This document shows, piece by piece, positions 1 through 64,000 of a stretch of 64,000 nucleotides of DNA. The position numbers and the translations under genes are program-made. Numbering within the stretch: the first letter of the stretch is position 1; each line of letters begins with the position of its first letter. The notes under the pieces are model-generated. The model was not told the origin of the DNA. It did not search any database and saw only the letters and a list, made by a program, of their open reading frames with translations. The DNA is from Kosakonia sacchari (GTDB taxonomy: Bacteria > Pseudomonadota > Gammaproteobacteria > Enterobacterales > Enterobacteriaceae): contig FOAY01000004.1 in the NCBI GenBank assembly GCA_900109485.1, forward strand, positions 62,001-126,000, given 5' to 3'.

Positions 1-1628
1 CGCTGAATGCCGATCCGCAGTTTGACGAGCCGCCAAAAGAGAGCCACTGCGAGCAGATTATTATTGACCATCTCGGCCTGCGCCTGAATAACGCCCCGGC
101 AGACAGCTGGCGCCGTAGCGTCGTGAGCTGGACGTGGCGCATTAAAGTCCTGATGCACCTTGAAACGGAATTAATGGGTACCGTGCGCGAACGCGCGGAA
201 GATGAAGCGATTAACGTCTTCGCCCGTAACCTGCACGATCTGCTGATGGCCGCACCGGCCGGGCTGCGCGCAACAATGGGGCTCGATCCGGGCCTGCGTA
301 CCGGCGTAAAAGTGGCGGTGGTGGATGCCACCGGCAAACTGGTCGCCACCGACACGATTTACCCGCACACCGGGCAGGCCGCGAAAGCGGCGGTTGCCGT
401 GGCGGCGCTGTGCGAGAAACACAACGTCGAACTGGTGGCGATCGGTAACGGTACGGCATCGCGCGAGACCGAGCGTTTCTACCTCGATGTGCAGAAACAG
501 TTCCCGAAAGTGACCGCGCAAAAAGTGATTGTCAGCGAAGCGGGCGCATCAGTCTACTCCGCTTCCGAGCTGGCGGCGCTGGAGTTCCCGGATCTCGATG
601 TTTCTCTGCGCGGCGCGGTGTCTATCGCCCGCCGTTTACAGGATCCACTGGCGGAACTGGTGAAAATCGACCCGAAATCAATCGGCGTTGGCCAGTATCA
701 GCATGACGTAAGCCAGACACAGCTGGCGCGTAAACTGGATGCGGTGGTTGAAGACTGCGTAAACGCCGTCGGCGTTGATCTGAATACCGCCTCGGTACCG
801 CTGCTGACGCGCGTGGCCGGTTTAACCCGCATGATGGCGCAAAATATCGTCTCCTGGCGTGATGAAAACGGTCAGTTCCAGAACCGTCAGCAACTGCTAA
901 AAGTGAGCCGCCTTGGGCCGAAAGCCTTTGAACAGTGCGCGGGCTTCCTGCGTATTAACCACGGCGATAACCCGCTGGATGCTTCCACCGTTCACCCGGA
1001 AACCTATCCGGTGGTCGAGCGAATTCTGGCGGCAACCGCACAGTCCCTGCGCGATCTGATGGGCAACAGCGCCGAGTTACGTAAGCTGAAACCGTCCGAG
1101 TTTACCGACGAGCAGTTCGGCGTGCCGACCGTCACCGACATCATCAAAGAGCTGGAGAAACCGGGCCGCGATCCGCGTCCGGAGTTCAAAACCGCGACCT
1201 TCGCCGAAGGCATCGAAACCATGAACGATCTGTTGCCGGGCATGGTGCTGGAAGGCGCAGTGACCAACGTCACCAACTTTGGTGCGTTCGTTGATATCGG
1301 CGTGCATCAGGACGGGCTGGTGCATATCTCCTCGCTGGCGGATAAGTTCGTTGAAGATCCGCATACGGTGGTGAAAGCGGGCGATATCGTGAAGGTGAAA
1401 GTGCTGGAAGTCGATCTGCCGCGTAAACGTATCGCATTAACCATGCGTCTGGACGAACAACCGGGCGACAGCAACAGCCGTCGCGGCAGTGGTAATGGCG
1501 GTAGTCGCGATGCCGGTAACCGGAACAGCGCGCGTCCGGCGAAATCGCCACGGGATCGCAGCCCTCAGCCCGGCGGCAACAGCGCAATGATGGATGCGCT
1601 GGCGGCGGCGATGGGTAAAAAACGCTAA
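1..1628 (+). CDS. tex: Tex (YhgF) RNA-binding transcription accessory protein, 5' truncated by window edge
   Basis: The reading frame is open from the first bases of the window, so this is the C-terminal ~541 residues of a protein that is about 770 residues in enterics. Visible domains in order are a YqgF/RuvC-like domain ([16 protein letters not shown], encoded near 280-330), helix-hairpin-helix segments ([20 protein letters not shown], near 810-880), and a C-terminal S1 RNA-binding domain ([20 protein letters not shown], near 1255-1320). A basic, Ser/Gly/Arg-rich tail follows the S1 domain. Tex binds nucleic acid and is linked to transcription and tolerance of toxic gene expression. A hairpin terminator follows directly. 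The family is certain; the start lies outside the window. Confidence 0.97.
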
Positions 1629-1634
1629 TCCTGT

Positions 1635-1665
1635 CCCCTCTCTTGCGGGAGAGGGGTTATTTTTT
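1635..1665 (+). terminator. Rho-independent terminator of tex
   Basis: An 8-bp GC-rich stem (CCCCTCTC ... GAGAGGGG) with a short loop is followed by TTATTTTTT a few bases after the tex stop codon. A nearly identical stem recurs between yhhY and ggt. Confidence 0.85.
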
Positions 1666-2120
1666 GTGCACCACCGTCGAAAAAACGCAATTGTCTCAGC
1701 GCTATTACTCACAGAGATTTATTAACTTCTTATTTTTGTTGGCGATTGATATTCAAAATTATTAATCAATTTACTGCTATTGTATTTATTGATCGGAATT
1801 TATATCAGCGGACTTTCGGCCCGCTCTACATTTCAAACATTAATAAAACATTAAGATCCCGATATAAATAACAATTATTTATTTCCTGTTAATCTTTTAC
1901 TGCACTGCGCAAAATTCAGAACCCAGCGCATTTTTGAGCTACGTCAAAACAAAATCGAATTTTTATTTCCTCTCCCGTTCTGACGCATTTTTATTATTGA
2001 TGATAAAAACTATTCTCATTATCATTGTTCTCGTTGGTTATTCTTTACTCTTCACTGGCTCACGGTGCGTCGTGATGGCGTATGGCAAACATCGGCTCGC
2101 AGCAAAAATAAGTAGGCACT
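1666..2120. promoter_or_regulatory. AT-rich feo upstream region with FNR- and Fur-like sites
   Basis: This gene-free stretch between tex and feoA is markedly AT-rich. TTGA-N6-TCAA at 1934-1947 fits the FNR half-site pair. An ATTCTCATTATCATTG-type segment near 2010-2030 resembles a Fur box. Both regulators are known to control feo in E. coli (FNR activates without oxygen; Fur represses with iron). A 67-codon open frame at 1934-2137 crosses these sites and has no recognisable product, so it is not called. The FNR motif is a good match; the Fur assignment is by resemblance. Confidence 0.6.
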
Positions 2121-2348
2121 ATGCATTTCTCTCCTGACAGCGTGTGGAAAATTACCGGCTTCTCACAGCAAATAAGCCCGGCCTGGCGGCAAAAACTCTT
2201 GTCATTAGGTATGTTGCCCGGCTCATCTTTTAATGTGGTACGGGTGGCGCCATTAGGCGATCCCATCCATATCGAAACCCGCCGCGTTAATTTAGTGTTA
2301 CGGAAAAAAGATCTCGCTTTTCTCGAACTGGAAGCAGTTTCCCGTTAA
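2121..2348 (+). CDS. feoA: Ferrous iron transport protein FeoA
   Basis: A 75-residue cytoplasmic SH3-like protein, nearly collinear with E. coli FeoA (core [20 protein letters not shown] and a C-terminal [13 protein letters not shown]). FeoA is required for Fe(II) uptake through FeoB, probably by binding it or tuning its activity. It is the first gene of feoABC, with feoB starting about 30 bp downstream. Its length matches the family. Expression is expected to follow the FNR/Fur sites upstream. The ATG at 2121 gives the exact homologous N-terminus. Confidence 0.96.
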
Positions 2349-2380
2349 CCGGTCAGCTATGACATAGAGTGCTAAGTAAA

Positions 2381-4699
2381 ATGAAAAAATTGACCGTTGG
2401 TTTAATTGGTAATCCTAATTCTGGCAAGACGACATTATTCAATCAGTTAACGGGGGCGCGCCAGCGGGTTGGAAACTGGTCTGGCGTGACGGTAGAGCGC
2501 AAAGAGGGCTTTTTCACCACAACCGATCACCAGGTTACGCTGGTTGACCTGCCTGGTACCTATTCGCTGACCACCATTTCAGCGCAAACATCGCTGGATG
2601 AGCAGATTGCCTGTCACTACATTTTGAGCGGTGATGCCGATCTGCTGATCAACGTGGTGGATGCCTCGAATCTTGAACGCAATCTTTATCTGACACTGCA
2701 ACTGCTGGAACTGGGCGTACCGTGCATCATCGCCCTTAACATGCTGGATATCGCTGAAAAGCAAAAAGTACGCATCGATATTGACGCCCTTTCAGCCCGC
2801 CTTGGCTGCCCGGTGATCCCGCTGGTATCAACACGTGGTCGCGGTATTGAAGCGCTGAAGCTGGCGGTGGATCGTCATCGCGCAAATGACAATATCGAAC
2901 TGGTGCATTACGCCCAACCGCTTTCCCGTGAAGCCGACGCGCTGGCCGCGCAAATGCCGGATGAGCTTCCGCTGCAGCAGCGCCGCTGGATGGGCCTGCA
3001 AATCCTCGAGGGTGATATCTACAGCCGCGCGAACTCGGGCATCAACAACCAGCAATTCGACGCTGCACTCGCCCGCCTGAAAGATGGGATGGACGATCCG
3101 GCGCTGCATATTGCCGATGCGCGTTATCAATCGATTGCCGCTATCTGCGATACCGTCAGCAACACCTTAACGGCCGAGCCGAGCCAGTTTACCGCAGCCG
3201 TTGACCGCATTGTGATCAACCGCTTTTTGGGTCTGCCGATCTTTCTGTTCGTCATGTATCTGATGTTCCTGTTCGCCATCAACATTGGCGGCGCGTTCCA
3301 GCCGATCTTCGACGCCGGTTCAGTCGCGATTTTTATCCATGGCATTCAGTGGCTGGGCGCCACGCTGCACTTCCCGGAATGGCTGACAGTCTTCCTGGCG
3401 CAGGGGCTTGGCGGCGGGGTGAATACCGTACTGCCGCTGGTGCCGCAGCTTGGCATGATGTACCTGTTTATGTCATTCCTCGAAGATTCCGGCTATATGG
3501 CGCGCGCGGCCTTTGTGATGGACCGGTTGATGCAATCGTTGGGGCTGCCGGGAAAATCCTTTGTGCCGCTGATTGTGGGTTTTGGCTGCAACGTACCGTC
3601 AGTGATGGGCGCCCGCACGCTGGATGCCCCGCGTGAACGGTTAATTACTATCATGATGGCGCCGTTTATGTCCTGCGGCGCGCGCCTTGCCATTTTCGCC
3701 GTCTTCTCGGCGGCATTTTTCGGCCAGCATGGCGCGATCACCGTCTTCTCACTCTACGTACTGGGGATTGTGATGGCGATCCTCACCGGCTTGATGTTGA
3801 AATTTACCCTGCTGCGCGGTGAAGCCTCTCCGTTCGTAATGGAGCTTCCGGTCTATCACGTACCACATCTGAAAAGCCTGCTGCTGCAAACCTGGCAGCG
3901 CCTGAAAGGCTTTGTACTCCGCGCGGGTAAAGTCATCATCATCGTCAGCATTTTCCTCAGCGCGATGAATAGCTTCTCGCTGGATGGCCGTACGGTACAT
4001 AAAATCGATGAATCTGCGCTGGCGTCGATCAGCCGGGTATTTACGCCGCTGCTGGAGCCGATTGGCGTGCATGGCGATCACTGGCAAGCCACTGTCGGCC
4101 TGGTCACTGGTGCGATGGCGAAAGAAGTGGTGGTGGGTACACTGAATACGCTCTATACCGCCGAAAATATTGAGCAAGCCGACTTTAATCCGGCGGAATT
4201 CAGCCTGAGCGGCGAACTGATTGCCGCGCTGGAAGATACCGCGAAGAGCGTGCGCGATACCTTCAGCCTGAGCGTGCTGGCCAACCCAATCGAAGCCAGT
4301 AAAGGCGACGGTGAAATGGCAACGGGCACGATGGGCGTAATGAGCCAGAAATTCGGCAGTGCAGCCGCCGCCTACAGCTACCTGATTTTCGTCCTGCTCT
4401 ACGTGCCCTGCATTACCGCGATGGGCGCAATCGCCCGCGAAGCGAGCCGCGGCTGGATGGGCTTCTCGGTGCTGTGGGGGCTGAATATCGCTTACTCACT
4501 GGCAACGTTGTTCTATCAAAGTGTCACCTTTAACCAGCATCAACTCTACAGCCTGACCTGCATTCTGGCGGTTCTCCTGTTTAACGTGGTGGTGATTGGC
4601 GCGCTGCGCCGGGCCAGAAGCCGGGTGGATATCAGTACGCTGGCAACGCGTAAAACTGTCGCCAGTTGCTGTGACAGCCCGGCGGGCGACTGCCATTAA
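2381..4699 (+). CDS. feoB: Ferrous iron permease FeoB (GTPase-transporter)
   Basis: A 772-residue inner-membrane Fe(II) transporter. The N-terminal G domain shows G1 GNPNSGKTT (residues ~10-18), G3 DLPG and G4 NMLD. A GDI-like helical segment leads into the Gate-type membrane domain, with the conserved GFGCNVPSV and PFMSCGARL segments. The Cys-rich end ([11 protein letters not shown]) is typical of enteric FeoB. I chose the ATG at 2381 because it aligns with the E. coli N-terminus MKKLT; an upstream in-frame GTG at 2369 would add four residues. It sits between feoA and feoC. Confidence 0.97.
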
Positions 4700-4710
4700 G
4701 GAGTGAAGCG

Positions 4711-4950
4711 ATGGCATCATTACTTGAGATTCGCGATCTGCTGGCACTGCGGGGAAGAATGGATGCGCAGCAGTTGAGCAGCACGCTGCGCACGCCCAGA
4801 GCGATGATTGATGCCATGCTGGGCCGCATGGAAGCGATGGGTAAAGTGATGCGTGTTCAGGAAGAGGCTACCGGTTGTTTGACCGGTAGCTGTAAACAGT
4901 GTCCGGAAGGAAAAAGCGCCTGCCAGCAGGAGTGGTGGACGCTGTGCTGA
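4711..4950 (+). CDS. feoC: FeoC, winged-helix Fe-S protein of the feo operon
   Basis: A 79-residue winged-helix protein that starts 11 bp after feoB and carries the Cys cluster [16 protein letters not shown], the known oxygen-sensitive Fe-S ligands of enteric FeoC. In Salmonella and Klebsiella the family shields FeoB from FtsH proteolysis. Length and Cys spacing fit. It is the last gene of feoABC and converges on bioH. E. coli K-12 has yhgA after feoC; here it is absent. Confidence 0.94.
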
Positions 4951-4983
4951 AGGCCCGATAAGCAGCACGCTACCGGGCTGTTT
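4949..4983. terminator. Stem-loop between convergent feoC and bioH
   Basis: GCCCGATAAGCAGC pairs imperfectly with CACGCTACCGGGC and is followed by TGTTTT on the plus strand. It fits a terminator for feoC and perhaps serves bioH from the other side. It also resembles half of a REP element. Confidence 0.55.
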
Positions 4984-5754
4984 TCACAGCTTCGCTTTTA
5001 ACGCCAGCAGGGTTTCGCAGAATTCGGCCGGATGCGAGATAAAAGGCGCATGCGCCGCTTTCGCAAACACTATCGATTCACTTGCAGGCCACATCGCATC
5101 CAGCACCGGCACGATTTTGCGCGGCACCAGCCCGTCGAGACGCCCGTAGAGGCGTAAAAATGGCAGCGTCAGCGATGATAATGCTTCGCGCAAATCCGCT
5201 GTTTTCAGGATCTCCAGCCCGCCGTTCAGCACCTCAGAAGAGGGCATTTCCAGCGACAGCACTGCGTTTTTTAGCTGACGCGCATCCTGCCTTGCGGTTT
5301 CCGTTCCCAGCGTTTGCAGGGCGAGAAAACGCTCGACGGTTCGCTGAAAATCCTCGCTCAACTGATGCTGAAAACCGGCCAGCACTTCGGGTTTAATGCC
5401 CGCCCATTCGCCCTGTGCGCTGAAGCACGGCGAGGAAGCCACCGTCACCAGCGCGCTTACACGCTCCGGCGCCTGCAACGCCACGCGGCTGGCCACCAGC
5501 CCGCCAAGGCTCCAGCCCAGCCAAATCGCCCGTTCCGGTGCCTGCGCCAGAACAATTTCAACCATCTGCCCAAGCGATAACGGGCTAAATCCCGTACTTC
5601 TGCCGTAGCCCGGCAAATCGACCAGATGCAGCGTAAAATGCGCACTCAGTTCCGGAGTTATGCAATCCCATACCTGGGCATTCAGTCCCCAGCCGTGCAG
5701 CAGCACAAGATGACAATCACCTTCACCTTTGGTTTGCCACCAAATGTCTTTCAT
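4984..5754 (-). CDS. bioH: Pimeloyl-[acyl-carrier protein] methyl ester esterase BioH
   Basis: A 256-residue alpha/beta hydrolase, the same length as E. coli BioH. It hydrolyses pimeloyl-ACP methyl ester to end the BioC-BioH pathway for the biotin pimelate moiety. The oxyanion HGWG segment lies at residues ~20-23, the nucleophile elbow is GWSLGG with Ser82, and the acid and histidine are in RLDGLV (~Asp207) and KAAHAP (~His235). It is divergent from gntX, with about 40 bp between the two starts, so their promoters must be closely packed. Confidence 0.96.
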
Positions 5755-5792
5755 CCGCTATCGTTCTCTTTCTTCACACAAGGAGGTGGAAC

Positions 5793-6467
5793 ATGCTAAC
5801 AGTGCCGGGCTTGTGCTGGCTATGCCAAATGCCGTTAATGCTCAGCCACTGGGGAATCTGTTCGGGCTGCGCCCGTGCGATGCAAATGCCGGGAAAAGTT
5901 TGCCCTTTGTGCGGTTTACCTGCGGCCCATGAAAATGTGCCCTGCGGCCGTTGCCTGCAAAAACCACCGCCCTGGCAGCGGCTCATCGCGGTAGGTGACT
6001 ACGCGCCGCCGCTCAGTACGCTGGTACAGCAGTTTAAATTTCATCCGCGCCCGGAGCTTGCCAGCCCACTGGCGCGGCTATTGCTGCTGAGGGTGCTACA
6101 GCGCGGTAAATGTCCGTTACCGGACCTGTTCCTCAGCGTTCCGCTGCATGCCCGACGCCAGTGGCGGCGCGGGTTTAATCAAAGCGATTTGCTGTGCCGA
6201 CCGCTGGCGCGCTGGCTGGCGTGCCGCTATTCGCGCACGGCGCTTAAGCGTCTGCGGGCAACGCCGGTGCAGCATCATTTAAGCGCCAGGCTGCGCAGGC
6301 AGAACCTGAAAAATGCTTTTCGCCTTGAATTGCCAATAGCCGGGCTCCATATCGTTCTGGTGGATGATGTCGTCACGACTGGCAGCACTGTTGCGGAGAT
6401 CTCCCGGCTGCTTTTGCGCAGCGGCGCAGCGACTGTTCAGGTCTGGTGCCTGTGTCGAACCTTGTAG
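5793..6467 (+). CDS. gntX: GntX/ComF-family phosphoribosyltransferase-like protein
   Basis: A 224-residue ComF-family protein. The N-terminus has paired cysteines of a zinc ribbon (CWLC, CSGC, CPLC, CGRC). The C-terminal phosphoribosyltransferase fold carries the PRPP loop VLVDDVVTTGSTVAEI. In naturally competent bacteria ComF acts in DNA uptake; the E. coli protein has been linked to gluconate utilisation and to use of DNA as nutrient. Placement between bioH and nfuA matches E. coli. The exact biochemical role is unknown. Confidence 0.93.
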   Translation: MLTVPGLCWLCQMPLMLSHWGICSGCARAMQMPGKVCPLCGLPAAHENVPCGRCLQKPPPWQRLIAVGDYAPPLSTLVQQFKFHPRPELASPLARLLLLRVLQRGKCPLPDLFLSVPLHARRQWRRGFNQSDLLCRPLARWLACRYSRTALKRLRATPVQHHLSARLRRQNLKNAFRLELPIAGLHIVLVDDVVTTGSTVAEISRLLLRSGAATVQVWCLCRTL

Positions 6468-6525
6468 ACCCTCGATGATGGGCGTATTATAACCAAGTAA
6501 AATAGTCAACTATTAGGCCATTGCT

Positions 6526-7101
6526 ATGATCCGTATTTCCGACGCTGCCCAGGCGCACTTTTCCAAACTGCTGGCAAATCAGGAAGAAGGGACACAAATT
6601 CGCGTATTTGTGATTAACCCAGGCACGCCAAATGCTGAATGCGGCGTCTCTTATTGCCCGCCAGATGCGGTTGAAGCGACCGATACCGCGCTGAAATTTG
6701 AACAACTGATTGCCTATGTCGATGAACTGAGCGCGCCGTATCTGGAAGATGCGGAAATTGATTTTGTGACCGATCAATTAGGTTCCCAGCTCACGCTGAA
6801 AGCGCCAAACGCTAAAATGCGTAAAGTTTCCGATGACGCGCCGCTGATGGAGCGCGTTGAGTACCTGCTGCAATCGCAGATCAACCCGCAGCTGGCTGGC
6901 CACGGCGGTCGTGTGACGCTGATGGAGATCACGGATGAAGGCTACGCCATTCTGCAATTTGGCGGCGGCTGTAACGGTTGTTCCATGGTCGATGTGACGC
7001 TGAAAGAAGGGATCGAGAAGCAACTGCTGACTGAATTCCCGGAACTGAAAGGCGTGCGCGATCTCACCGAGCACCAGCGCGGCGAGCACTCCTACTACTA
7101 A
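6526..7101 (+). CDS. nfuA: Fe/S biogenesis protein NfuA
   Basis: A 191-residue iron-sulfur carrier with an N-terminal degenerate A-type domain (~1-95) and a C-terminal Nfu domain holding the CxxC in [14 protein letters not shown]. It carries a [4Fe-4S] cluster and delivers it to client proteins, especially under oxidative stress or iron limitation, and helps regenerate the LipA auxiliary cluster. Length and both domains match E. coli NfuA. It follows gntX by 58 bp. Confidence 0.96.
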
Positions 7102-7546
7102 GCCTGTTCTGCAGAGCATTGCCCGGTAGCGTGAAAACGTGCCGGGCCTGCCTGTTATCAGGCTCGATCAACCGGTCCGTTTCCCCCGAACAAGGGTTAT
7201 CTTCAGCATATCTCACTGCACCCAATCCGTTTTCTCCCTGTTATCTCAGGCTGTTACCCGTATCTTTGCGCGCGTTTCCTGCCCTTTAAAACAAACTAGT
7301 TCCCCGGCGTTAATATGACGCATGTCTCAGATCTCACATTTAGATCGGTGGGGTGATTCTCTTTTCACAGATGTTACCCGTATCATTCCAGCCAGCACCA
7401 ACAAGATAAAAACATCCGACTACAATTTTTAGCAATGGATGTTCAGCCGTAATGGTGCCGCAGTTCGCCCTTCCCGGTTCGGGAGCTTTTAGCGGCTGCC
7501 AAGAAACACTGACGTTACCCATAACAAATTAAAGGCCAGGTAAATC
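7102..7546. promoter_or_regulatory. gntT control region with GntR operators and a possible CRP site
   Basis: No gene is seen in this 445-bp gap. A GCCCGGTAGCG...GTGCCGGGC stem at about 7121-7149 follows nfuA (REP-like or a terminator). Two GntR-type operators are visible: CTGTTACCCGTATCTTTG near 7251-7268 and ATGTTACCCGTATCATT at 7371-7387. They match the known E. coli gntT operator sequence. TGTCTCAGATCTCACA at 7323-7338 resembles a CRP site. This predicts gluconate induction through GntR, encoded at 35547-36542, with catabolite control. Confidence 0.75.
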
Positions 7547-8863
7547 ATGCCATTAGTCATTGTCGCTATCGGTGTTGCCCTCTTACTCCTGTTAATGATC
7601 CGTTTCAAACTCAACGGATTTATCGCTCTGATTCTGGTGGCGCTCGCCGTCGGGATGATGCAGGGCATGCCACTGGATGCCGTGATCAAATCGATTAAAG
7701 CGGGCGTCGGCGGTACGTTAGGCAGTCTTGCGCTGATCATGGGCTTCGGCGCCATGCTCGGCAAATTGCTGGCAGACTGCGGTGGCGCACAGCGCATCGC
7801 CACTACGCTTATCGAAAAGTTCGGTCGTAAATATATTCAATGGGCCGTTGTACTGACCGGCTTCACCGTCGGTTTCGCGCTGTTCTATGAAGTCGGTTTC
7901 GTGCTGTTGCTGCCGCTGGTATTTACTATCGCCGCCTCTGCACGCATTCCACTGCTGTATGTTGGCGTACCGATGGCGGCAGCCCTCTCTGTGACGCACG
8001 GCTTCCTGCCACCGCACCCGGGCCCGACTGCTATCGCAACCATCTTCCACGCAGATATGGGGAAAACGCTGCTGTACGGCACACTGCTCGGTATCCCAAC
8101 CGTGATCCTCGCAGGCCCGGTCTATGCGCGTTTCCTGAAAAGCATTGATAAGCCGATCCCGGAAGGTCTGTACAACGCCAAAACCTTTACCGAAGAAGAG
8201 ATGCCAGGTTTCGGCGTCAGCGTCTGGACTTCCCTGGTGCCGGTGGTTCTGATGGCGCTGCGCGCGGTCGCGGAAATGCTGCTGCCGAAAGGCCATGCGA
8301 TTCTGCCTTATGCAGAGTTCTTCGGCGACCCGGTGATGGCAACCATGATCGCGGTACTGATTGCGGTCTTCACTTTCGGTCTGAACCGTGGCCGTTCTAT
8401 GGATGACATCAATGAAACGTTGACCTCATCCATCAAAATCATCGCCATGATGCTGTTGATCATCGGCGGCGGCGGCGCGTTCAAACAGGTGCTGGTTGAT
8501 AGCGGCGTGGATAAATACATCGCTGCCATGATGCATTCCACGAACCTCTCTCCGCTGTTTATGGCCTGGTCGATTGCTGCGGTACTGCGTATTGCGCTGG
8601 GTTCCGCAACCGTTGCGGCTATTACCGCAGGCGGTATTGCCGCGCCGCTGATTGCCACCACCGGCGTCAGCCCGGAACTGATGGTGATTGCCGTTGGTTC
8701 CGGTAGCGTGATTTTCTCTCACGTTAACGATCCGGGCTTCTGGCTGTTCAAAGAGTATTTCAACCTGACCATCGGTGAGACCATGCGTTCATGGTCGGCG
8801 CTGGAAACCATTATCTCGGTGTGCGGCCTGGTGGGTTGTCTGCTGCTGGGAATGGTGGTCTGA
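7547..8863 (+). CDS. gntT: High-affinity gluconate:H+ symporter GntT
   Basis: A 438-residue, strongly hydrophobic Gnt-family permease with about 12-14 membrane segments. Family landmarks include FYEVGFVLLLPLVF, HGFLPPHPGP and a GSGSVIFSHVNDPGFW segment near the C-terminus. It imports gluconate for phosphorylation by GntK. The first GntR operator lies about 160-180 bp upstream of the start. BIME repeats follow the stop. It is a homologue of GntU at 33539-34879 and the longer control region suggests this is the main gluconate-induced carrier. Confidence 0.95.
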   Translation: MPLVIVAIGVALLLLLMIRFKLNGFIALILVALAVGMMQGMPLDAVIKSIKAGVGGTLGSLALIMGFGAMLGKLLADCGGAQRIATTLIEKFGRKYIQWAVVLTGFTVGFALFYEVGFVLLLPLVFTIAASARIPLLYVGVPMAAALSVTHGFLPPHPGPTAIATIFHADMGKTLLYGTLLGIPTVILAGPVYARFLKSIDKPIPEGLYNAKTFTEEEMPGFGVSVWTSLVPVVLMALRAVAEMLLPKGHAILPYAEFFGDPVMATMIAVLIAVFTFGLNRGRSMDDINETLTSSIKIIAMMLLIIGGGGAFKQVLVDSGVDKYIAAMMHSTNLSPLFMAWSIAAVLRIALGSATVAAITAGGIAAPLIATTGVSPELMVIAVGSGSVIFSHVNDPGFWLFKEYFNLTIGETMRSWSALETIISVCGLVGCLLLGMVV

Positions 8864-8869
8864 TTTTAA

Positions 8870-9020
8870 TTGCCCGGTGGCGCTAACGCTTACCGGGCCT
8901 ACATAACCCGTAGGCCGGATAAGGCGAAGCCGCCATCCAATAAATTGCCCGGTGGTGCTGACGCTTACCAGGCCTACATAACCCGTAGGCCGGATAAGGC
9001 GAAGCCGCCATCCGGCAAAG
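8870..9020. repeat. BIME: two tandem 75-bp REP pairs downstream of gntT
   Basis: Two copies of a unit starting TGCCCGGTGGCGCTAACG (8871 and 8946) each hold two inverted REP sequences, ending GGATAAGGCGAAGCCGCCAT. The copies differ at a few positions. These palindromic units are noncoding; they keep a reading frame open only by chance. They may stabilise mRNA 3' ends or bind gyrase and IHF, as known for REP/BIME elements. Confidence 0.85.
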
Positions 9021-9051
9021 TAGCCAGAGAGCTACGCTTACAGGACAACAA

Positions 9052-9073
9052 ATAGCCCGGATATCCGGGCTAT
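9052..9073. terminator. Perfect-palindrome bidirectional terminator between gntT region and malQ
   Basis: A 22-bp perfect palindrome centred on GGATATCC, with arms ATAGCCCGG and CCGGGCTAT, lies five bases beyond the malQ stop. T-rich sequence (TTTTATT) follows on the plus strand and ends malQ from the minus strand as well. Confidence 0.8.
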
Positions 9074-9077
9074 TTTA

Positions 9078-11165
9078 TTAACGCTTTCCTGCGGCTTTGC
9101 GCCGTCGGTCGAGATCTTTAATCAGCTTGTTAACTTTCTCATCGCTAAACATCGCTTCCAGCGGCACCGATAGCTTACGTCGCCAGTTTTTGTACTGATA
9201 ACTGGTGCCCGGAATGTTCACCGGCCCCGGCATATCCAGCCAGTCTTCCGGCTGCAACCCCAGTAATGCGCTATTGCTGTCGGCAATATAGCGTTGCATA
9301 CCGCGATTGAGGATCGCCGTCATCGGCATGCGCGACGCTTTATGCCCGGCGCGTTTCGGCAGACAACCGTGCTGATGCAGTGCATCCAGCAACCCCTGCT
9401 TCGCCCGCTCACGATCCTGATACAAACCGCGCAGTATCACTTCATCGGGGTATAACCCCAGCGTTTTGCCGAGAGTTAAATCGCCGCTCTCCCAGTAACC
9501 GCGCAGGGTTGGAAGATCGTGCGTCGTCGCTACCGCCATCGACTGCTGCGGCCAGGCCTGCGGCGCGCGGAAGTTTTTCTGATGATCGTTTTCGAAGTAG
9601 AGCACTTTGTAGGAGTAGACGCCGCTGCTGCGTAGCTTGCCGACAATCTCTACCGGCACGGTTCCCAGATCTTCGCCAATCACCATGCACTGATGCCGCT
9701 GGCTTTCCAGTGCCAGAATGGCCAGCAGGTCATCCACCGGATATTGCACATAAGCGCCGTGATCCGCCGTTTCGCCGTACGGGATCCACCACAGACGCAG
9801 CATCGACATAACATGGTCGATACGTAACGCGCCGCAGCTGGTCATATTGGCACGCAGCAGATCGATAAATGGCGCATAGGCGCGTGCGCGCATCACGTGC
9901 GGATCCATCGGCGGCAGCCCCCAGTTTTGCCCGAGCGGCCCCAGAATATCCGGCGGCGCGCCGACGGAAGCTTTCAGACAGTACAGCTCGCGATCGCACC
10001 AGGTTTCTGCGCCGCCTTCCGCCACGCCGACTGCCAGATCGCGGTAGAGGCCGATGGGCATCGCATTGTGCTGGCTGGTTTCCCAGCACTCAGCAAACTG
10101 GGTATAAGCCAGCCACTGCAACCAGAGATAAAAATCGACCTCGTCAGCATGCGCCTTGCAGAAGGCTTTTACCTGCGGGCTGCGGGTAGATTGATACCCT
10201 TCCGGCCATACCGGCCAGCCCCAGCGCAGCGCATCCTCTTTCACCTGATTCGCATGCAGCGCGTCAAACGCAGCCTGCCAGTAGAGGCTTTCGCCCTGCT
10301 GTTCAACAAATCGGCGGAACGCGGCTTGCTGCGCGTCATCGTTCGCACGCTGGCGGAAACGTCGCCATGCGAGGCTCAGCGCCGCCAGCTTCAGCGCCGT
10401 CACCGAGGCGTAATCCACCCACTCCGCATCGCGCACGGCGCTCAAGGTTTGTTGAGTGGTGGGAAGTTGCCACCATGCCTGCGCCTCTTCGCTGTCGCGG
10501 AAATCCGCCACCGCGTTAACGTCGATGTAGATAATATTCAGCCAGCGCCGTGATGAAGGGCTATATGGACTGGCGCTCTCCGGATTCGCCGGGTAGAGCG
10601 CGTGGATCGGGTTGAGGCCAATAAATGCCCCGCCGCGCTGCGCCACATCGCCGAGCATCTTTTTCAGGTCACCGAAATCCCCTATCCCCCAGTTATCATT
10701 TGAACGCAGGGTGTAGAGCTGAACGCAGGCGCCCCATAACTTTTTTCCTTCCAGAAGAGCCTGAGGTTCATAGCAGCGGGCAGGCGCGATGATCAACCGG
10801 CACTGCCAGCGCTGCTTCTGCTGTTCCAGCGTCAGCGTGTGATAGCCCAGCGCCAGACCGCCTGGCAACGGCAGATTTTCTCCACCGTTTACCTGGCCCT
10901 GGTACTGCTTGCCAGCTTCCGTCACCAGTTGCCACTGGAAACTCCCCTTGCCTGCCACCGGCAAGGTTTTCTTTTTGCCGTGAATAAACACCTGCACGGC
11001 AGGAACTGGCGGTACGCTGAGCGCCGTTGCGTTTGCGGCGTGCATTGCCGCCAGCAAACGCTGTTTTGTCTGCGCCGTAATGGACTGCGGCTTACCGTGC
11101 GCATTGATGTAGTTTGGGCTGATCCCCGCCGCCAGTGCGGCCTGTTCCAGACGTTTACTCTCCAT
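9078..11165 (-). CDS. malQ: 4-alpha-glucanotransferase (amylomaltase) MalQ
   Basis: A 695-residue GH77 enzyme, one residue longer than E. coli MalQ. It transfers maltodextrin segments between chains, releasing glucose from maltose and building longer dextrins for MalP. Visible GH77 signatures are LRSNDNWGIGDFGDL near residue 150, ALRIDHVMSMLRLWWIP (nucleophile Asp) near 450, VIGEDLGTVP (acid/base Glu), and ATTHDLPTLRGYW. It starts 9 bp after malP stops and is co-transcribed with it under MalT control. Confidence 0.97.
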   Translation of the reverse strand: MESKRLEQAALAAGISPNYINAHGKPQSITAQTKQRLLAAMHAANATALSVPPVPAVQVFIHGKKKTLPVAGKGSFQWQLVTEAGKQYQGQVNGGENLPLPGGLALGYHTLTLEQQKQRWQCRLIIAPARCYEPQALLEGKKLWGACVQLYTLRSNDNWGIGDFGDLKKMLGDVAQRGGAFIGLNPIHALYPANPESASPYSPSSRRWLNIIYIDVNAVADFRDSEEAQAWWQLPTTQQTLSAVRDAEWVDYASVTALKLAALSLAWRRFRQRANDDAQQAAFRRFVEQQGESLYWQAAFDALHANQVKEDALRWGWPVWPEGYQSTRSPQVKAFCKAHADEVDFYLWLQWLAYTQFAECWETSQHNAMPIGLYRDLAVGVAEGGAETWCDRELYCLKASVGAPPDILGPLGQNWGLPPMDPHVMRARAYAPFIDLLRANMTSCGALRIDHVMSMLRLWWIPYGETADHGAYVQYPVDDLLAILALESQRHQCMVIGEDLGTVPVEIVGKLRSSGVYSYKVLYFENDHQKNFRAPQAWPQQSMAVATTHDLPTLRGYWESGDLTLGKTLGLYPDEVILRGLYQDRERAKQGLLDALHQHGCLPKRAGHKASRMPMTAILNRGMQRYIADSNSALLGLQPEDWLDMPGPVNIPGTSYQYKNWRRKLSVPLEAMFSDEKVNKLIKDLDRRRKAAGKR

Positions 11166-11174
11166 CGCCCTTCC

Positions 11175-13568
11175 TTAGCGTTTTGCCTGCCAGATGCGGG
11201 TTTGATAATCGCGGATCGAGCGGTCAGAGCTAAACATACCGCAGCGCGCCGTGTTCAGGATCGCCGCACGAGTCCAGGCTTCCTGGTCGCGGTAGAGCAC
11301 ATCCACCTGCTTTTGAGCTTCAACATAGGCCGCAAAATCCGCCAGCACCAGATAGGGATCGCCCCCCTGTTTGCCAATGCTATGCAGCATCTGGTCAAAA
11401 GCATGTTTATCCCCGCCGCTGAACTTCCCGCTTTCAAGCTCCTTCAGCACCGCATCCAGCAGCTTATCTTTTTTACGCCATTTCAGCGGAGCGTAGCCTT
11501 TGGCTTTCAGCGCTTTCACCTGTTCCACCGTGTGGCCGAAGATAAAGATATTCTCTTCGCCAACCTGTTCGGCAATTTCAACGTTTGCGCCGTCCAGCGT
11601 ACCAACCGTCAGCGCGCCATTCAGTGCCAGTTTCATGTTGCCGGTGCCGGAAGCCTCTTTGCCCGCCGTGGAGATCTGCTCCGATACATCCGCCGCCGGG
11701 ATCAGCTTCTCCGCAGCCGAAACACAGTAATCCGGCAGGAATACCACTTTCAGCTTGTCGCCAACCTTCGCATCGTTGTTAATCACTTCCGCCACTTTAT
11801 TGATGGCAAAGATAATGTTTTTCGCCAGGTAGTAGCCCGGCGCAGCTTTGGCACCAAACAGGAAGACACGCGGCACGCGGTCGGCTTTCGGGTTTTCGCG
11901 AATCTCTTTGTACAGGGCGAGAATGTGCAGCAGCCCCAGGTGCTGGCGTTTGTATTCATGCAGACGCTTGATCTGGATGTCGAACAGCGCCTGCGGGTTG
12001 ATCTCAATACCGGTACGGGCTTTGACAAACGCCGCCAGCCGCACTTTATTCTGCTGTTTAATCTCGCGATACTGCTTGCGGAATGCCGCGTCGTCGACGT
12101 ACTTCTCCAGATTGATCAGTTGATCGAGATCGTTGGCCCACTCTTTTTTCAACGTCTTGTCGAGCAGCGCAGCCAGTAACGGGTTGCACTGTTTGATCCA
12201 GCGACGCGGCGTGATGCCATTAGTGACGTTATGGAATTTGCCCGGCCAGAGCTGGTGATATTCCGGGAACAGATCCTTGACCACCAGATCTGAGTGCAGC
12301 GCCGCCACGCCGTTAACCGCAAATCCGCCCACCACGCAAAGGTTCGCCATGCGAACCTGTTTGTGATGCACCACCGCCAGTTTTGCCCATACCGCGTCGT
12401 CGCCCGGCCAGGTTTTCTCGACCAGCAGCTTAAATTTGTCGTTGATCTGTTTGATGATTTGCATGTGCCGCGGCAGTAGCGCTTTGACTAACGTTTCGTC
12501 CCAGCACTCCAGCGCTTCCGGCATCAGCGTATGGTTGGTATAGGCAAACGTCCGGCTGGTAATCGCCCAGGCATCGTCCCAGCTTAGCTGGTGCTCGTCG
12601 AGCAGCACACGCAGCAGTTCCGGAATAGCGATAGTCGGGTGCGTGTCGTTAAGCTGGATCACTTCGAAATCCGGCAACTGCGCCAGTTTGCGGCCTGCCA
12701 GATGGTGACGGCGCAGAATATCGGCAATCGAACAGGCGCACTGGAAGTATTGCTGCATCAGACGCAGCTTTTTCCCGGCCTGGTGATTGTCGTTCGGGTA
12801 GAGCACTTTCGTCAGCTTTTCCGCGTCGATCCCGGTTTGTTCGGCGCGCAGGAAATCACCGTCGTTGAATTTAGTCAGATTAAAGGGATGAGCATGTGTC
12901 GCCTGCCATAAACGCAGCGGCTGCGTCACGCCGTTACGGTAGCCAATGACCGGTAAATCCCAGGCTTCGCCAATCAGTGTAAACGCGGGCTGCCACTGTC
13001 CGGATTTGCTCACCTTGCCGCCAATCCCCACCTGCACATCTAACTGCTCGTTATGGCTGAACCACGGGTAGCTGCGGCGATGCCAGTCGTCCGGGGCTTC
13101 ATGCTGTTGCCCATCAACAAAAGACTGGCGGAACAGGCCGTACTGATAATTCAGGCCGTAGCCGGTCGCCGACTGGCCAACCGTCGCCATCGAGTCGAGG
13201 AAACAGGCCGCCAGACGCCCCAGACCACCGTTACCCAGCGCCGGATCGATCTCCTCTTCCAGCAGGTCAGTCAGGTTAATGTTGTGTTCCTGCAATACTG
13301 CGCCAACATCCTGATACCAGCCCAGGTTCAACAGGTTATTGCCCGTCAGGCGGCCAATCAGAAATTCCATTGAGATATAGTTAACGTGGCGCTGCCCTTT
13401 CGCCGCTTTCGGCGCGGACTGTGCCGCCAGCAGTTCTGCCAGCGCGCCGCTCACCGCTTGCCACCACTGTCGGGTTGTCATGTCACCGGCAACCTGAATC
13501 CCTAAACGCTGCTGCTGGCGCGTGAGCGCCGCTGCAAATTCCGCTTTATTAAACGTTGGCTTTGACAT
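11175..13568 (-). CDS. malP: Maltodextrin phosphorylase MalP
   Basis: A 797-residue GT35 phosphorylase that phosphorolyses maltodextrins to glucose-1-phosphate using pyridoxal phosphate. The PLP-binding segment is [17 protein letters not shown] and is followed by [11 protein letters not shown]-terminal family motifs are [11 protein letters not shown] and [16 protein letters not shown]. It shares only the general fold and catalytic core with the glycogen phosphorylase GlgP at 20795-23242. It heads malPQ and is divergent from malT, with MalT boxes about 95-115 bp upstream of its start. Confidence 0.97.
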
Positions 13569-14150
13569 AAAGAATCCGGGTCCTGTAATGAAGTAAATCG
13601 ACGTTTGCGTTAGTGTGCCTGGCTCGGTTTATGACTTCCTCATCCTGCCAGGGATTAGCCGGGGAGGAGCAGCGGGGAGGAGCAAAAAGTGTGATCGCCG
13701 CCACCTAAAGGTAGCGTTTTTTTCGCGCGTTATTCAATCAAATTGAGTGGAAATTGTTCAATAAAAATGAAATATCGTTTCGAAGGAAATTAGTTTTAGT
13801 TACGCGTTAAAAGCAGAAAAAATAATATTCACCACACGAACACTAATCAATTTTTGCTATTTGTGCGTTTTGTCTGATACGTCTGTTAATAATGCGAACA
13901 AACCCTTACTACATGTATAGCTATTAAGCTTTCTGCCATGCGCAGCGCGCCAGCCGTGCCCCGGCCATTTTTCCCCTTTTTTGTCCTTAACTATTCATGA
14001 AATAAATAGAAATGTGACATAGTGCAAATTCACAATCGTTAGATCCGGACATAACTTGCAATATTTCCTCATCTGACCGACCTTATTAGGATTAATTACG
14101 AAGCGCAAAAAAAATCACACCCTCCGTTTTCGCACAGTGAAGTGATAACT
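13569..14150. promoter_or_regulatory. malP-malT divergent control region: MalT boxes and CRP site
   Basis: No gene is present in this 582-bp gap. Two copies of GGGGAGGAGC at 13661-13670 and 13674-13683 match the MalT box (GGGGAKGAGG). A further reverse-strand GGATGAGG lies near 13639-13648. The arrangement predicts MalT/maltotriose activation of malPQ. A CRP site with half sites TGTGA (14013-14017) and TTCACA (14029-14034) lies upstream of malT and closely matches the E. coli malT CRP site. The middle (13740-13900) is AT-rich and otherwise featureless. Confidence 0.8.
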
Positions 14151-16856
14151 ATGTTGATTCCGTCAAAATTAAGTCGCCCGGTTCGTCTCGACCACACCGT
14201 GGTTCGGGAACGCCTGCTGGCTAAACTTTCCGGCGCGAACAATTATCGCCTTGCGCTGGTGACCAGCCCTGCGGGTTACGGAAAAACCACGCTCATTTCG
14301 CAATGGGCAGCCGGGAAAAATGATGTTGGCTGGTTCTCTCTGGATGAAGGGGATAACCAGCCGGAACGTTTTGCCAGCTACTTTATCGCTGCGGTTCAGC
14401 AGGCGACGGGCGGCCATTGCGTCAGGAGCGAGGCGATGGCGCAAAAACGCCAGTACGCCAGCCTGCCGTCGCTCTTTTCCCAGATGTTCGTTGAATTGAT
14501 GGAGTGGCAGCGCCCACTTTTTCTGGTCATCGACGATTATCATCTGATCACCAACCCGGTGATCCATGATGCAATGCGATTCTTTTTACGCCATCAGCCG
14601 GAAAACCTGACGCTGATTGTGCTGTCGCGTAATCTGCCGCAGTTAGGCATCGCCAACCTGCGCGTACGTGAACAACTGCTGGAAGTAGGCAGCCAACAAC
14701 TCGCTTTTACCCATCAGGAAGCAAAACAGTTTTTTGACTGCCGCCTGACGTCGCCGATTGAAGCAGCAGAAAGCAGCCGCCTGTGCGACGACGTTGCCGG
14801 CTGGGCGACAGCGTTGCAACTTATCGCTCTCTCCGCACGACAAAACCACAGTGCGCCGCACCAGTCCGCACGCCGCCTCTCCGGCATTAATGCCAGCCAT
14901 CTCTCCGATTATCTGGTGGATGAAGTGCTGGATAATGTCGATACCGACACGCGTAAGTTCCTGCTGAAAAGTGCCCTGCTGCGCTCGATGAACGACGCGC
15001 TGATCGTCCGCGTGACCGGTGAAGAGAACGGGCAAATGCGGCTCGAAGAGATTGAGCGCCAGGGGCTGTTTTTACAACGTATGGACGATTCCGGCGAATG
15101 GTTCAGTTACCACCCGCTGTTCGGCAATTTCCTGCGCCAGCGCTGTCAGTGGGAACTGGCGACCGAATTGCCGGATATTCACCGCGCCGCGGCGGAAAGC
15201 TGGATGGCGCAAGGCTTCCCCAGTGAAGCCATTCACCACGCGCTGGCGGCCGGAGACGGCATTATGCTGCGCGATATTCTGCTACATCACGCGTGGGGTT
15301 TGTTTAATCACAGTGAACTGAGCGTGCTGGAAGAGTCGCTGAAAGCGCTGCCGTGGGAAAGCCTGCTGGAAAATCCGCGTCTGGTCCTGTTGCAGGCCTG
15401 GCTGATGCAAAGCCAGCACCGCTACAGCGAAGTGAATACGCTGCTGGCGCGCGCTGAGCAGGAGATGACCACACAAATGGACGCTTCGTTGCACGGCGAT
15501 TTCAACGCCCTGCGCGCCCAGGTGGCGATCAACGATGGCGATCCGGTGGAAGCGGAACGGCTGGCGATGGTGGCGCTCGACGAGTTGCCGCTGGCTAACT
15601 ATTACAGCCGTATCGTAGCGACCTCCGTTCATGGTGAAGTGCTGCACTGTAAAGGCGAGCTGACCAGTTCGCTGTCGGTAATGCAGCAAACCGAACAGAT
15701 GGCGCGTCGTCACGATGTCTGGCATTACGCGCTGTGGAGCCTGATCCAGCAAAGCGAAATTCTGTTCGCGCAGGGGTTCCTGCAGGCGGCCTGGGAGACA
15801 CAGGAAAAAGCCTTTACGCTGATCCGCGAGCAGCACCTTGAGCAACTGCCGATGCATGAATTTTTGCTGCGCATTCGCGCCCAGTTACTGTGGGCGTGGG
15901 CGCGGCTTGATGAGTCCGAAGCGGCGGCGCGCCAGGGGATAGAAGTGCTCTCCGCCATGCAGCCGCAGCAGCAGTTGCAATGTCTGGCGCTGCTGGTGCA
16001 AAACTCGCTGGCGCGCGGCGATCTGGATAATGCCCGCAGCCATTTGAACCGCCTGGAGAATCTGCTCGGCAACGGTCAATACCACAGCGACTGGGTGTCG
16101 AATGCCGATAAAGTACGGGTGATCTACTGGCAGATGACCGGTGACAAAAAGGCCGCCGCGCAGTGGCTGCGCCTGACGCCAAAACCGGAGTTTGCCAATA
16201 ACCATTTCCTGCAGAGCCAGTGGCGCAACATCGCCCGCGCGCAGATCCTGCTGGGCGAGTTTGATCCCGCAGAGATGGTGCTGGAAGAGTTAAATGAAAA
16301 CGCGCGCAGCCTGCGTTTGATGAGCGACATCAACCGCAATTTGTTGCTGCTCAACCAGCTTTACTGGCAGGCCGGGCGCAAAAACGACGCGCAGCGCGTG
16401 CTGCTGGAAGCGCTGCAACTGGCTAACCGCACCGGATTTATCAGTCATTTTGTGATTGAAGGCGAAGCAATGGCGCAGCAGTTGCGCCAGTTGATTCAGT
16501 TGAATACGCTGCCGGAGCTCGAACAGCATCGCGCCCAGCGTATTTTGCGCGACATCAACCAGCATCACCGGCATAAATTCGCGCATTTCGATGAGAATTT
16601 CGTCGAACGCCTACTGACGCACCCGGATGTGCCGGAGCTTATCCGCACCAGCCCGCTGACCCAGCGCGAGTGGCAGGTGCTGGGTCTGATCTATTCGGGT
16701 TACAGCAATGAACAGATTGCTGGCGAGCTGGATGTCGCCGCGACGACCATTAAAACTCACATCCGCAATCTTTATCAGAAACTGGGCGTCGCCCATCGTC
16801 AGGATGCCGTGCAACACGCACAGCGGCTGCTGAAAATGATGGGCTACGGCGTGTAA
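14151..16856 (+). CDS. malT: Maltose regulon transcriptional activator MalT
   Basis: A 901-residue STAND-family regulator. The N-terminal NTPase has Walker [10 protein letters not shown] (~38-46) and a Walker B-like FLVIDDYHL (~120-130). A long TPR-like middle binds maltotriose. The C-terminal LuxR-type helix-turn-helix ([20 protein letters not shown], ~835-860) binds MalT boxes. It needs ATP and maltotriose for activity. The ATG at 14151 gives the exact homologous N-terminus MLIPSKLSR; an in-frame start nine bases upstream is unlikely. Its stop codon abuts the convergent glpR stop with no gap. E. coli has rtc genes in this place. Confidence 0.97.
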
Positions 16857-17615
16857 TTAGCACAGCTCCAGTTGCACGTTGTTGTGGTTGATCACCTGTA
16901 ATACCCCGGCAGGCGGCATGGCATCGGTGTACACCGCATCCACAAGGCCAATGCTGCCCATATTCACCATCGCGTTACGGCCAAATTTCGAGTGATCTAC
17001 CACCAGCATGACGTGACGCGAGTTTTCAATGATCGCGCGCTTGGTGCGCACTTCGTGGTAGTCGAACTCCAGCAGCGAGCCATCCGCATCAATCCCGCTA
17101 ATGCCGAGGATGCCGAAATCGAGGCGAAACTGAGAGATAAAATCGAGTGTCGCCTCGCCAACGATGCCACCGTCGCGGCTGCGCAGTTCGCCGCCCGCGA
17201 GGATCACGCGGAAATCCTCTTTCTTCATCAATGTGTTCGCGACGTTCAGGTTGTTGGTCACAACGCGCAGATCGCTGTGTTCCAGCAGCGCGTGGGCGAC
17301 AGCCTCCGGCGTGGTGCCGATATCAATAAACAGTGTTGCGCCGTTCGGGATCTGTTCTGCTACCTTGTGGGCAATGCGCTCTTTTTCCGCCGTCAACGTT
17401 GATTTGCGATCGTGCCAGGAGGTGTTCACCGAGCTGGAAGGCAGCGCCGCGCCGCCGTGGTGACGCAAAATTTTGTTTTGATCCGCGAGGTCATTCAGAT
17501 CGCGGCGGATGGTCTGCGGGCTGACGGAAAATTGTTCAACAAGCTCTTCGGTACTGACATATCCCTGTTGTTTAACCAGTTCAATAATCGCGTCATGACG
17601 CTGTGTTTGTTTCAT
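16857..17615 (-). CDS. glpR: Glycerol-3-phosphate regulon repressor GlpR
   Basis: A 252-residue DeoR-family repressor. It has an N-terminal helix-turn-helix (STEELVEQFSVSPQTIRRDL, residues ~19-38) and a C-terminal sugar-phosphate isomerase-like sensor domain with IDIGTTPEAVAHALL. Glycerol-3-phosphate relieves repression. It is the last gene of glpEGR, 17 bp after glpG, and GlpR operators are seen upstream of glpD at 18989-19027. Length and the intact HTH suggest a functional gene, unlike the frameshifted copies in some E. coli K-12 lines. Confidence 0.95.
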   Translation of the reverse strand: MKQTQRHDAIIELVKQQGYVSTEELVEQFSVSPQTIRRDLNDLADQNKILRHHGGAALPSSSVNTSWHDRKSTLTAEKERIAHKVAEQIPNGATLFIDIGTTPEAVAHALLEHSDLRVVTNNLNVANTLMKKEDFRVILAGGELRSRDGGIVGEATLDFISQFRLDFGILGISGIDADGSLLEFDYHEVRTKRAIIENSRHVMLVVDHSKFGRNAMVNMGSIGLVDAVYTDAMPPAGVLQVINHNNVQLELC

Positions 17616-17632
17616 GAAATGTCCCTGGATAA

Positions 17633-18463
17633 TTATGTTCGTTTCCGCACATTCTGTGAGTCTACCAGCGCCATCGCCAGCCCAATCACCATGCCAGCCG
17701 TGTGCGCACCGGTGGCAATCTCAAAGCCCATTACGCCGAACCACTCGGCAACCATCAGCACGACCGTAAAAATAAACAGCCCATTCGGTAACGCCACCTG
17801 AGGAACCGGATCGCGTACGCCGTGCAGCCAGACATAACCAATCAGCGCATACACGACACCGGATAAACCGCCAAACCACGGGCCGGTAAGTTGATGCTGC
17901 ACAAAACCGCTTAATAAGGCGCTAATCAGGGTAATAACCAACAGTTTGCCGGTGCCGAGACGTTTTTCAACGGCTCCGCCAAGATACCACCACCAGAACA
18001 GGTTGAAGAGGATGTGTACCAGCGAAAAATGCATTATTGCGTGAGTGAAGTAACGCCAGACCTCAAACTGCACGCTGGCATCCCACGGCCAGGCGAGCCA
18101 CATCATCACGGTCTGATCGCCAATCACGCTCATCACCACGAAGACAAATACGCAGAGCGCAGTCATCAGTAGCGTCAATGGCCCGCCGCGTTCGCGAATG
18201 GCTGCCGTCAGGGGAAAACGACGATAGCGCAGACCGCTGTTGACCTGCCCGGATTGCCAGCTCGCCGCCAGATAGCGCGGGTCGGCAGGATTTTCGATAA
18301 AGCGCGCCAGTTCAGTTTTGACGCGCTCAGCCTGGCTCTCATCTGCCAGCCAGATATCGCTTTGTTCGTGATGTTGAATGGTGAGGATCACGCCCTGGGT
18401 TTGCATATAATCGACAAACGCCTGGGCGACGCGAGGGTTAGTAAAAGAGGTAATCATCAACAT
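17633..18463 (-). CDS. glpG: Rhomboid intramembrane serine protease GlpG
   Basis: A 276-residue rhomboid protease, equal in length to E. coli GlpG. A cytoplasmic N-terminal domain (~1-90) precedes six membrane helices. The catalytic dyad is visible as Ser in [14 protein letters not shown] (~201) and His in [11 protein letters not shown] (~254), with the helix-1 loop [12 protein letters not shown]. It cleaves transmembrane segments within the inner membrane; in enterics it has been linked to quality control of orphan membrane proteins. It is translated between glpE and glpR. Confidence 0.96.
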
Positions 18464-18520
18464 GGCGGGCGTCGCTTAATCCATACAAAGAGAGACAGTA
18501 TAGCGGCACGGGACGGATGC

Positions 18521-18850
18521 CTAAAGCGTACCGTGCGCCACTTCAGCCGGGAAATGACGGTGCCAGGCATCGAAACCGCCGTCCACGCTGTAGACCTGAT
18601 CGTATCCCTGCTGGAGCAGGTATTGCGCCGCACCTTTGCTGCTATTGCCGTGGTAGCACATCACCATCACCGGGGTATCGAAATCGTTGTCGCGCATAAA
18701 CGCGCCCAGCGTATCGTTGGTCAGATGGAATGCGCCCGGCGTATGCCCCATCGCGAAGCTTTGCGGATCGCGGATATCCACCAGCACCGCCTGCTGCTGA
18801 TGCAATTTCTGATGGGTTTCTTCTACGTTAATGCATTCAAAGTGATCCAT
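18521..18850 (-). CDS. glpE: Thiosulfate sulfurtransferase GlpE
   Basis: A 109-residue single-domain rhodanese. The active-site loop is [13 protein letters not shown], with the sulfur-accepting Cys near residue 65. It transfers sulfane sulfur from thiosulfate to cyanide or thioredoxin in vitro; the cellular acceptor is unclear. It is first in glpEGR and divergent from glpD, sharing the intergenic operators. Length and loop are typical of E. coli GlpE. Confidence 0.96.
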
Positions 18851-18988
18851 GACGTTCTCTTAATTGACACAGGAAATGGCTATTCTGCCGTCAAGTGTAC
18901 GTCGTGACGGCGGGTAAACGCCATTATGTTATGCGTATCACTCTAAATTGTTTTTTTGATGTTACCAAAAGCGCATTCCTTTGCTATC

Positions 18989-19027
18989 ATGAGCGATAAC
19001 GAACATTTATGAGCTTTAACGAAAGTG
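18989..19027. promoter_or_regulatory. GlpR operators upstream of glpD
   Basis: Two adjacent imperfect copies of the GlpR operator are visible: ATGAGCGATAACGAACATTT, then ATGAGCTTTAACGAAAGTG. They lie just upstream of the glpD start and next to the divergent glpE promoter. The layout resembles E. coli glpD, where GlpR binds tandem sites and glycerol-3-phosphate induces. Confidence 0.7.
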
Positions 19028-19039
19028 CGTGAGGGCAGC

Positions 19040-20545
19040 ATGGAAACCAAAGATCTGATTGTGATAGGCGGGGGCATCAACGGTGCCGGCATCGCGGCAG
19101 ACGCCGCAGGGCGTGGTTTATCCGTGCTGATGCTGGAGGCGCAGGATCTGGCCTGCGCGACATCCAGCAACAGCTCCAAACTGATTCACGGTGGCTTGCG
19201 CTACCTTGAACACTACGAATTCCGCCTGGTGAGCGAAGCGCTTGCCGAGCGTGAAGTGCTGCTGAAAATGGCGCCGCATATCGCTTTCCCGATGCGTTTT
19301 CGTTTGCCGCATCGCCCGCATCTGCGCCCGGCGTGGATGATCCGTATTGGTCTGTTTATGTACGACCACCTTGGGAAACGCACCAGCCTGCCGGCCTCAG
19401 CCGGTTTGCGTTTTGGCTCAGAATCGGTGCTGAAACCGGAAATCGTGCGCGGTTTCGAATATTCCGACTGCTGGGTGGATGATGCGCGTCTGGTACTGGC
19501 GAATGCGCAAATGGTTGAGCGTAAAGGCGGCAAAGTACTGACGCGTACCCGCGCCACCAGCGCGCGCCGCGAAAATGGTCTGTGGATTGTTGAAGCGGAA
19601 GATATCGATACCGGAGAAAAATATAGCTGGCAGGCGCGCGGTCTGGTGAACGCCACCGGTCCGTGGGTCAAACAGTTCTTCGACGACGGTATGCATCTGC
19701 CTTCACCATACGGCATTCGCCTGATCAAAGGCAGCCATATTGTGGTGCCGCGCGTACATTCGCAGAAGCAGGCCTATATTCTGCAAAACGAAGACAAACG
19801 TATTGTCTTTGTTATTCCGTGGATGGATGAGTTCTCCATTATTGGTACCACCGATGTGGAGTATAAAGGCGATCCGAAACACGTTGAGATCGATGAAAAC
19901 GAGATCAACTACCTGCTGAAAGTCTATAACGCGCACTTTAAAAAACAGCTCACACGCGACGATATCGCCTGGACTTACTCCGGCGTGCGCCCGCTGTGCG
20001 ACGACGAATCCGATTCGCCGCAGGCCATTACCCGCGACTATACGCTGGATATTCACGATGAGAACGGCCAGGCGCCGCTGCTGTCGGTGTTTGGCGGCAA
20101 GCTGACCACCTACCGCAAACTTGCCGAGCATGCGCTGGAAAAACTGACGCCTTACTACAAAGGCATCGGCCCGGCGTGGACAAAAACTTGCGTGCTGCCA
20201 GGCGGCGATATCAGCGGCGATCGCGACGACTACGCGGCGAAACTGCGCCGTCGCTACCCGTTTATCAGCGAATCGCTGGCGCGCCATTTTGCCCGCACCT
20301 ACGGCAGCAACAGTGAACTGCTGTTGGCAAACGCCACCCGCATTGAAGATTTGGGAGAACACTTCGGTCACGAGCTGTATGAAGCCGAACTGCGTTACCT
20401 GGTCGAACATGAATGGGCACGCCGCCTTGATGATGTGATCTGGCGTCGTACGAAGCTGGGAATGTGGCTGAACGCCGAAGAGCAATCCCGCGTGGCGCAG
20501 TGGTTAACGCGTCATAACAAAGCGGAATTATCGCTGGCGTCGTAA
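19040..20545 (+). CDS. glpD: Aerobic glycerol-3-phosphate dehydrogenase GlpD
   Basis: A 501-residue FAD-dependent, membrane-associated enzyme that oxidises sn-glycerol-3-phosphate to dihydroxyacetone phosphate and passes electrons to quinone. The N-terminal Rossmann motif is VIGGGINGAGIAADAAGRG (~8-26). Further family segments are KLIHGGLRYLE, GTTDVEYKGDP and VFGGKLTTYRKLAEHA. The ATG at 19040 gives the homologous start METKDL; the longer in-frame start at 19025 overlaps the operator. It works with the ugp uptake system at 42398-46625. Confidence 0.97.
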   Translation: METKDLIVIGGGINGAGIAADAAGRGLSVLMLEAQDLACATSSNSSKLIHGGLRYLEHYEFRLVSEALAEREVLLKMAPHIAFPMRFRLPHRPHLRPAWMIRIGLFMYDHLGKRTSLPASAGLRFGSESVLKPEIVRGFEYSDCWVDDARLVLANAQMVERKGGKVLTRTRATSARRENGLWIVEAEDIDTGEKYSWQARGLVNATGPWVKQFFDDGMHLPSPYGIRLIKGSHIVVPRVHSQKQAYILQNEDKRIVFVIPWMDEFSIIGTTDVEYKGDPKHVEIDENEINYLLKVYNAHFKKQLTRDDIAWTYSGVRPLCDDESDSPQAITRDYTLDIHDENGQAPLLSVFGGKLTTYRKLAEHALEKLTPYYKGIGPAWTKTCVLPGGDISGDRDDYAAKLRRRYPFISESLARHFARTYGSNSELLLANATRIEDLGEHFGHELYEAELRYLVEHEWARRLDDVIWRRTKLGMWLNAEEQSRVAQWLTRHNKAELSLAS

Positions 20546-20551
20546 TAGTTG

Positions 20552-20790
20552 TGCCGGATGGCGGCTACGCCTTATCCGGCCTACAGATTGGTATTTGTAG
20601 GCCCGGTAAGCAAAGCGCCACCGGGCAATAAACGCCCCGCCGAAGCAAAATGCCGGATGGCGGCTGCGCCTCATCCGGCCTACAGATTGGTATTTGTAGG
20701 CCCGGTAAGCAAAGCGCCACCGGGCAATAAACGCCCCGCCGAAGCAAAATGCCGGATGGCGGCTGCGCCTTATCCGGCCTACAGATTGGT
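20552..20790. repeat. BIME: 99-bp tandem repeat, about 2.4 copies, between glpD and glgP
   Basis: Units starting TGCCGGATGGCGGCT occur at 20552, 20651 and 20750, spaced exactly 99 bp. The first two full copies differ at only two positions seen by eye (ctacgccttat versus ctgcgcctcat). Each holds a REP pair, TTATCCGGCCTACA and TGTAGGCCCGGTAAGC. The third copy is partial and runs up to the glgP stop. Open frames through it on both strands are artefacts of the repeat. Confidence 0.9.
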
Positions 20791-20794
20791 GTGA

Positions 20795-24695
<3,901 letters not shown>

Positions 24696-24787
24696 TATCG
24701 CTCCTGTTCAAATCCATACGGCAAGGATGGCCGTCAGGGGGGGAAACAGCGCGCGGACCTCTTCCGCGCAAGGTTTCAATTCACTTT

Positions 24788-26071
24788 TCAGCCTTGCAGT
24801 TTGCGTAGCATCTCTCGCGTGACCAGCACGATGCCCTCTTCGGAGCGGTAAAATCGGCGCGCGTCTTCTTCTGCGTTTTCACCGATCACTGTGCCTTCCG
24901 GGATCACACAACCTCTGTCGATAATGCAGCGGCGCAAGCGGCAGGAGCGTCCTATCCATACCTCCGGCAACAATATCGACGAATCGATATTGCAGAAGGA
25001 GTTGACGCGTACGCGATAGAACAACACCGACTGCACAACGACCGAGCCTGAAATAACGCACCCGCCAGAAACCAGCGAATTCAGCGTCATGCCGTGGCTG
25101 CCCGAGCGATCCTGAACAAATTTCGCCGGCGGCAGAGATTGATTATAGGTACGGATAGGCCAGTTTTGATCGTACATATCCAGCTCTGGCATCACCGACG
25201 CTAAATCGAGGTTCGCTTTCCAGTAAGCTTCAAGCGTTCCCACATCGCGCCAATAAGGTTCTGAATTCGGATCCGATTGCACACAGGATTGTGGGAAAGG
25301 ATGTGCATAGGCCATGCCAGATTTGACGATTTGCGGAATGATGTCTTTGCCGAAGTCGTGGCTGGAGTTCTCGTTTTTATCATCCTCCTCCAGCAGGTCG
25401 TACAGATATTCGGCATCAAAAATATAGATCCCCATACTGGCCAGCGCTTTGCTGTCATCGCCAGGCATAGAGGGCGGATTCGCCGGTTTTTCGACGAAAT
25501 CGACCACCTTGTCCTGCTCATCGACCGCCATCACGCCAAAAGCGGTTGCTTCGTGAATGGGCACCGGCAGGCAGGCCACGGTGCAACGCGCCCCTTTTTC
25601 GACATGGTCGAGCAGCATGCGCGAGTAATCCTGCTTGTAAATGTGGTCACCCGCCAGAATGACGATATATTCCGCGCGGTAGCGGCGAATAATATCGAGG
25701 TTCTGCGTCACCGCATCTGCCGTGCCGCGATACCAGTTTTCGCCATGCACCCGCTGCTGGGCAGGCAATAAATCGACAAACTCGTTCATCTCATTATTGA
25801 AGAATGACCAGCCGCGCTGAATATGCTGAACCAGCGTGTGAGATTGGTATTGGGTAATCACCCCAATACGGCGGATACCGGAGTTGATACAGTTGGAGAG
25901 TGCAAAATCGATGATGCGGAATTTACCGCCGAAGTGAACCGCCGGCTTGGCGCGTTTTTTTGTTAAATCTTTCAGGCGCGTCCCGCGCCCGCCCGCCAGA
26001 ATCAGGGCGACGGATTTTAAGGGCAACTGGCGCGCTAACATTGTAGGGTCGTTCTTCTCTAATCTCACCAT
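24788..26071 (-). CDS. glgC: Glucose-1-phosphate adenylyltransferase GlgC
   Basis: A 427-residue ADP-glucose pyrophosphorylase, the committed and allosterically regulated step of glycogen synthesis. It has the N-terminal nucleotidyltransferase motif [20 protein letters not shown] (~26-45), WYRGTADAV, the glucose-1-phosphate segment [12 protein letters not shown], and a C-terminal left-handed beta-helix. I chose the ATG at 26071 ([10 protein letters not shown]) because it aligns with the E. coli start; the upstream open frame overlaps glgX. It ends a few residues shorter than E. coli GlgC. Confidence 0.96.
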
Positions 26072-26085
26072 GACAGACTCCGTTT

Positions 26086-28062
26086 TTATGACCGCTGAAA
26101 TACGCAAACTCCATGCGCAGGCCCATGCCAGGCAGTTATCACTACCGGATTGTCCTCTCCGGCAAAGGGAGGAATGGCGTGCCAACCCCCTTGAGGCAAA
26201 ACCATTTCTGCAACATCGCTGGTTGCGTTAATGGCGATTAAAACCGTATCGGAGAGCAGAATTTGTAAGCGCAGAGCGCCGTGCTGCCACGCCTGCGCCG
26301 TCAACGGTTGTCCGGCGTGATCCAGCCAGGCTACGCTGCCATCCCCTTCTTCCCACCAGACGTCGCGCGTCAAAGCGGGGATCCGTTGACGTAGCTGGAT
26401 AAGCGCAGCAGTGAATTGCATGAGCCCGCTATCCACGTGCTGCCAGCTCAGCCATGTCAGCGCGTTATCCTGACAGTACGCATTATTATTACCGTGCTGG
26501 CTGTGTCCCAGTTCATCTCCGGCCAGCAGCATCGGCGTTCCCTGAGAAAGCAGCAGCGTGGTCAGCAGGGCATGCACGCTGGCGCGCCGCCGTTCGACCA
26601 CATCAAAACTGCCGCCCAATCCCTCGTGTCCATGATTATTGCTGTGGTTGTTGTCGGTGCCGTCGCGATTGTCCTCGCCGTTCGCCTCGTTATGCTTGTG
26701 GCTGAAGCAGACGCAATCACGCAAAGTAAAACCATCGTGCGCGGTGATCAGATTGACTGAAGCCGACGGCGAACGGCCCGCACGTTTAAACAGATCGCTG
26801 GAGGCAGCAAACCGCCCGGCCAGCTCGCCCAGCGACAACGACTGTTCCAGCCAAAAACGGCGCGTCGCGTCACGGAAATGATCGTTCCATTCGGCAAACG
26901 GTGCGGGGAAATTCCCCACCTGGTAGCCGCCAGGGCCGATATCCCACGGCTCGGCGATCAGTTTCAGATCGCAAAGCAGCGGATCGTTTTTGATCGCGGT
27001 AAACAGCGGCGCCTGCGGATCGAAACCCGGTGTGCGTCCCATTATTGTCGCCAGATCGAAGCGGAAACCGTCAACGTGGAAGGTCTCCGCCCAGTAGCGC
27101 AGGCAGGCATGCGCATAGTCCACGCCTGCGGGGTGGCTCAGATTCAGCGTGTTGCCGCAGCCGGTCCAGTTGTGGTAATCGCCATCGTCTCTGATCCAAT
27201 AATAGGTACTGTTATCAATGCCACGCAGGGAGAAAGTCGGCCCGTCGAGATCGGTTTCGGCGCTGTGATTAAGCACAATATCGAGGATCACTTCGATCCC
27301 CGCCAGATGCAGCGACCTCACCGCTTCGCGAAACTCATTGATGGCCTGTTGCGGATCGCTGGCATAGTGCGGATGGAGCGCAAACAGCGCCAGCGGGTTG
27401 TAGCCCCAGTAATTAGAAAGCCCCAGCCGTTGCAGGCGCGGCTCACTGGCAAAATGGGCGACGGGCATCAGCTCCAGCGCGGTGATGCCAAGCTGCTTAA
27501 ACCAGGCAATCATCAACGGATGCCCCAGCGCCTTATAGGTGCCACGGATATTTTCCGGTAACTGAGGATGAAGCCAGGTGAGCCCTTTGACGTGCGCTTC
27601 GTAAATGACGGTGTTGCCCCACGGCGTGCGCGGCGGTGCATCGCCTTGCCAGTCGAACGCGTCTTGCACCACCACGCTGCGCAAGCCAAGCGAGGCATTA
27701 TCGTGAGGATCCGGCGAATCATGGCCGCCGTGGAACAGCGGGCTGTCAACGGCCTCGCCGTCGACGCGCTTCGCGCAGGGGTCGAGCAAAAGTTTTGCCG
27801 GATTAAAACGGTGGCCTCGCGCCGGTTCCCAGGGGCCATGCACACGGTAGCCATAATGCAGGCCGGGTTTTGCGCCGCTGAGAAAACCGTGCCAGATATC
27901 CCCGGTGCGGCCAGGCAGATCGACGCGCTGTTCGTTACCTTCGTCATCGAACAGGCACAGCTCGACGCGCTCCGCATGGGCGGAAAACAGCGTAAAATTA
28001 ACGCCGTCCGCCTGCACTTCTGCGCCGGGCGGCAACGATTGCCCCACCGTCAGCTTCGTCAT
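26086..28062 (-). CDS. glgX: Glycogen debranching enzyme GlgX
   Basis: A 658-residue GH13 isoamylase-type enzyme that hydrolyses alpha-1,6 branches of limit dextrins trimmed by GlgP. An N-terminal CBM48-like domain precedes the catalytic barrel. The catalytic regions are visible: [21 protein letters not shown] (nucleophile), [14 protein letters not shown] (acid/base) and [12 protein letters not shown]. Its start overlaps the glgB stop by four bases (ATGA), so translation is probably coupled, and glgC begins 14 bp after it ends. Confidence 0.96.
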
Positions 28063-30245
28063 TCCCCCTCCCGCACCAGCCAGATGGTCGCCAGCGGCGG
28101 TAACGTCAGCAGCAGCGAGTGTTCACGCCCCCGGTTAGCAATCGCATCGCTGTGTACCACGCCGCCATTACCGGTATTGCTGCCGTGGTAGTGCATCGAA
28201 TCGGTGTTTAACTCCTCGCGCCAGCTGCCGGGCTGATTGATACCAAAGCGATAATCGTAGCGCGGCACCGGCGTAAAGTTACTGGCAACAATGATTTCGT
28301 TACCCTGCTTGTCGCGGCGGACAAACACAAACACCGACGCTTCATGATCATCCACCACCAGCCACTCAAAACCGTACGGGTCAAAATCCAGCTCATGCAG
28401 GGCTTTGTGGTGACGGTAGAAATGGTTCATGTCGCGCACCAGCCGCTGTACACCGTGGTGCCAGTTGTCGCCGCCCTCAAGAAGATGCCAGTCCAGGCTG
28501 CCGTCATGGTTCCACTCGCGTCCCTGGGCAAATTCGTTGCCCATAAACAGTAATTTTTTGCCGGGGAAGGCCCACATCCACGCATAGTAAGCACGCAGAT
28601 TGGCAAATTTTTGCCAGGCATCGCCGGGCATTCTGTCGAGGATCGATTTCTTGCCGTGAACCACTTCGTCATGGGACAGCGGCAGGATAAAGTTTTCGCT
28701 GTAGTTGTAGAGGATGCCGAAGGTGAACTTATCGTGGTGATACTTGCGATACACCGGATCGAGCTTCATGTAGTCCAGCGTGTCGTGCATCCAGCCCAGA
28801 TTCCACTTGTACCAGAAACCCAGCCCGCCCTGCGAAGGCGGCCGCGAAACGCCGGCAAAATCGGTGGACTCTTCCGCCATACTGACGACGCCCGGCGCCT
28901 GCTCGCCGAGAATGCGGTTGGTGTTGCGCAGAAATTCAATCGCTTCCAGGTTCTCGCGCCCGCCAAATTCATTGGGGATCCACTCGCCCTCTTTGCGACT
29001 GTAGTCGCGGTAGATCATCGAGGCCACCGCATCGACGCGCAGCGCATCAATGCCGAAGCGTTCGATCCAGTAGAGCGCGTTGCCTACCAGATAATTACTC
29101 ACTTCGCGGCGCCCGTAGTTATAAATCAGCGTGTTCCAGTCCTGGTGATAACCTTCGCGCGGATCGCTATGCTCATACAACTTCGTTCCGTCAAACTCCG
29201 CCAGACCAAAATCGTCCGACGGAAAATGACCCGGCACCCAGTCGAGGATCACCCCCAGCCCGGCAGCATGTGCGGTATGAATAAAGTGCAGAAAATCATC
29301 ACGGGTGCCAAAGCGGCGGGTCGGCGCATACAGCCCGGTTGGCTGATAGCCCCAACTGCCATCAAAGGGGTGCTCATTCACCGGCAGCAGTTCAAGGTGG
29401 GTAAATCCCATCCATTTGGCATACGGCACCAGCTGATCGGCCAGTTCACGGTAGCTGAGCCAGAAGTTGTTGTCGGTATGGCGACGCCAGGAACCCAGAT
29501 GCACCTCATAAATACTGATTGGCGCATCAAACTGGTTTGCCTGTTTGCGCTCATCGCTCTGGGTTTTCTTGCCCGGCAGACCGCAGATCAGCGAGGCGGT
29601 ATCCGGGCGCATCTGGGCTTCAAAGGCGTAAGGATCGGCCTTAATCTTCAACCTGCCGTTTGCATCACGAATCTCGAATTTGTAGAGCTGGCCGTTGAGC
29701 GCGCCAGGAATGAACAGCTCCCAGATCCCGCTTTCACGACGCAGGCGCATTGGATGACGGCGACCGTCCCAATAGTTGAACTGCCCAACCACCGAAACCC
29801 GCTGTGCATTCGGCGCCCAGACGGCGAATCGCGTTCCGACCACGCCATCCATCGTATCAGCATGCGCACCCAGCGTTTCATAGGGGCGCATATGTGTTCC
29901 TTCACTGAGCAGCCAGCTATCCAGCTCCTGCAATAGCGGGCCGAAACGATAGGGATCATCAATCAGATTCTGCTGACCATGCCAGATCACAGCAAATTGA
30001 TAACGGAAAGGATTTTTGCGGCGCTCCATTACGCCGCTGAAGAAGCCCCGTGAATCCAGGCACTCCAGTTGTCCCACTTTGCGCCCGGTTTTCGGCTCAA
30101 TGACCCACACTTCAGTGGCGTCAGGCAACAGAGCGCGAACTTCAATACCGGCATCGGTACAATGCATGCCAAGAACGGAAAAAGGGTCGGCAAAATGGCC
30201 GGAAATTAGTGCGTTAATCACGTCTCTGTCGATATGAACAGACAT
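28059..30245 (-). CDS. glgB: 1,4-alpha-glucan branching enzyme GlgB
   Basis: A 728-residue GH13 branching enzyme that introduces alpha-1,6 branches into glycogen. Two N-terminal CBM48-type domains (~1-225) precede the barrel. The active site shows [33 protein letters not shown] (nucleophile Asp ~405), MAEESTDF (Glu ~458) and [12 protein letters not shown]. The ATG at 30245 matches the E. coli length; a start nine bases upstream is in frame. It is first in glgBXCAP, and the 257-bp gap before asd carries the operon promoter and the asd terminator. Confidence 0.96.
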
Positions 30246-30463
30246 GGCTTTCATCCTGTTATCGTGGTATCGCGCTTTCCACCGTCGTTTCAGGCGGTTG
30301 CGATACTTTTTGAACCTGAACGGAGCAGCACAAATGTGCGCATCCTCTATGCTCCGTCCCGCTTTCAGGTAAGGTGTTCAGACACCTTACTTAAAGCATA
30401 GCCAACACTTTTCAACTCCTGAGAAAATAAACACATCGACCACATTTTCCGGTAAAAACTCAT

Positions 30464-30493
30464 AAAAAAAGGTGCCGAAGCACCCTTTTTTTT
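30464..30493. terminator. UUCG-loop terminator downstream of asd
   Basis: On the minus strand AAGGGTGC-TTCG-GCACCTTTTTTT follows the asd stop by 10 bases. The stem is capped by a stable UUCG tetraloop and flanked by T runs on both strands. It separates asd from the glg operon. Confidence 0.9.
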
Positions 30494-30502
30494 ATTTTTC
30501 GC

Positions 30503-31609
30503 TTACGCCAGTTGGCGCAACATTCGACGCAATGGTTCCGCCGCGCCCCACAATAGCTGGTCGCCAACGGTAAAGGCGGAGAGGAACTCCGGCCCCATGT
30601 TCAGTTTGCGCAGACGGCCAACCGGTGTGGTCAGCGTGCCGGTGACCGCCGCAGGCGTCAGTTCGCGCATGCTGATTTCGCGATCGTTCGGCACCACTTT
30701 TGCCCATGGGTTGTGCGCAGCCAGCAGCTCTTCCACGGTCGGAATCGACACGTCTTTTTTCAGTTTGATGGTAAACGCCTGGCTATGGCAGCGCAGCGCG
30801 CCGACACGTACACACAGACCGTCAACCGGAATGGTGGACGCCGTGTTGAGAATTTTGTTGGTTTCGGCCTGGCCTTTCCACTCTTCGCGGCTCTGGCCGT
30901 TGTCGAGCTGTTTGTCGATCCATGGGATCAGGCTGCCCGCCAGCGGTACACCGAAGTTATCAACCGCCAGTTCGCCGCTGCGGGCCAATGCTGTGACTTT
31001 GCGCTCGATGTCGAGGATAGCCGAAGCCGGATCCGCCAGTTCTGCCGCTACATGGCTGTGCAACTGGCCCATTTGCGTCAGCAGTTCGCGCATATGACGC
31101 GCGCCGCCGCCGGAAGCCGCCTGGTAAGTCGCCACAGAGACCCATTCCACCAGATCGTTGGCGAACAGACCGCCCAGCGACATCAGCATCAGGCTGACGG
31201 TACAGTTGCCGCCAACAAAGGTTTTGATGCCGTTGTTCAGGCCGTCATTGATAACCGCCTGGTTAACCGGGTCGAGGATAATAATGGCGTCATCTTTCAT
31301 GCGTAAAGAAGATGCTGCGTCGATCCAGTAACCCTGCCAGCCGCTTTCACGGAGCTTTGGATAGATTTCGTTGGTATAATCGCCGCCCTGGCAGGTGACA
31401 ATGATGTCGAGTGCCTTCAGCGCTTCCAGGTTGAACGCGTCCTGAAGCGTACCTGCTGCATGGCCACCAAACGCTGGTGCAGCCTGCCCAAACTGGGAAG
31501 TGGAAAAGAAGACAGGGCGAATGGCGTCGAAATCGCGCTCCTCAACCATGCGTTGCATGAGTACAGAGCCGACCATTCCACGCCAGCCGATAAAACCAAC
31601 ATTTTTCAT
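30503..31609 (-). CDS. asd: Aspartate-semialdehyde dehydrogenase Asd
   Basis: A 368-residue NADP-dependent enzyme that reduces aspartyl phosphate to aspartate semialdehyde, the branch point to lysine, diaminopimelate, methionine and threonine. The nucleotide motif [10 protein letters not shown] is at residues 8-17, the active-site cysteine is Cys136 in [12 protein letters not shown], and the acid/base His lies in [11 protein letters not shown] chose the ATG at 31609 ([11 protein letters not shown]) over the longer open frame, which lacks homology. It is a single gene with its own terminator. Confidence 0.97.
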
Positions 31610-31784
31610 AGCGAAAGTTCCTGCAGAGGTATGTGCTGAAGATGTGTACCAGTATCCCACTGGGCCAGTGCTCACATTACAAAATGCAGCCAAAGTCGCA
31701 AGTGAAATTAATCAATGATAGCGAATGCATCAGAAATGCGGCTAATTACTGCAAGTTGGCCGCCAGCGTCAGGGATAATAATAA

Positions 31785-32378
31785 ATGAGTGAAATCATCT
31801 CCGCAGCGGTGTTGTTGATCCTGATAATGGATCCGTTAGGCAACCTGCCCATTTTTATGTCGGTGTTAAAACATACCGAGCCGAAACGCCGCCGGGCGAT
31901 CATGATCCGCGAGCTGCTGATCGCCCTGCTGGTAATGTTTATCTTCCTGTTTGCCGGGGAGAAAATCCTCGCGCTGCTCAATTTGCGCGCGGAAACGGTG
32001 TCGATTTCCGGCGGCATCATTCTGTTCCTGATCGCCATTAAGATGATTTTCCCCAGCGAAACCGGCAGCAGTTCCGGCCTGCCAGCCGGTGAAGAACCGT
32101 TTATCGTGCCGCTGGCGATTCCGCTGGTCGCTGGCCCTACGCTGCTGGCGACGCTGATGCTGCTTTCCCATCAGTATCCAAACCAGATGAGCCATCTGGT
32201 GATTGCGCTGTTAATCGCCTGGGGCGGAACGGTCGCCATTTTGCTGCAATCGACGCTGTTTTTACGCCTGCTCGGCGAGAAAGGGGTGAACGCGCTGGAA
32301 CGCCTGATGGGGCTGGTTCTGGTGATGCTCGCCACCCAGATGTTCCTCGACGGCATTCGGGTGTGGATGAAGGGCTGA
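31785..32378 (+). CDS. yhgN: MarC-family inner membrane protein YhgN
   Basis: A 197-residue MarC/NAAT-family membrane protein with about six helices. Recognisable segments are LLILIMDPLGNLPIFMSVL at the N-terminus and PLAIPLVAGPTLLATLM in the middle. The molecular function of the family is unsettled; the former antibiotic-resistance role of MarC was not upheld. Location next to asd matches E. coli. The Fic-type pair is inserted between it and gntU. Confidence 0.93.
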   Translation: MSEIISAAVLLILIMDPLGNLPIFMSVLKHTEPKRRRAIMIRELLIALLVMFIFLFAGEKILALLNLRAETVSISGGIILFLIAIKMIFPSETGSSSGLPAGEEPFIVPLAIPLVAGPTLLATLMLLSHQYPNQMSHLVIALLIAWGGTVAILLQSTLFLRLLGEKGVNALERLMGLVLVMLATQMFLDGIRVWMKG

Positions 32379-32409
32379 CACAGTATTTATGCCAGGTGCC
32401 TCTGGAGAC

Positions 32410-32423
32410 ATAGGTACACCTAT
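32410..32423. promoter_or_regulatory. Candidate autoregulatory operator of the Fic pair
   Basis: ATAGGT-AC-ACCTAT is an inverted repeat with a two-base centre, placed about 35-45 bp upstream of the first gene. TATGCTAAAAT overlapping its right side could be a -10 element. Toxin-antitoxin operons often repress themselves through such sites. This is inference from layout. Confidence 0.4.
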
Positions 32424-32456
32424 ATGCTAAAATTTGACCACTAATGGAGGTTAAAT

Positions 32457-32723
32457 GTGATGATTAAAAATACGTCCCCAAGCGTGGCCAGTAAGATTCG
32501 CCACCTTGCCGCATCTCATAACATCTCTGATATTCGTGACGATACTAGCCGTATGGCTATGGTTATTACGCAGTTGGCGGGTGATACCATCGTTCTGGAT
32601 AACATAGAGCAATTGCTGGTAAACCTTAAGAGAAAAGGTGTTCTGACTAAAGCTGAAACCCTTTCATTACAGGCCGATTATCTGCAAGAGAAACGAAAAG
32701 CGAACGGGAAGTTTCGTGCATGA
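32457..32723 (+). CDS. Small antitoxin-like partner of the Fic protein
   Basis: An 88-residue protein, or 87 from the ATG at 32460. GGAGG at 32446-32450 suits either the GTG at 32457 or the ATG. It ends in ATGA overlap with the fic start, the usual layout for Fic antitoxins. The sequence is mixed alpha-helical with a basic C-terminus (QEKRKANGKFRA). I do not see the class I Fic inhibitor motif [ST]xxxE[GN] in it, so the antitoxin role rests on size, order and overlap. It is absent from this place in E. coli and looks acquired. Confidence 0.6.
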   Translation: MMIKNTSPSVASKIRHLAASHNISDIRDDTSRMAMVITQLAGDTIVLDNIEQLLVNLKRKGVLTKAETLSLQADYLQEKRKANGKFRA

Positions 32724-33475
32724 TTTTCGATCCGTTTGGCGACTTCGAAACAGCAGGATACCTGAAAAATTCATTAGGTTTAAAAGATCCTGAAGAAGTT
32801 AAACGATCTGAGCACCTTACGTTTGAACTGAGTATCAATGAAGCCCTCGACTTCCTTGCGAAGGTTGATCCCATTGATTACAAAGCGATACTTCATGTTC
32901 ATAAGATCCTTTTCTGTGAGTTCTATCCTTGGGCCGGTCAGGATCGCTGCGAGCTCGTTCCAGGCCTCGCGGTTTTTAAAGGTTCGCCCGACAATCCTCG
33001 CCACACGGCATTTGAACATCCGAAAGGGATCAAACACGCCATTGATTATGCTTTGCAATTGGCTGCCAGACATGAGCGGTTTAAAAATAAACCGGGCGAA
33101 GTGATGGGACTTTTAGCGTTCGCACATCCTTTTCTTGATGGCAATGGTCGCACTATCTTATTGCTTTTTATGGAACTGTCATACCGTGCAGGTTTTACAA
33201 TCGATTGGGCCAGAACAAATAAAGACGATTATTTGCAAGCGCTGAGCGCAGAGATTGAAAATCCGTCTCAAGGTCATCTTAACCGCTATCTGGCTCCCTT
33301 CATCGTGGACATTACGAGTCGAGACCAATGGGCGGAAATGATTGGCGGAATTAAAGGACTGGACGGTTTAGATAAAGAAAAGATCTCTTATGGCAGCCTG
33401 GATGACCCTGAAATTAAAAAAATATATACCACAAACCGCTATTACATCCCGGATGGTGATCTATCCAGCAACTAA
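32720..33475 (+). CDS. Fic/Doc-family protein (putative AMP transferase toxin)
   Basis: A 251-residue Fic-fold protein. The conserved YPWAGQDR precedes the catalytic loop HPFLDGNGRTIL at residues 136-147, with catalytic His136, Asp140, Asn142 and Arg144. Fic enzymes transfer AMP or other phosphate-containing groups to protein hydroxyls. The usual second arginine (GNGRxxR) is Leu147 here, which may alter nucleotide binding. An SxxxEN sequence at residues 176-181 resembles the inhibitory motif but sits in an unusual place. It forms a two-gene unit with the preceding small gene, inserted between yhgN and gntU. Confidence 0.88.
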   Translation: MIFDPFGDFETAGYLKNSLGLKDPEEVKRSEHLTFELSINEALDFLAKVDPIDYKAILHVHKILFCEFYPWAGQDRCELVPGLAVFKGSPDNPRHTAFEHPKGIKHAIDYALQLAARHERFKNKPGEVMGLLAFAHPFLDGNGRTILLLFMELSYRAGFTIDWARTNKDDYLQALSAEIENPSQGHLNRYLAPFIVDITSRDQWAEMIGGIKGLDGLDKEKISYGSLDDPEIKKIYTTNRYYIPDGDLSSN

Positions 33476-33490
33476 GCGAGTCTCTAAATA

Positions 33491-33527
33491 ACAAAAAGGC
33501 AGCGACCAAACGGCGCTGCCTTTTTCT
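33491..33527. terminator. Bidirectional terminator between fic and gntU
   Basis: AAAAAGGCAGCG and CGCTGCCTTTTT form an inverted repeat around ACCAAACGG. T runs occur on both strands, so it can end both fic and the convergent gntU. Confidence 0.85.
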
Positions 33528-33538
33528 TTACGAAGAAC

Positions 33539-34879
33539 TTAACTCAACAACGTGAAAGCAATCATCCCGATAATTGCACCGGTGGTGCCGAGGATGGTTT
33601 CCATCATTGTCCAGGTCTTCAGCGTTTGCGCTTCGGTTGCGCCGGTAAAACGGCCATACAGCCAGAAACCGGCGTCATTCACGTGGCTCACCACAATTGA
33701 ACCGCCCGCGATACAGATGGAGAGTGCCGCCATCTGCGCGCCGTTGAAGTGCAGTTGTTCGATAACCGGCATCACCAGGCCAACCGCGGTCAGACAGGCA
33801 ACGGTGGCAGAACCCTGAATGATGCGCACCGCCGCCGCCAGCACGAAGCAGGTAATGGCGACAGGCAGGCCCATACCGGTCAGCGCTTCACCCAAAGCCG
33901 GGCCCACGCCTGAATCAACCAGCACTTGTTTGAACACACCGCCCGCACCGATCACCAGCAGAATAATGCCCGCCGGTTGCAGCGCGTGGCCGCAGATTTC
34001 CATCACGCGATCTTTCGGCATACCCTGGCGCATCGCCAGGCCGTAAATCGCCACCAGGCACGCCACGAGGATCGCAGTGAACGGATGACCGATAAACTCC
34101 AGCCAGTCGTACAGGCTGCTGCCTTCAGTAACGAAACGCGCAGCAATGGTCTTCATCCCGACCAGCACCAGCGGCAGCAGGATCAGCGACAAGCTGAACG
34201 TGAAGGACGGCATTTTGCCTTCACCAAGATGCGGCTCGCTCACGTCATCAGGAATATGCAGTTCGACATAACGGCTGATAAAGTTGCCCCACAGCGGACC
34301 AGCAATCAGCATGCCCGGAATAGCGGCGCACAGGCCAATCAGGATCATCCAGCCGAAATCAGCGTGCATCTGCGAAGCCAGCAGCATCGGCGCTGGCCCC
34401 GGCAGCAGAAACGCCGCCGCTGCCGCAACACCGGCAAACAGCGGAATCACCAGTTTCACCAGGTTGGTGCCCGTATGGCGCGCCATTGAGAAAGCAACGC
34501 TGATCAGCAGCACAATCGCCACTTCAAAGAACAGCGGTAATGCGCAAATCAGCCCGGCCAGACCAATGGCATAATGCGCGCGGCTGTGGCCGAAAGATCT
34601 CAGCATTTTGACGGCGATTTGGTCCACCGCCCCGGTTTCATGCAGGATTTTGCCGAACATTGCGCCAAGCGCGACCACAATCGCCAGAAAGCCGAGCGTT
34701 CCACCCATCCCTTTTTCCATAGTCTGCGCGATTTTAATCAGCGGCATACCGGAAAAGAGCCCTGCACCAATAGAAACCACCATCAAAGCGACGAAAGCGT
34801 GCATACGCGCTTTCATCACTAAAAACAGCAGCAACAACACGGAGCCGACTGCTGTTAAAACCAGTGTTAATGTACTCAC
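33539..34879 (-). CDS. gntU: Low-affinity gluconate transporter GntU
   Basis: A 446-residue Gnt-family permease with about 12-14 membrane segments. Shared family landmarks with GntT include LPLFFEVAIVLL and IAGGSIVVSHVNDAGFW near the C-terminus. It imports gluconate alongside GntT. Its start overlaps the gntK stop by four bases, so the two are translationally coupled in gntKU, which should be under GntR control through the operators upstream of gntK. Confidence 0.95.
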   Translation of the reverse strand: MSTLTLVLTAVGSVLLLLFLVMKARMHAFVALMVVSIGAGLFSGMPLIKIAQTMEKGMGGTLGFLAIVVALGAMFGKILHETGAVDQIAVKMLRSFGHSRAHYAIGLAGLICALPLFFEVAIVLLISVAFSMARHTGTNLVKLVIPLFAGVAAAAAFLLPGPAPMLLASQMHADFGWMILIGLCAAIPGMLIAGPLWGNFISRYVELHIPDDVSEPHLGEGKMPSFTFSLSLILLPLVLVGMKTIAARFVTEGSSLYDWLEFIGHPFTAILVACLVAIYGLAMRQGMPKDRVMEICGHALQPAGIILLVIGAGGVFKQVLVDSGVGPALGEALTGMGLPVAITCFVLAAAVRIIQGSATVACLTAVGLVMPVIEQLHFNGAQMAALSICIAGGSIVVSHVNDAGFWLYGRFTGATEAQTLKTWTMMETILGTTGAIIGMIAFTLLS

Positions 34880-35409
34880 TGCACATTGCCTTTGTTAATA
34901 ATCTCAATGGTGCTGGCAACAACACCTTCCAGCGGCTGGTCGATATCAACAACCAGAACATCGCGCTCGTCTGCACCCGGCTCTTCAAGAGTGTCAAACT
35001 GCGTGACCAGCATCTGCGTTTTAAAGAAGTGGCCTTTACGCGCCTTCAGACGGCTTTCGATAACATCGAAATCCCCTTTCATATAGATGAAGGAGAGATT
35101 CGGGTTACCGTCGCGCAGCAGGTCGCGATAGTGCTTTTTCAGCGCCGAGCACACAATCAGCGACACTTTATTGGTGCGCTGCATGGCGAAAGCGGCATCG
35201 TTCAGCGCCTGCAACCACGGTTTGCGGTCGTCGTCGTTGAGCGGTTCGCCGGAGGCCATTTTCATGATATTGCTGCGCGGATGGAGGAAATCGCCATCGA
35301 GAAACGCGGCATGTAACTGATGCGCCACTTCGCTGGCGACAGCAGATTTACCGCTGCCTGAAACGCCCATCAGGACATAAATGTGGTGATCAAAGTTCGT
35401 CGTGCTCAA
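34876..35409 (-). CDS. gntK: Gluconokinase GntK, TTG start
   Basis: A 177-residue P-loop gluconate kinase that makes 6-phosphogluconate for the Entner-Doudoroff and pentose phosphate routes. The Walker A is GVSGSGKSAVASEVA (~15-29) and DGDFLHPRSN holds substrate residues. No ATG lies near the homologous N-terminus: STTNFDHHIYVL is preceded by TTG at 35409-35407. GTGGGGG about 6-12 bases upstream serves as ribosome binding site. A second TTG 15 bases further upstream is less likely because it would leave this site inside the gene. Confidence 0.93.
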   Translation of the reverse strand: MSTTNFDHHIYVLMGVSGSGKSAVASEVAHQLHAAFLDGDFLHPRSNIMKMASGEPLNDDDRKPWLQALNDAAFAMQRTNKVSLIVCSALKKHYRDLLRDGNPNLSFIYMKGDFDVIESRLKARKGHFFKTQMLVTQFDTLEEPGADERDVLVVDIDQPLEGVVASTIEIINKGNVQ

Positions 35410-35437
35410 GGGTAGCCCCCACAAAGTGCAAGAGTGA

Positions 35438-35469
35438 ATTGTTACGGGTAACTGTTATCGGTAACATTG
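35438..35469. promoter_or_regulatory. Tandem GntR operators upstream of gntK
   Basis: Two adjacent palindrome-like sites, ATTGTTACGGGTAACTG and CTGTTATCGGTAACATTG, match the GntR operator family also seen upstream of gntT. They lie between gntK and gntR, predicting gluconate-inducible gntKU expression. Confidence 0.8.
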
Positions 35470-35546
35470 TCCTGCCGGGGTCTGGGAGAAGCAATATCCA
35501 TTCGTGCCAGAGATAAATAAGTGTGAGCTACTTCAAATTTGTCAGA

Positions 35547-36542
35547 CTAAATAGATCCACCTGGTGACAATGTGAAACCTAAATCTAACATTTTCGGCGT
35601 AACTGCTTCACCGCGAATGCGCGCCAGTAAGCGCTCTGCGCCAATGCGCCCCATGCGCTCACGTGGCGTCAGGACGCTCGCCAGACGCGGCTCCATCACC
35701 TGGCCGATATCGTGACCGTGGAACCCGGCAATCGCCATATCTTCCGGGATCCGCAACCCCAGACGCTGGCACTCGAACGCGGCGCCGACGGCAAGGTCAT
35801 CGTTGGTACAGAAAATCCCGTCCAGTTGCGGGTACTCGCGGCGCGCCTGACGCATCAGTTCTATCCCTGATGTATAAGAGGATGACTGCTCCATCATGAC
35901 GCTATACGGCGTCAGCCCGGCATCCAGCATCGCCTGCTCGTAACCCTTCTGTTTGATGATAGTACGTTCGTCCAGACGTGCGCCGAGATACGCCACGCGC
36001 CGGTGGCCGCGTGCGAGAATGGCGGCGGTCATTTGCCGCGCGGCTTCGAAGTTGTCAAAACCCACCGCGATATCAATGCACGGCGAGCGGCTGTCCATCA
36101 GCTCCACTACCGGAATACCGGCAACCTGAATCATCTTCAGCGTGCGCGCGGTGTGTTTGCGTTCGGTGAGGATCAGCCCGTCGATATTCCACGAAAGCAT
36201 CGATTCCAGACGCTCCTCTTCCATCTCCGGTTTATAACCGTAGTGGGCAAGCATCGTCTGATAGCCGTGCGCATCAGTCACGCTTTCAATACCGCGTAAC
36301 ACTTCAGCGAAAACCTGGTTGGTCAAAGAGGGAAGCAGAACGCCAACAGCCCGGCTGGTGGCATTGGAGAGAATATCGGGAGCGCGATTGGGGATATAAC
36401 CCAGTTCATCAAGCGCAGCGGCGATTTTGCCACGTAATGCCTCGGAAACCTGCTCCGGGTTACGTAAGAAACGGCTGACCGTCATTTTGGTCACACCAAC
36501 GCGATCGGCCACATCCTGAAGTACGGGTCTTTTCTTTTTCAT
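35547..36542 (-). CDS. gntR: Gluconate utilisation repressor GntR (LacI family)
   Basis: A 331-residue LacI-family repressor with the helix-turn-helix LQDVADRVGVTKMTVSRFLR at residues ~8-27, a hinge, and a periplasmic-binding-like sensor domain. Gluconate releases it from the gntKU and gntT operators. I chose the ATG at 36542 (MKKKRPVLQDV), which matches the E. coli start; the longer open frame has no homologous extension. It lies upstream of gntKU with its own short promoter region. Confidence 0.96.
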   Translation of the reverse strand: MKKKRPVLQDVADRVGVTKMTVSRFLRNPEQVSEALRGKIAAALDELGYIPNRAPDILSNATSRAVGVLLPSLTNQVFAEVLRGIESVTDAHGYQTMLAHYGYKPEMEEERLESMLSWNIDGLILTERKHTARTLKMIQVAGIPVVELMDSRSPCIDIAVGFDNFEAARQMTAAILARGHRRVAYLGARLDERTIIKQKGYEQAMLDAGLTPYSVMMEQSSSYTSGIELMRQARREYPQLDGIFCTNDDLAVGAAFECQRLGLRIPEDMAIAGFHGHDIGQVMEPRLASVLTPRERMGRIGAERLLARIRGEAVTPKMLDLGFTLSPGGSI

Positions 36543-36648
36543 CGTCCTGACATTTTTATCTGAGTGAGAGTTTTTCAGTTTATCACGGACAATGCGCAAC
36601 CTTCCGGTAATAACCGAAAGGTTGCGTTATTTATTCAACTAAATCAGA

Positions 36649-37344
36649 TCAAACCGGCGGCAGATCGAACAGCAGAATTTCACTGTCGCTATCGGCATGA
36701 ACCGAAATAGCCTGCTCGTCCCAGATGGCCAGACCATCGCTGGTGGTCGCTTTAGTGCCGTTAATGGTCACGCTGCCTTTCACCACCTGGATCCAGACGC
36801 GGCGTTCAGCGGCAATCTGATGGACAGACTGCTCATCTTTCAACAGCGCCCAGCGGTAGAGCTCCATATCCTGATTCACTTTCAGCGAACCGTCGCGGGC
36901 ATCCGGCGAAAGCACAAGCTGTTTGCCCTGCAGGGCGTCGAAGCGGCGCTGTTCGTAACGCGGCGTGATACCTGTTTTTTCCGGAATGATCCAGATCTGG
37001 TACAAACGCAGACGCTCGGTGTCGCTCGGGTTGTACTCAGAGTGACGCACCCCGGTACCGGCGCTCATAATCTGGAATTCACCGGCGGGAACCTGCTCTT
37101 TATTGCCCATGCTGTCCTGGTGTTCAACTGCGCCTTCCAGCACGTAGGTCAGGATTTCCATGTCTTTGTGCGGATGCGTGCCAAACCCCTGGCCCGGATC
37201 GATCACGTCGTCGTTAATCACGCGAAGAGCCGAGAAACCCATGAAATTCGGATCGTAATAGTCGGCAAAAGAGAAGCTATGCCAGGAATCCAGCCAACCA
37301 TGATTTGCGTGGCCGCGGTCGTTTGCTTTACGTAAATAGATCAT
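36649..37344 (-). CDS. yhhW: Pirin-family quercetin 2,3-dioxygenase-like protein YhhW
   Basis: A 231-residue bicupin. The N-terminal cupin shows metal ligands in GTHPHKDMEILTYV and RHSEYNPS (two His, then His and Glu). The E. coli protein has quercetin dioxygenase activity in vitro, but its natural substrate is unknown. The ATG at 37344 (MIYLRKANDRGH) matches the E. coli N-terminus. It lies between gntR and yhhX on the same strand. Confidence 0.94.
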   Translation of the reverse strand: MIYLRKANDRGHANHGWLDSWHSFSFADYYDPNFMGFSALRVINDDVIDPGQGFGTHPHKDMEILTYVLEGAVEHQDSMGNKEQVPAGEFQIMSAGTGVRHSEYNPSDTERLRLYQIWIIPEKTGITPRYEQRRFDALQGKQLVLSPDARDGSLKVNQDMELYRWALLKDEQSVHQIAAERRVWIQVVKGSVTINGTKATTSDGLAIWDEQAISVHADSDSEILLFDLPPV

Positions 37345-37467
37345 CTTTTTTACCCCCGTATGTTTTCGATGGGGTAAGTGTGGACGCAAACGTCAGGCAA
37401 TCATAGAGGGTGAAAATTGACTCCTCTGTTCAAAAAAAATGAACAATCACAGAGGAGCCATTTATAC

Positions 37468-38505
37468 TTATTTCGCGAGGGTTATCGTGGCTGGTGAGGC
37501 CTGTTCAAAGGCGCGTTCGAGCAGTTCAAGGTTGGTGAGAACTTCAGATTCCTTGACATAATTTGGCGCCCCGGTTGTCAGCGTCTGATAGAGCGCGTCA
37601 TAGACGCGGCCATAGTCACCGGTTTCCGGCCTAACCTCTTCGCGCACCGTTTCGCCCGCCGCATTCACATACTCCAGAATGCCGATACTGTCGTCAGCGG
37701 CAAAGCCCGGTTCACCCGGCATGATATTGGCTTTCAGGCTGGTTTCCTGCTGATCGATACCGTATTTGATAAACGACCCTTTCGTGCCATGCACAATAAA
37801 TTTCGGGTAATCGATTTTAACCAGATGGCTGGTTTTCACGATGGCTTTTAAATCGCCGTAAAAGAGCTGAGCTTCAAAGGTATCGTCCGGATTGGCTTTG
37901 TTGCGCAGGCTGCGAATATCGTAGGCCGCATGATCGGGGCGGCCGAACAGCGAGATAATCTGGTCCATGGTATGCACGCCGAGGCCATAAAATGAGCCAT
38001 CCTGCGGCAATCCAGGTTTGGTTTCCGCCACCGGGCGGTAATAGTCAAAGTGGCTTTCAATTTCAACAATATTGCCGAGCTTACCGCTTTCGATCGCTTT
38101 TTTAGCGGTCAGGAAGCAGGAGTCAAAGCGGCGGTTCTGGTACGGCGAAACCGTCAGACCTTTGCTTTTCGCCAGTTCAAACAGCGTGATCGCTTCCGCC
38201 ATCGTCGGAGTAAACGGCTTCTCCACCAGCACGTTTTTCCCCGCTTCCAGCGCGCGCTTCGCATAGTCGAAATGGCTGTCGGCGTGAGTACAGACAATCA
38301 CCAGTTTTACCTGCGGATCGAGCAGGATGTCGTCCAGATCGCTGGTGAAATGAATATGTTGATACGCGGGATGTTGCTCTTCCGGTTTGGCATGGCGGCG
38401 AAAGATGTGCGCCACTTTCCAGCTCGCTTTACGGTTGAGAACATAAGGAAGATGATAACGGGTCGTGCTTTTGCCAAACCCGATAAATGCGCAATGTAGA
38501 GTCAT
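37468..38505 (-). CDS. yhhX: Gfo/Idh/MocA-family oxidoreductase YhhX
   Basis: A 345-residue NAD(P)-dependent oxidoreductase with the N-terminal Rossmann segment AFIGFGKSTTRYHLP and the family EKP motif in VLVEKPFTPTMAEA. Substrate and pathway are not known. The ATG at 38505 matches the E. coli length exactly; the longer open frame would run through the RyhB gene and is rejected. RyhB lies about 120-210 bp upstream on the same strand. Confidence 0.95.
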   Translation of the reverse strand: MTLHCAFIGFGKSTTRYHLPYVLNRKASWKVAHIFRRHAKPEEQHPAYQHIHFTSDLDDILLDPQVKLVIVCTHADSHFDYAKRALEAGKNVLVEKPFTPTMAEAITLFELAKSKGLTVSPYQNRRFDSCFLTAKKAIESGKLGNIVEIESHFDYYRPVAETKPGLPQDGSFYGLGVHTMDQIISLFGRPDHAAYDIRSLRNKANPDDTFEAQLFYGDLKAIVKTSHLVKIDYPKFIVHGTKGSFIKYGIDQQETSLKANIMPGEPGFAADDSIGILEYVNAAGETVREEVRPETGDYGRVYDALYQTLTTGAPNYVKESEVLTNLELLERAFEQASPATITLAK

Positions 38506-38622
38506 GATCCAGTCCTTGTTGAGGTGACTGTCACTACCATAGCGCAACTTCGAAAGCCGTGTCCCTCGCCCTTTTCTCAAAAGGCAGCCGTGAAGCGGGC
38601 ACCACCGGCAAATGACAGGCAA

Positions 38623-38714
38623 AAAAAAGCCAGCACGCGGCTGGCTAAGAAATACTGGAAGCAATGTGAGCAATGTCGTGCTTTCAGGATTACCGCAACG
38701 GTTTCCCTGAATGC
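38623..38714 (-). ncRNA. ryhB: RyhB iron-responsive small RNA
   Basis: The minus strand holds the RyhB core CACGACATTGCTCACATTGC followed by TTCCAGTATT and a terminator stem AGCCAGC-CGCGT-GCTGGC with eight T. It lies between yhhX and yhhY, its location in E. coli. Aligning to the E. coli start puts the 5' end at about 38714, for about 92 nt. The 5' part (GCATTCAGGGAAACC) differs from E. coli while the seed region is identical. RyhB uses Hfq to repress iron-using genes when iron is low. A Fur box lies just upstream. Confidence 0.95.
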
Positions 38715-38717
38715 ATG

Positions 38718-38741
38718 GCAATAATAATCATTATCATTCGC
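38718..38741 (-). promoter_or_regulatory. Fur box of the ryhB promoter
   Basis: CAATAATAATCATTATCATT on the plus strand (AATGATAATGATTATTATTG on the minus) is a near-consensus Fur box directly upstream of the RyhB start. It fits Fur repression in iron-replete cells. Confidence 0.85.
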
Positions 38742-38833
38742 ACTTGTCTACCCCTTTTTGCAAAAAATGGCAGTTGACGCTTTTTAGGAAAGCCCGGAAG
38801 GTAGGGGTAAACCTAACCAAACGGAGAAGCAGG

Positions 38834-39325
38834 ATGAGTGAGATAGTGATACGCCATGCCGAAGCGCGCGATGCCGAAGATTTACGTCAGTTCTATGCGC
38901 TACCTGAGGTGTATCACAACCTGCTACAGCTACCGCATCCGCCTGCCGAACTCTGGCAAGATCGCCTGAAACCACAGCCTGGACGCCGTCAACTGGTCGC
39001 CTGCATTGATAATCAACTGGCCGGAAACCTGACGCTGATGGTGGAACAAAACCCGCGCCGCAGCCACGTTGCCACCTTTGGCATGGCGGTTTCGTCGGCG
39101 TTTCATAACCGTGGCGTCGCCAGCGCGCTGATGCGCGAAATGATCAACCTGTGCGACAACTGGCTGCGCATCGACAGAATTGAGCTAACCGTGTTTGTCG
39201 ATAATGCCCCGGCGCTGGCGGTGTACCGCAAATTCGGCTTTGAAATTGAAGGCACCGGAAAACGTTATGCGCTGCGTAACGGTGAGTTTGTCGATTCGTA
39301 CTTTATGGCGCGCATGAAAGCCTAA
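38834..39325 (+). CDS. yhhY: GNAT-family amino acid N-acetyltransferase YhhY
   Basis: A 163-residue GNAT acetyltransferase. The acetyl-CoA binding segment is AFHNRGVASALMREMINLCD and the C-terminal part has ALAVYRKFGFEIEGTGKRY. The E. coli protein acetylates certain amino acids and analogues. I chose the ATG at 38834 with AGGA upstream; the open frame extends back to 38711 but that part overlaps the Fur box. It converges on ggt. Confidence 0.94.
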   Translation: MSEIVIRHAEARDAEDLRQFYALPEVYHNLLQLPHPPAELWQDRLKPQPGRRQLVACIDNQLAGNLTLMVEQNPRRSHVATFGMAVSSAFHNRGVASALMREMINLCDNWLRIDRIELTVFVDNAPALAVYRKFGFEIEGTGKRYALRNGEFVDSYFMARMKA

Positions 39326-39330
39326 GCCAT

Positions 39331-39355
39331 TCCCTCTCCCCTGCGGGAGAGGGAA
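39331..39355. terminator. Stem-loop between convergent yhhY and ggt
   Basis: CCCTCTCCC-CTGC-GGGAGAGGG is a strong hairpin with only short A/T tracts on either side. It nearly repeats the stem after tex at 1635-1656. Confidence 0.65.
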
Positions 39356-39360
39356 AACAT

Positions 39361-41121
39361 TCAATATCCGGCCGTTAAATCATCCATCGAGCGCGGGTCC
39401 GACGCGCCATATAGCGTACCGTCCGGCGCCACCATAATGCTCTGCGTGCTGCCCATCGCCTCCTTCACCGCCACTTTTTGCCCTTTCTGTTCCAGCAGTT
39501 TCAGCGTATCCGGGCTAAAGCCTTTTTCGACGCGCAGCTCATCCGGCAACCATTGATGGTGGAAGCGCGGTGCGTTGGTGGCTTCCGCGACGTTCATCCC
39601 GAAGTCGATGGAATTCACCACCATTTGCAGCACCGTGGTAATAATCCGGCTGCCGCCAGGGCTGCCGGTCACCAGCCACGTTTTACCGTCTTTCAGCACA
39701 ATGGTTGGCGACATCGACGACAGCGGCCGTTTGCCCGGCCCAACCGCGTTCGCATCGCCGCCTACCAGGCCATACACGTTTGGCACGCCGGGTTTGGCGG
39801 AGAAGTCATCCATTTCGTTGTTCATCAGGATGCCGGTATTGCCAGCCACAATTCCAGTGCCAAAAACCGTATTCAGCGTATAGGTGACGGCCACCGCCGT
39901 GCCCTCTTTATCCACCACCGAATAGTGCGTGGTTTGGTTGCTCTCGTAGGGTTCGAGCTTGCCGGGGCGGATCTGGCTGGAAGGACGGGCTTTATTGAGA
40001 TCAATCTGCGCGGCAATCGATTTGGCATACGCTTTGTTGGTCAGAGCCTGCCACGGTACTTTGACGAAGTCCGGATCGCCGAGGTATTCGGAGCGGTCGG
40101 CGTAGGCGTATTTCTCCGCTTCGGTCATCACCTGCATGGCATTGGCGCTGCCAAAGCCATATTTCGCCAGATCGAAGTTCTCCAGAATATTGAGGATCTC
40201 GACGATATGAATCCCCCCGGAAGAGGGCGGCGGCATGGAGTAGACCTAGTAACCGCGATAGTCGCCGCTGATCGGCGTGCGCTCCACGGCTTTGTAATTG
40301 GCTAAATCTTCTTTGGTGATAAGCCCGCCGTTTTTGCTCATCTGCTGGGCGATTTGCTCAGCGATAGCGCCTTTGTAGAAGGCGTCCGGCCCTTTTTCCG
40401 CAATCATCTCCAGGCTTCTGGCCAGATTGCTCTGCACCAGTTTGTCGCCCTTTTTCAGCGGCTCGCCATCCTTCCAGAAGATCGCTTTACTGTTTTCATG
40501 ATTTGGCAGCACTTCACTGCCGTAGGTTTTCAGATCGTTCGCCAGCGCATCGTTGACCACAAAGCCCTGCTTCGCCAGTTTAATGGCAGGCTGCACCACT
40601 TTCTTCAGCGGCAGCGTACCGTACTTTTCCAGCGCCATTGAGAAACCCGCCACCGTGCCGGGCGTCCCGGATGCCAGATGCGAGGTCAGGGATTTTTTGC
40701 TGTCCGGGTTACCTTGATCGTCAAGGAACATATCGCGCGTGGCGGCGGCTGGCGCCATTTCCCGGAAATCGATCGCCGTGACGTTCCCCTCTTTGGTACG
40801 AATCAACATAAAACCGCCGCCGCCGAGGTTACCGGCCTGCGGGTGCGTGACCGCCAGCGCATAACCCACCGCAACGGCCGCATCAACGGCATTTCCCCCC
40901 TGCTTCAGAATATCGACGCCGACGCGCGTCGCGGCTTCATCCACCGAAGCCACCATGCCTTGCTTCGCCACAACCGGGTGGAAAACATCGGCTTCAACGC
41001 CGTACGAGACCGGCGGCGGCGCGGTCGCCTGCCCTTCTGGCGGCGCAGCCGCAACGCTAAAACATCCTCCCGCTGTCAGCGCGGCAATCAGCACCCAACG
41101 CGCAAACTTCTGTTTCATCAT
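39361..41121 (-). pseudogene. ggt: Gamma-glutamyltranspeptidase Ggt, interrupted by an amber codon
   Basis: Two abutting frames (41121-40246 and 40245-39361) together make a full-length GGT precursor in one frame, split by TAG at 40248-40246. E. coli has Gln (CAG) at this site, in YRGYQVYSMPPPSSGG, so one C-to-T change explains it. The N-terminal piece has a signal peptide and 291 residues of the large subunit. The part after the stop holds the autocleavage threonine (ESNQTTHYSVVD) and the whole small subunit, so the enzyme should be inactive without readthrough. Sequence on both sides is well conserved, suggesting a recent mutation or a base error. GGAG 8 bases upstream supports the 41121 start. 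Confidence 0.88.
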
Positions 41122-41244
41122 CGTCGTTACTCCCAAGTAAGGGGCTACAGTTCCCGCTTAAGCCTGGTTCACAACTCTTAAAAGATCATTTTCATGAATG
41201 AAAGCAAGTAAACTAAAAGGAAGCCTCAACAGGAGGGAACAACA

Positions 41245-41667
41245 ATGAAACATTTACTGATTCTGGCGGCTCTGCTGCCTTTTAGCGCCTTTGCACAGCC
41301 ACAGCCGCTAAACCCGACGAATAACCCAAACCAGCCGGGGTATGTGATCCCCAGCCAGCAGCGGATGCAGACGCAGATGCTCAACCAACAGCAGCAACAG
41401 CAGGGAATGTTGAGGCAGCAGCAGCAGACGCAAAGCCGCCTGCAACAGCAAAATCTGCAAACGCAAATGGATAACAACTCACAGCGGATTAAACAGGCGC
41501 AGCCTGGCGCGCTTAACCAGGGCCAGCAGGTGCTGCCAAATACCGGTAGCGGAATGTTAAGCGGCGGAACGAATTCTGGCGGGATGACGACGCAGCAGCA
41601 CATGCTGCCGCAGAATCAAAACGGCAGCCTGCTGCAAAGCACGCCGCCGTCGACAACCTCTCAATAA
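41245..41667 (+). CDS. yhhA: Secreted glutamine-rich protein YhhA (DUF2756)
   Basis: A 140-residue protein with a clear signal peptide ending at ...FSAFA-QPQP. The mature part is dominated by Gln, Asn and Met, with runs such as QQQQQQ. It matches E. coli YhhA (146 residues) in the N-terminal [19 protein letters not shown] block and in QHMLP near the end; the middle is variable. Function is unknown. AGGAGG lies upstream of the ATG. Its end overlaps the convergent ugpQ stop by a few bases. Confidence 0.9.
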
Positions 41668-42401
41668 CGGAAGTTCGGCCCGATATCGTCGATTTTATCG
41701 GTGCAGATGCTGTCCACGCCCCAGCGCAACAGCTCGGCAGCGCGCGCGGGTTGGTTTACGGTGTAAACCAGAATGCGTAAGCCCGCGTCGCGCAGCATGC
41801 GCACCCGCGCTTCATCCAGCAGTTTGTGATTGAGATGGATGGAGACGCACCCGAGGCGCGTGGTCAGTTCCTGCCAGTCATCGCGCCACTCATCAAGCAA
41901 CAGGCCGCGCGGCAGTTCCGGCGCGGCTTGTTGGGCGGCTTCCAGTGCGTCAATTTCAAACGAAGAGAGCAGCGGCGCGGTCATACCTGCCCACAGTTCG
42001 CGGGCGGCCAGCGCCACCACTTTGCCGGTCAGCGGACCGGTGCCGGTGGTGGGTTTGATTTCGATATTCGCCATCATGCCGTGCTGGCGGCAACGTTCCG
42101 CCACCTGCGAAAGCAGCGGTAGCGGCTCGCCTTTGAATTCGCCGCTAAACCAGCTGCCGGCATCCACTTTCAGCAAATCATTCCACGCCAGTTCGCCCGC
42201 CACGCCCCAGCCATTGCTGGTGCGCTCAAGGTTGTCGTCATGCAGCAGGAAAATTTCGCCATCTTTCGACAATTTGGCGTCGAACTCAATCATGGTATGC
42301 CCGTAACCCGCGCCAACGTCGATTGCCGCCAGCGTGTTTTCCGGTGCCAGTTTCCCGCCGCCGCGATGGGCGACAATGTGGGGATAAGGCCAGTTACTCA
42401 T
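41661..42401 (-). CDS. ugpQ: Glycerophosphodiester phosphodiesterase UgpQ
   Basis: A 246-residue cytoplasmic GDPD that hydrolyses glycerophosphodiesters to glycerol-3-phosphate and an alcohol. Family motifs are [17 protein letters not shown] at the N-terminus, [20 protein letters not shown] and NIEIKPTTG. It is last in ugpBAECQ and its start overlaps the ugpC stop by four bases. It processes substrates imported by UgpBAEC, feeding GlpD at 19040-20545. Confidence 0.96.
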
Positions 42402-43471
42402 ACGCGTTGTCCTGTTTCACCATCAAATAAGTGCAGGTGATTTTCCGGCAGATGCAGCCACAACGTGCTGCCCGCCGCCGGGCGTTCGTGATGCGATAAG
42501 CGAACCACCAGCTTCTGCTCGCCCCAGCGGCCGTGCGCCAGGTTGTCTGCGCCGAGCATCTCCAGCGTCTCCATCACCAGCGGAACGCCACCTTCGGCCT
42601 GTGAGCTTAGCGCAATATGTTCCGGGCGGATACCCAGCGTCATTTTGCGCCCGGCGTAGCCGCGGTAGTACCAGTTGATCGGCAGCGCCATACCGCTTCC
42701 CAGATCAAAATGAGTGCCCTCGCTATTGATGCGGCCCTCCAGCAGGTTCATCGCCGGGCTACCGATAAAGCTCGCCACAAAACGGCTGGCGGGTTTTTCA
42801 TACACTTCCACCGGCGTACCGATTTGTTCAGCCACGCCTTTATTCATCACCAGCACGCGTTGCGCCAACGTCATCGCTTCAACCTGATCGTGCGTGACAT
42901 ACAGCGAAGTGGTGTTCAGGCGGCGATGCAGTTGTTGTAACTCCAGACGCATCTGCACGCGCAATTTAGCATCCAAGTTCGACAACGGTTCATCAAAGAG
43001 AAACACCGCCGGATCGCGCACAATGGCGCGGCCCATCGCCACACGCTGTCGCTGGCCGCCGGACAACTCGCGCGGACGGCGCTTCAACAAACCATCCAGC
43101 TCAAGAATGCGCGCGGCTTCCGCCACCCGACTGGCAATGTGCGCTTTGCCCATACCGCGGATTTTCAGCCCCCACGCCATGTTCTCTTCCACGCTCATAT
43201 GCGGGTAGAGCGCATAGTTCTGGAACACCATCGCAATACCGCGATCTTTCGGCTCCTTTTCGGTCACGCGCTGGGTGTCGATCCAGATATCGCCGCTGGA
43301 GACGCGCTCCAGCCCGGCAACCATACGCAGCAACGTTGATTTCCCGCAGCCCGACGGGCCAACCATCACGATAAATTCACCGTCCGCGACGTCCAGCGTC
43401 AGCGGTTGAATTACCTGCGTTTTGCCGCTGTCCCAGCTTTTGGTTACAGCCTGTAATTTTAAACCTGCCAT
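42398..43471 (-). CDS. ugpC: sn-Glycerol-3-phosphate ABC transporter ATPase UgpC
   Basis: A 357-residue ABC ATPase of the MalK type. Walker A is [13 protein letters not shown], the signature [17 protein letters not shown], and Walker [18 protein letters not shown]-terminal OB-fold regulatory domain follows. It powers glycerol-3-phosphate and glycerophosphodiester uptake through UgpA/UgpE. The ATG at 43471 ([11 protein letters not shown]) is preferred to an upstream in-frame start. It follows ugpE by one base. Confidence 0.96.
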
Positions 43472-43472
43472 C

Positions 43473-44318
43473 TTATTTCTCACTGTCCACTAAACCACGC
43501 ACAAACGCGCGCTGCATGGCTAAAACGATAACGACCGGGGGGATCAACGTCAGCAGCATCGCCGCCATCACCTGGTTCCATTGCGTGGTGCCTTCACCGC
43601 TGGCAATCATGCCTTTTACGCCCGCGACGGCGGTGCCGAGGTTGACGTCGTTGATAATCAGCAGCGGCCACAAATACTGGTTCCAGCCGTAGATAAAGGT
43701 GATCACGAACAGCGCAGCCAGGTTGGTTTTGGAAAGCGGCAGCACAATGTCGCGGAAAAAGCGCATTGGCGAGGCGCCATCAATGCGCGCGGCTTCCAGC
43801 AGCTCATCCGGCAGGGTCATAAAGAACTGGCGGAACAGGAATGTTGCGGTGGCCGACGCCATTAGCGGCAACGTCAGACCGGTGTAGCTGTCGAGCATCT
43901 TCAGGTTGGCGATCACTTCCACCGTCGGGAAAATACGCACCTCGACCGGCAGCATTAAAGTGATGAAAATCATCCAGAAGAAGAGGTTACGCAGCGGAAA
44001 GCGGAACCAGACGATAGCGAAAGCCGACAGCATCGACACCGTAATTTTGCCCACCGTGATCGCCAGCGCCATGATGAAGCTGTTGGTCAGCATCAGCCAG
44101 AATGGCGCGCTGTTTACGCCGACGCCGTTCATCCAGATGTTGCGCAGGTTTTCCCACAGGTGAGTCCCGGGAATTAAGGTCATCGGCGTGTCATAGACGG
44201 CGTTGATATCCAGCGTTGCGGTCACGAAGGCGACATACAGCGGAAACAGCACCACGACGACACCGAGAATAAGCATGATATGGCTGAACAGCGCCAGTCC
44301 GGGGCGATTCTCAATCAT
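43473..44318 (-). CDS. ugpE: sn-Glycerol-3-phosphate ABC transporter permease UgpE
   Basis: A 281-residue inner-membrane permease with six predicted helices and the EAA loop [21 protein letters not shown] that contacts UgpC. It pairs with UgpA to form the channel. Its start overlaps the ugpA stop by four bases (ATGA), indicating coupled translation in ugpBAECQ. Length equals E. coli UgpE. Confidence 0.96.
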
Positions 44319-45202
44319 TGGTAGCGCACCTTACGTTCAACATAGCGAAACTGGATAACCGTCAGCACAATTACCAGCACCATCAGCACCACCGACTGCG
44401 CCGCCGAAGCAGAAAGATCCAGGCCGACAAACCCTTCGCGGTAGATCTTATAAATCAACGTCGTGGTTGCCTGTACCGGGCCGCCAGCGGTCGCGGCATC
44501 AATCACCGGAAAGGTATCGAAGAAGGCGTAAACGAGGTTCACCACCAGCAGGAAGAAACTGACCGGCGCGATAAGCGGCAGCGACAGTTTGAAGAAGCGG
44601 CGAACCGGCCCGGCGCCATCAATAGCCGCCGCCTCGACCAGCGAGCGGGGAATCGATTGCAGCGCAGCGAAAAAGAACAGGAAGTTGTAGCTGATCTGCT
44701 GCCACACCGAGGTGAAAACCACCAGAAACATCGCCTGGCCGCTGTTTTGCGCGTGGTTCCAGTTGTAGCCGAACTGTTCCAGAAAATGGGTAATCAACCC
44801 GCGCCCGGGGTTAAACAGGAAGATCCACAGTACGGCGGCAACGGCTGGCGCAACCGCATAAGGCAGCAGCATCAGCGTCTGGTAGATACGGCTGCCGCGC
44901 ACCACGTTGTCCACCAGCGCAGCAAAAAACAGCGAAACAAACAGGCCGCTAAAGGTAACCAGCGCGCTAAAACGCATCGTGGTCCAGAAAGAATCCAGAT
45001 AGTAGCCGTCATGAAACAGCGCGATAAAGTTGTCCAGCCCGACAAACTGGCTGGAAAGCCCGAACGGATCCACGCTTTGTACCGAGTACCACAACGCTTC
45101 GCCCGCAGGCCAGATAAAGAAAATAATGGTGATGACCAGTTGCGGGGCAACCAGCAGATAGGGCAACCAGCGCGAGCGGAACACCGGACGGGATGATGAC
45201 AT
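44315..45202 (-). CDS. ugpA: sn-Glycerol-3-phosphate ABC transporter permease UgpA
   Basis: A 295-residue permease with six helices and the EAA loop [22 protein letters not shown] chose the ATG at 45202 ([17 protein letters not shown]), which matches the E. coli start and length; the longer frame runs into the REP element upstream. It forms the translocation pore with UgpE. A REP pair lies between it and ugpB. Confidence 0.96.
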
Positions 45203-45222
45203 TGCGATTTGCTTCCTGAACA

Positions 45223-45302
45223 ATGCCGGGCGGCGGCTACGCCTTACCCGGCCTACATGGGGCACATCGTAGGCCCGGTAAGCGCAGCGCCACCGGGCAT
45301 TT
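45223..45302. repeat. REP pair in the ugpB-ugpA intergenic region
   Basis: ATGCCGGGCGGCGGCTACGC and GCGCAGCGCCACCGGGCAT are inverted REP units flanking TACATGGGGCACATCGTA. Such elements inside an operon commonly stabilise the upstream (here ugpB) message and lower downstream expression. Confidence 0.85.
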
Positions 45303-45308
45303 CAGTGA

Positions 45309-46625
45309 TTACGATTTCGTCGACTGCTCAAAGCGGCGCAACAGTTGGTTACCACGCTCAACGGCAGAATCCAGCGCCTGTTGCGGGGTTTTCTTACCGG
45401 TCCACACGCTTTCCAGTTCTTCATCGACAACACTGCGGATCTGCGGCATGTTGCCCAGACGCAGACCTTTGGTGAAGGCCAACGGCGGCTTGTTCAGCAT
45501 CTGACGCGTGGCGATATCGGCACCCGGGTTTTTGTCATAGAAGCCCTGCTTGCGGGTCAAATCGTAAGCGGCAGTGGTGATCGGCAGGTAACCGGTTTTC
45601 TGGTGCCATTCGGCAGCAATTTCCGGTTTCGCCAGGAAGTCGAGGAACTGCGCCACGCCTTTGTAGGTCGCGTTATCTTTGCCCTGCATCACCCACAGGC
45701 TGGCTCCGCCAATGATGGCGTTCTGCGGCGCGCCTTTCACGTCAGCGTCGTAAGGCATCATGCCCACGCCGTAGTTGAATTTGGCGTAGTGACGAATATC
45801 CGCTAGTGAACCGGAAGAGGCCGTGGTAATGGCGCAATCACCGTTGTAGAACTTCTCGGTAGATTCGTCTTTACGCCCGAAGTAGCTGAAATCGCCCTTC
45901 TTGTTCATCTCTTCCAGCATGGCGATATGTTTCACCTGCTCCGGCTTGTTGAACTCCAGCACCGCATCAGTACCGTCGAAGCCGTTATTTTTGGTCGCCA
46001 CCGGCAGACCGTGCCAGGCGCTGAAGTTTTCAATCTGGATCCAGCCCTGCCAGCCGCTGGCATAACCGCATTTCATCCCGGCCGCTTTCAGCTTCGCGGT
46101 GTAAGCGGCCAGATCCTGCCAGGTTTTCGGCGGCTGCTCCGGATCTAAACCGGCTTTTTTGAAGGCGTCTTTGTTGTAGTACAGCACCGGCGTGGAGCTG
46201 TTAAACGGCTGAGAAAGCAGATGGCCGGATTTAGAATCGGTGTAATAACCGGAAACGGTTGGCACGAACTGGCTTTCATCAAAGTTGATACCGGCGTCTT
46301 TAAACACCTGATACACCGGTTTGATCGCTTTGGACGCCATCATGGTGGCGGTGCCCACTTCATAGACCTGCAAAATGGCAGGCGCGTTACCGGTACGGAA
46401 CGCAGCGATACCTGCGCTCAGGCTCTGCTCATAGTTGCCTTTGTAAACCGGAACAATTTTGTAATCCGGGTGTGTTTCATTGAAACGTTGCGCCAGGGAG
46501 TCAACTTCTTTACCCAACTCCCCTTCCATCGAATGCCAGAACGGAATGGTGGTAGCAGCCATAGCGTTGCCTGCAAAAACTAACCCCATAGCCAGACCCA
46601 AAGCTGTATGCCGTAACGTTGTCAT
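45309..46625 (-). CDS. ugpB: sn-Glycerol-3-phosphate periplasmic binding protein UgpB
   Basis: A 438-residue solute-binding protein with a signal peptide ending at [19 protein letters not shown]. It binds glycerol-3-phosphate and glycerophosphocholine in the periplasm and hands them to UgpAEC. The family segments [14 protein letters not shown] and [13 protein letters not shown] are visible. It is first in ugpBAECQ. Pho-box-like sequences lie 60-115 bp upstream. The foreign cluster ends only about 235 bp upstream, on the same strand. Confidence 0.97.
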
Positions 46626-46688
46626 TGTGATCTCTCTTGTTATGCGGGATGCGCGATATCACGCGTTTTTATGCTCGCGAGGTAACAT

Positions 46689-46739
46689 GACACGCTCGAA
46701 TTACAGAAAAATAACCTTTTAATTACAATCAGATGACAG
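46689..46739 (-). promoter_or_regulatory. Pho-box-like sites upstream of ugpB
   Basis: On the minus strand CTGTCATCTGATTGTAAT (46739-46722) fits the 7-4-7 PhoB repeat pattern, and CTGTAATTCGAGCGTGTC (46706-46689) is a weaker second copy. ugp is a known Pho-regulon operon. The rest of the ugpB leader (46626-46860) shows nothing else firm, and no clear terminator of the preceding cluster. Confidence 0.6.
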
Positions 46740-46860
46740 CCAAGCGTCAGGGAAATGTCGTTAAGATGATGATCAGGTGAAGGAAAAATGGCACTGGCGG
46801 AATGGGAAAAGAGCCCCCAGCCAGGCCGGGAACCCCTTCAGCGGCGGCCCACATTCATTA

Positions 46861-47379
46861 TCAGAAACGGCTTTTTTTCAGCGCCAGCAGATACAACATA
46901 TTTTTTATGATCACGGCGCTGATCATGAAAAGCCCCATCAACGTAAACATCTGAAGCAGGTTCAGGGGCAACACCAGCCTGCAACCGATGGCGACGCCGA
47001 GAGCAGAATCAGCCTGATCGAGAAAGATAAACGCACATTTATGCCGTGATGGCAGCGTTCCCGGCGCGATGCGCAAATACCTTTTGAGCGCAGAGTTAGG
47101 CAGCTCCGCCAGCATATACCCTAACCCTGTCGCCATTCCCACCTGCAGGCTGATGGCTGTATCGCCCAACACGCTGTTAAGGCACAGCGGCGCAACCAGC
47201 GAACTGACAGCGGGCACGAAGAGAAAACCGCGCCAGGTTTTATTGCGCCCAAATCCACGTTCATACACCGGAACGGCCAGCCCCGGCAGAATATTGCGCG
47301 TAACAATCACCATATGCAGGCATCCGGCAATCACAATCGGCAGCAGCAACAACCATAGCCGGGGTAGCGAATCAACCAT
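46861..47379 (-). CDS. CDP-archaeol synthase-like (CarS/PF01864-type) CTP transferase
   Basis: A 172-residue integral membrane protein. It carries CarS-like signatures: FGRNKTWRGF (residues ~43-52), AELPNSALKRYLRI (~91-104) and FLDQADSALG (~119-128), with acidic residues Asp121 and Asp124. CarS proteins transfer CMP from CTP to a phospholipid precursor, giving a CDP-activated lipid. The start at 47379 overlaps the upstream stop by eight bases (ATGGTTGA). It is last in the ten-gene operon and probably makes the CDP-lipid substrate for the preceding gene product. Family by motif: good; substrate unknown. Confidence 0.75.
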   Translation of the reverse strand: MVDSLPRLWLLLLPIVIAGCLHMVIVTRNILPGLAVPVYERGFGRNKTWRGFLFVPAVSSLVAPLCLNSVLGDTAISLQVGMATGLGYMLAELPNSALKRYLRIAPGTLPSRHKCAFIFLDQADSALGVAIGCRLVLPLNLLQMFTLMGLFMISAVIIKNMLYLLALKKSRF

Positions 47380-47989
47380 CCACGCCCCCCAGATGCAGCA
47401 GACCGAAAAGCGCGACACCGCCGAAGCACAAACCAACGATCGCTTTGAGTGAAGAGAATTTGAAAAACGGGCGATCGAGGATCATGGCGAAACTGAAGAG
47501 CGCCAGCGCCAGGCTCAGCAGCAGTGCGCTGATGACGTCGGAAACAAGCAGAGTGAGGACTTTCCAGCCGCCCAGAATAAACAGGCTCCAGAACACGGGC
47601 ATTCCCCGATAGGCCAGCGCGCGGTTATGGGTAATATTGCCGGATTCATTAAAGCGCGACAGACGGATGCTCCCGCAAACGATCATCAGCATGCTGAACA
47701 GCGACCAGCCACCGCGATAGCCGCTCAGGTAAAACAGCAGCGCCGGGGCGATTAAATAGAGCAGCATGTCGCAAAAACCATCAAGATAGCGGCCAAACGC
47801 GCGTTCGCAGCCAAAATAGCGGGCCACTTTGCCATCCAGCGCGTCCGCCAGCATCGCCAGAAAAAGCAGGCTCATACTCAGCCAGGCGTGCCCGGAAAGC
47901 GCAGCATACAGGGCGCATAGCGTGATACCTGCGCCAGTCAGCGTGACATAATCCGGCAGTGAGAGACGAACAAGGAACAACGGCTTCAT
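47372..47989 (-). CDS. CDP-alcohol phosphatidyltransferase
   Basis: A 205-residue membrane protein with about six helices and the complete family signature D-x2-D-G-x2-A-R-x8-G-x3-D-x3-D at Asp49, Asp52-Gly53, Ala56-Arg57, Gly66, Asp70 and Asp74. These enzymes displace CMP from a CDP-alcohol with a second alcohol to form a phosphodiester. The start at 47989 shares one base with the upstream stop (TGATG). It resembles the phosphatidylserine/archaetidylserine synthase branch more than PgsA by eye, but substrates cannot be assigned. It should act on the product of the CarS-like enzyme that follows. Confidence 0.88.
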   Translation of the reverse strand: MKPLFLVRLSLPDYVTLTGAGITLCALYAALSGHAWLSMSLLFLAMLADALDGKVARYFGCERAFGRYLDGFCDMLLYLIAPALLFYLSGYRGGWSLFSMLMIVCGSIRLSRFNESGNITHNRALAYRGMPVFWSLFILGGWKVLTLLVSDVISALLLSLALALFSFAMILDRPFFKFSSLKAIVGLCFGGVALFGLLHLGGVDG

Positions 47990-49575
47990 CACGGTGCTCC
48001 CTGCAATAACGGCGTCAGTTTTCCCTGGACGCGCATTTTGCGCAGGCAACCGCGATCCACCCGGCTGTGGTGTCGCGGGTCCATGGGGAAGTGCGGCGCA
48101 TGGTAAAACCGAATATTTTCGCCAGGCAGCAACGCCTTCGCCAGCGTGGCGGCGGCCTGATAACTTTGCGGGTTTTGCAGCACCACCGCGATTTCACCTT
48201 CTGCGCCCTGTATCAGCGCGCTTAAGCCGACGCCGGGTAAATCGTTAAGCATTTTTTCAACGGTGAAAGGAGAAATGCGCAAACCGGTTCGGCTTCGCAC
48301 CTCATCTTTTATCCTGCCCGTTAGCCAGATGCGTCCGCTGGCGTCAAGAAAGCCGCTGTCGCCGGTGCTGTGCCAGAGCCGCCCTTCGCGATCGCGGATT
48401 TTATGCTGGTAGTTCGCCTCCGGGTTATTGAGGTAGCGCTCCAGCACCTGCGGGCCGCTGACGATGATTTCCCCGATCTCCCCGTCAGGCACTGGCACGT
48501 TCTCCTGCGGCGAGGAAGGCGACGGGCAGCGGATGATAACGCGCGTCTCTTTTCCCGGCGCGCCGACAAGGTATCCCGGCTGCTGCTCCCACTGTTCCAG
48601 CAACGTCACCATGTCGATATAGCTTACCGGCTCCGCTTCCGTTGAGCCGTAGTTCACACCGCAGTGGGCAAAAGGAAAGTGACGCAGACAGGCAAGCAGC
48701 AGCGCTTTGTTAACCGGCGCGCCGCCAATCACCAGCCGTTGAACGGAGGGGAAAACGCAGCCCAGCTCGCGGGCGCACGCCAAAATCTGCGCGATCCACG
48801 CCGGTGAAGCGCTCAGCCGGGTCAGGCCGTAGCGATTAATGCGCAGCACAATTTGCGGGGCGTCGATAAGGCCGTCTTTTCCCGGCGGCGTCACGAGATG
48901 GCTGCAACCCGCGCCGTAGTGGCTGAACAACGTCAGTACCGGGAAAGAGCTCATGTCATTCTGCTGCATCTCCGGGAAGTAGTCGGCCAGCGCGCGGCTT
49001 TGCGCCAGCAGCGAACGGTGCGAACGGATAACACCTTTCGGCATACCGGTGGAGCCAGAGGTGAAGGTGATCAGGGCGGTATCGTCAGAATTCACCGGCG
49101 TGACGCGAAACTCAGCGCTGTCGTTTGATGTCTGGCTCTTGCCTGCCTCCGGCAGATACGCCATGCCGCGCCGTTTGCTGTCGACGCTAAAACGGCGGAT
49201 CCGCCACAGTTCCGGCAGCAGGAACCATCTCTTCGCCATTCCATCCGCCACCACCATTGCCGTCAGCCGCGCCTGCATCAGGCAGTGGCGAAGCTGTTTA
49301 ATGGTGAAGCCTTTTTCCAGCAGTACCGGAACAATACCGGCGCCGAGCATGGCGTAGAACAAGCGATAAAAATCGGGGCCGGGAGAAAGCAGTAACAGTA
49401 CGCGCGCGCCTTGCGTTAACCCGGCGTTTGCCATCCAGCGCTGAAATTCACCCGCCTGCGAAAATAACTGCCTGTAACTCACGGTAGCCGGGTTGTCATC
49501 AGCCAGCGCATAACGGATTGCGGGCAGTTCCGGCGAGTTGACCGCGTGAACGGCCAGGTATTCACAATAATTCAT
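47989..49575 (-). CDS. Acyl-adenylate-forming ligase (AMP-binding; fatty acyl-CoA ligase/OleC-like)
   Basis: A 528-residue ANL-superfamily enzyme. The P-loop TFTSGSTGMPKGVIRSH lies at about 170-186, the A5-type NYGSTEAEPVSY near 310, and STGDSGFLDASGRIWLTGRI near 445. It would activate a carboxylic acid with ATP. The C-terminal segment DPRHHSRVDRGCLRK resembles OleC-type ligases, but the usual catalytic lysine position appears to be Arg505, so the final step may differ. Start at 49575 overlaps the upstream stop by 14 bases. Substrate unknown; an acyl chain or hydroxy acid for the cluster product is an inference. Confidence 0.82.
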   Translation of the reverse strand: MNYCEYLAVHAVNSPELPAIRYALADDNPATVSYRQLFSQAGEFQRWMANAGLTQGARVLLLLSPGPDFYRLFYAMLGAGIVPVLLEKGFTIKQLRHCLMQARLTAMVVADGMAKRWFLLPELWRIRRFSVDSKRRGMAYLPEAGKSQTSNDSAEFRVTPVNSDDTALITFTSGSTGMPKGVIRSHRSLLAQSRALADYFPEMQQNDMSSFPVLTLFSHYGAGCSHLVTPPGKDGLIDAPQIVLRINRYGLTRLSASPAWIAQILACARELGCVFPSVQRLVIGGAPVNKALLLACLRHFPFAHCGVNYGSTEAEPVSYIDMVTLLEQWEQQPGYLVGAPGKETRVIIRCPSPSSPQENVPVPDGEIGEIIVSGPQVLERYLNNPEANYQHKIRDREGRLWHSTGDSGFLDASGRIWLTGRIKDEVRSRTGLRISPFTVEKMLNDLPGVGLSALIQGAEGEIAVVLQNPQSYQAAATLAKALLPGENIRFYHAPHFPMDPRHHSRVDRGCLRKMRVQGKLTPLLQGAP

Positions 49576-50617
49576 CCACAATATCCCTGTGAAAAAGTCC
49601 GTAATGGTGAAGCGTTCTGTTCGGGCTACAACATGCCCGTAGCGCCGTCTGCGTCGTCGGCCCAACCCGGTTCAGCAGCGCGCTGCCGAGATGGGTGTAG
49701 CCCGAACCGAAGCCGGTGAGAAAATGGCGGATCAACATGGCGTACAGCGGCGAGCGCCGATATGGCGAAGCGATCATGATGGTCTTAAAGATCCCGGTCT
49801 GGCGCTCCGGCAGCGCCAGATTGAACAGCAGACCGGCAATGTCGCCCTGCGGGCCGAAGGCAATGCAGGAGGCTGGCGCGTTACAGAACGGTTGAATCGT
49901 CTGCGCGTTAAAATGCCAGTCGAACAACGCTTCGCTGCAAGGCGTCCAGCCGACGTTGTTACTGAATGCATGCGTTACGACGTGCCACAGCGCGTGCTTG
50001 TGAGCTTCCCATAATGCGGGTGTCAGCGCTTGCAGGGTAAAGTCTTCGCTGCGCCAGCGGCCTGTCGTCTGCGTGGGAAGTTCCAGCCTCAGCGCGGTTG
50101 CAGCATCATCAAAAATGGACAAATACCCAGCCAGCTGGCTAAAGCCCAACTGCGCCAGAATCTGTTGATACCACGGAGGATTAAACGGCTCGCCGGGAAA
50201 AGGCGGGCACGATGGTGTATCGAGCCGCAGCCTGAATTTGCCCAGCGTGGAGAAATGGATCGGCCCGACAAGCCGCGTCGCGCCCTGCGCACGCGCCCAA
50301 CGCGCCAGCGCAGCGAACAGCCGTTGACTGGGCACCAGAGCGTTGATGGTTTCCCAATAACCGAACTGCACAACGGTTTCCCCGGTCGTTAATCGCGTGG
50401 CGAACCCGGCCAGCCGCGCTTCGCCGGGAATATAACCGCACCACGCCGTTCCCTGGCGGAACCAGGGATTAAGCGCGCTGAATTGCCGCGCCAGCGCCTT
50501 GCTGTCTTCGCCCGGCCACCAGCGGGAATCTGCGTAAACGTGATGAGGTATCGCCAAAAAGTCGCTGTCCAGCGTATCGCCCGGCGTCCATTGCTGCTCA
50601 ATCATCGGCTTAATCAT
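49562..50617 (-). CDS. GNAT-like acyltransferase (putative)
   Basis: A 351-residue protein with features of the larger GNAT-like proteins seen in biosynthetic clusters: a GATRLVGPIHFSTLGKFRLR segment, then PFNPPWYQQILAQLGFSQLAGY, and a C-terminal GLLFNLALPERQTGIFKTIM with SPLYAMLIRHFLTGFG. The ATG at 50617 overlaps the upstream stop by eight bases (ATGATTAA); another ATG lies 12 bases downstream. It would transfer an acyl group from a thioester, perhaps one made by the downstream ligase. The family call is moderate and the function is not established. Confidence 0.6.
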   Translation of the reverse strand: MIKPMIEQQWTPGDTLDSDFLAIPHHVYADSRWWPGEDSKALARQFSALNPWFRQGTAWCGYIPGEARLAGFATRLTTGETVVQFGYWETINALVPSQRLFAALARWARAQGATRLVGPIHFSTLGKFRLRLDTPSCPPFPGEPFNPPWYQQILAQLGFSQLAGYLSIFDDAATALRLELPTQTTGRWRSEDFTLQALTPALWEAHKHALWHVVTHAFSNNVGWTPCSEALFDWHFNAQTIQPFCNAPASCIAFGPQGDIAGLLFNLALPERQTGIFKTIMIASPYRRSPLYAMLIRHFLTGFGSGYTHLGSALLNRVGPTTQTALRACCSPNRTLHHYGLFHRDIVDELL

Positions 50618-53309
50618 GCGCGGGCTCCATCGGTTTAAACAGCCGTGCGATGCTGCCGCTGGTGCCGTCCATGACGATGGTTTCGCCATCCTGCAACCGT
50701 TGGGTGACTTTTGGTACGCCAACAATGGCAGGGATCCCCATCTCTCTGGCCACAATGGCGGAGTGAGAGAGCATCGAGCCGCGCTCAACAATCAGCCCGC
50801 TCAGCCCAGGAAACAGCGGCGCCCAGCCGGGATCGGTACGCACGGTGCAGAGGATTTTTCCGCTCAGGTCGTCGGCATTCTCCGGGGAAAACACCACTCT
50901 GACTTTTGCCTGCACCTTGCCGGGATAACACCCCGTGCCCTTCAGCTCGGCCTCATCGGTGGTCACACGTTTTTCCGCATAGGGGTAACGGCAGGACTGT
51001 TGCTGAAACAACGTTTGGGTGATGAAAAAGTGGTGCGCGGGCTCTTCTTGCTCGCGGTAACTTTCATATTCCGCGCGGCGTTGTTCAATCAGCGGGCCTA
51101 AGCAGGTCTGTATCGCCGTGCCTTCTTGCGCCTGATAAATTTCCTCGCGGGTGAGCCAAAAAATATCGCGCTGGCTGGCAATCACACCCTCCAGCGCCAG
51201 TTGCTGCCCAAGCTGCAGGTAAATATCGCGGTACAACGCAAATAACCGGGTGCGGGTGAAACGCATGGTTTCACGATTGCGGATCGCTTTGCGCAGCGTT
51301 TTAAGGTGGCGCTTAAACCGTGCCAGCGTCGATTTGCCGCCCTGTTCCAGCAAATAGTTAAAGATTTGCCCGGCGGCCTGCGCGTTGCCTTTCGCCTTTG
51401 TCGCAGTGTTTTCGCTATTCAGGTAATTACGCAGGACGGTAAACAGCCAGGCGGGATCTTGTCGCAAGGTCATGCTCTCCAGCTTCAGCTCACCGGCAGT
51501 GCGATCACCGTAAAGATTAATGTAATCAATGCACTGCTGATAGAACGCAGGATCGAGAGCCTTTAATCGCGGCAGCAGATGCGCACCGCTGTCGTGGAGA
51601 ATCTTTTCCATTAACGCCGGGCGCGCACGCGCGTACTGGCTCATCGCCAGCAGCTTTCTCGTCGGTTCAGTGCTAATCAGCACAGTATCATCCGTAAGCA
51701 GTTCCGCACTGATACGTGCGCTTTCCTCAGGCCAGAATTTCTTCAGCACCCGCGCTACCTTGCCGTTATAGCGGGCAACATAGAAATCATTAATGATCGG
51801 CGCAGTCCAGCGCTCCAGCACCTCCCGATCGAGGTATTTCAGCAGCCGGATAAGTTCGTAAGGCGATTTGGTGTGCAGGTTATCGCGATCGACCTGCGCC
51901 TGCGCCTGCTCATAACGTTTGAGAAATTGGCGGATTCGGGGAGCCAGCGTGAGTTGCGCATACTGCACGCGCACCGCCATGCGCAGCATCGCCGGCGCAC
52001 CGACGATTTTTTCGCGCAGAGAGAGTTGCTTGTCCTGCACAATATCGACGGGATCTTCCAGCCCCATCATCGCTTCCATGTCGCTTTTATTCATATTGAA
52101 CAGCGGCAACAGCAGCAACGCGCGATACCAGTTCTGAATGTTGTAATAAATCCGCCCTCTGACGAGGCTGAGCATGTTATCGGTGATGGGTTTCCGGGCG
52201 TTGCTCTCTTTGGCTGAGCAACCGACCAGCCGCAATGTCTGCTCGTAAACCGTCGCATAGCCAGCGCGTGCGAATGAGAACGTTAACGGCGTGGTAATGC
52301 CGCAGTAGGATTCCTGGATATTGGCGTTATCGCAGATCAGCGCGTCAGCAGGATCGATACTCTCTTTGGGCAGATGGGTGATCGGGCGAGTTTGCAGCAG
52401 GTAGAGCTGGTTATCCCTGAACGTCCATTCAATATCCTGCGGGCAGCGCTTCTGCTGCGCAATGCGCGCACCGGTATCTCTCAGAGCCAGAAGCTGCTGC
52501 GTGGTTAACGACGCAGCATCCGCTTGCTCGTCATCGAGCGTGATTTCGGTCGTTCCGCTGCCGCTCTGCTGGTCGAAAACGATAGCCGAGGTTTTATGGC
52601 CGATGTGGTGGGTAATCTCGTCGCCATGCAGCGGCACGCTGAATTCATCGGTCTCGCACTGACCGGAAACCACGCCTTCACCGGTTCCCCACGCGGCAGA
52701 AATCAACATCGTCCGGCGTGAGCCGCTGACGGGATGCGCCGTGAACAACACGCCGGAAACCTCACCGGCCACCATTTGCTGAATAATGACCGCGCAGCGG
52801 ATGCCACTCAGCGGCATGCGCTTTTGCAGACGATAGGCGATGGCGCGCGAACTCCATGCCGAGGCGATCACGCGCCGCAGAGCATGGCCCAGTTGCTGCT
52901 GACCGCGCTGAAAGAGGAAGCTGTCCATCTGCCCGGCGAACGAGGCGCTGCCTGAGTCTTCGTCGCTGCATGACGAGCGAACCGCCCAGAAGGGTTCTGC
53001 ATCCAGCGACGCCAGCGCCTCTGTCAATTCATCCGGCAAAACGAGTTGCTCAATGCGCGTGCGAAGTGGCGCCGCCAGCATTTCTATCTGCGCCAGCGGC
53101 GTATCTACCGGCAAAGCCGACAGGTGAGCGAGCCGTTGCTTCAGGGTTTCATCGCTACACAGCAGCGCTGCCACCATGTTCGCCGGAACAATCCACCAGG
53201 CCGGGACCGGGTAATCGTTCGCGGTCAGCCACAGCAAATTGCTGGCTTTTCCGCCCAGCAGATTTTCATTGAGCCGCGCTGCTTCAGCGGAAGAATAGAT
53301 AAACTCCAT
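50610..53309 (-). CDS. PEP-synthase/rifampin phosphotransferase-like dikinase
   Basis: An 899-residue three-domain protein. An N-terminal PPDK ATP-grasp domain (~1-315) shows GGKASNL, WAVRSSCSDEDSGSASFAGQ and DIEWTFRDNQLYLLQTRPI. A middle domain (~325-790) is unlike the PEP/pyruvate domain of PpsA. The C-terminal swivelling domain has GSMLSHSAIVAREMGIPAIVG with phosphohistidine His849. Placing the His domain last matches rifampin phosphotransferase (about 865 residues) rather than PpsA. Such enzymes use ATP to phosphorylate a substrate, giving AMP and phosphate. Here it probably phosphorylates a biosynthetic intermediate; drug inactivation is the main alternative. Confidence 0.85.
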   Translation of the reverse strand: MEFIYSSAEAARLNENLLGGKASNLLWLTANDYPVPAWWIVPANMVAALLCSDETLKQRLAHLSALPVDTPLAQIEMLAAPLRTRIEQLVLPDELTEALASLDAEPFWAVRSSCSDEDSGSASFAGQMDSFLFQRGQQQLGHALRRVIASAWSSRAIAYRLQKRMPLSGIRCAVIIQQMVAGEVSGVLFTAHPVSGSRRTMLISAAWGTGEGVVSGQCETDEFSVPLHGDEITHHIGHKTSAIVFDQQSGSGTTEITLDDEQADAASLTTQQLLALRDTGARIAQQKRCPQDIEWTFRDNQLYLLQTRPITHLPKESIDPADALICDNANIQESYCGITTPLTFSFARAGYATVYEQTLRLVGCSAKESNARKPITDNMLSLVRGRIYYNIQNWYRALLLLPLFNMNKSDMEAMMGLEDPVDIVQDKQLSLREKIVGAPAMLRMAVRVQYAQLTLAPRIRQFLKRYEQAQAQVDRDNLHTKSPYELIRLLKYLDREVLERWTAPIINDFYVARYNGKVARVLKKFWPEESARISAELLTDDTVLISTEPTRKLLAMSQYARARPALMEKILHDSGAHLLPRLKALDPAFYQQCIDYINLYGDRTAGELKLESMTLRQDPAWLFTVLRNYLNSENTATKAKGNAQAAGQIFNYLLEQGGKSTLARFKRHLKTLRKAIRNRETMRFTRTRLFALYRDIYLQLGQQLALEGVIASQRDIFWLTREEIYQAQEGTAIQTCLGPLIEQRRAEYESYREQEEPAHHFFITQTLFQQQSCRYPYAEKRVTTDEAELKGTGCYPGKVQAKVRVVFSPENADDLSGKILCTVRTDPGWAPLFPGLSGLIVERGSMLSHSAIVAREMGIPAIVGVPKVTQRLQDGETIVMDGTSGSIARLFKPMEPAHD

Positions 53310-53342
53310 AATAATTCCTTTTATTATTCAGTCTGTTGATAT

Positions 53343-55970
53343 TCAGGCGTCGTGCCGGGTTAAACGGATCAGATGTCCCCAGCATGCCCATAAAGGAAGA
53401 AACCACGGCTGCGGGCTGACGTGATGGAGCATGAGATAAAATGAGAGTCGACGGACGCCGTAATCACGCAGCGCCAGGCAGTAACCGCGATACCATTGAG
53501 CGGCATCAACCGGCTCGCCCGTCAGGGTTTCCAGTTGCTGGCGGTGGAATTCCACATGGCTTAGCATCTCCTGCTTGCTGACCGTCACGGGCAAAGTGCA
53601 GGTCAATAATTCGGCCAGATCGCGTTGCGGAATATGCAGCGTCGCCAGCTCCCAGTCCCAGCAGCACAAGCGCAAATCGTCCTCGCGCAGCGCGATATTG
53701 CGCGGATTAAAGTCGTTATGAACCAGCGTGCGCGGCATTGATTCCATCTCCCGCCAGCTTTCCGCGCTGGTATCGAGAAAAGCCAGCCACTCATGCAGCA
53801 GCTCAGCAGAAAACAGTGCCCCATGCTCGCGATGGATAAATTCCGCCGTTTCCTGCCACAGCGGGATCATGCTGCTGATGGCTTGCGCATCAGGGATGAC
53901 AAGGTGGTGAAACGCGCGGGTTAGCGCCGTTTGCTGGCGATACCAGTGGGCGTGAAGTTGGGCAATCCCCGCCAGCGCGGCATTAATATGTTCAGCCTGC
54001 CAGCGAACGCCCTGGGATAAGCTGTTCAGCAGCAACGCGTTCTGCAATCGCTCCTCAATGATGATGCTGTGCGTGGCATCCAGATAAAGGCCGTATAGCT
54101 GTGGGCTATGGCGGGTAAAAGCAGGAACGGTTTGCTGAATAATCTGCGTTTCCCTTTCGCGCGCCTGGCTAAATTCCAGTAGCGGCAGCAGACGTTGCAG
54201 ATGTTGCTCGATACGCGGGTTGCAGCCAGCGGCGACGGTGCGAAGCAGACGGCTAATCGCTTCGTTTTGCGGCTTATTTTTCAGTACCACGTCGATCTTT
54301 GCCCCATCGTCGCGCTGGAGTTGATAGGCAAAAATCCCCATCGGCAGCACATCTTCGTCGCTGCAGTTTGCCGTCAGAATGCTGTCCTGGTTGCCCTGCC
54401 AGGGGACGGCACGGATTTCGACGGGTGGGCGGAAGCCCCAGGCGGGCGTGTAGCAGGCCTGCTGGAAACAGCGCTGTAACGGGTCGCGGTGACTGCCGCC
54501 GGTCGTTCTCTTCCCGCGCTGGCGGCCCAGCGTTTCGTGCGATCGTGCGAATTCATCGCTGGCCAGCGCGCTGAGGGTGGAGATATCCAGCGCCAGGCAA
54601 AAGCCCGCAATGATTTCTGCCAGCCGCGCGCGTCCCTGCTCGCCACGACAGCCCAGCATCTCCAGACACTCCGCCTGATCCGGCAGCCCGGTGCCGCCAC
54701 CAACCGTGCCGATCACCAGCGCGGGCAGCGTAATGCTGCAATAGACGCTATTGTCTGGCATCAGGCGCATCTGCAACTGCGCCAGCGACGATTCGTGGCT
54801 ACAGGCGATATCCTGCCCCAGCGCAGTGAACATGGCCGCAATAACGTTGGCCGCATTGATGTTCAGGCCGGTCATTCCCGCCGCGACTGCGCCTTCACTG
54901 ACAATATGGAACGCGTCAACCAACTGCGCGGGCGCGATGCGCAGCAACGTCCGGCAGGCGGTTTCGGTCAGGCGGGCTTCGGCAATCACCTGCGTGCCGC
55001 GGCCCTGCGCAAAGGTCGCCCACGAGGCTTTTTTATCGCTGGAGAGGTTGCCGTCAATGATAAAGTGCCGGATCGCCAGCAGCGATGGGACGTGGTGCTG
55101 TATCCACTGGCAGGCCTGCCAGGTGCAGGTTGTCGTCATATTCTGACCGGCGGCGTCTGCCGTTTGATAAATAAACGCCAGATGTACTGCATTGCCGATA
55201 ATCTTCGGCGTTATTTCGATGAGCCGCGCATAGCGGGAGTGTCGGGAAATAACTTCGCCGATTTCCCGGCTATGATCTTCAATCCACGCGCAGAACGCGA
55301 GGCAGTCGCGCACGGTGTCGAACGCAAAACGCGGCACCCGCATCATCCGCTGCCCCATCACGTAGGTTGCAACGCCTCCGCTTTGGGTGATAGCGCTGGC
55401 GCCACGGGAAACGGAGGCCACCAGTGCCCCTTCTGTTGTGGCCATCGGCGCATAGAATAAGCCGCTGGCATGTTGCCCGTTAATGTTAAGCGGCCCGGCG
55501 ATACCCACCGGGACTTCAACCGAACCGATAAATCCTTCGAGATTCTTTTTTAATTGCCCGGCCTGCAAGCCGGTAGTGGAAACCCGCTCCAGCGCGTGCC
55601 CGGTGTGCTGGCGCAGCCAGCACAACCGCTTTTGCCGCTCTTTTTCACTCCATGCATAGAGATGCCTTTTCGGCAAGGCGGGTTGTTGCGGGGTACGCAT
55701 TTCCTCAGCGGGCTGGCAGAGTTTCAGTTGCCAGTAGCAGCGCTTATTTTCCTGTGCCGAAAAACAGGTGAATGTTGCCTGCCAGTGACCATTCGGCAAT
55801 GGCTCTTTATGTAATAGCGTCAGCGCCGGCAAATGAATAATTTGCCCATTCAGCGATAACGATACCCCTTGCGGTGAATGGCAGGCATGACATTGCTGTT
55901 CAGTGGCAAACTGAAAAGAGAATTCCGCTGGCCGCAGGGAAACAAGCCTGGCAGTGATATTATTATTCAT
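53343..55970 (-). CDS. HMG-CoA reductase (class I) fused to APH/choline-kinase-like kinase
   Basis: An 875-residue fusion. Residues ~1-95 are a beta-rich N-terminal segment I cannot assign. Residues ~125-495 are a class I HMG-CoA reductase with all four catalytic residues: Glu180 (MATTEGALVAS), Lys313 (SDKKASW), Asp387 (ALGQDIA) and His478 (FARSHETLG). DAAGQNMTT and GTVGGGTGLP are also conserved. Residues ~510-875 are a protein-kinase-like fold: a probable N-lobe lysine in VVLKNKP (Lys564), catalytic loop LVHNDFNPRNIAL (Asp753, Asn758), and WDWE with Asp772. The reductase should form mevalonate with NADPH, and the kinase may phosphorylate it or a later intermediate. HMG-CoA reductase is unusual in Enterobacteriaceae. 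Confidence 0.9.
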   Translation of the reverse strand: MNNNITARLVSLRPAEFSFQFATEQQCHACHSPQGVSLSLNGQIIHLPALTLLHKEPLPNGHWQATFTCFSAQENKRCYWQLKLCQPAEEMRTPQQPALPKRHLYAWSEKERQKRLCWLRQHTGHALERVSTTGLQAGQLKKNLEGFIGSVEVPVGIAGPLNINGQHASGLFYAPMATTEGALVASVSRGASAITQSGGVATYVMGQRMMRVPRFAFDTVRDCLAFCAWIEDHSREIGEVISRHSRYARLIEITPKIIGNAVHLAFIYQTADAAGQNMTTTCTWQACQWIQHHVPSLLAIRHFIIDGNLSSDKKASWATFAQGRGTQVIAEARLTETACRTLLRIAPAQLVDAFHIVSEGAVAAGMTGLNINAANVIAAMFTALGQDIACSHESSLAQLQMRLMPDNSVYCSITLPALVIGTVGGGTGLPDQAECLEMLGCRGEQGRARLAEIIAGFCLALDISTLSALASDEFARSHETLGRQRGKRTTGGSHRDPLQRCFQQACYTPAWGFRPPVEIRAVPWQGNQDSILTANCSDEDVLPMGIFAYQLQRDDGAKIDVVLKNKPQNEAISRLLRTVAAGCNPRIEQHLQRLLPLLEFSQARERETQIIQQTVPAFTRHSPQLYGLYLDATHSIIIEERLQNALLLNSLSQGVRWQAEHINAALAGIAQLHAHWYRQQTALTRAFHHLVIPDAQAISSMIPLWQETAEFIHREHGALFSAELLHEWLAFLDTSAESWREMESMPRTLVHNDFNPRNIALREDDLRLCCWDWELATLHIPQRDLAELLTCTLPVTVSKQEMLSHVEFHRQQLETLTGEPVDAAQWYRGYCLALRDYGVRRLSFYLMLHHVSPQPWFLPLWACWGHLIRLTRHDA

Positions 55971-55996
55971 AGGTGGCGAATAACCTTAATGACCTG

Positions 55997-56917
55997 TTAA
56001 GAAAAACAAATAGAAAAAATACACAGCAAATAACCGATAAACGCCGATAAACCTACCGCGAGTTCATTTCTCTTTCTGTTTGATTGATCGGGCACGGAGA
56101 GAAAATGCAGTAATTGGCCGAGGGTCACCACAACGGAAGCGATATTAATTACGTAGAACCACATCGGTGCGGCTCCGCGAATATGAGTAATAATTGCATA
56201 TTGCGTTAACGCCATGGCAACCAGCAGACAGATAATAAATAAAACCGCCAGCGGTCGGCCCAGCAATTGTGAATAGGTCGTGACTTCCGGGCGATCTTCA
56301 TCCGGGCCTTTACATTTACGCGTAATTTCAAAATTCAGACCGGAGAAAAATGACAGCAGCATCAATAACTGAATCGGGCGATTCAGGGTGATTTCCGGGA
56401 AGGAGAGCGTTGCCAGCCACCAGATGATAAAAGGCATGATCAGCGTATGGGAAACGGCATACACGAAAAAGTGCTTCTTGAGCCATTCAGGAACGAAGAA
56501 CTCCCGCGTCATCAGCAGCGTCCACAGCAGCAGCAATCCCCAACTGGCCAGCATATTGCTCAATCCCGGTGCAAGTAACGCCATGCCTGCCAGTTGCAGG
56601 AAAAGACAGCCCGCGCCGATAAACTTCAAATGTCGCAGGGTAATCAACCCACGTTGTAATACTCTTTCCGGGTGATGAATGCAGTCATCCTGATAATCCT
56701 TATGTTCATCCAGCACCCGTAGCAATAAAAAGAATGAGACAGAGAGTATGCTGCCAATAATAATATGCAACCCACTCATATTGACATCAGGCGCTAAAGC
56801 AACGGTCATCGAAAGAAAATAAATAATCACAAACAGCGGTGCATTTGATAACGGAAAACGTTCTGCGACCCACAGCATAACGCGTGAGAAGAGTGATGAA
56901 TTTACACCATAAGCCAT
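55997..56917 (-). CDS. UbiA-family membrane prenyltransferase
   Basis: A 306-residue protein with about eight or nine membrane helices. The first Asp-rich motif is LRVLDEHKDYQDDCIHHPER (Asp70, Asp74, Asp78), followed by VLQRGLITL. The second is NFEITRKCKGPDEDRPEVTT (Asp206, Asp208). These bind Mg2+-prenyl diphosphate in UbiA enzymes. The acceptor is unknown. The family includes aromatic prenyltransferases and the archaeal enzyme that makes digeranylgeranylglyceryl phosphate. It lies between the permease and the HMG-CoA reductase fusion, with gaps of 20 and 26 bp. Confidence 0.83.
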   Translation of the reverse strand: MAYGVNSSLFSRVMLWVAERFPLSNAPLFVIIYFLSMTVALAPDVNMSGLHIIIGSILSVSFFLLLRVLDEHKDYQDDCIHHPERVLQRGLITLRHLKFIGAGCLFLQLAGMALLAPGLSNMLASWGLLLLWTLLMTREFFVPEWLKKHFFVYAVSHTLIMPFIIWWLATLSFPEITLNRPIQLLMLLSFFSGLNFEITRKCKGPDEDRPEVTTYSQLLGRPLAVLFIICLLVAMALTQYAIITHIRGAAPMWFYVINIASVVVTLGQLLHFLSVPDQSNRKRNELAVGLSAFIGYLLCIFSICFS

Positions 56918-56937
56918 AAAATATACCTCGCCAGAAA

Positions 56938-58062
56938 TTAGCTACTTTTCTTATTAAAAAAGAAGGTCAACGCCATAAAGAGTAGAGTGAGCAGTAAAAG
57001 GAATAATGCTTCCAACCATAAATCAGACAACGAACTGCCCTTCAACATAATTCCCCGCATCAATCTCAGGAAGAATGTGGTGGGCAACATATTGCCGAAT
57101 GCTTTGGCCCATTCCGGCATCCCCTGAAACGGAAACATAAATCCGCTGATCAGTACCGAAGGCAGAAAATAAAAGAAGGTCAGCTGCATTGACTGAAGCT
57201 GTGTGCGGGCAAAAACGGACAGGAAAATACCGATTGCCGTGCTGGCAGAGATAAACAGCAGGATGGTGCTCATCAATGCCCCGTAACTGCCCAGCATCGG
57301 AACATGAAAAATATAGAGGCTAATCAACATGATGATAAAAGACTGGGCAATACTGATCAGAATATAGGGCGTCACCTTGCCAAGAATAAGCTCCAGCGAA
57401 GTCATCGGCGTTGCCCGCAGCGTTTCCATCGTACCGTTCTCTTTTTCCCGCACGATGGCGAGGCCGCTCATTAGCACCAGCGTCATGGTGATGACGATGC
57501 CAAACAGGCCGGGAACGGTGTTGTATTGCGTGATGCTTTCCGGGTTATAAACGCGCTGAATAACAATGTTGATGGGGTTGCTTTGCTGCGCGGAACGCGC
57601 CGGTAAGGTTTGCCGCAGGATCTGTTCCGGCAGGTGCTGCGTGGCAGCAAGCGCACTCATCACCGCCGAGGGATCGGTCGCATCGGCCTGGAGCAGAAAT
57701 TCGCTCTCCTCGCCTCTGACAAGGCGACGGCCAAAATCAGCAGGAATGGAAATAACGAATTTCACTTTACCCTGCTTCAGGGCATCGGTGGCCTGCTGTT
57801 CGCTGCTGTACGCCTGCGAGAAAGCAAAATAGCCGGTGTTGGTCAGCGCGCCGATCGCGTTGCGGCTGTAGGGGCTCTGATCATAATCGACGACGGCGGC
57901 AGGCAGATTGTGCGCATCGGTATTGATGGCATAACCAAACATGAAAACCTGCATTAAGGGAATAATCACGATAAGACCAATGCTGAGTTGGTCGTAGCGA
58001 AGTTCAGAGAACTCTTTGGCGACAATGCCCCACCAGCGGCTGAAGAAGGATGAAAGAATCAC
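56938..58062 (-). CDS. ABC-2 type transporter permease
   Basis: A 374-residue permease of the YhhJ/YbhS type: one N-terminal helix, a large extracytoplasmic domain (~45-175), then five helices. The core segment LVLMSGLAIVREKENGTMETL is typical, as is GFMFPFQGMPEWAKAFGNMLP near the C-terminus. It overlaps the upstream ATPase stop by four bases. Together with the ATPase and the lipoprotein fusion protein it should form an export pump, probably for the product of this cluster. Confidence 0.9.
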   Translation of the reverse strand: MILSSFFSRWWGIVAKEFSELRYDQLSIGLIVIIPLMQVFMFGYAINTDAHNLPAAVVDYDQSPYSRNAIGALTNTGYFAFSQAYSSEQQATDALKQGKVKFVISIPADFGRRLVRGEESEFLLQADATDPSAVMSALAATQHLPEQILRQTLPARSAQQSNPINIVIQRVYNPESITQYNTVPGLFGIVITMTLVLMSGLAIVREKENGTMETLRATPMTSLELILGKVTPYILISIAQSFIIMLISLYIFHVPMLGSYGALMSTILLFISASTAIGIFLSVFARTQLQSMQLTFFYFLPSVLISGFMFPFQGMPEWAKAFGNMLPTTFFLRLMRGIMLKGSSLSDLWLEALFLLLLTLLFMALTFFFNKKSS

Positions 58063-58976
58063 GATCTTTCCTCTGGCGCGGCCTGCCTGAGCAGATGAGA
58101 TAAAATGTCTTCCAGACCGGTCGCCGCAGGCTGTCGCGGATACTCTGCCGCCAGCGTGCGCAGAGTCTGTTCCAGCGCCGCGTTATCTGAGCCGGTGATA
58201 TGTAAAACATTGCCCAGCAGCGTAGTGTAGTCGACGCCCGGCGCGTGCTGTAGCGCGGATTCGAGCTTACTGAGATTGTTGCCGCGGACCTGCCAGGTAA
58301 AAAGCTTTTGTTCGGCGATAATCGCGCTGACCTCGCCTGCGGCCAGCAGCGTGCCCCACGCGATATACGCCAGTTGGTGACAGCGCTCGGCTTCGTCCAT
58401 GTAATGGGTGCTGACAAGGATCGTTACCCCCTGCTGTGCAAGCTGATGCAGGATCTGCCAGAACTCCCGCCGGGCGTTCGGATCAACGCCCGCCGTCGGT
58501 TCATCCAGCAACAGCAGCCTGGGCTGGTGCAGTAACGCGGCGGCAAGCGCGAGACGCTGCTTCCAGCCACCGGAAAGCCCACCCGCACGCTGCTGCTGTC
58601 GCGCCGTCAGATTGAGTTGCTCCATCATGGCCGCCACCCTTCTTTGCGGCGTCGGCAAACCATACAGCCGGGCAATCAGCAGCAGGTTTTCTCGAATGGT
58701 CAGGTTTTCCCACAGCGAGAAGCGCTGCGCCATATAACCCGTCAGGCGTTTTATCTCCGCCTGTTGCGTAAAAAGATCGAAACCGAAGCAGCGGCCGCTG
58801 CCGGAATCCGGTGTAATCAGGCCGCAGAGCATGCGCAGCGTGGTGGTTTTTCCGCTGCCATTGGGTCCCAGGAAGCCATATATCTGGCCCTCGTTTATCG
58901 CGAGCGAAAGGTTTTTTACGACATGCTGCCCGGAAAAGGATTTATTAAGCTGATGAACCTCGATGGCCGCGCTCAT
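58059..58976 (-). CDS. ABC exporter ATP-binding protein
   Basis: A 305-residue ABC ATPase of the drug/lipid-export (DRA/CcmA-like) group. Walker A is GPNGSGKTTTLRMLCGL (~36-52), the signature is GGLSGGWKQRLALAAALL, Walker B is LLLLDEPTAGVDP, and STHYMDEAERC holds the switch His. A single ATPase domain implies it works as a dimer. Its start overlaps the stop of the membrane-fusion gene by four bases and its stop overlaps the permease start by four. Confidence 0.93.
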   Translation of the reverse strand: MSAAIEVHQLNKSFSGQHVVKNLSLAINEGQIYGFLGPNGSGKTTTLRMLCGLITPDSGSGRCFGFDLFTQQAEIKRLTGYMAQRFSLWENLTIRENLLLIARLYGLPTPQRRVAAMMEQLNLTARQQQRAGGLSGGWKQRLALAAALLHQPRLLLLDEPTAGVDPNARREFWQILHQLAQQGVTILVSTHYMDEAERCHQLAYIAWGTLLAAGEVSAIIAEQKLFTWQVRGNNLSKLESALQHAPGVDYTTLLGNVLHITGSDNAALEQTLRTLAAEYPRQPAATGLEDILSHLLRQAAPEERS

Positions 58977-59920
58977 AATTTCACCTCAACAGGCAACCCT
59001 GGCGGTAATTTCTCGGCGGCAAATTGTGAGTCTTCAGGTTGTGCCTCAACCAGAAAAGTCATTTTTTCCCGACGTTCATTGCTGTAAATAATGGGTGGTG
59101 TATATTCTGCCGCCGGTGATATATAGATTACTCTGGCCGCAAACGTCGGAACATTGGCATTAATAATTTCTATACGCTGCCCATACTTAATATGTGCAAG
59201 TTGGGCAACGGAAATAAAAAACCGCACCTTTATATTTCCCGGCGGTAAAAGCGCAATGACCGGGTTGCCTGCCGGAACCCATTCGCCGGGACGATAATAA
59301 ATGTCGGCAACACGACCTCGAGTCAACGCAGTGCGCTGCGTATTACTCAATATCCATCTATTTTTTTCCAGGCTGGCCTGCGCCATGGCCACCCTTGCCG
59401 CCTGGGCATCGTAGCGATCCTGCCTTGCCGGAAGCGCATTCGCCGCAATCCGTTTTTTTATTTCATCCACGGCGGATTTTTTTTGCTGTAAATCGCTGAC
59501 GGCTTTTTCATACTCAAATTCAGCGATGGCTTTACGCTGATACTGTAATTGTTCGCGTCTCGCTTTCGATTGCGCAAGCGAGAGCGCCGCCGCGGCCTGA
59601 TTCAGCTGTGAATGTAAGACATCAATTTCTGCATCACGCAGGCCGCTTTGCATGTCTTTAAGCAGCGCATTCTCGCTCGCAAGCTGCGATAGCGCCTGCT
59701 GGTAGTCCTGCCGCTCTTTGGCGTTATCCAGTGAAAACAGCAGAGCGCTCGCTTCTACCTGCTGGCCTTTTGTGACGGCTACCGTCTGTAATATACCCGA
59801 CGTGGATGAGGCGTAATGCACGTAGTCAGCCTCAATATAGCCATTAATCGTTGGGTTACCGGAATCACATCCGCCAAGAAAAAATAACAGTAAAAAAGAT
59901 ACTATTGCTGCTGGCTTCAT
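58973..59920 (-). CDS. HlyD/YbhG-type membrane-fusion lipoprotein
   Basis: A 315-residue periplasmic adaptor with a lipoprotein signal sequence, lipobox LGGC at residues ~15-18. A biotinyl-lipoyl-like start (GYIEADYVHYASSTSGILQT) is followed by a long coiled-coil region (~70-190, rich in Gln, Ala, Lys and Glu) and a beta-barrel part. It should bridge the ABC pump to an outer-membrane channel such as TolC; no outer-membrane component is encoded nearby. It is the first gene of the operon, preceded by an AT-rich region with an inverted repeat. Confidence 0.88.
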   Translation of the reverse strand: MKPAAIVSFLLLFFLGGCDSGNPTINGYIEADYVHYASSTSGILQTVAVTKGQQVEASALLFSLDNAKERQDYQQALSQLASENALLKDMQSGLRDAEIDVLHSQLNQAAAALSLAQSKARREQLQYQRKAIAEFEYEKAVSDLQQKKSAVDEIKKRIAANALPARQDRYDAQAARVAMAQASLEKNRWILSNTQRTALTRGRVADIYYRPGEWVPAGNPVIALLPPGNIKVRFFISVAQLAHIKYGQRIEIINANVPTFAARVIYISPAAEYTPPIIYSNERREKMTFLVEAQPEDSQFAAEKLPPGLPVEVKL

Positions 59921-60390
59921 GCCTCAAAATCCCTTTTTGATTGAACGACTATCAGAGGCATTCGCTAATTTTTTATAAAAATAGATTAGCGATGCAAATA
60001 CTGATCATGCCGTCATAACGGCCAGCCGATAAAATTTAACTCACGGCGAATATAATCCCGAACAAGAATAGATATCGGTAATCTGATATCGGAAAATTCA
60101 CACTGAAGATGTTCTGCTGCCTCGCAATAAATCCTTTTTTACTATAATGATGGCGTATAAATTAAAGCGTATTTTTTTAAACTATATCCAGATACCCGCC
60201 AGAATAAAAGCGCTCACTCCCTCCTCATCAGGTGGTTGAATCCATTATTTATGACTTTCCGATTTTTCTTTGTGCTGAGGGCAGAGATTTGTCGTTTATT
60301 CATATTACGTTAATATTAACGCAGCGTAATTATGCGTTAATTATTAAGAGGTACCTTGCAAAGGAAAATATCGGACACAGGGATAAAAAA
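59921..60390. promoter_or_regulatory. AT-rich upstream region of the inserted cluster, with candidate operators
   Basis: No gene is supported in this 470-bp stretch, which is visibly AT-rich. CGCTAAT (59963-59969) and ATTAGCG (59985-59991) form an exact inverted repeat around a T/A-rich centre, 43-71 bases upstream of the first gene. Direct repeats GATATCGG sit at 60071 and 60085. A perfect 14-base palindrome CGTTAATATTAACG lies at 60308-60321. These are candidate regulator sites and promoter elements. A 63-codon open frame at 60232 runs into the livF terminator and is not called. Confidence 0.45.
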
Positions 60391-60392
60391 AA

Positions 60393-60414
60393 TGCCGATA
60401 CTCACGTATCGGCA
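60393..60414 (-). terminator. Terminator of the liv operon after livF
   Basis: On the minus strand TGCCGATAC-GTGA-GTATCGGCA is followed by a T run (TTTTTTT). It lies about 20 bases beyond the livF stop and separates liv transcription from the cluster. Confidence 0.88.
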
Positions 60415-60436
60415 TCGGTATGACTACCTGAACATG

Positions 60437-61150
60437 TTAACCGCCCAGATAAGCGCTGCGCACCGCTTCGTTCGCCAGCAGCGCGTCGCCGGTATCTTCC
60501 AGCACCACATGGCCGTTCTCCAGCACGTAACCGCGATCGGCGAGCTTCAGCGCCTGGTTGGCGTTCTGCTCCACCAGGAAAATGGTCATCCCTTCTTTAC
60601 GCAGTTGCTCGATGGTGTCGAAGATTTGCTGAATAATGATGGGCGCCAGGCCCAGCGACGGTTCATCCAGCAGCAGCAAACGCGGCTGGCTCATCAGCGC
60701 GCGGCCAATCGCCAGCATCTGCTGTTCGCCGCCGGACATGGTGCCCGCACGCTGAATACGCCGTTCATGCAGACGCGGGAACAGCGCATAAACCCGCTCA
60801 ATGCGGCTCTGGAACTGTTCACGATCGGCGAAGAAACCGCCCATCGCCAGGTTCTCTTCCACGGTCATTCGTGAAAAGACGCGGCGTCCTTCCGGCACAA
60901 TCGCCACCGCTTCACGCATGATTTTCGCGGTCTGCCAGTCGGTGATCTCTTTGCCGTCAAACATAATGTGTCCGCTGCTCGCGCGCGGATCGCCGCACAG
61001 TGTGCCCAGCAGGGTGGTTTTGCCCGCGCCGTTAGCGCCGATCAGGGTCACGATTTCACCCTGATTAATATGCAGACTGACATCGTGCAGCGCCTGAATC
61101 TTGCCGTAGTGGGCGCTAACTTTGTCAAAAGATAACATCACTTTTTCCAT
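60437..61150 (-). CDS. livF: Branched-chain amino acid ABC transporter ATPase LivF
   Basis: A 237-residue ABC ATPase. Walker A is GANGAGKTTLLGTL, the signature AGTMSGGEQQMLAIGRAL, and Walker B LLLLDEPSLGLAP. With LivG it powers leucine, isoleucine and valine uptake via LivHM. The ATG at 61150 (MEKVMLSFDKV) matches E. coli and begins one base after the livG stop; the longer frame is rejected. It is last in the operon, with a terminator about 20 bases on. Confidence 0.97.
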   Translation of the reverse strand: MEKVMLSFDKVSAHYGKIQALHDVSLHINQGEIVTLIGANGAGKTTLLGTLCGDPRASSGHIMFDGKEITDWQTAKIMREAVAIVPEGRRVFSRMTVEENLAMGGFFADREQFQSRIERVYALFPRLHERRIQRAGTMSGGEQQMLAIGRALMSQPRLLLLDEPSLGLAPIIIQQIFDTIEQLRKEGMTIFLVEQNANQALKLADRGYVLENGHVVLEDTGDALLANEAVRSAYLGG

Positions 61151-61151
61151 C

Positions 61152-61919
61152 TTATGCCTCACCCAGGTATGCGCGGATCACGTCCGGATTGTTACGGATC
61201 TCTTCCGGCGTCCCGTTCGCCAGCGGCGTACCCTGGTTCACCACATAAATCCTGTCGGAAATCCCCATCACCAGTTTCATATCGTGCTCAATCAGCAGAA
61301 TGGTGGTGTTGTGGTTGTTGCGCAGCTCGACGATCAGTTCGTCCAGCTCTTTGGTCTCTTTCGGGTTCAGACCGGCCGCCGGTTCGTCGAGCATCAGGAT
61401 CTCCGGCTGCGTTACCATGCAGCGGACGATCTCCAGACGACGCTGGTCGCCGTAAGCCAGGTTACTGGCCTGGCGGTTAGCGTGGGCTAACAAACCGATA
61501 CGCTCCAGCCACACTGCGGCGCGATCCAGCGCTTCACTTTGTGCGCGGCGGAACGCCGGGGTTTTCAGCAGGCCGGAGAAGACGCCGGTTTTCAGTTGCT
61601 GATGCTGGCCGACCAGCAGGTTCTCAATCACCGTCATTTCACGGAACAGGCGCACGTGCTGGAAAGTACGCACCACGCCCATCCGCGCGATTTGCTGACC
61701 CGGCAACCCTTCGAGGTGCTTATCACGCAGCATAATGGTGCCGCCGGTCGGTTTATAGAAACCGGTGAGGCAGTTAAATACGGTAGTTTTCCCCGCACCG
61801 TTCGGGCCAATCAGCGAAACGATCTCTTGTGGATGCAGATCCAGCGCGACGTTGTTCACCGCCAGCAGACCGCCGAAGCGCATCATCAGACCGTTTACGG
61901 ATAACAATGGCTGACTCAT
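61152..61919 (-). CDS. livG: Branched-chain amino acid ABC transporter ATPase LivG
   Basis: A 255-residue ABC ATPase. Walker A is [17 protein letters not shown], the signature region is [16 protein letters not shown], and Walker B is [13 protein letters not shown]. The ATG at 61919 ([15 protein letters not shown]) overlaps the livM stop by four bases, matching E. coli; an extended open frame upstream overlaps livM. It forms the nucleotide-binding pair with LivF. Confidence 0.97.
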
Positions 61920-63193
61920 GCCTGCTCTCCTTTCGCTTGCCCGTTTTTCAATTTCAACTGCGGACGGGTCATCGGCAGCAAGCCTTGCGGACGCCAAATC
62001 ATCATCAGTACCATCAAACCACCCAGCATCAACATGCTGTATTCATTGAAATCACGCATCAGCTCGCGGGAAACCACCAGCAGGATGGCCGCGAGAATAA
62101 CCGCAAACTGCGAACCCATACCGCCCAGTACCACGATCGCCAGCACAAAGGCTGACTCGGCAAAGGTGAAGGATTCCGGGCTGACAAAACCCTGGCGGGC
62201 AGCGAACAGCGTTCCGGCAAAACCGGCAAACGCGGCGCTGATGGTAAAGGCGGTCAGCTTGATGCGCGTTGGATTCAGGCCCAGCGAACGGCAGGCGATT
62301 TCATCTTCACGCAGCGCTTCCCACGCGCGGCCTAGCGGCATACGCAGCAGGCGATTAATGACAAATAGCGTGACCACAACCAGCAACAGCGCAACCAGAT
62401 AGAGGAAAACCACGCGGTCGTTCGGATCATAGGGCACATGGAAGAAGTTGCTGAAGGTATCCCAGCCGCCTTCACGCGCGGTACGGCTGAACTCCAGGCC
62501 GAACAGCGTCGGTTTCGGGATCTGGCTGATGCCGTTCGGGCCGCCGGTAATTTCGGTGTTATTCAGCAGCAGGATACGCACGATTTCACCGAAGCCGAGC
62601 GTCACAATCGCCAGATAGTCGCCGCGCAGACGCAGCACCGGGAAGCCCAGCAGGAACCCGGCAGCCGCGGAAACCAGCCCCGCCAGCGGCAGGCAAGTCC
62701 AGAAACCCAGCCCGTAATAGTGGTTCAACAGCGCGAAGGTATAGGCGCCGATGGCGTAAAAACCGCCGTAGCCCAGCACCAGCAGACCGGAAAGCCCCAC
62801 CACGACGTTCAGCCCAAGACCGAGGATGATATAAATCATCGTCATGGTGGCAATATCCACCGTCCCGCGCGACACCACAAACGGCCACGCCACGGCGATA
62901 ACCAGCAGCGCCAGCAGGAACAGCTTCTGTTTTACCGTTGAGCCATCAATCGCTGGCAGAACGAATTTCGGACCGGAAACGCCGCGCAGGCCTTTCTGTA
63001 TCAGCGGACGCAGCAACTGGAAGAAAAAGACCACCGCAGTGCCGATAATGATCCACTGCCAGCGGATATCCGCCGCCGTGTTCACCACCAGTTTGGTGCC
63101 ATCCAGCTCAAGCTGGACACCCATAAAGACGCCAGCCAGCACGAAGAACATCGCGGCGGAAAGCAGCGCCATCGCAAAATGCATCGGTTTCAT
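61916..63193 (-). CDS. livM: Branched-chain amino acid ABC transporter permease LivM
   Basis: A 425-residue permease with about eight to ten helices. The family region [19 protein letters not shown] and the coupling segment [23 protein letters not shown] are visible. It forms the pore with LivH. Its start overlaps the livH stop by four bases (ATGA). Length equals E. coli LivM. Confidence 0.96.
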
Positions 63194-64000
63194 ACTTTTT
63201 CCACCTCCGGGCGGCCGAGGATACCGGTAGGCATCACCAGCAGCACCACGATCAACAGCGCGAACGAGACCACATCTTTATATTCCGTACTGAGATACGC
63301 AGAGCAGAGCGATTCGGTAACGCCGAGGATCAGCCCGCCGATCATCGCGCCAGGAATGCTGCCGATACCGCCCAGCACCGCTGCGGTGAACGCCTTCATC
63401 CCGGCCATAAAGCCGATGTAGGGGTTAATCACGCCGTAGAACTGGCCCAGCAACACGCCAGCCACCGCCGCCATTGCCGCACCGATCACGAAGGTCAGCG
63501 CGATAACGCGGTCAGTGTTAATCCCCAGCAAGCTGGCCATTTTCAGGTCTTCTGCACAGGCGCGGCAGGCGCGGCCCATACGGGAGTAGCGGATAAACAG
63601 CGTCAGCGCCAGCATCGCCACGAAAGTCACAATCCAGATGACCAACTGCATGGTGGTGATGGAAGCAGAGAAGTTTTCGCTGCTGCCGACAATCCACTGG
63701 CCGTTGAACAGGCTCGGCAGCGCCACATCGCGCGAACCTTCGGTCAGGCTGACGTAGTTTTGCAGGAAAATGGACATGCCGATGGCGGAGATCAGCGCAA
63801 TCAGGCGCTTGGAGTTGCGCACCGGGCGATAGGCCACCCGTTCGATGCTCCAGCCGTAGGCGCTGGCGATCACGATGGCGCCAACAAAACCGGCGGCGAC
63901 CAGCAGCCAGCTGCTGTCGATGCCCATCATCATCAGCGCGGCGATGATCATAAAGGAGACATAGCTACCGATCATGTAAACCTCGCCGTGGGCGAAGTTG
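63190..64000 (-). CDS. livH: Branched-chain amino acid ABC transporter permease LivH, 5' end outside window
   Basis: The frame runs from its stop at 63190 to the window edge without a natural start; E. coli LivH has 308 residues and about 270 are present here. [11 protein letters not shown] at 63975 is internal, preceded by the conserved NFAHGEVY. The coupling loop segment [19 protein letters not shown] is intact. It pairs with LivM. Upstream liv genes lie beyond the window. Confidence 0.96.

Follow-up and report, generated by a model that had tools for sequence, protein, structure and literature searches.

The ten genes between livF and ugpB in the 64,000-nucleotide stretch of Kosakonia sacchari DNA analyzed here (the window) contain a conserved core of seven that recurs widely among bacteria. 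Judged from sequence, this core probably makes an unusual ether lipid for export, possibly resembling those of archaea. At slightly less than even confidence, we favor a horizontally spread pathway whose exported product is a polar lipid, most probably of the ether glycerolipid type.

The livF/ugpB gap holds ten co-directional genes on the minus strand (59920–46861, Table 1), and livF directly adjoins ugpB in the four sister genomes examined, confirming the insertion described in the original prediction. Scans for promoters and terminators gave no more than shuffled sequence does (9 found versus 9.1 expected and 19 found versus 17.9 expected), and we therefore claim no promoter for the block. 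A phage origin was rejected, as a phage search with the kinase half gave no match and viral contigs gave a single 17-residue match and nothing else. A plasmid origin was likewise rejected: 72,556 plasmid records yielded one near-full HMGR-APH protein (Streptomyces) and one UbiA relative (Roseinatronobacter).

Table 1. The insertion and its ten genes, in window coordinates.
Feature	Position	Strand	Evidence
Insertion relative to sister genome G847	46793..60424		flank alignment
HlyD-type periplasmic adaptor, pump subunit 1	58973..59920	-	Pfam HlyD_3, E 4e-12
ABC ATPase, pump subunit 2	58059..58976	-	Pfam ABC_tran, E 8e-34
ABC-2 permease, pump subunit 3, GTG start	56938..58062	-	Pfam ABC2_membrane_3, E 6e-52
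UbiA-family transferase (proposed ether-forming alkyl/prenyl transferase)	55997..56917	-	NCBIfam PRK05951, E 2e-53, below cut-off
HMG-CoA-reductase (HMGR)-like thioester reductase fused to APH/choline-kinase-like kinase	53343..55970	-	Pfam HMG-CoA_red, E 5e-113; APH, E 9e-7
PEP-synthase-family phosphotransferase (PEPS; dikinase-like; proposed second phosphorylation)	50610..53309	-	Pfam PPDK_N and PEP-utilisers only
Tandem-GNAT acyltransferase	49562..50617	-	AlphaFold model and fold comparison
AMP-forming acyl ligase (PRK09274/OleC-like)	47989..49575	-	Pfam AMP-binding, E 6e-49; NCBIfam PRK09274, E 2e-114, below cut-off
CDP-alcohol phosphotransferase, archaetidylserine/phosphatidylserine-synthase-like	47372..47989	-	Pfam, E 4e-13; TIGR04217, E 1e-21, below cut-off
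CarS-like CTP transferase	46861..47379	-	NCBIfam PRK04032, E 3e-6, below cut-off

We took a census of the neighborhoods of the best 80 of 177 relatives, using loci in named genomes. The census also served to ask whether homologous clusters lack most of these genes: all seven core genes (UbiA, the HMGR-like/APH fusion, the dikinase-like protein, the tandem GNAT, the acyl ligase, the CDP-alcohol transferase, and the CarS-like protein) occur in 37 of the 80 loci, 36 of them with identical gene order, but at least one is missing from the DNA examined in the other 43. Contig ends explain some of the incomplete loci, and others are real variants or other contexts. The conserved unit comprises seven genes instead of the ten first supposed, the three-gene pump varying among relatives. 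Within the same best 80, the CDP-alcohol transferase is fused to the CarS-like protein in nine loci (this fusion also occurs in genomes G198, G219, and G712), and the ligase is fused once each to the CDP-alcohol transferase, to CarS, and to both. Two other candidate fusions were dropped, UbiA-PEPS because in locus L125 the two domains are encoded in separate reading frames and no such fusion appeared in the in-frame test, and CarS-PEPS because it reflects ORF overlap only. The kept order, the fusions, and the lipid-type exporters beside relatives bear out the claim that the genes belong together. The HMGR-APH gene is present in 12 of 12 Photorhabdus-genus genomes, and the cluster occupies differing sites in 5 of 15 genomes of the host genus (the window's own counted); horizontal spread is the best reading. 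Family membership, conservation, fusions, residue changes in the HMGR-like protein, and exchanges of parts can all be read from the sequences or models themselves.

The protein originally identified as an HMG-CoA reductase is probably not a true HMG-CoA reductase. It shares its family and catalytic residues with class I HMG-CoA reductase (human numbering: Glu559 in 72 of 74 proteins with 2 gaps; Lys691, Asp767, and His866 in 74 of 74), but differs from it in the fused kinase and in the HMG-carboxylate contacts, which are changed in all 74: Lys735 is present in none, and the Ser684 position is always Glu or Asp. Both residues contact the HMG part of bound statin (PMC9500038). A search of 7 genomes or records for HMG-CoA synthase (PF08540) gave no match, with the control positive in 4 of 14. 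Among 53 stand-alone HMGR homologues, an acidic residue replaces Ser684 in 30; within short flanks, UbiA/PEPS neighbors accompany only 6 of those 30, compared to 0 of the other 23 (Fisher p 0.03). Relatedness of the genomes and the shortness of the flanks make this association weak, and the acidic residue in stand-alone proteins counts against the ether-lipid scheme. In some relatives an ACP plus thioester reductase, likewise fused to the kinase, takes the HMGR slot (three proteins by Pfam, six loci by BLAST), and this variant carries a PlsC-type acyltransferase. Locus L150, whose HMGR slot is occupied by a reductase, is placed elsewhere in the kinase tree.

The label “dikinase” needs correction. 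ATP-grasp and phosphohistidine domains are present (Pfam PPDK_N and PEP-utilisers), and the His849 column is kept in 47 of 47 near-full-length copies; however, Pfam shows no C-terminal PEP/pyruvate-binding domain, nor any other additional domain at E≤0.1. A C-terminal PEP/pyruvate-binding TIM barrel is defining for PEP synthase. The best PDB matches, 5fbs and 5hv2, were deposited as PEP synthase, and we take them to be rifampin phosphotransferases. The NCBIfam equivalog PRK06241.2-4 (NF004883), “phosphoenolpyruvate synthase,” scores 1209.7 bits against a cut-off of 1063, PigC/RedH models also match, and the family holds ligases as well; the above-cut-off naming and the ligases count against a role as second kinase.

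Kinase content also varies among relatives. A thymidylate-kinase-like protein (weak Pfam matches, E 4e-10 and 1e-7) takes the dikinase position after HMGR-APH in 8 of 8 Actinomadura loci and on one Streptomyces plasmid; enzymes of this type convert monophosphates to diphosphates. UbiA and the dikinase were not seen in the Actinomadura loci, nor the thymidylate-kinase-like gene in five other Streptomyces loci (L109, L115, L121, L124, and L130), so actinobacterial HMGR-APH proteins may serve other products. Four variants lack APH, and there the ether-lipid scheme would need a different alcohol kinase. The candidate is a membrane protein found in the APH-less variant; in an alignment of three copies it carries a motif that, at a guess, resembles SEC59/VTE5-type kinases, and Pfam, NCBIfam, and PDB profile searches assigned it to no family.

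A profile of 14 UbiA relatives had DGGGP synthase (6m31, E 7e-4) as its sole PDB match. Because UbiA chemistry usually needs an allylic diphosphate, a donor with a saturated fatty chain is unlikely, and the starting acid would have to be of the 2-enoyl or isoprenoid kind. The cluster may itself produce the diphosphate that UbiA uses as donor, which leaves the “prenylated” product of the original prediction unproven. The first motif is kept (D70xxxD74 in 14 of 14), but the third reads E197xxR200K201 in all 14 instead of the Asp-rich motif that accompanies DxxxD in DGGGP synthase (PMC9385802).

The nearest folds to the AlphaFold model of the tandem GNAT are N-acyltransferases, and the nearest PDB entries to the acyl ligase are 4-coumarate:CoA ligases; both results count against the ether-lipid scheme. 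The CDP-alcohol transferase matches 7pow and 7b1k (E 2e-13) and keeps, in 13 of 13 sequences, all eight positions of DxxDGxxAR...GxxxDxxxD, the CDP-alcohol phosphotransferase motif. CarS family PF01864 scores above cut-off in two homologues (L125 and L141), and the window protein falls below the curated cut-off (PRK04032). PDB sequence searches with the GNAT, CarS, DUF3419, and unclassified membrane proteins gave no significant match.

Head-group enzymes appear to be exchangeable. Among the 52 loci with both HMGR and UbiA (from the best 80 of 177 relatives), 39 have CarS/CDP-alcohol transferase, 5 have a BtaA-like DUF3419 protein in its place, 8 have neither, and none has both, kinship being ignored in these counts (13 of the 39 are Photorhabdus). 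BtaA, which the window cluster lacks, performs only the first of two betaine-lipid steps, with diacylglycerol as substrate (PMC10685587). The product of DUF3419 loci need thus hold no phosphate, and the two kinases best fit the making of a diphosphate leaving group.

The adaptor and the ATPase of the pump have matches of 46% and 62%, respectively, in a Limnobaculum genome (G003). A high-scoring copy of the three-gene pump was found only in Limnobaculum, with weaker ABC/HlyD-like matches in L125. Of the 37 complete loci among the best 80 of 177 relatives, 19 carry MMPL and 12 carry LolA-like partners, which suggest outer-membrane delivery.

As the original prediction proposed, the set looks suited to making a lipid-like product that is activated and phosphorylated. 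The following scheme is inferred in full: the reactions and their sequence, the ether linkage, the head group, and a chain of either fatty or isoprenoid origin. The acyl ligase would turn an acid into an acyl thioester, which the HMGR-like domain would reduce to an alcohol; the fused APH kinase would make the alcohol phosphate, and the dikinase-like enzyme the diphosphate. UbiA would then alkylate a glycerol(-phosphate) backbone with this diphosphate to form an ether, like archaeal DGGGP synthase, and the tandem GNAT would add an acyl chain as the second chain. The CarS-like protein would convert the lipid phosphate and CTP to a CDP-activated lipid, the CDP-alcohol transferase would add a polar head, probably serine, and the ABC/HlyD pump would export the lipid. 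More generally, we tentatively propose, at less than even confidence, that several phyla share a modular ether-lipid route, distinct from the published routes found, in which a repurposed HMGR or another thioester reductase yields the alcohol, two kinases yield the diphosphate, UbiA alkylates glycerol, and swappable phospho-type (CarS plus CDP-alcohol transferase) or betaine-type (BtaA-like) heads precede export.

Instead of a cluster-made donor, UbiA might use a polyprenyl diphosphate of the host to prenylate an acceptor prepared by HMGR-APH and the dikinase-like enzyme, with CarS and the CDP-alcohol transferase adding the head. Such a prenylated phospholipid would accord with the UbiA matches to prenyltransferase models and DGGGP synthase, and HMGR, UbiA, CarS, and the CDP-alcohol enzyme together recall the archaeal isoprenoid-lipid pathway. 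It is nevertheless unlikely, since DUF3419-type loci would leave two phosphorylations without use, the third UbiA motif differs, and GGGP synthase (PcrB, PF01884), a component of the archaeal ether-phospholipid pathway, was found in 0 of 6 genomes (control positive in 7 of 14). That pathway shares UbiA-, CarS-, and archaetidylserine-synthase-like proteins with the cluster, which adds an acyl-thioester reductase, two kinases, an acyl ligase, and an acyltransferase. True mevalonate chemistry, with HMGR-APH supplying phosphomevalonate to the product or to an extra isoprenoid supply, is very improbable: family membership is clear and the catalytic residues are intact, but both substrate contacts are altered, HMG-CoA synthase was missing from the genomes searched, and a general thioester reductase replaces HMGR in relatives.

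The acidic residue at Ser684 would also suit an amine, and the GNAT fold is closest to N-acyltransferases, as expected if the reductase made an amino alcohol that the GNAT N-acylated before the kinase, CarS, and the CDP-alcohol transferase built a phospho-head, loosely as in sphingolipids. The conserved set lacks an amino-acid condensing enzyme, however, the thioester-reductase variant has a PlsC-type acyltransferase, and UbiA and the dikinase-like enzyme would be left unexplained, making an amino-lipid quite improbable. Compatible with any of these routes, the product could be a specialized (antibiotic-like or signaling) lipid and not a membrane lipid; the patchy distribution at different sites and the dedicated exporters favor this, whereas retention in all 12 Photorhabdus-genus genomes and the MMPL and LolA-like partners speak against it, and we regard it as somewhat unlikely.

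The gene set was not found described in the open-access literature, consistent with the prediction of an undescribed pathway. The preferred ether-lipid scheme shares acyl activation and reduction before ether-lipid formation with the Myxococcus elb/AGPS genes. The cluster is not the elb cluster, as judged from the domains described in PMC9131029: ElbD is a FAR-ACS-ACP-acyltransferase, an architecture absent from the ten window genes, and no UbiA, CarS, dikinase, or APH is among the genes described there. Plant phytol salvage by VTE5 and VTE6 likewise proceeds from alcohol to phosphate to diphosphate (PMC9515888), but with different enzyme families and no reductase. If the scheme is correct, the 12 Photorhabdus-genus genomes examined and many other, mostly gammaproteobacterial, lineages would make an overlooked lipid class, and many gammaproteobacterial genes annotated as HMG-CoA reductase would be misnamed. 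In plants, UbiA-type transfer follows VTE6 and the acceptor is aromatic; the chemistry proposed here would join bacterial acyl metabolism with archaeal-type ether-lipid enzymes, and would offer a genetic handle on the origin of bacterial ether lipids, which studies of lipid biomarkers and the lipid divide have yet to settle.

Relatives of the HMGR-APH fusion were sought with its kinase half, using an alignment of seven sequences that included the window's own; of the 177 relatives recovered in named genomes, the best 80 were analyzed as loci. We ran family profiles built from six clusters (five for the GNAT, two for each pump gene) over all 80 loci and counted a family as present if it scored above 40 bits. 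The seven core families (UbiA, HMGR-APH, the dikinase-like PEPS, tandem GNAT, acyl ligase, CDP-OH transferase and CarS-like protein) occur together in 37 of these best 80 loci: 13 from Photorhabdus, one from Limnobaculum and 23 others, which their titles place mostly in Pseudomonadales and marine Gammaproteobacteria. Gene order is identical in 36 of the 37, the exception being L125, from a Beijerinckiaceae MAG; among the remaining 43 loci, some stop at a contig edge and some represent different contexts. All 12 Photorhabdus genomes examined carry an HMGR-APH gene. Samples of the window's family, order and class gave a match to HMGR or APH in 3/198, 32/295 and 51/369 genomes, respectively, with most order- and class-level matches covering the HMGR part alone. 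In the assembly of Limnobaculum allomyrinae, UbiA, the ABC permease and PEPS are each broken across two frames.

Several core genes are also fused. CDP-OH and CarS share a single open frame in nine of the 80 loci, and this fusion is also present in genomes G198, G219 and G712; elsewhere the ligase is joined to CDP-OH (L091), CarS (L092), both (L125) or, with weak scores, UbiA (L105). The ligase of the G712 locus, where GNAT had no match, recalls OleB-OleC by its N-terminal part, as judged by eye.

Coordinates of features discussed in the text
Feature	Genome or record	Coordinates	Description
livF-ugpB interval	window	46793-60424	186 bp in its place in sister genome G847 (flank alignment)
Joined locus L072+L073	G712	19241-21778	ligase with extra N-terminal part, alpha/beta-hydrolase-like by eye
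L074	G515	11781-12998	kinase-half relative, APH only
L181	Roseinatronobacter plasmid NZ_CP121116.1	10208-18192	consecutive UbiA, PEP/pyruvate-binding, DUF3419, two hypothetical and AMP-binding genes
Second homologue	G853 (Photorhabdus)	C1:95019-96206	HMGR-only, 38% identity
Second homologue	G854 (Photorhabdus)	C35:11784-12965	HMGR-only, 38% identity

Within the genus, the HMGR-APH gene is carried by five of 15 genomes, counting the window's own. In G847, whose ugpB is 99% identical to the window's, livF adjoins ugpB, and the gap between aligned flanks measures 279 bp, 567 bp and 1038 bp in sisters G072, G841 and G851. The seven core genes of the four sisters that have them (G841, G842, G850 and G851) lie distant from ugpB, beside acetolactate-synthase-like and MFS-like genes (named by eye), and no match to the pump genes was found in these loci. 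The HMGR-APH copies of these sisters are 63–68% identical to the window's and lie at other sites, whereas ugpB, located in 11 sister genomes, is 94–99% identical there; the block has therefore relocated over evolutionary time. A collection of 20,395 E. coli records contained no near match.

The export partners vary. MMPL transporters accompany 19 and LolA-like proteins 12 of the 37 complete loci (families named by Pfam on L087), and a third neighbor family, beta-barrel-like by eye and matched by neither Pfam nor NCBIfam, occurs in 10 of 46 loci; in the window and in Limnobaculum, the ABC/HlyD pump stands in place of the MMPL and LolA-like partners.

Core parts are exchanged as well. BLAST searches with queries from two of six loci, assigned by title to Acidobacteria, Planctomycetes, Gemmatimonadetes, Propionivibrio and Vicinamibacteria, found an ACP-thioester reductase, a FAAL-type ligase and a PlsC-type acyltransferase in every locus; five also encode a divergent UbiA-like protein. 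CarS and PEPS profiles match five of the six loci, and in three Pfam places ACP, reductase and an APH/EcKL kinase within one protein. Another locus, L150, combines a reductase-APH fusion with UbiA, PEPS, GNAT, ligase and DUF3419. In a kinase-domain tree rooted on L074, which has no match to other cluster profiles in the 19 kb of sequence covering its APH-only gene, and drawn with 11 Photorhabdus loci omitted, L150 clusters with actinobacterial HMGR-APH proteins (support 0.995), apart from the thioester-reductase group (0.982), a placement that suggests two or more exchanges between reductase and HMGR. All eight Actinomadura loci hold a GH3 ligase, HMGR-APH, a thymidylate-kinase-like protein standing where the dikinase would be, DUF6182 and one unclassified protein, with no match to the UbiA or dikinase profiles; five other Streptomyces loci had none of these partners. 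This Actinomadura/Streptomyces neighborhood (L119, L110, L010) is perhaps a separate uncharacterized cluster.

DUF3419 was found in seven loci; an algal protein with this annotation has been assigned on homology to the betaine-lipid synthases (PMC10685587). Among 52 loci with HMGR and UbiA, 39 have only CarS/CDP-OH, five only DUF3419, none both and eight neither, seven of these eight being shorter than 12.4 kb. HMGR without APH stands alongside UbiA, PEPS and DUF3419 in four genomes (L168; L177/L178; L180; L167, whose UbiA is in its part L045). GNAT matches lie next in L167, L178 and L180, with one by eye in L168; ligases occur in L167, L168 and L178, and an unclassified membrane protein separates DUF3419 from GNAT in three of these variants. 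One Roseinatronobacter record was counted with an HMGR match, as a count without position.

The swapped parts exchange like chemistry for like: thioester reductase for HMGR, the thymidylate-kinase-like protein at the dikinase's place, and DUF3419 for the phospho-head pair. Since the product of DUF3419 loci need hold no phosphate, a leaving group would be the best use for the phosphate that the two kinases add. Diphosphates are substrates of UbiA enzymes, and the cluster UbiA profile, run against the PDB with a limit of E≤1, matched only DGGGP synthase (E 7e-4), which forms an ether to glycerol. Archaeal CarS favors its own ether lipid over phosphatidic acid (PMC9385802). Such a preference would explain why a CarS-like gene occurs in cells that have CdsA. 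From these observations we infer every reaction of a nine-step scheme, in which an acid would pass through thioester, alcohol, phosphate and diphosphate to a UbiA-made ether on glycerol, followed by acylation, CDP-lipid formation, head-group attachment and export. The scheme is weakest at three points: the donor, since UbiA chemistry normally requires an allylic diphosphate; UbiA motif 3, which is altered; and the dikinase-like enzyme, which is named PEP synthase by an NCBI model and belongs to a family that includes ligases. No description of the gene set was found in the open-access literature searched.

The cluster HMGR probably does not act on HMG-CoA. Compared with reference enzymes from Arabidopsis and archaea, the 74 cluster proteins examined retain the catalytic Lys, Asp and His throughout, as well as Asn755 (human numbering), and the catalytic Glu and Arg590 in 72 each, with two gaps in both cases. 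The Ser684 position is Glu in 53 and Asp in 21, and Lys735 is present in none. When a statin is bound to the Arabidopsis enzyme, the Lys735 equivalent is salt-bridged to the carboxylate on the statin's HMG part, and the Ser684 equivalent is a polar contact (PMC9500038). HMG-CoA synthase was found in none of seven genomes or records, the control being positive in four of 14. Among 53 stand-alone HMGR homologues of Gammaproteobacteria (L014–L067), 30 have Asp or Glu in the Ser684 position. Lys735 is present in just 11 of the 53, each of which also has Ser684; judged by these residues, many annotated HMG-CoA reductases may not use HMG-CoA.
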